Assembly (NCBI GenBank): GCA_963681505.1 | Contig: OY811978.1 | Coordinates: 6,618,586 to 6,682,585, forward strand | Reading direction: 5' to 3' | Source of the DNA: Eunapius fragilis | Lineage: Eukaryota > Porifera > Demospongiae > Spongillida > Spongillidae | DNA: 64,000 nucleotides | Shown here: piece after piece, positions 1-64,000 of the stretch | Layout: each line of letters starts with the position of its first letter | Position numbering within the stretch: position 1 is the stretch's first letter | Program-made: the position numbers and the translations under genes | The notes under the pieces: generated by a model | The model's input: the letters and a program-made list of their open reading frames with translations, nothing else | What the model was told of the DNA's origin: nothing | Databases searched by the model: none

Positions 1-1315
1 GATGTCCTGGTTAGGCAGGAGAAATCACCTCACATCAGGTGGGAATGATGTGCTGCTCCTCCTGCTGAATATCTCACACTTGGTCAGGTTCACATGTAGG
101 CTGTGGTGGGCCTAACTCTTCAATCAATTGCAAGGCACGCAGTACAGCTGAGCGGGTGCCTTCCAAGTTCATCGCTGAGAAGTCTGGTCTGTTGGATGCT
201 GCTGCAGTTGATTGCCAGGTAGCAGTTACCCTGTTGCACATGTGTGGTAGCGTCAGCACGATGTTCCACATAGCAAGAGTCAGGCCCACCAAACCTGGCA
301 TCAGATACTCTGTGGCCTTTTGATGAGGAGGTCAAGCATTGCTTTGAAATGTGTTCAACCATCAAGGTTACCGATGATGCCTGGAGACAGGCTCAGCTTG
401 GACCAAAATTTGGTGGTTTTGGCCTGCTCCCTCCCTCTTCATGCTGCTGCTGATTTCATTGCCTCCCTATCATTCTTTGGCAGTGCAGATAAAATCGACC
501 TACTGCAGGCAGTTGCAGTGTTCAACACCAGGTCTCCTTCTATAATGCGATCTAGTTCAGTTCTGCTCTGGACTCTCCCATTCCCCAAAAGGTCTTGTCA
601 GGAATGATCCAAGCCCAACATTTTCACATCTAGTTGGAGTCTTCCTCCCCTGCCAACAGTGCTCACCTCCTGTTCCTCATGCTTTCTCTTGGCTTGAATT
701 GGCTATCAGTGGTCCCTTCCCCTGGTTTGGGCTTGCACTTCTGCCCGATACTGCTCTTGATCCTCTTGGTCACCACGCTGTGACCTGCAGGCATGGAGGA
801 GATGTGTTCATACGCCATAATCAACTACAGGATGAGGTATTTGACCTCTGTTGTCGTGCCTACGTGAGTGTGAGTGTGGAAAGAGGTCATGGTCTCAACA
901 GAGACCTTGCTCACACCAGACCTGCTGACATCCTTATTGCTGGCTCGGACTGAGGCAAACCTGTGAGGCTAGACTTCTCCATAACTTCACCACTCTGCTC
1001 TGCCATATTGAGTGAGTCATGTCACCAGGCTGGTGCGGTAGACCTTGCAGCAGAGGCCCACAAGCTTCACTCCAATGGACCCAAATGCCAAGAGTTGGGC
1101 TGGTCCTGCATTGCATTGGCAGTGGAAACATATACGGCAATTGGGGCAAGCAGGCCCACGATACCTTCTGGCTGGTGTCCTACCTGGCCATTCACCAGTC
1201 CTCCCCTAAGTCATCAGTGGTGGCAGAGATTTAAGGCTGGTTGAATATGACTATGGTACGTTCCATCACCAGAGCAATCCTGGCCAGGGAGCTCCCACCC
1301 TCCTAACTGCTATTA
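1..1315. mobile_element. LINE-like retroelement copy A, 5' part inverted
   Basis: This is a decayed non-LTR-type reverse transcriptase element. On the plus strand, about 305-1310, it reads as the part behind the polymerase: a thumb-like segment around WRQAQLGPKFGGFG, then a C-H rich stretch (HHAVTCRHGGDVFIRHN), then ADILI and DFSITSPL, and a tail near 1250-1305 (SITRAILAREL). The last blocks resemble the zinc knuckle and restriction-like endonuclease of R2/CRE-type LINEs; that family assignment is inference. Bases 1-300 hold an upstream polymerase segment on the minus strand (ALQLIEELGP), so the 5' part is inverted. The plus-strand blocks match copy B downstream. An AAT-rich stretch near 1363-1378 may be the 3' tail. 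Several frame changes make it inactive. Confidence 0.6.
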
Positions 1316-1379
1316 TCTTGTAATAAATAATGTACTTGTGAGTATGTATCCTGCTGTTATTGAATAATAATAATAATTA

Positions 1380-3125
1380 GATCTTTTCCTAGAGGTACAT
1401 CTGCTGGTCCCTCAGGATTCTCTGTCCAACACCTGCTAGATGCCGCATCTATCCCTCTTCATACACCCATTGGTTCCTCCCTGTTGGATGTTGTGAACCT
1501 TCTGGCCTCTGGAAAGGTTCCTCTACCTGTGTCGACTTTCACGGCAGGTGTTAGACAGCATAATTGTTCTAAACAAAAGTAAGGAACGTTCCCCACCAGA
1601 TGTTAGGATCCATTGCAGTTGGAGAAACGCTGCATAGGCTGACAGAAAAATGCATTTGTGCTGTCCTAAAGGATAGGATCTCTTCATTCCTCCAACCCTC
1701 TCGATCACATACTTTGTTGTGGCACCCTATGGGCAAGATTGGTCCGGAGTACAGCAGGGTCATCCACTAGGTCCAATGTTGTTTGCTTTGGTCCTCCATA
1801 AACTTGTGACCAGCATAGATGCAGACGATGACTGTTTGCACCTGCTTCTTGAAGCTTGGTACCTGGATGATGGTGTTCTTGCAGGGGAAAGGTAAGTCGT
1901 GGCTACGAGCCTAACAACTCATTGAGGAGCTGTATCCATACTTGGGGCTTAACATGAACTTTTCAAAGTGCGAACTGTTTTTTAGGGGGAGGGGGGGGGG
2001 GCAACTCCCTTTTCCCACCAGTAGTGATTTCCAAGGTTTTGCTTAAAGCATTTGTGGATAGTTGACCTCCATGTGGCCTTCTCACTTCTCCGCATGTGTG
2101 GAAGCTACTGTAAGCTAGTACACCTAACCAGAGCAACCCCACCTAGCCTCTGTGAAGACTCTCTTAAGTTCTTTGATGATGACATGAGGCTTTGTTTTAC
2201 TTCTTGCCTTGCAGTGGATGTTCCTGATGCTCAATGGCAGCAAGCACAGCTCAGCCCACATTTAGGTGGACTAGGCTTTCGCTCCCGTGCTCACCACTCC
2301 TCCGCTGCTTTGACCTCTTGCCTTGTTTCTTCAGGACTGTGTAGCCCTGATGATATCCACGTGCTACAGGCGGTCACACGCTATAACACCCAGGTCTCCT
2401 CACAGGATTCAATCACAGTCGAGACCACTCTAGCTTCTCCCCCTCTGCAGAAAGCTTTGTCTAAGAGTTTGGATGATCATACATTCCAGTCCTTGCTATC
2501 CTCTCCAGTGAACAAGGCTCGAATCCTTTCCACCTCTGCACCTCACGTAGGTTCCTGGATATCTGTTGTCCCTTCCACTGGCTTGGACCTGCACCTTAAC
2601 AATGCCGAGTGTTAGTTTGCTCTTAGATGGTGGCTGGGTCTTGACACCTCAGGAGGTCCCACTTGCCCCTATGCCCTGACACTGCTCTAGACCCACTAGA
2701 TCACAATGCAGCCACTTGCAGACATGGTGGGGATGTAGTTTCACGGCAGAACCATTTGCGTGACATCTTTGCTGACTTTTGTCCCCATGCCCACTTTCCG
2801 TGAAGGTTGTAGTGGGATATGGCTTATCTAGGAACCACATCAACTCCCGGCCTGCAGACGTTCTTGTTCAGAGGAAAGTCTGCAGCCTTTGGTCTCATCT
2901 CTCACTCCTGCTGCTCTCCCCCTGGCGATGGAAACATATGGAAACTGTGAGAAGGAAGCGCAGAGTGTATTTTCCTGTTTGGCATCCCTGCTCACTGTCA
3001 GCCTGTCCAGTCCCAAACCCAAAGTTGTTGTGGAAGTTTATGGCTGCCTCAACTTATCACTAGTGAGATCAGTGGCAAGGGCCATCATGGGAAGGGAGTT
3101 GGCCCATGGAAAGACTTATTGAAAC
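1380..3125 (+). mobile_element. LINE-like retroelement copy B, degenerate
   Basis: This is a second copy of the same element in one orientation. It starts with a finger-like block (GTSAGPSGFSVQHLLDAA, about 1390), passes a palm block with an LDDG-like motif (about 1855-1880, followed by LIEELYPYLGLNMNFSKCE), and continues into the longest open segment at 2052-2615 (187 residues, containing LSPHLGGLGFRSRAHHSSAA). It ends in the endonuclease-like tail and CLNLSLVRSVARAIMGREL near 3040-3105. Frame changes and stops are frequent, so it is inactive. Its tail ends in an A/T-rich stretch near 3121-3150. The conserved order compared with copy A is what shows the inversion in A. I see no target-site duplication. 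Confidence 0.6.
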
Positions 3126-3400
3126 TGTTTTAAATAAGCTTTAAATTGTGCTAATTGTTACATTTGTGAAGGCCATTACAAGCATCTACCAGAGACTGAA
3201 CCTCACCTTAGTTCGCTGCAATGCCAGAGCCTTGCTATCCCATGCTAGGTTTCAGCATTCAGTGGGCAAGGGCTGAAAATGTTTTGTGTGTGTGTGTGCA
3301 TGTGTTTTTTTCTCTTTCTCTTTCTTTTTTTGTGTAGTCTAGGTGGTAGGTATATAACAGGCAAAATTTACATGTACACAATTGCAAATACACTGATATA
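3126..3400. other. Intergenic, no gene seen
   Basis: A/T-rich spacer with a short GT run near 3282-3305 and pyrimidine runs. I see no coding signal. Confidence 0.6.
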
Positions 3401-3404
3401 TAAA

Positions 3405-3705
3405 CACAAGTAAATAAAAACCATTCTCTATGAAAAAGTTGGTGGCATATAGGATTTGAAGGCAATCGTGGTGTAAAAAGGAAGAAAACAAGGGTCTAAT
3501 AATAAGGGAAAATGGAATAGTCCTATATTTATAAAGCACACGAACATACTATATCCTACATATAGAAATGTGCTAAATATAGGACTATTCCATTTTCCCT
3601 TATTATTAGACCCTTGTTTCCTTCCTTTTTACATCACCATTGCCTTCAAATCCTATATGCCACCAACTTTCTCATAGAGAATGTTTTTTATTTACTTGTT
3701 TCATT
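3405..3705. repeat. Palindromic MITE (family M1, full copy)
   Basis: Two inverted arms of roughly 130-140 bp face each other across a short centre near 3540-3575. The left arm contains TTGGTGGCATATAGGATTTG and the right arm its complement near 3645-3668. Diverged relatives of the arms lie at 21546-21645, 44365-44510 and 53150-53445. No open frame is convincing. The form is that of a non-autonomous DNA transposon of the fold-back type; the superfamily is unknown. Confidence 0.75.
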
Positions 3706-3870
3706 GATTTTTATTCATACCCGATTATGAGCCATAGCATGTTAAGTAATCCATCTTGATATGAGAGGGAGGTTGTAAAGGTACGACATACCTTTGAGTG
3801 ACCTTAACTCTTTTCGCCGAGCGAGATGCACGCGTTCAGGACTATGGCAATATCGCTGTCTTTTAGCAGC

Positions 3871-4047
3871 CCGTTCCTTTTCAGGATCTGCTCGATACCT
3901 TGCACGTCGAGAGGTCCGTTCCTTTTCAGGATTTGCTCGATACCTTGCGCGTCGAGAGGTCCGTTTCTTTTCAGGCTCTGCTCGATAGTTTTCACGTTGA
4001 GAGGCCCATTTCTTTTCAGGCTCTGCTTTGTAGTTCGCTTGGGCTGA
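3871..4047. repeat. 45-bp tandem repeat, about four units
   Basis: Units begin at 3871, 3916, 3961 and 4006, exactly 45 bp apart; the last is incomplete. The core is CGTTCCTTTTCAGG followed by a CTCGATACCTTGCACG-like half. Because 45 is a multiple of three and the unit lacks stops, several frames stay open and yield repetitive peptides. A gene is not supported; a similar TTCTTTTCAGG motif recurs near 53725-53790. Confidence 0.8.
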
Positions 4048-4123
4048 ATCTAATACGTGTCTCGAGTTTGAGGTACTTTGCTCGTCGTTTGGCTTTCTTC
4101 TTTTCCTGACGTGAAAGGCATTT

Positions 4124-4137
4124 CAGCGGCGGATCCA

Positions 4138-4203
<66 letters not shown>

Positions 4204-4440
4204 GGGCACGTGCCCGCCCCCCCCCCCCCCCCCTCCATTTATAAGTCATAACTTTTCGGGCCGCATTTTATAATATAGCTGCACGATTGCGCTGCCTATT
4301 GATATCCGCACGCATGAACTCTACTACTGTACTATATCCCGGGCTCCCCGATACGCGATCATACTCCCCCCCCCCGCCCTTCATACCTTCGTATCGGGCC
4401 AGAAACCCACAGCACCCCCCCCCCCCCCACGCCTATCGTT
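4124..4440. mobile_element. Poly-G element of the GGCGGATCC family, one end visible
   Basis: Starts with CAGCGGCGGATCCAGGGG and runs into about 60 G residues (4139-4198), then a C run. Inside, TCGTATCGGGCC next to C runs (4393-4430) is the reverse complement of the sub-repeat in the complete element at 56246-56663. The opposite end was not found, so the right limit is approximate. The homopolymer length may be an assembly artefact. Confidence 0.55.
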
Positions 4441-4444
4441 TTGG

Positions 4445-4716
4445 AAATTCCCATGTACGGAATACGTTAATATGGGTTATTATAAATCGGACATGGATTT
4501 TTTGTATCCATACTGGGTTTTCGGTAAACTATTCCACTAATGGCAATGTTAAATCCAATATGGAAATATATTTACAGATAGTTTTCATCGCCGGAAATAT
4601 TGAAATAGTTTTCCAAAAACCCAGTATGGATACTAAAAATCCATGTCCGATTTATAATAACCCATCGAATTACTGTTTCCAGGTTGAGATTAACGTATTC
4701 CGTAGATGGGAATTAT
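4445..4716. repeat. Fold-back element with asymmetric arms
   Basis: Left arm about 4448-4540 and right arm about 4605-4713 are inverted copies (shared core ATGGGTTATTATAAATCGGA and its complement). The right arm carries roughly 24 extra bases near 4670-4693 that are absent from the left arm. The centre of about 65 bp is unrelated. No coding capacity. Confidence 0.75.
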
Positions 4717-4755
4717 TTTCGGGATTTTTTTAAGTATTGACGGAATTTGGAGTGA

Positions 4756-4850
4756 AAACCATGGTTGGGAATGGGATTGGACCAAAATTCAAGATAAAAC
4801 CATGGTTGGGAATGGGAATTGACCGATAAAACCATGGTTGGAAACGAGAA
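4756..4850. repeat. Short tandem repeat AAAACCATGGTTGGGAATGG
   Basis: Three spaced copies of a 20-22 bp word containing the palindrome CCATGG. No gene overlaps it. Confidence 0.7.
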
Positions 4851-5111
4851 ATTTTTTCCTGTGCAAGGGGTGTCGATAAACGTATACTAGGTTACGATAT
4901 CGATATTGATTTGGGAATTCTGATTTCCTCAATAAGTTTATTTTATCAATAAGTTTGCCACATATTAATGATTCATCATGTATCACAACGACGAATTATT
5001 ACTATGAGATCAAAATTCCCAAATCACTATCATAACCTTACATATTCACTCATGTCCACAATTTCTTGACATGGCGTTTTAAAAATAGCACGTGGAGCTA
5101 TTGTAGCACTT

Positions 5112-5341
5112 GGGGGGCGTCTCCAAACTATTTTGGAAAAGATAAACGTTTCATTATAACCCCCCCCCCCCCCCCCCCCCCCCCATAACGTCATTGATAT
5201 CGAAGGTTGTGGGAGTCCGGACGCCATTTTTTTGGTCAGTACATTGGAAAACGGCACGAGCCTGAACCCCCCCCCCCCCCCCCCCCCCCATCTAACGTCA
5301 AAATGACGTTAACTTTTCCAAAATAGTTTGGAGACGCCCCC
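5112..5341. mobile_element. MITE with GGGGGCGTCTCC ends, Harbinger-like
   Basis: Terminal inverted repeats of about 35 bp begin GGGGGCGTCTCCAAACTATT at the left and end with the complement at 5341. The trinucleotide TTG flanks both ends if the terminus is set at the fifth G, which would be a 3-bp target duplication. G-rich ends with a 3-bp duplication suggest PIF/Harbinger, by inference. The interior holds two long C runs. Confidence 0.6.
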
Positions 5342-5399
5342 TTGCGTCATCAGTACTCTTCTTATTAGCGTATACTGACGTGACTGATAGCGAACATTT

Positions 5400-6540
5400 A
5401 CAAACGGAGCTAGCTATTGCGGGAGAAACGGTATACCGTAAACATATTTACTGGGGTGGGGGGGCCTGAAGAAAGGCAGGTTTAGGCCCAACAACATTTA
5501 CCTGCCATATTATATATGTACCACTGGTGGAAACCCAAGGAGGAGCATTCTTTGCATGTTAATGGCAATAGTAGAAACCAGCTTGGGTAGAACAAGCTAA
5601 GGCATAAAGATAAAGGACCGAGAGGATCCACTGGAAGGACTTCAATGAGCATGTAGGTGGCTCATGGGATATTAGCATGTAACGAAGACATAAGCATGTA
5701 GTGGGCCTCTACTGACACTACATGCTGATGTCAGATGCCTCATGGGACATAAGCATGTAAGGAGGCAATGGGACATTAGTGTGTGTGTAGTGGAGGAGCA
5801 GGGACATGAGCATGTACAGAGACCATGGGAGATAAGTGTGTGTGTATGTGTGCATAGTGGAGGAACATGTACTTGTAGCGAGGAAATTAGTTATGTGTCA
5901 AAGAGCATGCATCCAGGAAGGCACCTGCACTGTCATCACAAAGATATTACCTGTTTTTGATCACATTTCAAGTTATGAATTGTATAAGTTTCAATATAAA
6001 TGCAGTATGAAAATCGGTTTCAGATAGTGTAGTGATTGCTGTAATAGGTATTATAGAAGTGTGGGTGTAAGTGTTAGATGTCTGGTCTTAAAGCAACCAG
6101 ACTGTATGTCCCTGATTGTAGAAGCATCTAGAAACATCATCGCATGTGATGGACCGGCACTATTAAAAGCTGTGACAACCTGGCATAGGCAGAAGCATTA
6201 GACCTGACGTGGGAACATGGCAGGCAGTGGTTGTATGCTGAGTGTGTGAGTTGTGTTGTGTGTGTACTGCTGTGACCTGTCCATTTGAGAATCAGCACAA
6301 CTCGGATGTTCTGGCGCAGCGCGTGCGTTGGCCACAGTCTCAGTCACAGTTACTACAGATAGTATACAGCAGCACTTGACATACATTTATATGCATGAAA
6401 TATATTTACAATGTCTAATGGCACACTTGTCCCATTCTGGCTTTAGCTCCATCAGCAACTGATTAAACACGTTTTTAATTTAATACTTGTAATTGTGCAC
6501 GACCAGTTGTTCATTGTTATGATCTCTTCTGGAGAGCAGA
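5400..6540. other. Intergenic spacer with degenerate CATGTA/CATGGGA words
   Basis: Between about 5630 and 5900 the words GCATGTA and CATGGGA(C/T)AT recur at irregular spacing, like a decayed minisatellite. I see no credible exon; short frames here are composition artefacts. Confidence 0.5.
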
Positions 6541-6552
6541 AAGATATCAACT

Positions 6553-8238
6553 TTATTCCCTACCTTCCAGTGCAGTGTGTTTTGGATCAATCGCAGAGAT
6601 GAATGCTGGAAAATAAATAAGAAAAAAAAACATAAATAATTTCATAAAAACCATCTTATTCTTACTGTCAATAATGTACGGGAGACAAGGCTCCATCTTC
6701 AACCACTCGCATAAAATAATGTGCTTCTGATCAGTTACAATATATTTTTCTTGGCCATGAAGGGCCTTCTTCAACGATGGTAATTCGACTCTAGGGTGGT
6801 CTGAATTGACTGCAGAAGGGCAAGATATCAATTCCACCACTTCTGTGTGTGGGCAGAATTCCTGATAAGCTTTCTTAACAACAGAATGAACAGCATGTAA
6901 TAATTGTAAGTACTTGGGGTCTGTCCTGTCATGAGAAGACACAGCCAAGGAGATAGACTGTAGTGTGTCACTCATTTCAACAATGGTAGTCACCCCAGCA
7001 CTCTCACTATGCCACCTCATACCCAAGCTCCAGACCTCACTGCAGCAGCTGAGGTAGGAGTGGAGGTGTGTAGTTTGTAATGAAGGTACCATGAATTCAA
7101 AGACCAGTCTACGGAGGAGGACATAAAAGAAGTATGTGGAGAAGAATTGGTAAGGAAACTTAGTATCCATGGACCAAACAAAACTGTTATCGGATGCTAC
7201 GGCATTACTGGGCCTTCCGTCTCTGATGAGAGCTGGAAAGAAGAGCAGAGATCCACGTTCTGAGCACAAGAAGCCATCAGGAGTTATTTTTGCATTTACA
7301 TTGCACAGATCAAGTGTTTGGCACAACTGAAACTGAATCATGACCTCGACAATCATTTCAGCATCATACTCTGGAAACATTTCCTTAAGCTCAGCTTTGG
7401 ATATTATCCCTATATTCCTACCTATCGGTAGTTGGACATGCTCATTCGGAGGTGGATCTAAAAATAAAAAATGATTGACCTTCATAAGAATAGACTCTAT
7501 TTGAAGAACTATCCAGCTCTTATGTGGATCTAAAGACGAAATGAAGAAAATCAAACCCTTTTCTGATAAAGCTTCTAGAAGAGGAATGATTTGGGAGATA
7601 TCAGGGGCTATGAGGCTATCTTGATCAGCAGTAAGGCATTCAAGAAGATCAGATAGGGTTATGGCATCAATACTTGGATCAGGTAGCTTTGTCTTCAAGA
7701 AGGCATAGAGTACAGGACACATCAAGGAGATTGAAGAACCATCTCTAATGACAGCATTGTTTGTTTGATGCAGCAGACCCATAAAATGACTCAACTTCCT
7801 ACTGTATGTTTTTTTAAGGTTTAAGATCAAAACATCGACTAAAATTTGATTACGTATGGCCAATTTAGCAGCCGATTTTAGATGAGTCAATTTTATGGTT
7901 TGCTCCTCAACTGATAATAGGTCTGCATGTGTGCCTAACACTATTACTGATGACTGGTGGGGACACTTATAACATGCATCTTCAATCATTGCAGACCAGT
8001 AATAGAGCTCTTTTGTGATGGCAGCCGAATCCTTTGTTACATCTTGTAGAAGAATGAATGTTGTTGGGCTGTTGTTAATGCTCTTTGCCTGCATATACAT
8101 ACATGCAGAGCGGTTGGAGATATACTGGAGGTGCCCAGGCAAGTCATAGATAATCATATTACCAGACGGACCATCAACTTGATGAGGAATGATCCCAGCT
8201 GTGACAGTTTTGATAGCATCTTGCCTTCCAAAGGTTTT
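6553..8238 (-). CDS. Roc (part) and COR exons of the ankyrin-Roco gene
   Basis: The large exon 6666-8238 holds the rest of the Roc domain and the COR domain. It starts KTFGRQDAIKTVTAG and carries DLPGH and VLGTHADLL. A 60-nt segment, 6606-6665, has good donor (GTAAGA) and acceptor (TTTTCCAG) signals and separates the final 53 nt ending in HTALEGRE. That segment is a multiple of three without a stop, so retaining it adds a hydrophobic stretch (FMKLFMFFFLIYF) to the C terminus. Splicing is the simpler reading because it gives a soluble tail. Confidence 0.8.
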   Translation of the reverse strand, partial: KTFGRQDAIKTVTAGIIPHQVDGPSGNMIIYDLPGHLQYISNRSACMYMQAKSINNSPTTFILLQDVTKDSAAITKELYYWSAMIEDACYKCPHQSSVIVLGTHADLLSVEEQTIKLTHLKSAAKLAIRNQILVDVLILNLKKTYSRKLSHFMGLLHQTNNAVIRDGSSISLMCPVLYAFLKTKLPDPSIDAITLSDLLECLTADQDSLIAPDISQIIPLLEALSEKGLIFFISSLDPHKSWIVLQIESILMKVNHFLFLDPPPNEHVQLPIGRNIGIISKAELKEMFPEYDAEMIVEVMIQFQLCQTLDLCNVNAKITPDGFLCSERGSLLFFPALIRDGRPSNAVASDNSFVWSMDTKFPYQFFSTYFFYVLLRRLVFEFMVPSLQTTHLHSYLSCCSEVWSLGMRWHSESAGVTTIVEMSDTLQSISLAVSSHDRTDPKYLQLLHAVHSVVKKAYQEFCPHTEVVELISCPSAVNSDHPRVELPSLKKALHGQEKYIVTDQKHIILCEWLKMEPCLPYIIDSKNKMVFMKLFMFFFLIYFPAFISAIDPKHTALEGRE

Positions 8239-11200
8239 CTACAAAAGTAATGGTACAATGTATAAAATACATCTCATTGAAATATGGAATGGAATTTTAC
8301 ATATGAATTGGGTGCTTGTAACGAAGTCCAAATATGGATTTTCAACCAAACCTTCTGTAATACTTAATTAACAACTAATACTTTTTGTTTATAGCTCAAC
8401 ACTCAGTTTTTATGCATCATACAGTGCACCATGAGACCAGTTTAAAACTATTGAATTGATTCAAACACGATGATGCTAAGATTTCTAAATATATAGAGCA
8501 TGACATTTAACATATATACATTGAGGCATGTGTTAATATTGGATGCCAGAATATGACTAGGCAGTTACTTGGGGGCTTAGACTACTGGACAATACTCTGT
8601 ACTTATGTTTTGAGAGGTCGTTACTCTATTTTTCAGGATGTCAGTATTGTAATAATAGGCCAATGCAAAAGTGTTCATGAAGCTAATTTAAATGTTATAG
8701 CAGAAAATATTGGGTGTTAAAAACTAGCAGAAGGCTTTCTTTGAAGTAATTATGGTGAATTGCTTCCTGTATATGAGAAAAAGAGTGAGCATTTGCACTG
8801 CCTCAATTTCGTTAAACATTAGTTAGCTTTTGTTGTTAATGGTTCGCATAGCTGCCACCCTTTGTGATTCTCAGTTGAACTTATGTGCTCTGTAAGACCT
8901 GCACCTTCTTGTAAAATCATTGCATTTATTTATCATGTACTTTCATTACAATTCATGTTCTTTATTAGTATGTAACTAAGATTTAAACAAATGATAAAAA
9001 CTGGGATTTGACTACAATTTTTGGACACTCTGATGACACAAAATGGTAAGTTAGGTGTGGCAATGTCCATAGCTGATATGAGATTAGTACCAGTAGCCAG
9101 AAGGCTGACATGTACAGCACTGGAGATACAAAATAAATGGATGGTACTGACCGGAGAAAATAATATGGTTTTAACAAGAAGACAACTGTCAGGGCCGTAG
9201 ATAACTTTTAAAGTTGGGGGGGGGGGGGGGGGGGGGGGCACAATACTCATGCAAGTAAGTCTGAATGTATGTGGTCTAAATTAATTCACGTCAGTTTATA
9301 GGCATGCCCTGTACGTACATGTAGGCACAATTCCAATTCTTCACAACTTGATTTGAACCACATTATGCATGCTTTGGTGCATTCTCACGCACTAAGGAAA
9401 ATAATTAAATATAATATGTTACTGAAATTTTTGGGGGGCCCGAACCCCCCCCCCCCCCCCCTCCAAAGCACCCCCTTATCTACGGCCTTGACTGTTAATG
9501 TACAGTTATAATGACTCCACAACCAAGTCACTAGTGTATATATGTGAAGAAAATACTGCATGTGATGAATAATCAATTGTGTGCGATGTCGTGATCTAAC
9601 AATATAATTTTGAGAAATGTCATCAGTTGTGAAAAATGGTGGTTAGATTTTTTATGTTTAGACATTACATAGGAAGTTGGAAATTTTATTTGAATTGGTA
9701 CATGTACCTGAGAATATGTAGAAATACCACATCAGTATCACCTTTCAAATTATTATAACTATACTTATTGTGCAATATGAAAGCATGTTTGTCATGTATC
9801 ATTACTTCTGGAGATAAGATCCAGTTCCTTCTACAGACTTCTAAACATGCTACCCAAGTGAAGCTCTCCAAGTTGTAGTCATGGCAGTGGATTTCTATAT
9901 TTCTGGGGGTGCGAATGCATCCCTAGATGACATTTCAACATTAACACATTCTGCCAGTAGGGATGACCAAATGTTTATCAAGCAGTAAAAATTTTAAAGC
10001 TGCTAATAGAGAACATCATGGCATCATCTTCCTTTTACCAACAAATGAATGCTATAGGTCACCTAGTAATTTTTTTTTCGATGCAATAGCCCAAACAAAG
10101 TTATAACGAAACAATCTATTTTTGGCATCTTGTAAGAGTACTGTAAATACGTGGAAGTAAGGATATGCCATTGGACAGATCTAAATATCATAAAACATAA
10201 ACACATGATGCTTAATTATCAGTGCATCCATGCTCATGTAATAACCATACATATACATCTATGACCTTGTGTACCAAGAACTTTGCTACCAATAATCTGA
10301 CATTGTATTGACAGATTTAGAGGGCATGAGATAACAAAATTATATCTCACCTTTGCAAGACGAGTTACTGTTGCCATTGGCTTAGAAAGTTTCATAATGG
10401 CCTAAAATAATTAAAAACATGTAAGGGTATGTACACAATCACTGACATAAACTACATGTACAACGTATATGTTCGGAATTATTTGCATTCAAAATGGCAA
10501 TGGTATATACATACATGTATGTACTATTTTACCATATTAGTCATTTTTGCCGCACTGCCCAGTTGAACAATAAATAAACTGTGTCTTATATACACTTGTG
10601 TACGGAGTGTAAAATTCTTATTATGGTTAGATGGTTTGAGCAGCTTGTTGCCACTTAGATTCAAATGCTCAGTTTTGAACGTTTTAAATCAATGTTGCTA
10701 GTGTTTACATAACCAAAACCTGAACATTATGGGCCTTTATTACATCATCTCACTATTAAATTTGGCAAACTATTTTTTACCATGCACAGCTGCATATAAT
10801 TACACTGAAAGATCTCAAAAAGCGACACATCATTGAAGTAGCTAAATGAGCAACTGTCTTCCATCCCTTTAACTCCTTCCTTCCTCGCTGTTCAAAGTAC
10901 AATGCAGAAAAGGAATTTTTGTTACTTCTTCAACAAATGCATGTACATACATGCATGCCAGCACAGGACATGTAGTTCTGTATTTAGTACTAAACGAATA
11001 TAGAGGCAGGCCAACAACATGTACATGCATTCCCCTGGCGGCTCACCTGACTCATTGTGCTCTTCCCAGCACCACTATTTCCACACACCACTACTCTTCC
11101 ATATGAAGCAACAGGAACACTGTTGTATATATCCACCATTTTATGCAGTGCTGAAAAGCCATCTTTCATCGTGTCCAAGCATGCAAGTCCTTCATTGTTC

Positions 11201-14200
11201 TTGATATTAGGGTCAGTGCCAGGATGAATTAGGATTGCCCTTGCACAATTAACACGACCTCCTTTGGTAGCCAGATGGAGGGCAGTATTGCCATCCTGTT
11301 GATAGTGAACATGCAAATTGAATGCCTAGTAAACTGCAATTGGAAAAAACAATTATATATGCTAGCCCTGTATCGATGAAGAAAAAGTACAATCACAACA
11401 AGTTGTAGGATACCTTTCCAAAGTGGGCAGTTTACATGTATATACATGTACGTAAATAAAAAAATACACAGCTGCCTGTTGTGTTACAATAGCAAAACAT
11501 TAAATGCCCTCCAGCTTTAACCCGCTGTGGGCTTGGTTCCTCCCCTGACAGGAAATTGACCGTCTGTGATGAATGACAGAGTACCAGTATTGATACATGT
11601 AAATATTTCATCTGAATCAAGGATGCTTTTTAACTGAACAATACTTGTTACATATGACTGCACAGACTTTTTCCTGGTGTCAAACAGATATGATGTTTGG
11701 GAAATAGTGAAAAAAGTGCATTTTCCTAATCAAATCAATGAGATCATATTATGCTTACATGTACATGTACTGTAGATAGTAACCCAGCCAGAAATGTAAG
11801 TACATGTAAAGCTATTTGTCATCTTCATCAAACTTCACAATTAACAATTTCATTAGGAGTACATTAGAACCTACTACAGTTTATGTGTATGTATGATCTA
11901 TTGTACAATTTGTAAGAATGAATTGGCTACCAAGTTATTGAATTATATGTATTTGTATTATCTAATATCAGGAATGTGCACACACCTTATTTTGTTGGTT
12001 GACCAGCACATCCATGTCTAGAAGCATTTTCACAAACTCAAGTTTGCCCCTGTATGCTGCCACCATCAGTGGAGTTTGTCCATACTATGAGGAGAGTGCA
12101 TACAAAAATGTGAACCATTCATGTTTTTACATGGAACTAAACAACATAAATCTCTTAGAATGTCAGCAGTCATATTTCAATACTGAACACTTCCTTACAA
12201 ATGTACCTTCATCTCGGCATCCATTATATTTGGTTAAGAAACAGGATAGCATTATCCCCTACGCCACATGCTTACAGCTATAATCAATTTGTTTACAAAG
12301 CTGGACGCATGTGTACAATCCACATTCATCTACATCCATGTTGAATCATCATGCATGCATATATAAGTATAAATGTGCATGTACAAAATGACAAAAGGAA
12401 TGTATTTCATTGTAGCACCACTCGTACAGGCTCGAACAAGACTTACCTTATCCTGCTGATTAGTCAGGGCACCTCGATCAAGTAGCAATCTTATGCACTC
12501 AATATTGCTATTGCCCATTTCTAAAGCTTCTATCAGTGGAAACAATGCATTCTAAATGGCAAGAACAATGAAATGTCATTATAATCTACAAATCAATGGT
12601 TACATTCACACTCACATTGTCCTGTGGATTGACCTGAGCGCCCCTGTCCAATAGCAATTTCACAGACTCACAATTTCCTCCTGACAATGCTCTTAAAAGT
12701 GAGGTCTGTCCATCCTGTATGAGAAAGAACATCATACAACAACACAAAGTGCTATAAGTACATAAGCAAGTAAAACAATATTAGCCAATATACTGAGGTT
12801 CCGGTAATGAAATGTTAACTACACATGATTTAGTTATAGAAAGCATTTCTAATTAGCCTGGGTGGAACATAATATCTATCACTCTCGTGATAGGGCAAAC
12901 TAAGATATCTCGTGATAGGGCAAACTAAGATAGGTCTGTTTCATTCATTCACATGTTCACTATTTCTTGCAATCCTACACGCATATCTTTAATTAATGAA
13001 GAAAATGTTTTATCTACTTGCTTGTTTCATGATTCTTGAATTCACAAACACAGCTGTAATAGTAATCTCTTAAAACACCTTTACTTTACTCGCTGCATGC
13101 ATGTAGGACAGATACAAGCAGGTTACAGTTTTTGCCATATGCTTTCTCGGTTTAGTTAGGGTTCTAAAGCTTCATTATAACAGACAGCTTCATTTAATAT
13201 TTGCTGCTCTGTAAATTTGTATAGTATGTGTATACTTGACATTTTGTTTACATGATAGTGGATCAATCCACTATATGAACCCTTGCTGCCGAGGTTCCAA
13301 TATTTGTACAAGTAAATGGATGCAGCTTCTCCTATCTAATTGTGAATCCTGGCTAGGGTTGCATATGCATATGAATGACAAATGGACACAGCATCATGGA
13401 ACAACTGACAATATGTTTGAAATTGCCCTAACACATGTACATGTACATGTATGAAGTATGAATCTACTGTACACATATTCCAATTGCTCCAATATATCAT
13501 GAAGGTAATTCCTTTCTACTTAGTAGGGTCATACATATATACCTGTGATGCATTAGGCCAGTGAGTATGGTTGAACAATATTGGATTGCAGCTGTAATAG
13601 AGTTTGTGCTAACTCACTGTGTTCAGTACAGTACACAAACTGCAAAACCATAAGACAAATCCTTTTAATAACATTTCATTATTTAAGTACTTTGCAATCC
13701 TTATACAATGTACATTGTCCCCTGTAATCTCATTCTTAGACAATTCAATAACTGCAAAACAATTGTAAGGACTTGCCTCACTCTGTTGATCAGTCTCAGC
13801 ACCCTTGTCTAAAAGCACTTTAGCACATTCTACATCACCCGCTAGTGATGCCATCATGAGTGCAGTGTGACCATACTATAAGGAAGGAACATACCATAAA
13901 GCCTCATTAGCACTATGAACTCATTGCAAAATCTAAAGCATACAGGACGGTAATGAAGAAAGAGTGCAAAATGGAGGGAAATCAATGTCATTAGGGAAAT
14001 ACAGTTATGCTGCTAAACGTGTGCATACTTGCACGCGTGCATATAACAAATGCTAAATGTGGGAGCCTGATGGTACTGCACACATTGTGGGCTCAGATTT
14101 CATGATCAGCACACGTTCTTGTATGTGAGAGTGTTTGTACATGTCCAAGAAGAATTATTTCCACATGGCTAAATTAGTTAAAATTCAATAATAATTTTTG

Positions 14201-17200
14201 CTACCCTAATAAATATCTCTGCCAATAACATGCACGGCTGATGCCCTGAAAAAGTAGCCATTGTCAGCTACAGGTTATATAAACCTGTAAAAATACACTT
14301 TTATATCACTTGTATGGCATCCTCAAACATTACTATAATTTGTATGCCAAATTAATCAGTAAGGGGAGCATATAGATGTAACATTTGTAACTTAGATTTC
14401 TCCTTACATACATGTACCCCCGCTCCCCCCCCCCCTCTCCCATCCCTAATGAGTACACTTACCTTATCCTGCTGGTTGACCTTGGCACCTCTATCTAATA
14501 ATAATTTCATACATTCAATGCTGCCTGCTGATAGCGCCTCCATCAGTGGAGTCCTACCAGACTATTAAGAATAAAGAGGCACACATATAATGTGCACATA
14601 ATTAATGATTCTCACATCCCAGCATGCCCCAAAACACACCACTAGAATGGTGAGACATTGATCATAGAACTTCTAAAAGGTGGATGTGTACTGCAATCAC
14701 AATATGTTTATCTACAACTGCTTCAGTTAACCGATTAGCGCACTAACCAATTATCGCCAAGAGATGCACATCTGCGTCAATAAGTGTTTACCGTTACCAA
14801 AGAGTTCTTTTGGACCCTTCAAAATATTATACCACTTTGAGGTGATTCATGTTCACAGCTTCAGATTATATTGTTGAAACACCCTTCCTGCTGCCTATCA
14901 TTCCTCTGCTGCCTCATTTTAATGATTTTGAACAATTCTACTTTAGTTAAACAAAAATATTCCGGTGTCAATCGGTTAAATCTTAAATTGTATACGATGC
15001 GTTAACCCACATAGCACATTATTTCCTTTCCTTTTCAACGCTTAAGAATTTCTTTAATTCTTCAAAAAGCTTGTTACCGTACATTGACATAAACAATATT
15101 CAACTTATCAAAGCACATATATAGGGCAAATAGAAAATCTCACAAAACACCTAATGCACTGTTACATGTTTATCAAGACACTTTATAGAATAGACTGCAA
15201 GTCTTAGATTAGGAGCAAATTAAAGTTACATTGCCGCACATTAATTAGCAAGCATTGCAATGGTCAATATAATTCAATGCAGTTTGACAATATATGGTAA
15301 CAAGCTTTTTGAAGAATTAAAGAAATTCATAACCAGGCTTACTCTATGCGAACACAAACATACACATGAACGTGCTGGTAGCTCCAACTACATTTGCGCA
15401 AAGTGATGCAAGCAGGCTACATCCACCATTATGGCATAAAAAATCTATTGGCAGCTGTAAGCACACGCTTACCTTATCCTGCTGGTTCACCAGGCCGCCC
15501 CTATCCAATAGTAATTCTATACAAGCCACATTGGCTCCTAATGATGCTTCCATTAGTGGTGTCCGTTCCTGAAATGAAAAATGGCTCAATTCTATATAGA
15601 CTATATTCCGATCAATACAACCTTACAAATACACATGTACAATACATGCAAATGTACATCCTCAATGGGTTAGGATAACCTATACCCCTAAAACTGATGG
15701 CCAAGCTAGGATACCTCTCTTGAACGCAGGCCCTTTTATCCATTTTGAGCATGCTGCATGATACAAAACAATCAAACACAGTGACTGAACCGCCTGGTTA
15801 TTACACTGAATGCCTAAATGCATTACATATTTTAGATATGTACATTGCACATGTACATGCACATGTAATATGTGATCATCATTTATAAATGAAAGGATCT
15901 ACACTCACCTTATTATTCTGGTTCACCTGAGCTCCTCTATCCAACAGAACTTCCAAACATTCAACATTGCCTCTATACGATGCTCTCATTAGTGGAGTCA
16001 GTCCATCCTGTAATGTAGTGAGATATTATGAAGCAAATCAACTATAGATATGAATTATATCAATAGGGCATGTACACGTAGAGTGCACATGTACATGTAG
16101 TTCAACACAGTAAACATAACAATTTTAGAATTATTGCATTTATCTTCATAAAATTGTTTTAGTAGGTAAATTTGAATGAATAAGAAGAATCTGGAATGAA
16201 CTTAGTTATCTACAATGTATTCATGATTGTAACTACATTATAACCAATTTTCTAAAACAAACATCTATGTCAAATGTACGTTTTACTATGAAATATGATA
16301 CACTCAATTTCAAAAAAAGTTGTTACAAGTATTTTTATTGTTCTCCTCTAATAATCATCGTTTGGTGTTGTAATTAACTTTACAAGGTTGTATAACTTAT
16401 AAACTATATATATGAAGAATATTATTCTGGCTGGTATAAAATTTATACCGATTACATGGATAGTTCCAGAAAGAGTGTGTACTATTATTCAATATGGTTT
16501 TATTAGCATTGGACAAATAAATTTAGAAATTTGAACATTAATTACATGTGCACCATGTTCATAAAATGAGCTGAATATATCTGTACAATCTCACTAAATG
16601 TTCCAAATTTGCAGTGCCCTATACAATAGCTTGATCCCATCTAAGACATTCACTCACCTTATCTTGTAGGTTGATCTGGGCACCACGATCCAAAAGCAGT
16701 TTAGCACATTCAGCATTACCACCCAGAGATGCTCTCATCAGTGGTGTATGTCCATTCTGTAGAGCAAAGAAAATGTTATGTGCATCATTACCACTTTTAG
16801 CATTAGGTAGTGTATGAAAACGTTTCAAAGAAAGTGTCTCCAGTGGAAAAATTGCTGTACGTTTGATATGCTGCATGCCCTAATAGCAACATCATCCTAA
16901 TTACATTTAGATACAAAACAACGTTGTCGCAAAGAAATATATTTGCTGTGTTTTAGATGTTGAACACAGAGAGAGTCTGATATCCCTTAATGTGCAAGAA
17001 TGTGAGAGAAGGAAGTATACACCACCGGCATATGCATATACATATGCATAACATTCACTTTAAGTCTATAACTTGCTAAAGCTAAAATAAGGGATAGATA
17101 AACCTCTGGCCACAGATCTGCTCTCTGTAGTACTTTATATGAATTTCTGACTTCAATGCCCTTCCAAATGGTTTTTAATTGTCATTGAGGAAGCCTATTT

Positions 17201-20200
17201 TACAAGAAAGATGATTTACATATTAGTGCAATTTATTTTTTTTACTGCTAGGAAGATGCAACATGCGAGACAGCACTTTTGCATAACATCCAGTGAGTAA
17301 GTGCCACACAGTAAGTCACAAACATTCAAATACATAAACATCCACATGCAAGCACACACATAAGCATCCTTTTTGCAATCAATAGACCTTTTTCCACGTC
17401 CAGGTTGAATTACACTCACTTTGTCTTGCTCATTGACCTTTGCACCTCTATCCAACAGCATTTTCACACATTCGACACTCCCACCATGTGATGCTTCCAT
17501 TAGTGGGGTGCGACCTTCCTGTACGACAGGGACATAAACAGGGGTGCTACATACATGCACATGTTCATTCATTACGCTCACATTGTCTTGCTCATTGATC
17601 ATGGCGCCTCTATCCAACAGCATTTGCACACACTCTACACTCCCACCACGTGATGCTTCCATTAGTGGGGTGCGACCTTCCTGTTAAACAGGGAGACATA
17701 CCTCCATCAAATATATACATGCAATTATATACATGTACTATGCAATCACCATACTACAGAAAACTCCCAAGGTGTGCTCAGGTTACACATGTGTACTTGT
17801 GGAAGCTTGTGTTCACCCAAATTCTGCTCCCTGATTAATGCATGTGCCCAATGGTCTCATTGTTATCTCTTTTAGTTCCAGTGCTTCATTTTATCATTCA
17901 TGAATATTCTCTTGTATTCGTATGCCTACATTTTTGAGTGATATTATTACATAAACACACATATTAGATGTAATTACAACACACTTGGCGCGTGGACTAC
18001 ATATGTTGTCTACTGTTCTAGCTAACATTTCATGATTTGAGAGGACTAGCTGTACTGGGTAAAGGCCTCTCAAATGATGTTAGTTAGGGATAGCGGCTGT
18101 GGCGTATGGAGAAGACTGTGATGAAACCCTCAGTAATGATGACCTTCCCAGACACCTATGCGCAATGCACACGTGCATCAGGTTCACGTATTTAATTATA
18201 CACGAAGGCTTTAAAAGGGACATTCATCCAACGTCAAAGATCGTGCTCAATTGTAATCTGGTGGTGCGATGTGAGGAAGATGCTATGCCCATGTACTGTA
18301 TACACATGTAGATATGCAATCGAGGAAGTGAAAAGGGACCTAGCACATATTAAGTTTTCTCATTTTCCATGAGACACCTATGTCCTCTATAACTTCTTTC
18401 TTATGCACTGGAAATTAGTCTGTCCAACAGGGGTTACAGTGGTCTGAATTTTTAAATACACGTACATTTTAATAGCACTAGTCAACTTTTTAAATAACTT
18501 TTCGCAGCCACGACTCAATTATATAATAGCATCCAGCAAAGACACCCTTCTGGGGTTATTATTTTATAGTTACCAAAAATTGTATGTAACATAAATGTGT
18601 ATATCTTTGTAACCTTACAATTCTTTTCTTTCACTTTCCCACACCATATTTCTCTGCAGAAACAAATTTAGGCACTGTAGATACTTTCGCTACCATGCGT
18701 ACAAAGTCCAACAACCCATTCGATAGTATTGCATGTATCACAAATTACAAGAGGAGTAATGCATTGTTTAGAATAAGAATGCCCTTTGATTCTTGTTAGA
18801 GCTATTTGTAGAGTGCATTCAAATACATGTAGAACTTTAGTTTGGGTTTCAAATAAGACTAATTAAATAAACGCCACCTTGTCTTGTTGGTTGATCTGCG
18901 CACCCTTATCCAATAGAATTTGCACACAATCGACACTGCCCCTTGATGACACCCACATGAGTGGGGTACGTCCATCCTGTGGCAAGAGAACATGCACATC
19001 ACCTTACATATACATGTACACTGCAAAAAATATGCATCACTTCTACACACATACACAACACATTGCAAATAGCAAGGGATTTTGGAGGGGGGGAGGTCCT
19101 GGATACTGAAAAGTAACACCTTGGAACAATGGGATGTGGTGCATTGAATGCATTCATAATAGGAAAAAAAAATTGGGCCAACCATGGTTGCTATTGCATA
19201 ATCGCACTGAGAATGGCAGTGATTATACAACAGCAACCATAGTTGAGTCCACTGGAGAGAAGCCATAATTCTCGTTGTTGGCAACGGGCATGTGGTCACC
19301 AATGGAAGCTGCGCTCTTGCCACTGACTCCACAGGAAGTTGAAATACAGATCATTATAATTATATAATTGTCCTCCAACTAGAGAAGAAGCTACCAAAGC
19401 AATCAATTAAAGTACAAGAGAACTCCAAAACCCCATCAGTTGATGGTGTGGGAGGATTGGGTGTTAGCCCATTATGAAAGAAATTGGAGCAGGTTGAAAG
19501 TTGTCTCATGGCATTGGGGAACGATGGTGGGTCAGATGTTTTTATGACCAGAAATATAACTTTCCCAAGAGGGCATCATCCAACTATGAGTGCACCCATG
19601 CCCTGTGGAATTTCCAGCTTAACACTATTGGTATGAGACAAGGAGAGCTAGACCAGGATTAGGAATCTGTTAAAAGCTATCTGCCGCCAGCAACGACCCT
19701 CCCAGTGCAACTGTCTACCCTACCCCCATAACAAATGTTAAAATTAAGTCAGTTCAGTTAGCAGGCCAAAACTTGAAAGACAGGAAGAAAAAGGGCTTGG
19801 AATATGCTCAAGTAGGGTACTTGGTGGTTTAATGGGGTTGGGTGGAGGGAAACACATGGCAATAATACAATGACAATCGACATTGGTTGTTTGGCTCTGA
19901 CACAAGCATGCTGGGTCATTCCACATCAATTGGGCCCACTTTTTGAACTAATATAAATTTCCAATTCTCCCTATAGGTATGCACATTTTCGTTTGATAAG
20001 ATACTGTGTGAAGCCAATTCTGTTGTGATAAAGAGATGAACTCACTAGTTTAGCAAGGTGTAATGGCTGCACCTTTACTTCACTTAGAACCAGATTTGGT
20101 AACTAAGGTGATCCTGATACAATTTAGCAACCCTTCTTTTTGGTGTCATTTGAAAACAATTACTGTAACTTCCAAAACATAAAATTTTTACCCATATTTA

Positions 20201-23200
20201 ATGGCCAATCCTGTAAACTGTAAATCACATCACTAGAGGCCTTGTGCACAGACTGGGGCGATGTTCAGTGCCCTATGACCCTATGCTTCGCCCCAGTCTG
20301 TGCACAAGGCCTCTAGTGATGTGATTTACAGTTTACAGGATTGGCCATTAAATATGGGTAAAAATTTTATGTTTTGGAAGTTACAGTAATTGTTTTCAAA
20401 TGACACCAAAAAGAAGGGTTGCTAAATTGTATCAGGATCACCTTAGTTACCAAATCTGGTTCTAAGTGAAGTAAGGGTGTGGCCATTACACCTTGCTAAA
20501 CTAGTGAGTTCATCTCTTTATCACAACAGAATTGGCTTCTTGTAATATTCATAGTGGACCAGTGCAACAGGCTGTTCATAAAGTAAACTTCTGGTCAATT
20601 TAAACATCACTCCATGGCAACTGCATTAATAATTGCATTTTTTTTCTCCATAAGCCCTCACATGTCCTCATCAAGATACATGTACATGTAGTCTACAAGT
20701 AATGCAGTACAAATCAATACTTTGAAATATGGCCGGTCTTAGGAGTAGTATATTGTTAACTAATCTATCAAACAATGTAATAAATCTACTGCTCTGACAT
20801 GTATTGCTTAAATGAATTAGGATCCTTACATGCACATCTATATAAAAAGAGTGATACATGTATGGAAGTAATTTTTTTAACAAGTTACATCCTAATTCAA
20901 TACCCCTGACCTCTCTAAAGCATTGAATGCATAGTGCACAGTTACACTATATACTATCATGACTGAACACACAGACAGATATAGCTACACTCTAACCTTA
21001 TCTTGCTGGTTGGCTCGGGCACCTCTGCTCAACAGAACTTTCACACATTCAAGATTGCCTCCTGATAACGCCCACATGAGTGTGGTCTGCCCATACTGCA
21101 AGGGTGTTATAAGGTACTCATCACAGGTGTATACTCATGCAAACCATGGAAACATTGCACGTTGCTGGTTCTATAACAGAGCAGGCCAAAATCAGCATGC
21201 AATGCATATAGTATGCACAGAAGCTACAGGAGTTGATCACACACAGCCTAATGATAAGTAGAACACAATAGAGGACAACTACATGTTAGCCATGTCAAGG
21301 TGTCAGGCTCAAAATAGAGGCGGTACACGGATGAGCCATATATGTCTGAACAACAGATGTATGAGAGAGGGAGGAACACTCCCTATACCTCAGAAAAACA
21401 CTTCTTAGACCTCACGACAATACCCTACGCTTCTCCCTACACCTCAAGATAACACTCTCTACAGAACAGGAGAACATTCCTACACCTCAGGACAACTCTC
21501 CCTACACCTTGCCAGCGCCATGCACTTAATTATTACAAGTACTCTAATATGATAAGGTTGGTGGTATATGGGAATCAAAGAAAATGGTGTTGTACAAAAC
21601 AAGGGAACAAGGTTTCTGATTTTTATCATATTTATAAAGGTGTGGGCTAAGAAAGTGTGTCTTACAACTTCTTAATTGGTGAACTGCATACAAATTAATC
21701 CAATTTTGTCATTAGCATAGGTGATGCCTATTGGTTCCACAATTTTTTAAAAAATTAAACATTCAAAAAAACCTCAACCTCAGCAAAATTGTTTCACAAA
21801 TGCTGCAATTTGTCGCACCTACGCCCTAAAGGTGAGGGCTAAGAGGGCGTGTCTTGTCTTTCTCGGACTTAAAAATGAATTATTAGCCATTCAAGAACTA
21901 CAGGCCAAGCCTACAAAGGGTGCCAAAAAGGGGAGGAGCTTATGAATTTAGTCGCTTGCTAATCGCTACTGTAAACGCAACTAAAGAGTTAGTAGCTGTT
22001 TTACTCTATAAATAGTACACACAGATATGCAGTAATCTTATTAATCGTATTTAAAGTTACAAGCGGGGGGAGGAGGAGGGGGAGTTAGCATACATTATTT
22101 AAGCGTGTAAACATTAAGTGTCACATGAGAACTCTGCCTCAGTACAACCTACCTAAACCTAATGAAAAAAACTCCCTACACCTCATGACAACACTCCTTA
22201 TAGACTTCAGGACAATACTCTTACACTTCAGGACAACACTCCCTACATCTTGAGATATCACTTCCTACACCTCGGGACAACAGTCCCTATGCCTCACGAC
22301 AACATCCTTACACCTCAGGACAACAGAGCACAGTTTAAGAAATGCTATTATCACTATGATAAGTTGACAGTTCTTTCAACTCTTATGTGAATCTTCACTG
22401 AATGGTCTTTTAAGCATCATGCAGCCTGTAAGCAGTTTGACGTAGCCTTTGAACGATAATGCTGTTTTAACTGGCTATAGTACAACCCCCAAGGATGTGC
22501 ACATTTTGGTTGGTGCAGCTCTATTGGGATGACAGCTCTAGGTAGTGACAAAAGTATCATCCCCTCATAGTGCTGTGCTAAGGACCCATCTATAACATCA
22601 GTGGAAGGAAGGTTTGGAACAATGATGTATGCTCTTGTACTAATATAATACTCTGTTTTTCACTCAAATGTCTAGCCACTAATAATCTCCCCAATCACTC
22701 GTGAAGCATCACTTTAAACTACTCTCTCCGGCCCATTAAACAAATTGCATAATTATTGTTAAATTGCATTGCTAGATCGTGACATTCCTTTACTCCATGC
22801 AGCCGTGCGCTGACCTTGCAGGGCATCTGTGAAACCAACCTGAAGTACATCGAATTTAAAACAGGATGCGTAATGCGCATGGAATATTTATTATCAATTG
22901 ACACTAGCGATGCATGTGCATGTTATGGCCACTTGAGATGCAGGCTTACCTCATCAGTGGAGTCCACATTAGTACCCTGATCCAATAACTCAATGACATT
23001 ATCAGTCCGTCCTCCTCTTACTGCCCATATAATTTTCTGACCTTCTGGTTTCTACAGTATGGAATAATATTAAATGGGTGGATGGTTAAGATCCGCAATG
23101 AATCTGATTCAGGCCCCCCCCCCCCCCCTCCCCCCCCCTCCCCCTCCTATCTCGCCCTCTTTGAATTGCAGGACCAATACGATAGGCTTAGTTCACTGCC

Positions 23201-23762
23201 ACAGCTGAAACTATTCACCTCAGTGATCCCACTGCTGAGACGTAAAAGTACGCGTAGATCACTATTTGGCGGGGGTCAAAACAATTGATGATTTTACCAT
23301 TCGCGAAAATGTCGACATAAACACATCCTCTTATAATTTATTTAGATTTCGGCTGAAGGCTCAGCGATGGTGGCAGCCATGATGTGTCTTTATCACCACC
23401 CTCAGTCTAAGCTAGTTGCCTCCGGTGCCTCCCCCTCCATAATACTCTCGCATAGTAAACTCTCGCATTCTTGCGAGGGTGTGGCTATATAGATGTATCT
23501 AGCTCGATGACCCGGGAAACTTGTTGACGGAGAAAACCAAATACTGATGGCGATGCAGTTAACGGAACGGTTCGGCCAATATGTCATAACTATACGGTGC
23601 TTGTGTGATGGCTTGATCACTGCCCCGCCCACATCAACACCTAAGTCATTTTTTTGAGCGTTCAAAACGATGTCAAAACTTTAAAGCCTACATTACAGGC
23701 ACATCTAAAGACTAAGTACACGTTACCTCTAGTTCCACCGGTGTATCCATATACGACTCCAT
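6553..23762 (-). CDS. Ankyrin repeat - Roc GTPase - COR protein (18 exons)
   Basis: A Roco-family gene. Phase-consistent exons, 5' to 3': 23727-23762 (ATG), 22950-23051, 20997-21095, 18878-18976, 17582-17680, 17420-17518, 16658-16756, 15909-16007, 15473-15568, 14463-14561, 13777-13875, 12616-12714, 12447-12551, 11986-12084, 11047-11295, 10351-10401, 6666-8238, 6553-6605. The product is about 1,084 residues. Around 14 ankyrin repeats (roughly 15-475, consensus GRTPLMEAS.GG..EC.KLLLDRGA.VNQQDK) precede a Roc G-domain: G1 GNSGAGKST at 515-523, G3 DLPGH at 575-579, G4 THAD at 646-649. A COR region follows and no kinase domain is present. Roc-COR modules are GTP-dependent dimerisation switches; ankyrin repeats bind partners. 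It is probably cytosolic. The intron before exon 12 of the list (after 13777-13875) uses a GC donor. An AATAAA overlaps the stop codon. A GC-box-like GGGCGGGG lies about 90 bp upstream of the ATG. Confidence 0.88.
8239..9189. other. Intron of the ankyrin-Roco gene, upstream part
   Basis: This is the first part of the long intron between 8238 and 10351. It is A/T-rich and I see no exon or clear repeat in it. Confidence 0.55.
9190..9490. mobile_element. Poly-G MITE with 5-bp target duplication
   Basis: Left end CAGGGCCGTAGATAA and right end TTATCTACGGCCTTG are inverted repeats. ACTGT directly flanks both ends (9185-9189 and 9491-9495), a 5-bp target-site duplication. Inside the ends are a G run (9217-9238) and a C run (9446-9461). 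No coding capacity. Five-base duplications and CAG-type ends suggest a hAT-related non-autonomous element, by inference. It sits in the intron preceding the large Roc-COR exon. Confidence 0.8.
11047..11295 (-). CDS. Exon with last ankyrin repeat and Roc P-loop
   Basis: An 83-codon exon of the ankyrin-Roc-COR gene, phase 0 at both ends. It begins with an ankyrin repeat (DGNTALHLATKGG), passes a linker (DTMKDGFSALHKMVDIYNSV) and ends with the strand and P-loop VVVCGNSGAGKSTMSQ. The P-loop lies five residues from the donor, so the G domain is split across three exons; the middle one, 10351-10401, is only 17 codons. Confidence 0.88.
12880..12935. repeat. Direct repeat of CTCGTGATAGGGCAAACTAA
   Basis: Two adjacent copies of a roughly 29-bp unit lie inside an intron of the ankyrin-Roco gene. 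No other role is visible. Confidence 0.7.
15046..15328. repeat. MITE with about 40-bp terminal inverted repeats
   Basis: GAATTTCTTTAATTCTTC followed by AAAAAGCTTGTTACC at 15046-15083 recurs inverted at 15291-15328. The 283-bp unit lies in the intron between the ankyrin exons at 14561 and 15473. It has no coding capacity. Confidence 0.7.
17420..17680 (-). CDS. Near-identical duplicated ankyrin exons
   Basis: Two 99-nt exons, 17582-17680 and 17420-17518, lie 162 bp apart and encode EGRTPLMEASRGGSVECV.. and EGRTPLMEASHGGSVECV... They are far closer to each other than to any other repeat of the gene, and flanking intron bases (CTGTA/CTGTT acceptor side) also match. The 63-nt intron between them is a multiple of three with no in-frame stop, so a retained form would stay open. 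Confidence 0.85.
18321..18470. repeat. Dispersed repeat fragment related to 40840-40970
   Basis: It contains GGGACCTAGCACA and GCACTGGAAATTAGTCTGTCC, then ACAGTGGTCTGAATTTTT. The same blocks occur at 40840-40970, one of them in the opposite order or orientation. Another part of that repeat (TTAGCCATA.ATTTCAACGCG) recurs near 61880. Family unknown. Confidence 0.5.
20010..20539. repeat. Large near-perfect palindrome, two 252-bp arms
   Basis: Arm 20010-20261 and arm 20288-20539 are inverted copies with only a couple of mismatches visible (near 20090 and 20475); the loop is 26 nt. The ends are GAAGCCAATTCTGTTG and its complement. It lies in the intron between 18976 and 20997 of the ankyrin-Roco gene, so the primary transcript could form a very long hairpin. 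No protein is encoded and no target duplication is obvious. Confidence 0.9.
21370..22330. repeat. Degenerate minisatellite CCCTACACCTCAGGACAACACT, split by an insertion
   Basis: Copies of a roughly 22-24 bp unit run from 21377 to 21515 and again from 22150 to 22325. The middle 630 bp is unrelated; it begins with a fragment of the M1 MITE family (21546-21645) and contains two direct copies of GGTG(T/A)GGGCTAAGA (21637 and 21831). All of it is intronic. Confidence 0.65.
23062..23300. repeat. Poly-C low-complexity segment
   Basis: C-rich run at 23116-23150, with GGCGGGGGTC at 23269. It lies in intron 1 of the ankyrin-Roco gene. It may be a remnant of the poly-G/C elements, but no terminal repeat was found. 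Confidence 0.4.
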
Positions 23763-24269
23763 TTTACAAGCAATAACTAATTAAGTATGGAGGTGATGTA
23801 ATCATTGAGGTTGATACATGACATAATAAATTACCGTCGTGACACGGAGGGCGGGGCACATGAAACCTTCTTCGCGTGCGATCCCTAGAGCTAAGAAATC
23901 GACTGCCAAAGGAGGATAAGCATGGTAACGTGCACTGGAATGAAAACAGGACAAATCAATCAAGTTTTGATTTTTTAAAATTCGCTGTAAATCATCAACA
24001 TTAAAATCAGACGCGTATGATTTTTGTGATTCTACTGTTCACCCATGCAATGATTCCAAAATGTTTCTACTCATTTTATTTCCCCGTGTAAACGTTTGAA
24101 AAAAGGTATCAGATTGCAATTGATTTGACGGGAAAATCCAGCGTTGTAGCAATAAGGCCAGTGTTAGTTGGATTCTTGTTTCTCTGATCCGGCATCAAAT
24201 TTTCTCGGCTTGCCATTATTTTTTTACAATTATATTTATTTTTATTATAATAATACAATAATTATATTC

Positions 24270-24430
24270 CATACATAAATATGCAAGTAATCAAGCTAGA
24301 AGATACAGTCCTGGACAGGATAGCTCTGGCGTTAGCTCGGATGAGAGCCAGGCTGAGCCTACCATACAAACTGGATGTAGCATGGAAAGGGACCAGCCTA
24401 TTCTCACAGCATGGTGATTTGTAATCCGAG
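24270..24430 (-). mobile_element. 3' fragment of the LINE-like element (copy C)
   Basis: The minus strand reads RLSLALIRANARAILSRT, matching the C-terminal block of copies A and B (CLNLSLVRSVARAIMGREL). Downstream in its own direction is an A/T-rich tail down to about 24225. Only this end is recognisable, so the copy is heavily 5'-truncated. Confidence 0.45.
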
Positions 24431-24534
24431 ACTATTGTTATTATCTGGCTTATAATGCTATCATTTCCGTCAGTGTTAAATAAAATGGCGTCAAAAATTG
24501 AAAAGAAGAGTGGTCTGAAGTGGTGGCTCACTTT

Positions 24535-25160
24535 TTATTAGAGGGGGTAAATTATTGGCGTTCAGCTATCCCCCCCCCCCCCCCCCCTCCCTCACCACAT
24601 GCACACATATGGAGAAATGGCCCATACATCGGCGGTCATCTTGCATTTTATTTCAAATTGAATTCTAAATGACCACGGAAAATACTAAAAATTAGTCTGA
24701 ATTTGAATTGTAGTTTTCATTGCGTTACAATAAAGCAATATTATACAAAAATCAAGACAAAAAATTAATTACTGTCGCAGTCTCGTTCCTGGGCCTGGAA
24801 ACGAGACTTGCTTGTAATTGCACTGTTCAATAACTGCCATTTTAATTGCGCTTCGTTAATAAACTCCTATACTGTAACGTCACCCATCCGACAAGAGGTG
24901 GATGCGCATCAATTAGCACAAACTCGGACGTCGGCCGCGACCATTTTCCAGGGCAGTCTGTTAAACTTAAGCGCTAACCCCTACAGCCTTCGGAACCCCG
25001 TAGTTCTCTTTCAAGATATGTACCGTTTTATTATTTTTTATTGTACGCTCTAAGATACTATGATGTCACGTTGAGAACCTCATAGCAGGACCTGTACTTT
25101 CATAACATAACCCTTTTTGTGTGGTAGCAATTCATGCATGCAGTGATGTCTATTCAGGGG
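24535..25160. other. Spacer with a dispersed GGCCCATACAT.GGCGGTCATC repeat
   Basis: A poly-C run lies at 24571-24587. The segment 24615-24680 matches 36125-36195 (GGCGGTCATCTTG, then ATTTCAAATTGAATT). No exon seen. Confidence 0.5.
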
Positions 25161-25164
25161 TCTG

Positions 25165-25312
25165 GTCCCAGCAAAAAGTTTTTGGGCAAGATTCTTGCCA
25201 AGAGCAAGATCTTGGCAGGAGGCCTAGATCTTGCCATACCTTGGGTAAGATCTTGGCCACGATCTTTGCCAGCATAATCTTGCCACCATGGGCAAGATCT
25301 TGTCCAAGAACT
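25165..25312. repeat. Cluster of CAAGATCTTGCCA words
   Basis: About ten copies of the near-palindromic word CAAGATCTTGCCA in either reading direction at irregular spacing. It lies directly before a GT microsatellite. Confidence 0.6.
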
Positions 25313-25319
25313 GTTTGCT

Positions 25320-25320
<1 letters not shown>

Positions 25321-25392
<72 letters not shown>
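25321..25392. repeat. (GT)36 microsatellite
   Basis: A perfect dinucleotide run. Confidence 0.95.
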
Positions 25393-25396
<4 letters not shown>

Positions 25397-25748
25397 GTTG
25401 CATGCTCATAAGGTTTCTTGACCACATCACATCAGTAGTGTCATGTTGTATAAACAGATCCCAAATTGATTTGTCACATCTACATTGCATTTCAATTTTG
25501 TAGCCAATGTCCCATGCCATGCTTTACACACACATGTGTGAATCATCATGAAAGTCCCCTGCTGTGCTGAGCCATTTGTGGCATTTGCCCATTGTGACAG
25601 AAATCAGTTTATGTGGAGAGAACCGAAATGTTCACACTACCAAACAAATTTAACACACATACATAAAAGTTTGATTCCTGCACATGGTAGTGACCTCCAT
25701 TTTCTTCTCCAGACCTTACTCCAATATGGGTTGGTAGGCAGGGCTCTG

Positions 25749-25750
<2 letters not shown>

Positions 25751-25810
<60 letters not shown>
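25751..25810. repeat. (CA)30 microsatellite
   Basis: A perfect dinucleotide run. Confidence 0.95.
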
Positions 25811-25812
<2 letters not shown>

Positions 25813-25825
25813 GAGGAGGGGCACA

Positions 25826-25970
25826 TTAAGATGGAAATCTGCAATCAGCAGTAGTCTCCTGGGCAAGTGCCTTCATGAGGGCACCATCTATTTCAAAAAT
25901 CATGTCATACACATTGTCAAAGACAGAGACATTGACATTCAAAAACAAAGCTTTAGAATTATCAGCTCTC
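25826..25970 (-). CDS. Possible terminal exon, unknown protein
   Basis: On the minus strand, after an acceptor-like TTTGACAG, an open frame of 48 codons reads RADNSKALFLNVN through DNVYDMIFEIDGALM to TADCRFPS and a stop. The composition looks more protein-like than the neighbouring repeats. I do not recognise it, and no upstream exon was identified. It could be chance. Confidence 0.25.
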
Positions 25971-26204
25971 TGTCAAATTTGTGGTTACCTGGACTAAGGT
26001 AGTTTACATACTGCTTCATGCTGTAGCCTACAAAACCACGCTTGTGGTATACATGTATAAGATAAAAGGACTAGCATCAATTTCAAACCCACATGTCATC
26101 CAAGCTAAAATGCCCTTCCTATTTTCAGGACTTACTGCCACACTATTTTCAGGACTTATTGCCACACCATTCTTTATTTTAGAAGAGACCCATCCATCCT
26201 GTGT

Positions 26205-26470
26205 TGGACTGGTGTGTTGTATGTACTGGAATGGTGTGTTGTATGTACTGGACTGGTGTGTTGTATGTACTGGACTGGTGTGGTGTATGTACTGGACTGG
26301 TGTGTTGTATGTACTGGACTGGTGTGTTGTATGCACTGGACTGGTGTGTTGTATGTACTGGACTGGCCATACCAGTCCAATACACCAGCCCAGTACATAT
26401 ACCAGTCCAGTTCAACATACCAGTCCAATACATAATACACTGTATGTGCTGTGTTGTATGTACTCAATTG
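26205..26470. repeat. 22-bp minisatellite, reverse orientation, with internal flip
   Basis: Units ACTGGACTGGTGTGTTGTATGT run from about 26205 to 26366, then the orientation flips at about 26367 and degenerate units continue to about 26470. It is the inverted form of the larger array at 27117-28098. Just upstream (26125-26175) is another short tandem word, TTTTCAGGACTTA(C/T)TGCCACAC. Confidence 0.85.
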
Positions 26471-26608
26471 GTATGTTGTATGAGGGGGAGGATAGGGGGT
26501 GGGGCATTGCCCCTGCACCTTTGGTAAAGAGGAAGGGTGGTGGTGAGATACAGTAGACACCAGTGTATCATCCTCAGAATTTGTAAATTTAGGTGAGTGC
26601 CCCCACCC

Positions 26609-26745
<137 letters not shown>

Positions 26746-27116
26746 CTTGGAGAAGCCATGGGTTTATATGAAGCCATGTGTGTGAATAGCTCAGCATATA
26801 AACTTTCCAGTGGCCCAGTCCTTACAAATCTATTGAGATAGGGTTTCACTGCCACTATCAAGGCTTCCCTCCAGTAAAAAGCTAGAGACCCCTAGAAATG
26901 GACCATGTACATAACAAAAAAACACAAGCACACACACAGTTTGCTATGACGAAATATGTGAGGTGGTGGCAAGCAGATAGGCCAGCTAATAGCTTATGCC
27001 TCTGTAGTGCATGTAGGACTCAGGAACTAGTGACACACACCCACCCATAATCAGAGGCTTCTGGATCACAGTGACCACAGTGCCACATTGCAATCCAGTA
27101 GGCACATCACACCTAC

Positions 27117-28098
27117 AACATACTCGTCCAGTGCATACACCAGTAAAAACACCAGTCCAGTACATATATCACATCAGTCCAGTACATATATCACACCAGC
27201 CCAGTACATGAAACACACCAGTCCAGTACATATATCACATCAGTCCAGTACATGAAACACACCAGCCCAGTACATGCAACACACCAGTCCAGTACATACA
27301 ACACACCAGTCCAGTACATACAACACACCAGTCCAGTACATGCAACACACCAGTCCAGTACATACAACACACCAATCCAGTACATACAACACACCAATCC
27401 AGTACATACAGCACACCAGTCCAGTACATACAACACACCAGTCCAGTACATACAACACACCAATCCAGTACATACAACACACCAGTCCAGTACATACAAC
27501 ACACCAGTCCAGTACATACAACACACCAATCCAGTACATACAACACACCAATCCAGTACATACAACACACCAGTCCAGTACATACAACACACCAGTCCAG
27601 TACATACAACACACCAGTCCAGTACATGCAACACACCAGTCCAGTACATACAACACACCAACCAGTACATACAACACACCAGTCCAGTACATACAACACA
27701 CCAGTCCAGTACATACAACACACCAGTCCAGTACATACAACACACCAATCCAGTACATACAACACACCAATCCAGTACATACAACACACCAGTCCAGTAC
27801 ATACAACACACCAGTCCAGTACATACAACACACCAGTCCAGTACATACAACACACCAATCCAGTACATACAACACACCAATCCAGTACATACAACACACC
27901 AGTCCAGTACATACAACACACCAGTCCAGTACATACAACACACCAGTCCAGTACATGCAACACACCAGTCCAGTACATACAACACACCAACCAGTACATA
28001 CAACACACCAGTCCAGTACATACAACACACCAGTCCAGTACATACAACACACCAGTCCAGTACATGCAACACACCAGTCCAGTACATACAACACACCA
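27117..28098. repeat. 22-bp minisatellite array, about 44 units
   Basis: The unit is CACCAGTCCAGTACATACAA plus CA. Variants with CACCAATCC, with TGCAACA, and two shortened 20-bp units (near 27658 and 27986) mark a higher-order period of about 328 bp. The unit has no stop in any frame, so all six frames are open for over 300 codons; these are not genes. On the minus strand the array would lie downstream of the RNF113-like exons. Confidence 0.95.
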
Positions 28099-28175
28099 CA
28101 TGTAATCGTACATTTGTATGCCACAATATTTGGCTTCATCACATCTGCTACCACACCTCCCTTGATCACACCCAC

Positions 28176-28252
28176 CTGCTGGCTGCACTCCTCTGTGAGG
28201 TCTCCCTCCTCTCAATGTACTTGGTGTAGTCCTGTCCTCTGTATATTGTCCT
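28176..28252 (-). CDS. RNF113/CWC24-like exon, second
   Basis: The minus strand reads RTIYRGQDYTKYIERRETSQ, which matches the IYRGxNNYxKYxxxK(D/E)T segment following the GATATYELDTE block of RNF113 proteins. The donor is CAG|GTGGGT. The frame fits phase 0 with the preceding exon if the acceptor GGAAG is used, which is a weak acceptor. The CCCH finger and RING exons expected next were not found; a 22-bp minisatellite follows. Confidence 0.45.
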
Positions 28253-28474
28253 CTTCCATACTATATATAAACAAACAATATTTTAAAATCATTATACAAC
28301 AGACTATGAGTTTTGCTGCATAGTACGAGGACATGTACTATGGTAAAATCACCATGGCAACTAGACATATGTACGTATACAAATAAAAATTAATAATGCT
28401 AATATTGGTGTCTTATATCACTGTATCTGACTGGCCTATAAAGGGTTACTGCAAGTGGTGCCCAGTGCCCAGAC

Positions 28475-28650
28475 CTGGTTCAAATTCTGTGCCTTCTCCA
28501 CGACACCCCGCTGGTCCCTGTTCTGTTCTGTCTCCATCTCCAAGGTGAGAGTGGCCCCCAGGCCTGCTGGCTCTGCCTTCCTCTCAGACTGGTATGTGTG
28601 GGTCACCTTGCTGAGTCTGTCCTTATCTTCGTCACTGTTCTGGGCCTCCT
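28475..28650 (-). CDS. RNF113/CWC24-like exon, first visible
   Basis: The minus strand, between acceptor TTCAACAG and donor CAG|GTCTGG, encodes 58 codons including VTHTYQSERKAEPAGLGATL, TLEMETEQNRDQRGVVEKAQ and NLNQ. This resembles the [39 protein letters not shown] segment of RNF113A/CWC24, a spliceosome-associated RING and CCCH zinc-finger protein. The N-terminal exon and the zinc-finger exons were not found, so the gene is partial, has very long introns, or is a remnant. Confidence 0.55.
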
Positions 28651-28703
28651 CTGTTGAAGGAAAGTGGAAGGAGAGGATCATGGAAGAAGGGAAGAGGCAA
28701 GGA

Positions 28704-28874
28704 GAGGGAGGGAGGGAGGGAGGGAGGGAGGGAGGGAGGGAGGGAGGGAGGGAGGGAGGGAGGGAGGGAGGGAGGGAGGGAGGGAGGGAGGGAGGGAGGG
28801 AGGGAGGGAGGGAGGGAGGGAGGGAGGGAGGGAGGGAGGGAGGGAGGGAGGGAGGGAGGGAGGGAGGGAGGGAG
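28704..28874. repeat. (GGGA)n microsatellite, about 43 units
   Basis: A perfect tetranucleotide run. It gives false open frames in both strands (Gly-Arg-Glu and Pro-Ser-Leu repeats). It lies just upstream of the RNF113-like exon on its coding strand. Confidence 0.95.
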
Positions 28875-28899
28875 TGGGTAAATAGGCCAACCCTGCAAA

Positions 28900-30500
28900 G
28901 CTAAACTTGCCTTTGGTGAGCATTGATAGCTGGAGATTGAGCTGTGTACTGTGGAAAACAATGCAGAATGTCATTAAAACAAGCCAATTACATGTACATT
29001 CATGTACGTATGCACAAGGTAACACAACAACACACAAGAACTGATTCTTAGCATACATGTACATATACATGTACATACTGGCATACGTGCACAGAGAGGG
29101 GGTGAGAGGATTCATAGCCACTCACACAACACATGCATACAGTCACACATACACATACAGTACTTGTTTGCTAGCTGTCGGGTATTCCGTAGCGCTGTCT
29201 CGCCATATGTCACCATAGGGTCAACTCCATACTGTACTGTAGCTGTTAGCTGTGAGGTATTCCATATATATGTACGTATATACCGGTATTCAATGGAGGG
29301 TCCCACAGGTAGCCTTCCAGGTCTTAAACCTCGTGGGATTGATCTCAGATATCGTCGTCTTTGTACCGTTCGAAATCGTCCGTGGATTAGGAAGTACCGA
29401 ACCAAAAGCGAAGAGCCACTAGTACCGTAAATAACGGTTAATAAATCGCATGCACGTTAAGTTGTTGTGTCATTATAGTGGTGGGTGGGGTCGTAGTTAT
29501 AGACGTCAACACATACTTGCAAAAACAGTTCGGTCTGGGCACGGCTAACTGACGAAAGGGTAGCACGTGATATTATGCGTTTTGTATGTGGGGTGTGTCT
29601 CACTAACCATTCAAGGGAAGGGCGATTTGAAGGCCCTAAGCTCTGAAAAAATAATGATAAATAAGTGCATTGATTACTCTCATATAATCCGGTGGCACCT
29701 AAGGAAAATATAATTTGGTTGGGAAACTATTGATGACTGAATAAGTAAATGAGATAAAATGAATGGACATTGGAAACCTTGCATAATTAATGTGGAAGTG
29801 CGGATATAGGTACCTACGGTGCGTGAAAGTACTCAAAATATGCCAAATAGTCCCCACATTGCAAATCCGAGAGCACCTAGTCAATATAATTTTTTTTTCT
29901 GCAGTTCGATGCAGTTTTCTGAATGCGTCCATTCATTTTCTATGGACATAGAATTACGCAATGACCGAATACCGCGTAATCCTTTTGACCGCCAATTTCT
30001 CGATATGACACAGTCGCGCTGGTTCTTGTACGTTACACGTCGTAAGTGTGGGATCTGGGTACGAGACTATCACAACTGCAACAATGGTCTTTCATCAAAA
30101 ATAAAATAAAATTAAGCCTCGGTGCACCCTACGCCAAGTTGTAATTGACGTGGCCGGTACGTCAGTAGGTCTGACTGACTTGGGGCATTCTCTTCATTAC
30201 CTAGCTTGTTGATCTGACCGTGGCATAATTATAAGGACTCGCTTTCGCCTTTAGAAATCAAGCGCTTGATATACGTGTAAGGGGCGTCCGCAAGCTATCG
30301 TACCAACTGATTTCATGCCATCTTCAACACGATCGTGCATGTCACTCATTTTCGCCTAACGTCATGCATTGTACTATCAGACACTATGAATCGGTGCGAC
30401 TTAACTACGAATGGAACCGTATACAACCTGGTACATGTACATTAGCACCGCATCCACGACAAAAGCGGGGAAATTCGTCAAATTTTGGGGCTTTGCAAAT
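28900..30500. other. Spacer without a convincing gene
   Basis: Contains TACATGTAC-rich stretches (29045-29080) and a weak direct repeat (AATCCG.GAGCACCTA-like at 29687 and 29862). Short frames near 29112-29430 are basic but match nothing I recognise. Confidence 0.5.
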
Positions 30501-32260
30501 AGTGATTAATTTCCTCTGTCAGTATTATAACGATTCTCGGAATTGCAAAAATTTGTATATTTGACCATTTTCAGGCACCGTGCACTGTCAGTATGGATTT
30601 CGTTACAGGTTGCATTCGTAGAAATATAATGCTTACTGTAAGAAGTTGGGTTCAGGTAAGTTGGCTCGCCAGGTGCACTTTTTTCTCTTGACACAAATGT
30701 CATAACCAAAAAAAAAATGCAGTGTACAAATAAAAAATTAACATTGCAGTCAACATAGGCATGCTATACCTGTTGCTTCTTTGCTTGTCCGCATACATTC
30801 GCGTCCGTCAATGCTTGACCCCGCCTCTTTCTAACGAGTGTAGAATTTTCTCCAGCAATTTTACGCTGCCCAATTGTCTGATTGGAGCCATGCACTTGCC
30901 CCACTATAGGAAGCGCGGCCAATTGAATCTTACTTGATGTGTATTCTACTGCAAGGCGTGCTACTACTGCTTCTGCCGACACTTTTACACGGCTCGCTAC
31001 ACTCTCTTGCCAACAGTAGTCAGTGGATGAACTCTTCTACTCTGCTGCTGAAGCGTGGGTGCATGTTTTTTCGGACCTGAGCCAATCCGGAAATTTGCTT
31101 CAAACGTTGTGTAAGATGGCATGCCTTCTACAGCAGGGAATAATGCAGACATACTAGCAACATTACCATCAACGGAGAAATCCCTTGTAGCCAGTATACT
31201 ATCCGCATAACGCATGCATAGCCATGCTAAGGGCATCTTTGGGGACGAAGACACCAATACACACATGCCTCTCCAGAAATGTATCAGATTTGAAGTGGTA
31301 CTGATTTACATTTGCTACATTGTAGATAAATAGCCTTCACATCTTCTAGTCTCTTTGTTGCATCTTCCTCTTGCTTCTTTTTCAGCTTCAGTTGAGTTGC
31401 TCTATCCTTTGTGTTTTTCTTATAGTGCCGTTGATGCTGTATTGTTGCTGCCATGTGTCGCTTGACCTCACTGCTCATAAGGATGCTCACTTCATACCAG
31501 CTATACATGAAGTGGGTTTTCACTAGCAGAGGCAGAATTAAGGAATTAGCACACCTGGAAGGTACATACTGCCCCAGGTTCTCAAAGAAGCTCATCCTCG
31601 TTACATGTTGCTGAATGTCACCAATTAATTGGTTGCTAGTAAAATACTTGGTAGCATAGAAGCTTGAAATTCCTGCAATGGTCCTCAATCCAAATGAACG
31701 GAATGGTGCCTTAAAGTCTGGTTTTACTAGCAAGACTGTGGTGTTCTTCAGCTATTTTGTTGCCAGAGCAGTATACAGTTGTTTAGCACTTGACACTTTT
31801 TGTCCACCACTGCCTTCAGAAATAGGAGCGTTACTCTTGCTTGTTGGTGACAGAAGTGTGTATCGCAAACATCTTTCCCTGCTGCTGCTTCATTGTCATT
31901 ATTAGCATTGCATTCTAGGCCAGCAGCACCAGCTACTAGAGGTAGCAACTGTGTAGTGACATTTCCACCAAAATTCTTCGCATGTATTGTCACTTTGCAG
32001 GATGACCTTCTTTATGTGTGGAAAGCGTTGAGCATGCGAAATGTTGCTTGCTTCAAGACAGGTTAGGGCAACTGATGAATCTGTCTTCTCATCACCAAGT
32101 ACAATTGAAGTCATTGAGCCAAAAAAATGTAGTGTTGTTCCCTCACTATTTTGATCCACATCATCATCATCATCATCATCATCATCCTCCTCCTCCTCCT
32201 CCTCCTCCTCCTCCTCCTCCTCCTCCTCCTCCTCCTCCTCCTCCTCAGTTTCTGAGTTGC
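30500..32260 (-). mobile_element. Transposase-like family, copy 1, broken
   Basis: The minus strand shows several open segments of one degraded gene: an acidic run encoded by GAT and GAG repeats (32160-32247), a stretch with SVALTCLEAS and HIKKVILQSDNT (31902-32159), one with GKDVCDTHFCHQQARVTLL (31748-31993), a Lys/Gln-rich stretch (31284-31733) and two basic C-terminal stretches (30764-31266). The pairing of SDN with a D(T/A)HF.HQQ motif recurs at the window's right end. I recall similar proteins as multicopy families in cnidarians and sponges, probably encoded by a DNA transposon; superfamily unknown. It looks inactive. Confidence 0.5.
32160..32247. repeat. (ATC)n and (CTC)n trinucleotide tract
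   Basis: ATC repeats at 32160-32184 followed by CTC repeats to 32247. On the minus strand they encode a Glu then Asp run in frame with the transposase-like stretch, so they probably expanded from an acidic coding tract. Confidence 0.8.
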
Positions 32261-32279
32261 TAGTATCTTTGTTACCCTC

Positions 32280-33290
32280 TATACTGTTGTCTTCAACTCT
32301 GTCATGTCATCCTCATCAACTTCATCAGTGTCATCTTAATCGATTCTGTCACTCTCATCAACTCGCGGATCGGTCAATTAGGTTATAACGCAAAATAGAG
32401 GCGCATATAGGCGTGCATGTGGGCAGTTGAACTCATGCAGAATGCTTTTATTTGCATTTAACTAGTTCCACATACTTTGCAGATACCATACTTCCTGTCT
32501 ACACACAGAAACCACATGCCGCTTCAGCATTCATCGCAAGCAACGGCAACGGATTCATTGCAAGCAACGCCAAAGGGTTCCTCAGTATAAAAGAAGCATG
32601 CACCCAGGTCAAAAATTGACGGTTGGGAAGAGGCTGAGCAAGACGTATAGAACAAATGAACAGGAGAAGAGGCTAAAGATAACCTCACCAGGTCCAGGTT
32701 GAAGGATGATCCTTGGAGCAGAGTTAATGTTGTGATAAGGCATTACATATTCATTATATTACAACGTGTGCTAATTGCGTGGGTGAGAAAGGGGCGTATG
32801 GTGGTGGGTGCCCTTTTAAGACGATGGGTGTTTTTCTCCCCCCCCCCCCCCCCCCCCCCCTTCGCGATGAATTAACATTTCTAGCTACAATTAGCTATAA
32901 TGTTTTACTCCAGCACCCACACGCGCATGCACGACCATGCGTCATGCAGTTCTACACGTGATACTTACAAGCATGCGTGTACTTCGGATACACGCGTGTC
33001 CTATAAGGGCAAGCGTGTAATTCGGGTACATACATCAAAGCAAGAGTGTTGAGATTAATGTAAGTCTACGTTTCTAGCTGCACAACAACTTTGTCACGTG
33101 ATCAAATGTAACAATTCAATAATGAAGAGTTTGGCTAAGTCAAGACACATTACATATTAAGAGAACGAGTTATTGTTGATACCAAGCGCATTTTGTGACA
33201 AATAAGGTGTGTATTCATTCGATGGAATAGGTCCATTGTTTTGAGCGGGATGTACGTTGACAAGTACACGATTTTCTCGCTTTTATACTA
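32280..33290. other. Intergenic spacer
   Basis: A poly-C run at 32839-32860 and ordinary A/T-rich sequence. No exon recognised. Confidence 0.5.
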
Positions 33291-33720
33291 TTTTTAAAAT
33301 GTGCCCAATGGTATTATCTTGTTCTGCTAATGCAACTGTAATAGGAGCTGTCAATAAAACGTGCAGCGCGGTTTTTACTTTCGGAAACACTTCATTCAAT
33401 CTATTTTATGCATGTGATTCGATACATCAGGGGGTGTTGTATTAATAGTTTATGTAGTACAGTAGGAATTTGCAGAGTGATGCGAATTATTACTACATGT
33501 AGTAGTAAGCACAGTCCCTACACTGCGTCTCTATTATCACAACTCCCCCAAGTCCTCCCTAGCTCGTAAAGATGGAGCTGGGGCTGTTCATGCATGTGTA
33601 CTTTTTAAACCAGTTACATCAAACTGAGCTACTTGATGCCGTGCAGACTATTCTTAACTCAGAAGAGTACATAAAGCCTTGAAAAACACTACGTGACTTA
33701 TCACAGCGGTGTCATGAAAA
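33290..33720. repeat. Dispersed repeat D1, copy 1
   Basis: Shares the blocks GGAGCTGTCAATAAAA, GGTTTTTACNTTCGGAAACAC, ATGCATGTGATTCGAT and CATCAGGGGGTGTTGTATTA with the copies at 36196-36900 and 37231-37900. No protein is evident. Confidence 0.7.
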
Positions 33721-33967
33721 CATTGTCATGCATGTATTTTAATATGCGGTCCCTAGCCTTTAAAGAGTTACAATTTTCTAAGATCGCTCCTTGCTGGGAC
33801 TTCATAATGTCATCGTGAGTTTTCATTTGCTTTTTTTTTCACTTCTCGGTGCCCTTATCGCACTCAGTTCCAATACATGTACTTGGATTACATCGCAGAA
33901 TTTATTATTAAATGTACAGGATGCTAAATAGATATGAAAATTTATTAGCTAACATTTTGGTGTCCCC

Positions 33968-34015
33968 TTTGACCGGCGGTCCTAGGCGGCTGCCTAGTGT
34001 AAGGCCGGCCCTTGA
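33968..34015. mobile_element. Single hAT-like terminus
   Basis: The minus strand reads CAAGGGCCGGCC then a GC-rich palindromic stretch with CTAGGCAGCCGCCTAGG. Such ends are common in invertebrate hAT MITEs. The partner end was not found. Confidence 0.4.
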
Positions 34016-34180
34016 AGATAGCACATCTAACTCCCCTATACATTTAAAATCTCAGCCTACACACATGAACGCCCACATGAGCGGTGTTATTGCGCATGCG
34101 TGCATGCTTAACTTAATCGCACTCTTTACATATATGATGTCCAATTGTACTGTACACTGTACATGCAATTCGAGTCCAAT

Positions 34181-35458
34181 ATGAGCAAGTGTCAAAGATA
34201 TGATTTGATTGTGGTAGGCGGGGGTCCAATGGGGCTCGCCACAGCGTACAACGCTGCTAAAGCCGGTAAAAAGGTTCTAATACTCGAGCGATTCACTCTC
34301 TTCAACCAGTCGGGGAGCTCCAACGACATGGTACGCATGTTCCGCACCATGTATACCGAAGATTTCATGGCGGACTTAGCGAAGGAATCCATTCAGTTGT
34401 GGAGGGATCTGGAGGCAGAGGCTGGTGTTGATCTCATCATGCTGACAGGGTTATTGAACTTTGGTGACCCTGATTATGTGGATGGCCCCGAAGGTAATCT
34501 TTTAGGTCCCATTAAAAATTTGGAGCGCCTAGGAATGAAGTACGCGAAATTATCGTCAGAGGACATAATGAAAGAGATGCCATTTAAGGATTTGCCATCT
34601 TCTTACGTGGGGTTGTGGGCACCAGACAATGGATGCATTAACGTAAGTCTCACACTCCGAGTATTGTACGAGTTGGGACAGAATCATGGCGTCGAAGTGT
34701 TGCAAAATGCCACAGTTAAATTACTGGAAGTGATAAAGGATAGAGATATTCAGGTGGCAGTAGAGATCGGCAGTTCGGGAAACAAGACCATGGAAATATT
34801 GCTAGCGGATAAATGCGTCATCACTGCAGGAGCGTATGTCAATGACATCCTTGAACCTTCGTTTAATCTGAAGCTCAATCTAGATATTTGGGAAATGTCG
34901 TCTGCCTATTACGCTTGCGATCCGTTTCTAGTGTATGAAAAAACAACTGATAGCAAGATCCCTTTCAAAGGACTTCCTTTCAAATGCATGTGGTTTCAAT
35001 TTGAGAAAGAAGACAATGACGATTGGAGAGAGTCCAATCTCTTTTACGGCTTCCCTCAAGTGCCATGGGGACCTCCCAACTTGGCTCGCATAGCTGTAGA
35101 CAATGCTGTTCGTCGCATCAAAAATCCGGACCAACGCAAACCACTCCCAGCCCCACACTGTATTGATCGTACGAGTAAATTCATCAAAGAGCGCGTCGTA
35201 GGTGTCATCAACCAGCCGACGTTCTCTGGAGCTTGTCTTCAGACTAACCTTCCCGACAATATGTTCGTACTCGACTACATGCCAAACTGTTCCAACGTGG
35301 CCGTATTTACTGGAGGTTGGGGGTTCAAAATGATTCCTCTGATTGGGCGTATCTTGAAGGAAATGCTTTTTGATCAGAATGGAACGCAGTACGACATTTC
35401 GCATTTCAAGATTACACGCAGTGTGGATGGAAAAAAGATTTTAGTGCCTGCTAGATAG
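34181..35458 (+). CDS. FAD-dependent sarcosine/N-methyl amino acid oxidase-like enzyme, single exon
   Basis: A 425-residue uninterrupted gene of the monomeric sarcosine oxidase family. This family oxidises N-methylated or cyclic amino acids, releasing hydrogen peroxide. The N-terminal Rossmann fold starts YDLIVVGGGPMGLATAYNAA (GGGPMG at 13-18, FAD binding), followed by NQSGSSNDMVRMFRTMY. Near the C terminus, GACLQTNLPDNMFVLD places Cys352 where the family has its covalent flavin cysteine, and GGWGFKMIPLIGRIL matches the GHGFK block. The ATG at 34181 is chosen because it directly precedes the fold; the frame extends 36 nt further upstream without an ATG. There is no PTS1-type C terminus (it ends VPAR). 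It lies 3 kb before an L-amino-acid-oxidase-like gene on the same strand. Exact substrate unknown. Confidence 0.88.
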   Translation: MSKCQRYDLIVVGGGPMGLATAYNAAKAGKKVLILERFTLFNQSGSSNDMVRMFRTMYTEDFMADLAKESIQLWRDLEAEAGVDLIMLTGLLNFGDPDYVDGPEGNLLGPIKNLERLGMKYAKLSSEDIMKEMPFKDLPSSYVGLWAPDNGCINVSLTLRVLYELGQNHGVEVLQNATVKLLEVIKDRDIQVAVEIGSSGNKTMEILLADKCVITAGAYVNDILEPSFNLKLNLDIWEMSSAYYACDPFLVYEKTTDSKIPFKGLPFKCMWFQFEKEDNDDWRESNLFYGFPQVPWGPPNLARIAVDNAVRRIKNPDQRKPLPAPHCIDRTSKFIKERVVGVINQPTFSGACLQTNLPDNMFVLDYMPNCSNVAVFTGGWGFKMIPLIGRILKEMLFDQNGTQYDISHFKITRSVDGKKILVPAR

Positions 35459-35535
35459 AAACTCTTAATTGCGCATGGTTCGATCTACTCAGTATATAGA
35501 CTGACTTGAGTTTGAAATGTTACATGCATATCAGT

Positions 35536-35775
35536 GCAGTGGCGGATCCATGGTTTATAATAAGGCCGGGTTGTGCACTGCAAATTATTTGCCAAACCAA
35601 ACTATTGGTGAAAGACCAAACCGTGCAACCATGCATTGTTTTTGTTCATTATCCAAACGTTTTATTATTAATAAGTGGTTTATGGTTCCGGCAAACCAAT
35701 CTGTTGCACACCACAAATAATTTGTGTGTGTTGCTGGAAGGACATCTAACAAAACAAATTGACCGTCGATGAATA
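35536..35775. mobile_element. GGCGGATCC-type terminus without partner
   Basis: CAGTGGCGGATCCATGG at 35537-35553 matches the ends of the poly-G elements at 4124 and 56246. No right end was found within 300 bp. Confidence 0.35.
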
Positions 35776-35779
35776 CACT

Positions 35780-36195
35780 ATCACATAACTAAGTGACAAA
35801 CAGCATACCGGCCATATCTGCGTGCATGTCTATTGATTGGCCTATTATGGTGTAGGTGCACTCTATAGCTTATGCCGTACATGGATGTTTTTGACGATAG
35901 TTTCAGAGAAGAGCAAAAAGGTATTCAAAGCTATACATAGTTAATTATGCCGCAAAAAAAAAAAAACGTCCGGTTACTTTAACATGTATTTGACATGAAT
36001 ATATCGTCTACATGTATATAGGAATTAATAAATAACGGATATGGTGGCGAATTTGGATGTTGGGGGACGGAAACTGCGTGACTGAGTTTGAATATCACTC
36101 ATGGCAACCAATTCATTTTCATGTCATATCCAAAAATGGCCCATACATTGGCGGTCATCTTGGTATATTTTTTATTTCAAATTGAATTACAAATA
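35780..36195. other. Spacer downstream of the oxidase gene
   Basis: A/T-rich; 36080-36195 already resembles the start of repeat D1 (CACTCATGGCAACCAATTC). No exon seen. Confidence 0.5.
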
Positions 36196-36900
36196 GTGAC
36201 TTGATGAGTTTGAGTACCACTCATGGCCACCAATTCATTTTCATATTCAATCCATATCAGAGCTAAGCCTTCAAGCCTATCTTCCATCAATTCACGTAGA
36301 ACGCAGAAAAGTCTAAACAATGTTTTTAAAGTTCTGAAAAGCTCCGTCCTGCTGATGCAACGGCTGTGGTAGGAGCTGTCAATAAAATGTGCAGGGTGGT
36401 TTTTACATTCGGAAACACGTCATCCAATCTATTTTATGCATGTGATTCGATGCATCAGGGGGTGTTGTATTAATAGTTTATGTAGTACAGTTGAAATTGC
36501 AGAGTGATGCGAATCATCACTAGCAGTAAACACAGTCCCCACATTGCTCCTTTATCACCACAACTCCCCCAAGTCTAGCTCGTAAAGATGGAGTATAGAG
36601 TATTGGTTATACTCATGTGTACTTATTAAACCAGTAAGAGTTACATCAAAGCTCTTTGATACCGTGCGGCCTATTACACTCTTAATTCTGATTTTGATAG
36701 AGACATGAAGCCTTGAAAAACATTATAGATCAATTATTCCCACCTGCAGCTGCATCTTTGTGGCTAGCTTTTTACTCCAACGCATGCATATTTTGCATTG
36801 ACCATGCATCAACCTCAGCCCAGAATCATAAAAGCGATTAAGGCCCAAGCATGTGATGTGTGTAAAAGAAACGAGGCCATCCAACTCCTGGCATGAACAT
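36196..36900. repeat. Dispersed repeat D1, copy 2
   Basis: Starts TGACTTGATGAGTTTGAGTA and ends CATGTGATGTGTGTAAAAG. It is highly similar to 37231-37900, in the same orientation and 1,035 bp apart; the first half is also in copy 1. Confidence 0.8.
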
Positions 36901-37230
36901 AGCATCAAGACTTCGTCGGGAATTACATGGATTCCAAAAGAGTTAAGTTAAATGCAGGAGGCCCAATGCAAGCTTACAGGCCAAGTGGATCAACTTGGTT
37001 AAACCTTAGGCAGTACAGACACCATTCATCCATTTCTGCACTGTGGAAGTTTAAGATGACGGAGCCACAAAGTGGTTCATACCTTTTTGTTGAGTTATTC
37101 GACACAGTGAATTCATCGCAAATTCAGATCAAAGGGTCTCTACAATCTTTCTCCAACTGGGGTAACCACCAGTAATCCACCCTACGACACTACAGCATCA
37201 GACGTGTTTCGACGGTTTTCTTTATTCTGG
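36901..37230. other. Unique spacer between D1 copies
   Basis: A short open frame (36927-37175, 82 codons, no recognised motif) lies here. I do not call it a gene. Confidence 0.4.
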
Positions 37231-37900
37231 CCCGTCATCATCAGTGACTTGATGCGGAGTTTGAATACCACTCATGGCCACCAATTCATTTTCATATTCA
37301 ATCTAAATCAGAGCTAAACCTTCAAGCCTATCTTCCATCATTTCACGTAGAACGCAGAAAGTCTAAAAAATGTTTTTAAAGTTCTGAAAAGCTCCGTCCT
37401 GCTGATGCAACGGCTGTGGTAGGAGCTGTCAATAAAATGTGCAGGGTGGTTGTTACATTCGGAAACACTTCATCCAATCTATTTTATGCATGTGATTCGA
37501 TGCATCAGGGGGTGTTGTATTAATAGTTTATGTAGTACAGTAGAAATTGCCGAATGATGCGAATCATCACTAGCAGTAAACACAGTCCCCACACTGCTCT
37601 TTATCACCAAAACTTCCCCCAAGTCTAGATGGAGTATGGAGTATGGGTTACTCATGTGTACTTTTTAAACCAGTAAGAGTTACATCAATGCTCTTTGATA
37701 CCGTGCAGCCTATTATATTCTTAAGAGTTGATAGAGACATCAAGCCTTGAAAAACTCTGCAATCAATTATTCCCACCTGCAGCTGCATCTTTGCGGCTAG
37801 CCTTTTACTCCAATGCATGTGTATTATGTATTGACCATACATCAACCTCAGCCCAGAATCATAAAAGCGATTAAGGCCCAAGCATGTGATGTGTGTTGTT
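37231..37900. repeat. Dispersed repeat D1, copy 3
   Basis: Second member of the close direct pair; shares the CTCCGTCCTGCTGATGCAAC and TTATGCATGTGATTCGATGC blocks with copy 2. Small differences indicate some age. Confidence 0.8.
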
Positions 37901-38459
37901 AAAGAAACGAGCCATGCATATAGGCAGTTCTGGTGGCTATTCGACCATGCATCTTTGCGTTATATGACACCACCAGACTTGCTTGGGACAAAACTGCACA
38001 GTGACTCAATTGGCAGAGCAGCCCGGTATAGTATAACAGGTCGCCTTCGTTCTATACATGCATGCACTTATAAGGATCGGTTGCTTCAGTACAGTAAAAC
38101 ACCCTTACCCGTGTACATATACAGGACGAAACCAATCAGAGAGTATAGCAAACGACTTAGTAAATATACATATTAGATTAATGCCACCTCAACCAATTTC
38201 ACCCACTAAACCTCGGTCAGCTCTTCATACATGCATGGGCGAAATTTGAGATAGCACAAAACTATATTACGTTCACTTAGAATAGATTGCCATCAATAAG
38301 TAGTTGTCTGTAAACCTTTACATTCCGCGCCATTGTATCGTAGAACTGAGTGCATGGCATACAAACTGAATCAAGAAAAATAATCCTTAATTAAACGTGC
38401 TCTATATAATTACTAGACTGCACGACACACGTTCAATCTGTCGCTGCACGCCGTTTGAA

Positions 38460-41400
38460 ATGAGTGTAGATCCGTATGCTCAGTACGAACCTGATTGGAT
38501 CGCCGCGTCAGGATATACAGAGCCGTCCCATGCCTCAAAAATTCGAGTGATGTCTGCAGCCAAGCCTCATGCGCCTAAGCCAATTATGCAAACGGACCAC
38601 TTGAAGACGTTCTATCTGGACATAGTTAAATATGGACTCCAATACGTATATAAGAAGTATGTACTAAAGGATAAGGCGACGGCGGAGATAATGGAAAGTT
38701 TCAAGGCCCCAGGCGCTCTATCGAAAACAACCAAGCCGAAAAAAGTGGTGATCGCTGGGGCAGGCTTGGCAGGTCTTGTAGCCGGATACGAGTTGGTTCG
38801 AGCTGGTCACGAGGTTGAAATTCTGGAAATGCAGCACAGGGTTGGAGGAAGAATAAAGACCATGTCGAGCGAGAGCTTCTATCCGGGACTATGGGCAGAC
38901 GGTAAGCCATTTTGTCCCTCTCTAAAATTGTCCCCCGACCGTATACGCTAGCGGATCATTGCCCTTCTGAAGCATTACCTCTCGCCCCCCCCCCCCCCCC
39001 CCCCCCCTCCTCCCCCTCTTCCCTCCTCCCCCCCCCTCTCGCTCCATGCCACATCCGAAGGGGGAGGGGGGGGGGGGGAAGTAATTTATTGTTTGAAATG
39101 GCGGTGATTATCAGCCGCAGCGTTTTTGAACGACAAAGTAGGGCTATCGCCCAGAAGAGCTGTATTGCGATAGATCTAACATTTAATGACTCAGAAACCA
39201 ATACATCGTAACATATACGGTCGCGTCCTAAGACACTTGCGCCGCGCACAAATTGAAGTTTGCATAGCGCACATTTTGAGGTTTGCATCGTGCACCGCGC
39301 AAAAATTGAGGTTTGCACTGCGCAAAAATCGATGTTTGCACCGCGCACAAATTGAGCGTTCACCGCACACAATAGAGAGGTTTGCACCACGCACCACTTG
39401 ATATTTGCATCACGCACCACTTGATAAATTCGCACAGCGCACTTACATGTTTGGGACTGATGTCTTATTACGTCAGCGTCTGTCATTTATTATTATTTAT
39501 TACAGTGTTGCCGCGATTAAGTACTTGCCCATAATCGTTTTAATCGCGATAATCGCGATATACGCATTTAATCGCGATATTTAATCGGCGATACAATAAT
39601 CATAAATAATCTTAAATAAACATTAATAAACATTACGTAAGTGAGATCAGAGCGATGGCGATGTCAAAGAAAGAAGCTAAACCTATGTACAAGAAGCGGT
39701 TCATGCTCTTGATGACGACATAGATGATGAGATGCAGAGGTACCTGAAGGAGGTGGAAATAAACTTTCGCAAAGATGATCCTTTGACGTGGTGGAAATGT
39801 CATGAAACATCTTTTCCGATTATTTCCAAGCTCGCAAGAAAGTATTTGGCGATTCCAGCGTCTACAACTCCGTCAGAAAGAGTATTTTCGACGGCAAAAA
39901 ATATATTACAGTAAAATAGATGGAGACTTTTGCCAAATCGGCTCAGTAAATGCATTATTCTGAAGCATATAGCCATATACGCTCAAGATGACAATTGAGT
40001 GAATATACTGTAAATTTACATGTGATATGATTCGAACTAGTTCTACTAAGAAACAAACCATGCCCTATACTGTCCGTATACTTTTCCGTTAACGTCCGCA
40101 TACTTTAATCGCGATTGATAGCATCATTAATCGCGCTAAATCGTTAATCGCGATATAGCTTTTTAATCGCGATATATCGTTAATCGCGATATATCGCGGC
40201 AACACTCTGGTCAGCGATGAAAGCGCAGTCCACGCGTGTGCAAGTGCATGGTGCAAACCTCAAAAGGTGCGCTGTGCAAACTTCAATTTGTGCGTGGAGC
40301 AAGTGTCTTGGCCACCGTTGTAATACGAAATTGAATCGCTAACCTTCAATGGATCTTTACCAAATTTGCAGTGTACCTAAAGAGCAAACAATTGCAACTT
40401 TTGGCCGCGCCAGATTTAAGTCCAGTAAATAATTACGATTCTTATCCAGCTAAGGGTTAGGGTGTATATTGAATCATTGTTGACACTAAACTTGCGTGTC
40501 AGATCTGCATTTTTACATTGTTATTGATATAAATTCAAGTAAAGATAATTAATTACAGCTGAAAAACATTATTGGAGAAAGTCTGAAGTTTTCCACTGAA
40601 GGATCCTTCTACGTACGTAGTGAATTTGAAGCGATTTGAACCCTTCTACCTGAAGATGTGGCTGTTTGAAACATATGGGGTATCGGACCTTGTAACGTCG
40701 GTACCCCGCATGCATGAGTAAGGCACCAAAACGTATTTTCATATAGGAGTGTAAGGCTATGAATTTCTTTTAATTAGCCATAGATTTCAACGCGCAAGCG
40801 TTACATTTCTATTGCGCGTACTGGAAATTTTATAATGTTTGTGCTAGGTCCCTTTTCGCGGAAAGCATTCTCATTGTAATATGATAAATGGGATCGAGGC
40901 ACGCACTGGAAATGAGTCTTTCCATCATGGAGTAACAGTGGCCTGAATTTTTTTAATTGCACGCGTTAACGTTTATGCTACTACTAGCTTTCCTGGAACA
41001 TATTTGCGATTTCAATATACTCAGCTAGGCATGAGGCTACAAAATTGGCGCAAATCAAGCGGGAAAATATCCATTAGTTTAGCAAGCTATACGATTCTAA
41101 CGGATAATATTCAAGCCAACGATCAGAGCAATTAAATAGCTACCCGACTCATAATTGGACTCATAATTGCCAAGGGGAGCAATGCAATGCAAGAGGGTCC
41201 TACGCCCCCCCCCCCCCCCCCCCCCCCCTCCCCCCACCCTTGATGAAACCCTGATGATGCATAAGATTGATAATCAGATCTGCCAGCTTTTGCAGGTTTA
41301 AATTATAATTCATTCATTCATTCATTAAATTATAATTCATTCACTCCTTAACAGCTGGAGGAATGCGCCTTCCCGGAGGAACGGATGTTAACATTGAAGA

Positions 41401-44018
41401 AAAGCACTACCTGACGAATGCCTACGTTAGTCTATTTGGACTTAAAACAATACCCTTTGAAAATGCAACAGATAATGGGTATTATCATCTTTATGGAAAG
41501 AACTATCGAATTTCAGGTGACACATGCCAGTTGTTCCTGTTCATTTTTAAAATAGCTTCCATTTATTTTAGATTGGAAGAAAGATCCTGGGGCACATTGC
41601 ACTCTTCTTTGGCCAGGCTGGGATGCAAACTTGACCTGCGATATTAAGCATAAGTATAACATAAAAGGAATTGGTGAGTTAATTAAAGTGTATGCATTTT
41701 AAATGGAAGTATAATACTTGCCATCGGTATACTTAGGCCTGTAAATTATCACATTAAAAAAAATTCTGTTCATAATCAGTTTGTAAATTTCAGAGACAAA
41801 TAATTAATACATTGATTAGTTGGTGTTTGATTAACACAACTCCATGTATGTCCACCTGTGTTTTTGTTGTTGCTTTTGTGAGCCATTCTGTAAGTAAAGG
41901 GAGTCAGTCATTCATTCACCGCTGTATACAGGTAAAACTAATACATTTTAAATGAACCTTCAATTTTTGTGTTTATAACACCAGTGGTCTTAAATTATTC
42001 ATTACTTTAAAAAAAGTCAGATAGGTTTGGTTTTAATTACTAAATGTTTGTATTGTAAGACACATTTATATTATTGTGTGACTTTTGGAAATTGTTCCCA
42101 GTACGAATGGAACACTCCAAATTAAACAGATACGCATAATTCTGGATTATGATTAGTTTATATAGCATAATATATACATGCAATCTCACACAACCATATA
42201 ATCATCTGTGTGATGCATGTCAGTGTCGTGTTTATTACGAAGAATCGCTTTGAATACCATGTTGTACATTTTCATACATGCATGTAAACCAGCCATATGT
42301 AGATGCCGAAGTCAACCCAGGTGGGGCACTGTGCACACATCTTGTGTGTTCATCATTACCTCACACATAGGATTGTAACAAACCATACTTATTATGAACT
42401 AAGAATAAGCAGATGGAGATGGAGTGAACTGGCTTCCTGTTCTGAGAGTAAATAGTCATGCGAATAATGTGTTCTTGAGAAGAAACGTATTTACTACAAT
42501 TGTAAAGCAACCAAACATGTTATAAGGTTACAAGTGACCCAAGTAATTGCATGCATCATGAATCCCCTGAGACGAGTCTGCCCACCACAGCAGGGTTGTG
42601 TCTTCACATCATCAACCGATTTTGCACTGAATAAACATCCATGTATGAATGGTTTAACAGTTGTGTGTGCATGCATGCACATGCATATATGCACTTGGCG
42701 TTCAATGAGTTAGTGTATAGCAAATAATTTTTCCGTGCATTAGTATCACCTAGGCAAATGAATCATTGCAATCAAGCATAAAAATTAATTGAATTGAAAT
42801 TTAACTGTTGCTTAAATTGTAGATAGCTACTATGATGCTTGCACAAAGCCAGTAAAGGATGAAATTCAAAATGCTAGTTGTGGCAATCCAACTTCTCAAG
42901 ATTGGACCAAATGGTCAAATCGATGGAGTCGGTTCTCTGCTATGGAGTTTCTCACATCTTCTTATGAAGCCATCATTGAGATACTGAAAATAGGTTCCTC
43001 AGAGGATCTCAGCCCAAGTTACAAAGAGTCTCTTAAGCCTCTCAAGGAGCTTCTTCCTTGGAATAGACAAGCAATCCTTGGATTCTTAGCCTACAACTAC
43101 ACTCCTGGTCTAGACACAAGTCTTGTTGAGCTTCTGCGTGATGATCTAGGACAGTGGTGGCATACTCCCATGCATTCACTTGAGGGAGGTCTCTCTTCAC
43201 TCCCTTGGGCCTTTACTAAAAACATAAAGGGGGTTGAGCTTGAAAAAAAAATTAAATTTGGAATGTTTGTTACAAATGTGAAGTATGAGACAACTCACCC
43301 AAAGGTAGAAGTAACAGCTAAAAATGACACCTTCACACAGCAAGTTGGCACTATCAAGGGAGACGTTGCTATCATCACCTTACCTCTCAATATCATTCGA
43401 CAGCTTACCTTCAATCCATCACTGGAGCCAGGCTTTTCTGATGCACTTATGAATATAACATATAGTCCATCCACTAAGATCTTACTGCAATGTAAGGAAA
43501 GATTCTGGGAGGATCAGGGTATCTATGGTGGGTTTTCTTTCACAACACTTCCAATAGGACAGCTCCACTACCCCGACAACCCTGATAAAAAGAAGGGTGG
43601 ACGAGGGATTTTGATGTGCTATACATGGAAACAAGAAGGTCTACTCTTTGGATCACAACCCAAAGAAATGGCAATTGCAGAGGCAGTTCAAGAAATATCA
43701 TTCATTCATCCTGAAGTCCGTGAGCATTTTGAAGTAGGAGCCATCCAGGCATGGTACTCTGACCCAACTGCACAGGGCGCATTTGCAAGTTTGCTTCCAT
43801 TTCAAATCAAACTCATCGATGACTACCTGCTATATCCATATCCTAAACCCAAATGTGTGACACCAATAAAAAAGTTCCCTCCTCCTCCTCCTCTTTATTT
43901 TGCTGGTGAGGCAATCTCCTACACAAATGGTTGGATCCAGGGAGCTCTAGAAAGTGGGCTAAGAGCTGCATATCAGTTCTACTGTCGTAATGAATGCTAT
44001 GATGCTGAGAAAAAGTAA
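38460..44018 (+). CDS. L-amino-acid oxidase-like flavoenzyme, four exons
   Basis: Exons 38460-38901, 41355-41516, 41572-41673 and 42823-44018 are all joined in phase 1 and give 633 residues. The family oxidatively deaminates L-amino acids to keto acids, ammonia and peroxide, using FAD. The dinucleotide-binding motif [20 protein letters not shown] (GAGLAG at 100-105) and RVGGR (127-131) lie in exon 1. The junction with exon 2 restores [11 protein letters not shown], the substrate-side GAMRxP-type motif. The C-terminal FAD clamp is [20 protein letters not shown] (FAGE at 595-598). No signal peptide is evident. A CCT microsatellite encodes five prolines just before FAGE. AATAAA lies at 44097, about 80 nt past the stop. 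Intron 1 (2.45 kb) is full of transposons. It could equally be a monoamine-oxidase-like enzyme; substrate unproven. Confidence 0.88.
38980..39082. repeat. Poly-C/poly-G tract in intron 1
   Basis: A C-rich run with interspersed T (38985-39038), then a G-run (39061-39079). It may be a relic of a poly-G element, but no ends were found. Confidence 0.5.
39218..40322. mobile_element. Outer transposon with TTTGCACCGCGCACAAATTG sub-repeats
   Basis: AAGACACTTGC, then GCGCACAAATTGAAGTTTGC at 39230-39270, recurs inverted at 40275-40315, so long terminal inverted repeats of at least 75 bp enclose the region. The left arm expands into about eight degenerate copies of a 22-25 bp word (39237-39440). The hAT-type element at 39503-40212 lies between the arms. 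Flanking target duplication not identified. Confidence 0.6.
39503..40212 (+). mobile_element. hAT-type element, internally deleted
   Basis: It is bounded by CAGTGTTGCCGCGAT on the left and the complement on the right (ATCGCGGCAACACTCTG), each followed by AATCGCGATA sub-repeats. Inside, 39732-39914 encodes 60 residues ending in [20 protein letters not shown], the start of the hAT C-terminal dimerisation domain (SERxFS signature). The frame continues past a stop with a recognisable [12 protein letters not shown] tail. The N-terminal and catalytic parts are missing, so it cannot be autonomous. Confidence 0.75.
40325..41240. other. Rest of LAAO intron 1
   Basis: Contains the dispersed repeat block at 40760-40970 (shared with 18321-18470 and 61877-61925) and a poly-C run at 41204-41228. 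No exon seen. Confidence 0.5.
41674..42822. other. LAAO intron 3
   Basis: A/T-rich intron of 1.15 kb ending TTAAATTGTAG. It has ATGCATGCAC palindromic words near 42669-42680. No coding signal. Confidence 0.7.
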
Positions 44019-44360
44019 AAGTAGAATATTCATAATTACGACTGTTTTCTATTTTTGTTTAGCATTGCTATTGCATTGTAGATGTAATTGTATGTAAATA
44101 AATCTTTACGTGATCATTGTAAAACGAGCTATGTATGTAAATTTCCATTCTTGCACTACTATCCTCAATCCAAGTGAGACTATACATACAAACCTGTTGA
44201 TGGCATCCTCGGATTATGAATATAAACATGATTATATTGCAGGGGGGGAGAGGGTGTGAGGATAATTAATAACATGCATCACTAATAGCTTTGTTAAACT
44301 AGTCAAGTTATGAATTGATGTTCTATCTATCTGTCTATCTCTCATATGATGAAAAAAAGA
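44019..44360. other. 3' region of the LAAO gene
   Basis: Holds the AATAAA polyadenylation signal at 44097 and A/T-rich spacer with short CTAT repeats near 44327-44345. Confidence 0.5.
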
Positions 44361-44364
44361 CTCA

Positions 44365-44512
44365 TGAAACAGTAAATAAATATTCTCTACAAGAAAGTTG
44401 GTTGCATATAAGATTGAAAGACATTGGGGGTGTAAAAAGCGAGGAACAATGTAACTGAGGTGGTAAAATGAAATGCACCTATATTTAGCACACCTCACCA
44501 GTGTCTCATGTC
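44365..44512. repeat. M1-family MITE fragment
   Basis: One arm only (TATTCTCTACAAGAAAGTTG, then GTTGCATATAAGATTGAAAG), like the left arm at 3405. The second arm is missing. Confidence 0.6.
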
Positions 44513-45030
44513 CAGAAATTGTGGACATCGGTTCATAACTCGGCTTAGAATTGTGATAAAAATTCTGATTTCACCGTTAAACTCACTAGACACTTTAGAG
44601 ATTTATCACATTATTAAAACAGCTGATAAATTTTATTATTATTTTTGCCTTATTATGAATAAATTGCTACCAAATGGAAAAAAAATGTTGCAGGATGGAT
44701 GTGAGACAGGCTATCTTTTGCCATTTTGAGGGCCACAAATTTATGCCTACAAGGTTCTTGAATCAAATGGAGAAGTGATGCAGCTATCGATGATGGGGCT
44801 GGTCTGCTGGAGCTTGTATATCAAGTTAAGTGACTACCTGAAATATGTTTTCAAAAGACCCTTTAAATCATTGTTAAAAACGGTTGAGTTTATATGCAAC
44901 GAATCGTTAGTTGATTTCAGATCGCTAGAGCCCAAATGTTTCTACCCTAACAATGACTTTCAAATGCCTGTCTGGCTGCAATCTCCCTTCAACTACACAA
45001 GAAGAAAATCTGTGACCTGTGATGTGTGAC
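44513..45030. other. Spacer
   Basis: Open frames here (for example 44775-45029, 84 codons) show no recognised motif. No gene called. Confidence 0.4.
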
Positions 45031-45191
45031 TAAGAATCTTCTTCATTTATTATCACCCCAGAGCACATGAACTACCCTGGCTGTAGAAAAACATGATGCC
45101 AGCCCAAAGGACTTTGTTCTGGCATCATGTTTTTTCTACAGCCAGGGTAGATCATGTGCTCTGGGGTGAAAATAAACGAAGAAGATTCTTA
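45031..45191. repeat. 161-bp hairpin element
   Basis: TAAGAATCTTCTTCATTTAT begins the left arm and the complement ends the right arm. The arms are about 72 bp with few mismatches (core CACCCCAGAGCACATG, CCCTGGCTGTAGAAAA) around a loop of about 16 nt. It could be a tiny MITE or a structured RNA source. Confidence 0.8.
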
Positions 45192-46220
45192 CCATATGTC
45201 CTTTTCTTGCCCAATTGTAAACACGTATTGCCCCATCCGTTTTGTACATATCGACTATGATGTTATTCAATCAGTCCACTTGCTGTATCCAAGAACTGGT
45301 ACGTCATGGGGGTAAAACGTATCATAACTCATAGATTAATGCCGAATGTTTAACACTCGTAGGAAAATGGTGTCCGAACAAATGCTGAGTTTTGGCATTA
45401 CCTTTCCAGCGATGGTTCAGGGCTTACGTAATGCAGATACATAAATTTACATGGCCCATTTCCACGTCACGTAAAAAATTGCTTCACTCACCTGCACTAA
45501 GTTCGACACTAAGCATCGCCTAAACCATCACTCAATAGGTATTGCATACGTTTGGTCGTGGACTGAGGCAATTGATGGATAAAGAATGCTTCCTTCCTGC
45601 AGACTGTAGGTGTACGAGCGGCTGTTGCTGGGTTCTATTTCTGCCCTGAAATCATCAAAAGGGCCTTAGATTCAGTACTTACCTCTGGTTCCACAGTGTG
45701 AAGGAAAATTAAGAAATTGAATCACGCTCATGACACGTAATTAATATTATTATTATTATTACATTGGAAATATCTAGCTGATGTAATTGGCTATTTTTAA
45801 CCAAATACCAAATAAGGTACTACTTGCTATAGGTAATTGCATACACAGTTAGGCGTCTAACAGACACCTGAAGATAAGATGTGAAGCGATTGGTATGCTT
45901 GGCTTTCTTTATAAACGTTCCTGTCATGAGTTATGTTAAAAAGAAGTAGATGATGACGGAGAAATTATGGATGGACTGGGTACAAACAATGGGGATGAGT
46001 ATTAAAAATGCACAGTCTTATGAACGTAGTACTGTTCTACTGTTCTTGTAAAATATTGCAACTTACATGTGCTCTGTTTATTTTTGTGTAGAGTAATTAT
46101 ATATGGTGCCTCAAAATGGCAGAGCAAAAAATACAGTATTTTGTGACTATTTGTTTAAATTGGCATTTTAATTACTCCATGTGTTTATGAATGCAGATGT
46201 TTCAACATAGCTATCGTCCA
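45192..46220. other. Spacer upstream of the GTPase pseudogene
   Basis: Ordinary A/T-rich sequence. No exon recognised. Confidence 0.5.
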
Positions 46221-46222
46221 TA

Positions 46223-49190
46223 TTGGATACCTACAAAACTATTATGTTAAAAGAATTGAAGATTTCGAAATTAATTTTCTATGGAACTCCACGGACAGGA
46301 AAGACCACACTTCGCAAACAACTTCTTAGGAGCGTTGATACTTTTCAAACAAGCAATACCCTTGAGCCAAGTACAAACATTGCAGAAATATGTGATCCAG
46401 TGTTTGTTGAACGAGTAGTATTGACCAATGAAGAGAACAGTGAATGGAAATGGACTGTTCAAGGATTGGATGACATAGCAAAAATGTTGCTGAACTGTTT
46501 AGATAACAAATGCTTACAAAACCCTCAACCCAAACGTGAAACCAGCATACCTAGGAGATATACACATTGTAAGGGTGGCAAATATAACTCCCCAATCACA
46601 CGTTCACATTCTGTTTCAAACACTGATAACAAACAACATCTTGTTACTGGTGTCCTACTTCCTAAAATTTTGACTCCAAAAGTAAAGGAACAGACCAGCT
46701 CTTCATCTGTTGGATCATTACACCACTGTCAAACACAATCATGTGTAAGCATACATGTAGATATTAAGCAGCTTTTTCTGGAGGCTGTTAAAACTGGGAA
46801 GTGGTCAGATGTAGTGAGTGCTCTTCATATTTTTGACAAAGCAATGTTGATACAAATTATCGATGGAGGTGGACAGCCCAGCTTTCAGGAAATTTTTCAT
46901 CTCCTTATCAGCGGTACGTCTGTGACACTTCTCATGTTCAAACTTACAGATGATCTTCTGCAGCCTAACCCTGTCCTGTACCAGCCAAATGATAGTGATA
47001 GAGTGGAGCAAAAATGGCAGGACACATATGTGGTTAGGGATTGCATTTTCCATGCTCTTTCAGGTCTCATTTCATTGCAGCCAGAGTTATGCAAGGCCAA
47101 GGTGAATCCATTGCATTCCAAAGTTCTCTTGGTTGGTACACATAAAGACAAACTAGAGGGCTCCGAAGATGAAAAGAAAGCAAAAGTTAAAGATTATGCG
47201 CAATCATTATTTAAGTGGCTGCGTCATTCAAAAGCATTATTTAAACTGATCAACGTGCACAGTATTGACGATTTCATTACTGACATTAGCAATTTTAACC
47301 ATCAAGATGTATTGCAAATAAATCGGAAAGTTAATATCTCATGGAGAGCCTCAAAATATCCCAGCTCCATGGCTTGTGTTTGATTTTGTTCTGCATAAGT
47401 ACGCAAAATTGCATATGAAGCGTAAGGTTAAATATGAAACAATAGCCAATCTCTGTGGTATTAAGGTTGATGAAATAGGTGTGGTTCTTCATTATCTTCA
47501 TCATGTAGCATGAGCACTTCTATACTATTATGATATACCAGAACTAAAGGAACATGTCATAACTGACTTCCAACTTATATTTGATTCTATCTCAAAAGTT
47601 ATTATCCAGTACTTTGACAGTTCAGGTCACATGGGTGACAAGGAATTGTTTTGCAAGAAAGCTCAATTTGAGGATTCGGTTCTGCAAGAAGATGGTTGTT
47701 GTCTAAATGTCAGCGAACTACTTGCATTGTTGCAGCATCGTCACATAGTATCTCAATTAGAAGAAGGCAGTTTCTTTATGCCTTCTGTGCTACCAAAGGT
47801 ATAGGTATATATTGAACCACCTGTTAATTCTTGTTCCATGTTGGTCATGTTTGATTTTGGTTATTGTCCTGTTGGACTCTTCTGTGCTGCAGCCACCAGG
47901 CTTATTGTCGCTCACAAATGGAAGTTAATAGATCAGAGCAATTTAGAAAAAAATAAGCTTCCATTGTTCCATGTCTGGAAATTGCTACACCATAGTATTT
48001 ACTGCTTACTCAGTACATTATGAAGTAAAGCTTGTTGAAAAAGATGCCCCTTCACAAATCAAGTCTCATACTTACCAAGCATCAAGGATGTATTTGAAAA
48101 GATGTGAAGAGATCTGCAATGTCCAAATCCAATATATGGATTCTACTGTCCAGAGACACGTACATATGTGATGGTGCTACATACCCACAGTTCCAACACC
48201 CTGCTAAGTGTAGTGACAAAGCAAAGCAGATGAAATGTTTTTACACTGACACCATAAGCAAATCAACTGAAGAGCATAAGATGTGGCTTCACTAGGTATA
48301 AATAGTTTCCTCTCTAACAGTAATTTTTGTATGCTTATAAATTTCATGATGAAACCAAATGCAGTTGTAAATACATGTGGCTTGCCTTACAGCCTAGATT
48401 CTCTATTGATGGGACATGTAAAGAGGAAGAAAATAAACACAAACAGTAGCTTACTTTACCACAGTACTGTATGTACTGCATTTATGTATTTAAATATTAT
48501 AATGAATGGTGGCGGTGCCCAATTCCATGGTCTATATCCACTGTCTCTTTGAGTTTCTGATGGCTATGACATGTTCAGGGATCAAACAATGTATATTGAC
48601 TATTAGCAGGCATAGGAATGAGCAACTTGATGATATTAGTTACTAGCAATCATGACCCAATGTCTTTGACGATGTAGCATGCCTTAAACACAAGACCTGC
48701 AAAGTTTGAAATGCTAATCATTCAAATTATTATTTTTCATGTGCATTGCAAATACCAACTTTTTTTTTTTGGCGGCAGTTAGCACTTTTTGTTGATTTAG
48801 CAATAAAAATTGCATGGACCACATGTTAAAAGATTACACTCTATATATTTGAATCTCATAGCATTGCAACTCAGTTTGAGGACATTATTGGGATTCCCTG
48901 GCCAGAGCAGGCTATTATTTGATGTGACCACAGAAGTGGGAAGACACTATATTCGCTTAGGAGTACACCTCTTGAATGATGATAACCAAGTTCTCACAAG
49001 CTCCCTGAAAACTGATTTCCAGAAGAATGTTGAAAGGATCAACCAAGCTATCTTTAATAAATGGCTTGAAGGGAAAGGATTGCAGCCAGTTGCATGCTTG
49101 GTCAACGTTGCTTTATGTCATTAGACAGGTTAAACTATCTTCATTAGCTGATCAGATAGAGGATGTTGTCAGTATTTTAGAACAGTAACT
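46223..49190 (+). pseudogene. P-loop GTPase - COR-like - Death domain gene, broken
   Basis: The first open part (46223-47383, 386 codons) encodes a Roc-like GTPase: G1 GTPRTGKTTLRKQLL near residue 21, G3 IIDGGGQPSFQEIF, G4 VGTHKDKL. Just past its stop another frame continues with PQNIPAPWLVFDFVLHKYAK and KVKYETIANLCGIKVDEIGV, interrupted near 47510 by a TGA (HHVA*ALLYYYDIPELK). COR-like sequence then changes frame at about 47995 and 48150 (ICDGATYPQFQHPAKC). About 500 bp on, 48850-49188 reads as a Death-like domain (VGRHYIRLGVHLLNDD, IFNKWLEGKGLQPV) and, after a final shift near 49117, SLADQIEDVVSILEQ with a stop. At least four breaks make it non-functional unless introns or errors explain them. 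Similar GTPase-Death proteins are common in sponges and cnidarians. Confidence 0.7.
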
Positions 49191-49820
49191 GTTTTTATGT
49201 GTCCATGTATCTTGGAAAACATGATGTAACCTTTTGTACATTAGTATACAAGTATGTTCTTTGTTTCTGTATTCTACATTGTGTTTTTTTTTTTAATACT
49301 CCTATTACATTTCAAAGTTCCATAACCTTCAAAGTATAGAGCTGCAATAATTCGATATTGCACTGCTACTAAGGTACTTTAACCAATGACTACATACGTA
49401 GTGCATAATTAACTAGCAAGATTATCAGCTCTTCATTAATATTTGGTCACAATTTCAATGGAAGATTTCCACCACTTCTTGGTAACATGAGTTTATAACA
49501 TTGCAGTTAGTAATATGAATTTCCATTATTCCGACAAATGCTGCATGTTATCAATATCAATAGCATTAGCATTATAACATGGCTCTTTCTTAAAAAGGAT
49601 AGTCTCGTACTTATACATGATAGATCCCCTGTTTTAACCTAATATAAATATTGTCACTTTGGTAACTACTTTTAAAAAATACTTATTCAATATAACTCGG
49701 TACAAACAACCAATTTGAATACAGACCAAAATTATGCATTATGCATTGATTACGTTATTTTCATTTTATATTAGTAGTTCAGATTATGATGCAACAGCTT
49801 GTCCAGAGAATAAATAACAG
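49191..49820. other. Spacer
   Basis: A/T-rich; no exon or repeat recognised. Confidence 0.5.
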
Positions 49821-49824
49821 ATGA

Positions 49825-50082
49825 TTGAAGTGCTCAAAAGTGGTAGTTGTTATTGAGGGTGGTGTTGTACTTGCAACATATGCACATTTACAAAAACTTG
49901 CACAAGACCGGAGAACAAGTGTGACATGTGTGTATATGGACCCACATGTCCATCCACAAGTGGAGGTTTACCACGCTGGGACAGTGACACCTGACTTGCT
50001 AGCAGAATATCAAAAGTGTTTTGGCTTGGTGTGGTTGACAATAAAATCTTTTCACATACTTCACATACTGCCCAACGACTGA
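49825..50082 (+). CDS. Short open frame, unknown
   Basis: Up to 85 codons with a protein-like composition: KVVVVIEGGVVLATYAHLQK, then RRTSVTCVYMDPHVHPQVEV and TVTPDLLAEYQKCFG. I do not recognise it. It begins about 640 bp after the Death-domain pseudogene and could be another decayed exon of that region. No splice partner found. Confidence 0.3.
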   Translation: MKCSKVVVVIEGGVVLATYAHLQKLAQDRRTSVTCVYMDPHVHPQVEVYHAGTVTPDLLAEYQKCFGLVWLTIKSFHILHILPND

Positions 50083-50940
50083 TCCCACTTCGTACATATT
50101 CAAAGCACTATCAACCTGCCATGTGTTTAAAATAAAAAAGTTGTACGTTGCATTAAAAGTATAAGAGGGAAAAGAAGATAGCTTTCTTAAGTCTATTATA
50201 ATTATACGAGGTTATGATCACCTTGTCAAGCTGTTCCTTAGATTTTCCAACAAATACTGATTTGATAGTGAACTGAAGCGTTCCAGATGGCAGTGACAAT
50301 TTTTGCTCTGTATAACGCATTGTATGTCGTATCCGGGATTTTCAACTTGTAATATCTGCCACCCGAACAGTCTCTTCTGTTCGGTTTCTAAAATCACGCA
50401 CACCAACATATATATATATATATAATATATATATGTATATAAATCATGAGATCTTGTACAGTGATTTATTTATGAATAATTTATCTTGACTATTTCCGAA
50501 AATCCATGCGGGCTTATAAATCAGAAACTAAATATTTTATTGGAGGTGCAAAGATGCCATCATGGGCATGCTGCTAATTTTGAATGTGTGTACGATGCTG
50601 GAGGCAACGAAGTTTAATTGGATACTTAGTCTAGCGTGTGTTGCTTAGGGACGTTTAGTTTTGTGCGCTAATGCCATAATAGGCACATAGCTACTTGTTG
50701 AATAAGGATGATACGATATTAGTTGGATGCCATGCATGTGCAGTGTGCATTGATTGAGGTTATGTTAACTGCATAGGTTCCATCATGTTGCTGTTAAACA
50801 TTATATGTTTGCTGGAGTCAATGACTTTAATTGGACCAAAGGGGAGGGGCGTGTAATATTAATGCTTTTGGCGTGGGTAACGAATATTTGGGATGGATAC
50901 TGTTATATAATTATCGTGTTACTTCGGCGCATTTTCGTTG
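50083..50940. other. Spacer with AT palindrome
   Basis: An alternating (TA)n palindrome at 50409-50441; otherwise A/T-rich without exons. Confidence 0.5.
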
Positions 50941-50949
50941 TGTTATTTG

Positions 50950-50954
50950 GCGGA

Positions 50955-50986
<32 letters not shown>

Positions 50987-50999
50987 TCCGCCTCTGTAT
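50950..50999. mobile_element. Terminus of a poly-G/C element
   Basis: A C run of about 26 followed by TAAATCCGCCTCTG, the complement of CAGAGGCGGATTTA, as in the right end at 56650-56663. The left partner was not found. Confidence 0.45.
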
Positions 51000-51335
51000 A
51001 CGTGCACGGTTGTTTTTACTCTCCAGTTCTTTTGAAACTCTGGTGCTAGTGGCGTGTACAACGGACGTTGTACCATTATTGAATTGATATGTGATATGGG
51101 TATATAATCAGCACTTTATATTTTCAAATAGAAAATGGTCACACTCAATTGAATTAATATACTATCATTTCTAAACATGTGGCATAACATAAGACACAAA
51201 AATCAAAATTCTGCCCCAAGCAGAGGTCTGCACTGCCAAATACAGTTTACTAAAGTGGCGGCACAATTACTCAAAATTAATTAATCTCCATAAAACCAGT
51301 TTAGAAAATTTGAATCTTTATCTTTCCACTGATTG

Positions 51336-52685
51336 TTACAGGATAACCAATCCAGATTCAGAATTTTTTAGCAAACGTTGCTCGGATTCACTGCGCATTA
51401 ATTGCACCTTGCCAGTGGAAGAAACCAAGGCACTTGACCTCAATAGCCTTCGAGCAGTAACTTGTGGAGGAATCTCACTATCCATGCTATCCTCAGTTCC
51501 AGTTTCACAGGTTGACATATCAGATGATTTAAGTTCAAATGCATAGGATTTTGAGTTGTCCAATCCATTAAAGTTGTGACAGCACTTATTTGTAATGATT
51601 TGGACTCTGTGATCATTTTTATTTGTAAGTTTTGCATGACCATAAAAGAGGTGGAACCACTCCTGCCGGATCTCTGGGTTAAATAGACAAATGAAAGCAA
51701 ATAAAAAGAATCCTTGTGGGGCATTGAAGATGATGAACAGTACTTCAAATGTATATGAGGCCTCCTTAACACTAAAGGCTGCAAAGATCCAGGATAGGCC
51801 AAATAGAAACATTACACCAGTCATGCTAATAAATGTCTTTAAAATGGTCTTCTGGTTTGAGTTATTTTCTGTGACAGATTTCGTTGTGCAGTTACTTATA
51901 ATTATGACTCTTCCCACAACAACAAATATAACAGCGTTGAAGAGGAGGATGGCAAATATGGGACCCAGAAAGATACCAAAGAACAAACCAAGATTACTGA
52001 TGAAACAGCTATGACAGTATGAATCATGAGGTTAGCAATGATTATCAAAGGACCATGTCAATGACTTACTATGCACAACCTTTAGATGATCCCTCAGCAG
52101 TGTAGATTAGGTAATTTTCACCAGTTACAAGGGTTGCCAAGGCCACAACAACAAACACTATTGGAATACCTGCAGCACCACCACATAGGTAAAGAACTTA
52201 CTAAAACCATGTGCATATTTGGTCATGCTTGTGACTTACACCAAGCAACAATAGAGATGATTGCTATCTGTAGAGAGGTGGTCCTCTTAAAGACTTGGGT
52301 CAATTTTTGGAACATGAGCACTGCCTCTGCTCCCATCCAACAGAGCGAGGCAATTGTGAAGTAGAGGATAAGGATGGACATTAGAGTGCAGACATATCTG
52401 TTCTCAGTACGATCAATTCCAACTCTGAAGAACAGTAGCATGAAGAAGAGGGCAATGCACAACTGGATGTGGAACTGGTTAAAATCTTTCCTTCGCTGTA
52501 TTCTGAAGACAAGAAGGTCCAGCCATTGATCAAGCATTCAAAATACAGCACATGCAGCCTCACTTGAACCCAGCGAGGGTTAAGATGGTGATCACGAGTC
52601 CCACCATGGATAGGACCACTCCAATGTTGGTCAGCTGTGTTGTAAATTTATTAGAGCAGCTGGGCTGTATGCGAGCATTGATATC
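51336..52685 (-). CDS. Seven-transmembrane exons and C-terminal tail
   Basis: TM1 (IGVVLSMVGLVITILTLAG) in 52564-52685; TM2-TM3 (IALFFMLLFF, TIASLCWMGAEAVLMFQKL) in 52240-52502; TM4 (IPIVFVVVALATLVTG) in 52070-52169; TM5-TM7 in 51336-52008 (FFGIFLGPIFAILLFNAVIF; FISMTGVMFLFGLSWIFAAF; VLFIIFNAPQGFFLFAFICL). CAYCFISN before TM5 supplies the conserved ECL2 cysteine. The tail is rich in Ser/Thr and basic residues. Confidence 0.9.
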
Positions 52686-54470
52686 CTAGAAACATGGGGC
52701 CATACAATAGTGTCAATCTTCACTGTAGTATGCCCTTACAACTAGAACTGCAAAATTTGTCAGATGGGTGCACCTGCACTTGATCATACCACTACCATCA
52801 TCCTCAGTGGTACAGCCCTCAGAGGACCAGTTGCCTTTACCACCTAAAACAGTAAAGTCAACAGGCCCGCACCGATTTATGGCGTGGCATGACTTACCGT
52901 TTGCTGTGAATATCCAGAAGACACAGGTGGCATTGTAGCAGCGGCAACTAGCCTTATTGCAGTTGGAAGTGTTGCTACAGGTGAAATCGCCCCACCTGCC
53001 CACCACACTCTGGTTCTGCCAAAAGATTACCACCGCTTTAATATGGATTGCTGATATGCACCCGTTATAAATACATTTAACATTGCCATTTCACCCCCTC
53101 TCTCCAGATTCGTACTTGATGCTTATTGTTTATTGGCTTTCCATAATATTTACAAGTAATAAAAACATTCTCTATAAGAATGCTGCAGTCATATTGGATT
53201 GAAAGGCAATGGTGTTGTAAAAAGCATAAGAACAAGGTTTACTGAAATGGAAAAATGAAATTCACCTACATTTAACACAATTGTAAGATGCTGTACATGT
53301 TTTCATGGATGCTACATACAGGTGTATTTTATTTTTCCATTTCAGTCAACCTTGTTCCCATGCTTTTTACACCACCATTATCTTTAAATCCAATATGCCA
53401 CCGACTTTTTTTGTAGAGAATGATTTTTATTAACTGTTTCATGCGTTTTTTTTTGCATTAGGTCGGATGGATATAAAACCATAACCTGCAATTTAATGAC
53501 ACCATTAATGGTGTAATTAATCATTCATCCTAACCCCCCCCTCCCCCCCCCCCCCCCCCCCCCTCCCTTCCTACGTTGCCCCCTAGGTGAACCTAAGCAA
53601 GAAGACAAAGCAATGTGTACAAACTATAAGATCACCAACATTCACACAATAACCCAATTCGATTAGATAAAACTTGCAACTCCCCATAATGTGACGGTGG
53701 TATAGTGAGCATCTACTGGTACAGAGGTCTTCTTTTCTGGGCCAGTTTGTAACAGTTACACACATAGACCTTCTTTTCAGGATCACATACAGAGGCCTTT
53801 TTGTTTTTGGGATTTGCTTCATAGCGTGGTGGCGCTTTACTCTAGTTCTCATTTGAGGATTTCTCACTTCTGCTCATTGCTTGGATATTATGGAAGTCAT
53901 TTTTGTAAAACTTCACTATCCAAAAGTATCGATTAACTGCTATAGGAGTACAAAAACTATTTTGTGCTCTGGTATTATGCTGCTTTGAAAGCATAGGTGT
54001 GGTTATCATATGTCAGTAAATTTCATAGTAGGTGCATGGCCTGGGGCCAAGATGATTTTTTTAAATCAAGCCTTACATACTAAATACGGTACAGTACTAC
54101 TCGCTTTTGTATTCTGCCCAATATGTCATACATATCTAACTCTTAGGGATAAAATGCAGATATATGCAGAAACCACTGTGGTGCTGTTTTTGCTCTGCAA
54201 CATTGTTTCTAGCTCGGGTTCTTCTCAACAGAAGGAAATAAAAAGACGGGAAAAAATTGGACTGAGTATGATTCATGGGCACAAGCATTTCTCAAAAAAC
54301 ATGCGGTGTTATGACAAGGAACCAACACAAATCTGTTCTTGTTTGTATTACCATTTGATAGTGACGTAGAAGGAAGTGATCTGATTCACAGTCATCCTTC
54401 CTGACATGAGTCACATTTTTACTATGCTGCATCAATCGTATATGGAACCTGCGGAAGCAGGTTCCAATAG

Positions 54471-54566
<96 letters not shown>

Positions 54567-56610
54567 ATTGAGTTGTGTTTGCAGTGTTTACCATATGTTC
54601 ATGGATGTTTAAAATATAATAACATCATTAATGATCCAGCTGGTTCTCCTGTACTGTTAATGGGCCAGCAGTATTGTTAATGGTCAGCTTTGTTGTTAAT
54701 GGGCCAGTTGTATTATTAATGGGCCAGCTGTATTGGTAATGGGCCAGCCATATTGGTAATAGTCCCTCTCTTAATGCTTACTGTGGTTTCCATACTGTTC
54801 AAAGCTGGGACAGGGAATAGGGGGAAGATCACCTCCACAGGAACCGAGAGCACAGAGGTGTTTACACCAACTATAGTGGCTGAAATCACCGAGGAGCCAA
54901 TAGTCACATTGGTCGTGTTGAACACTCCTACTCCAGTGCCATCATGGAAGGTGCTATTGCTTCCATTCATTGCCAGAGGAAAGAGTATGGAAGTATTATA
55001 GTACATAAAGTATGTCACCACAAGGCTGGCATCAGTAGTGTTATAAGCTTCTCTAGGGATGGTGATGCAAGGGCGTGTGATGTTTCCACATCGTGCTGGG
55101 GTTGATGAATTTCCTGAAATTTATACAAAATCACATATAATATATATACCAGGCAAATTCTCCATAGCTACAATAGTTCTCCATAAAATGCTTCATAATG
55201 TCTTTGAATTTTTAATGTCTACTCTATCTATAACATTTAACTCTCCATGTAATAGCTCTAGGATGCTGTTAAAGTACAAATATCCTTTGCAGGTAAGCTT
55301 GTTGACAATTGAGCCAGCTTAAGTTGCTGGAAACTGAATTATCTATAAAGTCTTCAATTTAGAGGTAATCAAATTAGTGATAAAATACAAATATGCAAAG
55401 CATTTTACCATGTCCAGTCAGCAAGGAACTTCTAAAAAATCTCAGTAATATCATATCTTACCATTAGAAATATTTTAAAGTGACGGGACCTATGTTAGTG
55501 TGTGCTCTATCGCAATCCATCGTGTTGAATGTTTCAAAAAGTCAAGGTATTTCATTTATGGAAGAATGTTTGATTCATCAGTAAGTACAGATGGGCATGT
55601 TACCTTGAAGAGTTATTAGATTCTAGCCATAAACTGTGCCAGTGTGTGTCATACTAGCAAGGGCTCTGTAATCAATATGCATAATCCATTTAAAGTTCGG
55701 CTTACAAAGGACATGTATGATAAGAAGTGTTGATGATGAACTTCATCATTTACTAATAGCATTAATGGGAAAATTGCATGATTCATTTTGTTGTATGCTA
55801 TCATAATGTACAGGGTTTCACAGCATGAAAGTTTGGATTTACAATATATTTATTACTGTTCAAATGTGGCACAAATGTGTTAGTAAATACTGTATATGCA
55901 ACATTTCTGCTATACTAAATGAAAGCATTATATTTACTATTGTGTTGATGTCACATATAACATATTTACTAACACATTTGTACCACATTTGATCAGTAGT
56001 AAATATATTGTAAATCCAAACTATCATGCAATGTTTCAGTTGTGAAATCATAAAGGGCCAGGCTTCAGCTTTTGATATCATTGTTGTGCATCCACTCATC
56101 ATACTTTCATATAGCACAACTGAATTTTGTAGCTTCAATGAACTGTATAATGGCCCAATGCAGCTGTGAGTGCAGTCTACTAGCTGTTAAAATATACAGT
56201 TACTGAGTTACTGGGGTGAAAAGGCTGAAGAAACCTATGAGCATGCAGGGGCGGATACAGGGTTTTCCAAAAGGGGGGGCTGAGACCCGCGATACGAAAC
56301 GCGGGGGGGTGCTGTCCGCTTTAGACCCGACAAGAAAAGCGGGGGGGGGGGGGGGGGGGGGGGGGGGTTGCTGCCCGCTTCAGGCCCGATACAAAAGGCG
56401 GGGGGAGGGGGTGCTGTCCGCTTCAGGCCCGATACGAAAAGCGGGGGGCTGTCCATTTAAGGCCCGATACGAAAAGCGGAGGGGGGGGGGGGGGGGGGGG
56501 GGGGGTGCTGTCCAGCACATCAGGCCCGATACAAAAAGCGGGGAAGGGGGAGGGCTGTTTAGCAGAAGAGGGGGCGTTACCATATATGAAAGGGGGGGTT
56601 GCAACCCCCA

Positions 56611-56648
<38 letters not shown>

Positions 56649-56791
56649 TTGGATCCGCCTCTGGCATGCTACAAAGGTTTTATGATCAAGACTTGTAGGG
56701 TTTGACCATATTGAGAGCAATTGCAAATGCTGTTATTACACAATTAAATTGGTCTCATTCTATAGGGGTTGTATATATGCATATGCACGTG

Positions 56792-56832
<41 letters not shown>

Positions 56833-59800
56833 CATTGTGTTTTACAGCTTATGTACATGTATTACATATAAAAAGTATGATTGACTTGCCTAACAGTAAT
56901 GTCCGCTCTTGTTGGGCAGGAAAAACTGCCCCAGTTTGTTTAAGAATGACAGTACTATCATTCTAAAAGGGAAAGTAAATTGCTTATAACAGTGCCTCAA
57001 AAAGAGAACCTTTAAATTACCTTAATGGCAATCGTTACCAATGGTTCAACTAATGGCTGATCAGTGAAGTTTTTGCCATCAATCCAGCTCCGAAAAAGGC
57101 CTTCAGATGATTGCACAATTCTGTGAAGAGGGAAGCTCCAGTCACTACGGTGATGATAATGCTATATATGGCAGCAGTGTACCTGGACGAGTAATCCTTT
57201 AAGGAATTAAGAGGCCATATTGATATTCCACTGAGGATCTTGGTAGTACTATCTATCAACTATAACAAACAGAAGTTACTGTATGTGTGAAGTCATTCAT
57301 TCATCATGCCTTCTCTATCTCCCTTGTTACCCATATTTTAAAAATACTGTTGGTGGCAACAGATAAAAACTAGATGCAGTTTTTAAAACATGTGCCTATC
57401 ATTAAGGAAGTAATGTGTGTTGCAACAAAACCTTTGCTCTTATGGCAGTCAAGGTTACATGTTTTATTAATATTTTAGGAACCTGGTCATTATCACTCAA
57501 CCCCAGTCTCACCTCAGTGTAAATCATTAATTTTGTGTTGTTTACTGTAAGGGAAGCTGTCGATGTTACCACAAATGCAACTGATGCTATATTTCCCGCT
57601 GTTTGGTCATTAGTGCTGGATTGGATTATCAATTTACTTAAACTGTAAATCACTCCCACAGCTGTGTCAGCAGTAATTTTCTGGTGTAGTACAAGAAAAA
57701 AGGAGTACCAGTTAGTAATCCATTAACAGGGGGGCAGCGATTTCACTTACAGCACCACAGTCAGGATCCCCCACTGTCCTGAAGTTGAAAGTTGCCATGG
57801 TGACACAACCAGGGCCCACTGCAGAGCTCCAAAGGTGGACACCTCTGCAAAAGCGTGTGGCAACAGCATCAGGGGATTCGCCCTGTTTAAGGCAGTTGGT
57901 TCGATTTTGATAGAGCATGCGATTATAGGTGCAGTTCAAGGTAACTGGTGCTGTTGTGTCCACTGCTGTCTCTGGCCACACATATGTGCCAAAGGGAGTA
58001 AAATTATCTGTATAGTCACAGAATCCACTCGCTGGGTAAGAAGAGTGCAGTGAAAACTAAGCACTGGACTGTGCCACGGGGTGTAAGTACCTGATATATT
58101 AATAGAGCTCTGTATGAGGCCATACACAAGACTCAGGTTGGCTGAAGCTAAGAGAGACATGGCCTCTGTACAATTTTTATCATTAGAGTTGTAGTTTGCA
58201 ACTCTACATTCAACCCTGGTTTGATTCCTGTCCGGACTGGAAACAAGATGGATAGCATGCAGGTATATTCACATGTATATTGAGGTATCTAGATTTCCCC
58301 ATACCTTAGCACAAAGGAGCAGTTGACCACTTGCTGTCCCATCAGGCTACTACCAAGTCCATACAGCACCTGGAAGTATACAGCAGTGACATTAGAGTGT
58401 AATGCGAGAGGTGACAGGCTGGTACCATTAGAGTGTCATGCCAGAGGGGACAGTGGTACCATTAGAGTGTCATGCCAGAGGTGACAGGCTGGTACCATTA
58501 GAGTGTCATGCCAGAGGGGACAGTGGTACCATTAGAGTGTCATGCCAGAGGGGACAGTGGTACCATTAGAGTGTCATGCCAGAGGGGACAGTGGTACCAT
58601 TAGAGTGTCATGCCAGAGGTGACAGGCTGGTACCATTAGAGTGTCATGCCAGAGGACAGGCTAGTACCATTAGAGTGTCATGCCAGAGGTGACAGGCTGG
58701 TACCATTAGAGTGTCATGCCAGAGGACAGGCTAGTACCATTAGAGTGTCATGCCAGAGGGGACAGCGGTACCATTAGAGTGTCATGCCAGAGGGGACAGT
58801 GGTACCATTAGAGTGTCATGCCAGAGGACAGGCTGGTACCATTAGAGTGTCATGCCAGAGGGGACAGTGGTACCATTAGAGTGTCATGCCAGAGGGGACA
58901 GTGGTACCATTAGAGTGTCATGCCAGAGGGAGCAGGCTGGTACCTGAGTTTCAATGTAGCGCAGTACAAAGTCATCAGAGGGCAGCGACAGAGCTGACTG
59001 CATGTCTAGGAGATGTGCAGTTGAAAACCTCACATAGGCAACAGAAGATGTTCCACTGGGAGCTGTGAGGATGCACACACAAGAGATAGTATAGCAGCAT
59101 GTAGCCAGCATGTGCAGGTATGGTGTAACCAACCTTGAAGTCTGACTACTACTCTAGCAGTGCTTGCTGTCTCCTTGTTAGCTGCCACACACTGGTACTC
59201 TGCCTCCTGATACAGTCCTATGGTCCTATTTTGTCCTCCTAGAGTGCTCAGGGTGGCCAAGGTGAGGTTCCCCTGGTAGGTGTACAGACCACCTGGTGTG
59301 CTGCTGGACGTAAGGTTACCAACACCTGACCAAAAATACAGGATAAAGAAGTGGATCAATAAGCCCCCTCAACCTCACCAGAAGTGTTCCACATTGCCTG
59401 TCCACTACAGTCACCACTGGCCATGCAGTACAGAGTAAATTCTCTCCCAGTGGTACCGAAGTAGTCATAAATGACGCCATTATCAGGCCCACTTCTAGTT
59501 ATGTAGGAACTCATAATAGGCACAACCGTCACTGCACATGGCTGGATTGTTGTGTCCTGTATGGAAGTAAAAGCATCTCTGAGCTTCCTCACCAATACCG
59601 CACCAAACCACACCCCTCTCTCATACCATACCAAATCTCCTTCCCCATATGCATAAACTTACCACGTAGACTCCATAGGTACCCAAGTGGTCACAGGTGC
59701 AATTAATGATATTGCCATCCTTTTCCATTATCCCATTCTCATCAACTGCTATTTTGCAACCATTTTGCATCCAGTTGCTAGTGTTGTGGTCCCAGGACAC

Positions 59801-61312
59801 GCACAGGGGTGAAGTGTAATTCTGTGTGTGTGTGGGTATAGCCGTAAATGAATAGGGAAAGATATTGGGGGGAGATGGAGGAGGGTGCATTGTGATACTG
59901 GTCTCCACCTGAAAGTGAGCATTGCTAACTAGTACCCCTCCCCTCCCCATACTGCATGATTTCTAAATAGTGCCCTCCCGGCAGATCCCATACTGCATGG
60001 TACTAATTATAATATCCTAGGTTGAATGAAAATCTTTAGAACTTGGATCGAGTCTTTGTGTTCAATAACGTGATAATACCAGCCACAAATAGATGCAGTA
60101 TGAAGTGTGTGCAGCCATTGACACAAACGGTACTCAACTGTCTTATCCATTCGCAGTGTAACAGTTATGTTACACCGATCACTCATTCCATCAATGTAGG
60201 CTTTCAGGACATTGGAAATAACCCGAAAGCCACTTGTTTGGTTTGAAGGAGGGTAATAAATGGCTGATGACATCGCTGTAAAGTATGCTCCTACTATTCT
60301 ATTGGGGCTCATGGCAGTGCCTGGTGGTATGTAGACTGCTAATTCTGGGTCTTCACATCGCGATGCAATTGGGCCAAACATTTAAATACAAAGAAAACCA
60401 GACGAGCATGGTTAGTGTACGACTACCTGTGCCATGAGGCACCATAACCAATACCCACCTTTAAACCCCATCACATTAGACCCCATGACTGTGTTCACCT
60501 ACAAAGGGCAGACAGTAATGACCCAATAATAAACAAAAGGGCTAATGGGAGCCCCTACATTCTTGGTGAGTACAGACAGATCATTTGCTGTGATGTTCAG
60601 CTCAAGGTGCGACTGTGCAATCTTGGTAAGGACAGTGTCTAGGCTCTTCACCAGGCTAGGGGGGCAGGGAGGGTGAGAGTGCAGGGAGGACAAAAGAACA
60701 AAAGAGAGAATGAGATTAACAAATGGTGGCATGTGTACTGGTTGTTACCTTGCTGATCCATTGTATAGTGCTTGGGATGGCCAGTGTTTCATGGCATCGA
60801 GGGCATAGACAATGCTCCGAGCAGGCTATGTGAGGAGGGGATTGTTTTAATAGTAACTATAGCTAAGCAGATTGCTTACCAATTCAGTATCGTTGACTGA
60901 TGCACTTGCAATCTTTGTAAGCACAGTTGAAATTAGCCTCACGTTGTCTTCAGTTTGGTCCTCAGTGGTAGCAGAGTACAGAGTGGTGTTCACTATGTTG
61001 GTCACCATGGTAATATTATATTCAGTTATTGATTCCTGTCAGGTACCAACCAGCTATCACATGGCATGCACACCAGATGATGTAAAGCTCTTACAGCAAT
61101 AAACTTCAGCAGTTTGGACTGCACCATTGTCAGGCACTGGGTGAGGTTGACCTCACCCCAGCGGCCATACTCATTACACCACCTTGTGGCCACACCTCCT
61201 GAGCCAGTGGCATATTTATAGGTGCATGCTTGGATATATACATTTTCAGCAGATGTGGTGTTCCATATGTAGACACCTCTGATTGAAGCTGTGCTGCTGG
61301 CTGGACAAGAAA
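51336..61312 (-). CDS. Adhesion GPCR with two HRM-GAIN-GPS modules and an Ig-like domain (5' end missing)
   Basis: Exons, 5' to 3': 61095-61312, 60880-61035, 60749-60825, 60559-60655, 60459-60498, 60139-60350, 59663-59908, 59379-59556, 59134-59325, 58944-59062, 58305-58369, 58091-58227, 57751-58007, 57513-57680, 57183-57259, 57021-57120, 56890-56962, 54782-55113, 52898-53015, 52740-52843, 52564-52685, 52240-52502, 52070-52169, 51336-52008. Every junction keeps phase, giving 1,373 residues. Order: HRM 1-50, GAIN 73-290, GPS 295-348, Ig-like 355-471, undefined module 472-578, HRM 579-664, GAIN 665-930, GPS 940-988, seven helices about 1005-1240, tail of about 130 residues. Many N-glycosylation sequons fit an extracellular domain. 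Adhesion GPCRs sense contact or mechanical cues through a tethered agonist after the GPS. The exon 56890-56962 has a GC donor. Signal peptide and any further N-terminal domains lie outside what I could assign. Confidence 0.88.
52740..53015 (-). CDS. GPS 2, two exons split by a 54-nt intron
   Basis: 52898-53015 ends TCVFWIFTANG; 52740-52843 continues GKGNWSSEGCTTEDDGSGMI then KCRCTHLTNFAVLV. The intron 52844-52897 has GTAAGT and TTTTAG ends. H-L-T is the canonical cleavage triad, and TNFAVLV would begin the tethered agonist. Confidence 0.9.
53150..53445. repeat. M1-family MITE, second full copy
   Basis: Inverted arms around 53155-53280 and 53330-53440, with the same TTCTCTA.AA...GGATTGAAAGGCAATGGTG pattern as 3405-3705. 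Inside a receptor intron. Confidence 0.7.
53536..53570. repeat. Poly-C run
   Basis: A C run broken by single T residues; no element ends found nearby. Confidence 0.7.
54472..54565. repeat. (GT)n microsatellite with two GC interruptions
   Basis: About 47 dinucleotide units inside a receptor intron. Confidence 0.95.
54656..54762. repeat. Tandem repeat GTTAATGGGCCAGCTGTATT
   Basis: About five units of 18-24 bp immediately inside the receptor intron whose donor is at 54781. No function evident. Confidence 0.7.
55114..56160. other. Receptor intron sequence
   Basis: A/T-rich. An inverted pair of about 60 bp (ACAATATATTTA...ACATTTG words at 55840-55880 and 55965-56010) flanks a short centre, probably another small fold-back. 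No exon. Confidence 0.5.
56246..56663. mobile_element. Complete poly-G MITE with 5-bp target duplication
   Basis: Left end CAGGGGCGGATACAGGG, right end the complement of CAGAGGCGGATCCAAGGGG. GCATG flanks both sides (56241-56245 and 56664-56668). The interior is four to five diverged units of CCGCTTCAGGCCCGATACGA with G runs of variable length. Non-coding; the same family as 4124, 35537 and 50950. Confidence 0.82.
56788..56831. repeat. (GT)n microsatellite
   Basis: About 20 units, with one C interruption. Confidence 0.85.
57751..58007 (-). CDS. HRM domain 2 exon
   Basis: Encodes DNFTPFGTYVWPETAVDTTA, APVTLNCTYNRMLYQNRTNC, then AVATRFCRGVHLWSSAVGPG and C. This is a second HRM, larger than the first through an insertion with two extra cysteines. 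Acceptor CTATACAG and phase 1 entry agree with the preceding exon. Confidence 0.83.
58091..59062 (-). CDS. Undefined extracellular module, three exons
   Basis: Exons 58944-59062, 58305-58369 and 58091-58227 encode about 107 residues (VAYVRFSTAHLLDMQSALSL, VLYGLGSSLMGQQVVNCSFV, RVECRVANYNSNDKNCTEAM). Alternating strands and helices and three cysteines suggest a small globular domain; SEA-like is possible but unproven. The intron between the first two exons is a minisatellite. Confidence 0.65.
58384..58943. repeat. 34-36 bp minisatellite filling a receptor intron
   Basis: About 15 units of GGTACCATTAGAGTGTCATG followed by CCAGAGGGGACAGT or a CCAGAGGTGACAGGCT variant. The array runs up to the splice donor of exon 58944-59062, and the donor GTACC itself has the form of a repeat unit end. 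Confidence 0.9.
59134..59556 (-). CDS. Ig-like domain, two exons
   Basis: 59379-59556 holds GREFTLYCMASGDCSGQAMW (first Ig cysteine and tryptophan); 59134-59325 holds NLTLATLSTLGGQ and EAEYQCVAANKETASTARVV (second cysteine and terminal strand). The intron is in phase 1, and the module lies between the two GPS-bearing halves. Confidence 0.85.
59663..59908 (-). CDS. GPS 1 exon (non-canonical cleavage site)
   Basis: Encodes the end of GAIN 1 and a full GPS: PLCVSWDHNTSNWMQNGC, then NCTCDHLGTYGVYV. All four GPS cysteines and both tryptophans are present. The cleavage triad is H-L-G instead of H-L-S/T. The exon is followed in phase by the Ig-like exons, not by a transmembrane segment. Confidence 0.88.
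61095..61312 (-). CDS. HRM domain 1 exon
   Basis: Encodes CPASSTASIRGVYIWNTT, then ACTYKYATGSGGVATRWC, NEYGRWGEVNLTQC: the hormone-receptor-motif pattern CP..G.W...C....G.A.R.C..(Y)G.W......C. This is the most 5' exon assigned. It starts in phase 1, so at least one coding exon precedes it. Confidence 0.85.
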
Positions 61313-61551
61313 CTGCATGGAGTGGTTGAAAATTGCCAGTAAAGAGAAGAGGATATATTCAGATAGAGCCAAAAATATCTAAAAATATACAACATCCATA
61401 TGTAAGTTTGGAAATATGGTGGGGGATATGTTTGCATAGAATGATTAACAACGGCACCGGATCTGTGCAAATTGAACCGAACCCCTCCATTATGAAAAAT
61501 ATGAGATAATGTTTTACGGGATAGAACTTTTTATCCATCGCTGAAATAGTT

Positions 61552-62095
61552 GGGATCCGGTTCACAATTTTTCGGTCATCGCAGACAGGTAGGTACACTT
61601 CTTTCTAAAGTTGTTTTCGATAAATTTTATTGTGCTTTCATGCTTCAAATAGGTCGTGTTGATAATTAGCTTAGTTTCCGCAAAGACTACTTGTTCTGAC
61701 ATGTCCCCAGATGCATACATATATATGGGACAGTAACCAGCAAAATCACTCTTCGGGGTAGTTTTTCAAGTTTTCAAATTTTTTGATTTTCCGTGAACTC
61801 CAAAGAGCTTCAATCAAACAGTCCTTACGCATCCTAGATTGGACTATTCATCATAAAGTTATTAGGCACTGAATATTATAATTAGCCATACATTTCAACG
61901 CGAGCGTTACTTTTCTTTTGCTTATCCTGGTTGCTGGACACTGTTCCATACATACATCTATTATACATGCATCAGGGGAGTGGGGACACGTCAGACCAAT
62001 TAGTCTGATATATGATCTCTATTTGAAGCATGAAAGCCCAATAAAATTTGTCGAAAGGAGCTTTAGAAAGTCCGAGAGATCATGAACCGGATCCC
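61552..62095. mobile_element. MITE with GGGATCCGGTTCA ends
   Basis: Terminal inverted repeats of over 100 bp: GGGATCCGGTTCA at 61552 and its complement ending at 62095; inner blocks TTTCTAAAG and ATAAATTTTATTG.GCTTTC match inverted at 61605-61665 and 62015-62072. About 350 bp of unrelated interior includes a stretch shared with 40760-40800. No coding capacity. Confidence 0.7.
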
Positions 62096-62131
62096 GCATA
62101 AGCATCAATGAAGGTACAAGAGTAAAAATAA

Positions 62132-62204
62132 AGCGCATACTCGTCCACCCCAAGTATAATAATGATTATTATATTACACTTGGGATGGACGAGTATGCTG
62201 CTTT
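62132..62204. repeat. Short hairpin
   Basis: GCATACTCGTCCACCCCAAG and the inverted CTTGGGATGGACGAGTATGC flank a loop of about 20 A/T-rich bases. It could be a micro-MITE or a small-RNA precursor; sequence alone does not decide. Confidence 0.6.
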
Positions 62205-62639
62205 CATGTTCTGAGATAAATATGACACCAAACTGGCAGCAACTATGATCGCCACATGCAAGCACATATTCTAATTGTTTTCAAGTTGATGGGCTGTGAC
62301 TGCAAAACTAAGTAGCATGCTGCGTGCGATGGCTTCCAAATCTAATACATGGCGGCAAGTGATTTGTGCAGGTTATAATGAACATTGAAGATCAATTCTG
62401 CTAGAAAATGTCTTTTGTAAAGCCATCGAGGCCTTGGCACACTTGCTGCTTCCAAATCTGAGAAAGCATTGCCAATCACATCCCTGGAGGTGGAAAACTG
62501 CAAGAGGCACGAGCAGGAGTAGATTTCTGACATTGACAACTTTGCCATTGGTGATTAATATTCTTGCGCCTCTGTCTGAGAGGGACCATACCTTGGCTAT
62601 GGCTATTCAGTGCACGCAAGGAAGGGTGTGATGTCATCT

Positions 62640-64000
62640 CATGACGCTGATCAGAATACAGCCAGCATGGAGTGCAGCAATTTCAGCACACCAGGAACTG
62701 GCGGAATTCGCATCAGCACCTGACCTTTTTATCAGCCAGACAAACAGCATGAATTTGTGGACCGTGTACGAGTCCAGCTCTGTTACTGTACTCAGTACAA
62801 GAACTGCCGTACATGTACATGTAAAGAGCAGTAGTTTGAGTACACACTCATCAGTGTTCTCGTTGGACCTGATTTCAAACAGGAGCCCAATAGCAGCCTA
62901 AACGTGATCGTCACCTCGAGTGTAATGCCTGCAGAGGTCTCTTTGTCTTTTATGACAGGTTGGAGCAGTGGCTCTGAACCAGCTGAAAGAGGACCCCACT
63001 AGGCTGTATGAAATAGCTGATGTGCTACTAACTAAACATCAATGTGAGCGCCACACTATTAGAAACAGGCTCCATGTAATGCAAGCTGCCAATCAGACAT
63101 CTCAGGATGAAGCAAGCAATTGCAGAAATGGATTCCACCACTGCTTACCTGATATTTGACTTCAAAAAAAAGTTCCTTGCCAAAGGATTCTGTGAGGGTG
63201 GTGATTCCTACTATGGCAAGAAGGGCATGCTTTGGTGGGGAGCTGACAGTGTATTCATCAGACATTGGACTACTGATTAATAAGAGGTCATGAGTGACAA
63301 ATCCAATGAAAAACTTCATGTGATGATAGACTTTAATGATGAGAAAGTCCAATCACTGCAGCAAGTTGATGTGACAAATGAGGGAAATGATAGGAGAGTA
63401 CTGGCAATGGAGATTAAAGGAGATATGGCGGAGAAAGGATGTAAAAGTTATCATGAAAGAGGTGGTTATGGGTGTGAGGAAGGAGTAGAGGGTGGTGTGA
63501 GGAGGGAGAGGGATGGTGTTAGGAGAGGGATGGTGTGAGGGGGCAGAGGAGGATGAGGGAGAGCAAGATTAGTGGGAGGAAGGAGAGGGGAATAATGGGA
63601 ACAAACATGAGGGAATGCAAGACAGGACAGTGTGAGGTAGACATGCACGTGGCATATCTGAGCAGGATAGTAGGGATTGTGATAGTGGATGACAATTAGG
63701 AGGAGGACAGAGTGAGATCTCCATTTTATTAATAACTGTGTTGTCCACAATGAGCAGAAAAATGATGCTAATTTTATGCCTAGATTCAGCCCTTCATGCT
63801 TTGAGGCAACAATTCCTTCATGTCAATAAACTCATCACTGGTAGTGACAATGCCAAAAACCTGGCTGGCAAGCAAAGTGTCTCCTGTATCATGTGTGCTT
63901 GGCTGCAGTTGTTCAAAACTATTGCCTATTATCACAATGAGGTACATGTACAACGTGGCAACAATGTGTGTGACACACATTTCTCACACCAACAGACCCA
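62640..64000 (+). mobile_element. Transposase-like family, copy 2, broken, running off the window
   Basis: Open stretches on the plus strand include a block with MKQAIAEMDSTTAYLIFDFK and YYGKKGMLWWGADSVF (63105-63280), an acidic/Gly-rich low-complexity part (63290-63720), and a block at 63785-64000 with HVNKLITGSDNAKN and GNNVCDTHFSHQQT. The SDN...D(T/A)HF.HQQ pair equals that of the copy at 30.5-32.3 kb. The order of blocks matches that copy where they overlap. Superfamily unknown; it looks inactive. Confidence 0.5.

Follow-up and report, generated by a model that had tools for sequence, protein, structure and literature searches.

The window, i.e. the whole stretch of 64,000 nucleotides from Eunapius fragilis analysed here (contig OY811978.1), harbours one adhesion GPCR gene with two tandem HRM-GAIN-GPS modules, a reading that its sequence supports. 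The receptor appears to carry two copies of a self-cutting module normally found once per chain, and the outer copy apparently is without the cutting residue.

Exon chain and domain identity

On the minus strand, from 61312 to 51336, 24 exons were rebuilt from splice sites with compatible phases at all 23 junctions. The spliced chain encodes 1374 amino acids and a terminal stop, and no other stop is in frame. Splice sites are GT-AG, except for one GC donor after exon 56890-56962. The order HRM-GAIN-GPS-Ig-like-small module-HRM-GAIN-GPS-7TM and the unbroken phase, both claimed in the first-pass annotation of this DNA, were thereby reproduced. Two of its exon limits were revised from the paralogues described below: the HRM2 exon is 57751-58031 and not 57751-58007, and the GPS1 exon is probably 59663-59821 and not 59663-59908.

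The distal module begins with the HRM1 exon (61095-61312), which is entered in phase 1, aligns with HRM2 and reaches 18.8 bits with Pfam HRM, below the cut-off of 26.2 bits; HRM was listed by Pfam for all four module-1 sequences described below (best E 0.0011). GAIN1 (60139-61035) is placed by splice sites and phases in five exons, 60880-61035, 60749-60825, 60559-60655, 60459-60498 and 60139-60350, the last of which precedes GPS1 and has a probable boundary taken from the paralogues. The GPS1 exon (59663-59821) matches Pfam GPS with 30.2 bits (cut-off 22.5 bits), has its boundary from paralogues P1 and P3, and displays His-Leu-Gly at the cleavage position (59681-59689). An Ig-like domain follows in frame (59134-59556; exons 59379-59556 and 59134-59325), with a YQCVAANK motif and a Pfam Ig_3 match under the cut-off (E 0.035). 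The small module of about 110 amino acids (58091-59062; exons 58944-59062, 58305-58369 and 58091-58236) is also in frame and gave no Pfam match over the cut-off.

The proximal module starts with the HRM2 exon (57751-58031), likewise entered in phase 1 and aligned with HRM1, for which translated matches were 98% (self) and 77-80% (three paralogues). GAIN2 (54782-57680) is assembled by splice sites and phases from exons 57513-57680, 57183-57259, 57039-57120, 56890-56962 (GC donor) and 54782-55113, whose phases match those of module 1. GPS2 (52740-53015; exons 52898-53015 and 52740-52843) scores 57.6 bits with Pfam GPS, and the module-2 profile matched the GPS region of ADGRG2, ADGRL3 and other adhesion GPCR structures. 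The canonical cleavage site His-Leu-Thr (52758-52766), identical in all four genes, is followed by the tethered-agonist-like TNFAVLV. Seven helices and a cytoplasmic tail complete the chain (51336-52685; exons 52564-52685, 52240-52502, 52070-52169 and 51336-52008; Pfam 7tm_2 102.9 bits, profile positions 7-249 of 250).

The profile search of the spliced protein suggested in the first-pass annotation thus yielded both GPS hits, but HRM1 only below the cut-off, while HRM2 had no Pfam HRM match and neither half matched the GAIN model PF16489. When the whole genome was scanned with the HRM and GAIN models, this gene was likewise missing from the results, and the 7 and 8 matches, respectively, are all in other genes. 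The Pfam GAIN model misses both modules and is uninformative as a test for GAIN here. Profile comparison, on the other hand, places both halves as HRM-GAIN-GPS. Modules 1 and 2 align with an hhalign probability of 97% (E 1.1e-10, 297 columns), and GAIN1 is homologous to GAIN2 and to a single-module relative on another contig, C17. A joint profile of both modules and that relative matched the ADGRG6 structure with E 2.2e-14 over positions 15-351 of 351, and its best E against solved adhesion GPCR chains was 1.6e-14. Subdomain B plus GPS of module 1 matched ADGRF1 structures (E 0.0043); an ADGRF-like descent (SEA-Ig-HRM-GAIN) would be backed solely by this weak match and is not claimed.

The 7tm_2 domain and a GPS with H-X-S/T (HLT) directly preceding the first helix point to class B2, and its long N-terminus carries adhesion-type domains. 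A PKD1-like identity was rejected, since the Pfam scan of 51336-61312 listed 7tm_2 and neither PLAT nor a polycystin model, and a secretin receptor identity was rejected as GPS2 separates HRM2 from the 7TM. With two GPS in a single open chain, the four loci depart from the one GAIN-GPS per chain that is usual, though not strictly defining. Both modules claimed initially are supported, but "complete" has to be qualified for the distal one, in which GAIN1 and GPS1 are compact (247 amino acids versus 318 in module 2) and the cleavage nucleophile is missing.

SRCR and EGF exons lie upstream, beyond the window, and are probably joined to HRM1, as judged from phase and adjacency. The phase 1 entry of HRM1 requires an upstream exon; position 61312, initially taken as the first of the gene, is not its start, and the gene runs on beyond the window. 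The SRCR/EGF exon map points to a probable intron on the minus strand (61313-64000) toward the last SRCR exon (64597-64752 on the scale of the window), which carries a phase-1 donor as read from the sequence; joined, the last SRCR pair scores 61 bits with Pfam SRCR. The start of the gene was not found. In paralogue P2, a NIDO domain and an exon resembling a signal peptide were seen. A demosponge origin is indicated by silicatein-like exons.

Four genes with the same architecture

Elsewhere in the genome, a different contig carries three further genes (P1-P3) with the same exon order. Exon-by-exon models allowed 24 exons at each locus, searched with the exon phases of the window gene imposed and stops disallowed, so that the search itself accounts in part for their open frame. 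The weak points of P1 are exons G1c-G1e (12/32, 5/13 and 17/66 residues identical) and Ig1a. The GC donor was chosen at the place after exon 56890-56962 in all three models. In genome-wide searches at E 0.001, in which the best candidates were scored, neither module 1 nor the linker had matches outside the four loci. The same order and a fit to the same 24 exons at three paralogous loci are more than chance.

These observations bear on whether two adjacent genes, one for a soluble HRM-GAIN-GPS-Ig protein and one for an HRM-GAIN-GPS-7TM receptor, have been wrongly joined. In the literature consulted adhesion GPCRs are described with one GAIN linked to the 7TM, and HRM2 is missed by Pfam, both of which would fit two genes. 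However, the order is kept at four loci, and the introns from GPS1 to HRM2 measure 53-198 nt across them apart from a single longer one of 574 nt in the window gene (range 53-574 nt) and 543 nt in P3. The Ig and small-module exons are, moreover, under purifying selection (dN/dS of this stretch 0.14-0.45), and an upstream exon leads into HRM2 in phase 1. On the introns and the four loci the two-gene model was rejected, and from the DNA we regard it as very unlikely indeed.

Module 1, module 2 and the single module on C17, where the region 1150001-1180000 holds three single-module GPS-7TM units (the third being the one whose extracellular module was studied), are about equally distant, with 23-30% identity among the listed pairs. 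A recent internal duplication of the module is for this reason not supported. The exon phases common to the modules may be general to the family, and the double module may have come from an internal duplication or from the fusion of two genes.

The phases also allow for alternative isoforms. The run of exons that starts with HRM1 and closes with the small module is a phase 1-1 block; skipping it would give an ordinary single-module receptor, and the double module could then be a splice-regulated long arm; the phase 1 entry of both HRM exons and the phase 1 end of the last SRCR exon are in line with this. Symmetric exon blocks are, however, common in extracellular proteins, and we find such a switch unlikely.

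A cleavage-site substitution in a GPS exon under purifying selection

Genome-wide, 65 GPS sites exceeded the cut-off and 63 were read. Of these, 59 have HL|T at the cleavage position, and the remaining four, which have HL|G, are exactly the four GPS1 sites. The chance of four exceptions landing on GPS1 at random is 1.7e-6, a figure that ignores the kinship of the four genes. In the H-X-S/T chemistry described in the text of PMC13062082, His is the base and Ser/Thr the nucleophile; with Gly in place of the latter, GPS1 appears to be cleavage-dead. All four copies of the GPS1 exon retain its four Cys, two Trp, His and Leu.

The GPS1 exon is conserved under purifying selection. Its dN/dS was 0.11-0.28 in six pairs (dS > 1 in three of them), below the other computed parts in most pairs, with overlap at the low end with the linker (0.14) and GAIN2 (0.26). 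GAIN1 evolves faster than GAIN2 (0.45-0.81 versus 0.26-0.44), which could reflect relaxed or diversifying selection outside the GPS.

The first-pass annotation had offered either two stacked mechanosensitive units or one decoy module. Stacked units fit poorly with the loss of the GPS1 nucleophile in all four genes. A decoy comes nearer, but with its dead GPS under purifying selection, module 1 seems to be maintained for a regulatory or spacer role instead of idling as a decoy. The same evidence weighs against seeing module 1 as a passive leftover of internal duplication or fusion that persists only through its in-frame position in a long extracellular chain. A relic would account for the compact, faster evolving GAIN1 and for the loss of the cleavage and agonist-like residues, but neither for the low dN/dS of the GPS1 exon nor for its intact framework in 4/4 copies, and we judge it improbable, if slightly less so than the isoform switch. 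That both modules are cut, GPS1 by another chemistry or a protease, would give a three-piece receptor with two force-sensitive joints. The His-Leu and Cys framework kept in GPS1 speaks for it; Gly, however, has no hydroxyl for a nucleophile, and a Thr site shifted to the next residue is not conserved, since three copies have Thr at that position but P1 has Ile. We consider this very improbable.

The reading we prefer, and hold to be probable, is a large adhesion GPCR with an EGF/SRCR arm, in which the membrane-proximal GAIN is normal and the distal one is a cleavage-dead but selected pseudo-GAIN. From the exon chain, its recurrence in four genes, the dead/live pattern of the sites and the purifying selection on the GPS1 exon, all read from sequence, we infer how such a receptor would be expressed, cut and put under force. 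Only GAIN2 would cut itself, at HL|T, the halves staying non-covalently assembled, and it would keep TNFAVLV, the tethered agonist, hidden until a bound ligand or a pull on the SRCR/EGF arm dissociates the halves and the freed agonist switches on the 7TM. GAIN1, retaining the GPS disulphide, the Trp framework and the catalytic His, should stay covalent owing to its Gly and, acting as a pseudo-enzyme module, should relay force or ligand state to HRM2-GAIN2 from the distal arm. Were the distal site cleavable, the arm could be shed without touching the 7TM, which would explain the dead site in 4/4 genes. More tentatively, and with less than even confidence, one may speculate that an HRM-GAIN-GPS without cleavage and agonist function has been kept by selection to gate or transmit force to the active GAIN, much as a pseudokinase acts beside a kinase, and that these sponge SRCR receptors form a small family subject to gene conversion.

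Relation to known adhesion GPCRs

To our knowledge, there is no settled view of what GAIN does beyond cutting and concealing the tethered agonist, and one chain with a cuttable and an apparently uncuttable module is a natural test of its role besides cutting. All four genes show this pattern, the 59 other GPS sites read keep the nucleophile, and the apparently uncuttable GPS is constrained. The GAIN/GPS of the vertebrate receptors ADGRF1, ADGRG6 and ADGRL3 resembles that of the window gene by sequence profile, and these receptors have, as far as we know, one GAIN each.

Among sponges, the Amphimedon queenslandica adhesion GPCRs Aq712029 and Aq715659 contain SRCR repeats (Krishnan et al. 2014, PMC4302439), and the legend of figure 4 in that paper shows that the set also includes HRM, GPS, Ig and EGF, like the window gene; the text consulted there makes no mention of two HRM-GAIN-GPS modules. 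Halichondria panicea has a similar number of GPS genes, with 57 GPS-bearing GPCRs reported (PMC8242945). The legend of figure 1 there lists GPS, HormR, GAIN, NIDO, EGF-Ca and SR, and since the architectures appear in the figure alone, the tandem form has possibly been drawn earlier.

In the text consulted of the papers that the literature searches gave, no tandem or multiple GAIN/GPS is described, nor is one shown in the part of review PMC13197933 that was consulted. The GAIN survey PMC11697300, as its text describes, let the annotated GPS record define the C-terminal boundary and trimmed long sequences down to GAIN, and by this rule a second module could have been missed. The GAIN of ADGRB2, B3 and G5 is not, or poorly, cut according to the text of PMC13062082, but there the GAIN in question is membrane-proximal, whereas the presumably uncut GAIN of the window gene is additional and distal, with a canonical site downstream of it. 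The single-module units on C17 differ in having one module, and the Ig/small-module linker was not found there, but they share HRM-GAIN-GPS with HL|T and a last TM exon about 44% identical to that of the window gene.

The exon chain and its paralogues

The gene runs on the minus strand of the window from 61312 to 51336, and splice-site reading bore out the unbroken exon chain of the first-pass annotation, with 24 exons in one frame of 1374 codons and a terminal stop that is the sole stop. Its introns are GT-AG with one exception, a GC donor (window 56889-56890) after exon 56890-56962, which recurs at the same intron in the models of three paralogues, P1 to P3. The domain order that had been read from the sequence was recovered in part by Pfam on the spliced protein: both GPS, the distal GPS1 (30.2 bits) and the membrane-proximal GPS2 (57.6 bits, cut-off 22.5), and 7tm_2 (102.9 bits) were matched, HRM1 fell under its cut-off, the Ig match was weak, and HRM2 and GAIN had no Pfam match.

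A GPS search of the genome (219 Mb, 24 contigs) gave more pairs of GPS matches, 3-4 kb apart, on another contig, C9, and translated searches found three loci with the pieces in this same order. Exon-by-exon models of P1 (C9:280759-286935, plus strand), P2 (C9:294794-288538, minus) and P3 (C9:322571-315450, minus) each comprise 24 exons with one terminal stop, an open frame that is partly built in since the exon phases of the window gene were imposed and stops forbidden. Most of their exons match the window gene closely (in P2 and P3, 55/72 identical in HRM1 and 75/87 in the transmembrane exon TM2); the P1 model is weak in the GAIN1 exons G1c-G1e and the Ig-like exon Ig1a. Among the best candidates scored across the whole genome, matches at E 0.001 to module 1 (HRM1-GAIN1-GPS1) and to the linker (the Ig-like domain and a small module) were confined to these four tandem genes. 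From GPS1 to HRM2 the window gene has introns of 106, 53, 71, 574, 68 and 59 nt; those of the paralogues measure 56-198 nt, except for a 543-nt intron in P3. Purifying selection acts on the Ig and small-module stretch (dN/dS 0.14-0.45, 6 pairs), and the tandem chain is a gene family rather than a chance chain.

The family members are mosaics, as gene conversion or unequal exchange would give. In the GAIN2 exons G2a-G2d, P1 and P2 are 98-100% identical and P2 and P3 56-71%, whereas in the GAIN1 exons G1b-G1e and the transmembrane exon TM1 it is P2 and P3 that are 96-98% identical, against 55-71% for P1 and P2.

The GPS1 exon had been placed at 59663-59908; its 59663 end is unchanged, but because P1 and P3 put the exon start at Asn-Tyr residues it is probably 59663-59821, and the preceding exon probably begins at 60350. 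With the refined boundaries, GAIN1 and GPS1 of the window gene span 247 residues and GAIN2 and GPS2 318. Two introns hold repeats: a minisatellite of about 16 copies of a 34-bp unit (window 58390-58930) fills the first intron within the small module, where P3 has its 543-nt intron, and an element with long G/C runs and 35-43-bp units (56290-56660) lies between two GAIN2 exons.

Homology of the two modules

Profiles of module 1 and module 2 (HRM2-GAIN2-GPS2), four sequences each, gave a 297-column alignment (hhalign 97%, E 1.1e-10). Against a single-module receptor on contig C17, module 1 aligned at 98.7% over 296 columns and module 2 at 99.2% over 165 columns only, in its N-terminal part. The module-1 profile alone matched ADGRF1 structures (E 0.0043) within subdomain B and GPS, and the module-2 profile matched ADGRG2 (E 3.1e-8) within the GPS region. 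When three of the four module-1 sequences, two of the four module-2 sequences and the C17 module were combined into one six-sequence profile, it reached ADGRG2 at E 1.6e-14 and ADGRG6 at E 2.2e-14, the ADGRG6 match covering positions 15-351 of 351. Both modules have exon phases 0,0,2,0,1,0, GPS2 containing one additional phase-1 intron. By these alignments with each other, C17 and adhesion GPCR (aGPCR) structures, both halves of the gene are placed as probable HRM-GAIN-GPS, in agreement with the first reading. The two modules and the C17 module share 23-30% identity in the pairs listed, so a recent duplication is not claimed.

The C17 receptor is the third of three alike GPS-7TM units in tandem (C17:1150001-1180000), and in this unit, as read, the phase of one 78-nt GAIN exon does not fit that of the exon after it. 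Two aGPCR loci on contig C18 carry two HRMs and then one GPS, C18:1824800-1830226 (HRM at 1825556 and 1827383, GPS at 1828847) and C18:1947900-1953200 (1948431 and 1949850, 1951390); these are matches in unspliced sequence, and EGF-like pieces separate the two HRMs.

Text searches of the literature, covering running text of mostly open-access papers, found no description of tandem GAIN in the texts read. Receptors whose lone GAIN domain stays uncut have been described (PMC13062082).

Predicted loss of the distal cleavage site

The genome holds 65 GPS matches over the Pfam cut-off, and 63 were read, the weak C18:1615145 and C5:1538501 (C5 being a further contig) being left out; 59/63 are HL|T and 4/63 HL|G. 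Typing by script covered 62 sites (45 HL|T, 4 HL|G and 13 untyped owing to another Cys pattern, which by eye read HLTSFAVL), and GPS2 of P2 was read from its gene model. The HL|G sites coincide with the GPS1 sites of the tandem genes, one in each of the four. That four random exceptions would all be GPS1 has a chance of 1.7e-6, a figure that ignores the kinship of the four; as they are related, loss of the nucleophile may be a single old event.

According to PMC13062082, His acts as base and the Ser/Thr hydroxyl as nucleophile in GPS cleavage. After the site, where ordinary receptors have their tethered agonist, GPS2 of the window gene reads TNFAVLV and the GPS1 copies GTYGVYV or GIFGVYV, with His, Leu, four Cys and two Trp invariant in all four. 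The GPS1 exon has dN/dS of 0.11-0.28 (no confidence limits; 6 non-independent pairs, 46-53 codons each), dS exceeding 1 in the three pairs containing P1, and the whole of GAIN1 and GPS1 has 0.45-0.81 versus 0.26-0.44 for GAIN2 and GPS2. From sequence, the distal site is thus predicted to be dead yet is conserved.

The upstream arm and its proposed working

The window gene extends past the edge of the window. HRM1 begins in phase 1, and the last upstream SRCR exon, as read from the sequence, ends at a phase-1 donor. This exon lies about 3.3 kb upstream of HRM1 in the window's contig (C8) and about 1.1 kb upstream in P1; in P2 and P3 the distance is no more than about 300 bp. Upstream of P2 (C9:295056-306845), 12 first-half and 10 second-half SRCR exons and 14 EGF matches were counted with HMMs built from those same sequences, and Pfam bore out two SRCR cases and one EGF case from C8. 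Further upstream of this array lie a signal-peptide-like exon picked by hydropathy, MAGWCTQLFFALVALFSARPAS in P2 (about C9:310683), and NIDO exons (Pfam, 95.8 bits), both conserved between P2 and P3. In C8 the SRCR/EGF matches, candidate parts of the window gene, run on to 83258 in extended window numbering, near the end of the stretch covered, and no gene start was found within it. Inside this array (64001-84000) some 8.5 kb is directly duplicated, with near-identical exons, e.g. 71758 and 80333, or 70197 and 78674. SRCR-bearing aGPCRs are reported from the sponge Amphimedon (PMC4302439) and 57 GPS-bearing GPCRs from Halichondria (PMC8242945).

In the probable working of the receptor, the SRCR/EGF/NIDO arm would bind ligand and GAIN2 would be the working switch, GAIN1 being an uncut pseudo-GAIN that would hold the arm covalently and relay force or ligand state. 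If GPS1 could be cut, the arm would be released but the agonist would not be freed, and this would be a reason for the loss of the site. As the block from HRM1 through the small module has phase 1 at either end, a single-module isoform by skipping it is possible.

Pfam scanning of other coding stretches in the window (34112-35455, 38391-38948, 42816-44015, 6556-8238 and 17219-17683) gave a DAO-type FAD oxidoreductase, flavin amine oxidase pieces, a COR-B (Roc-COR) match that fell short of its cut-off, and ankyrin repeats; the long frames 46211-47380 and 2028-2612 had no Pfam match. The genome very probably belongs to a demosponge, since in 2 of 14 stretches read from its 84 peptidase C1 matches (C3:8530344 and C5:8058694) GASYAF, the silicatein hallmark, replaces the GSCWAF active site.
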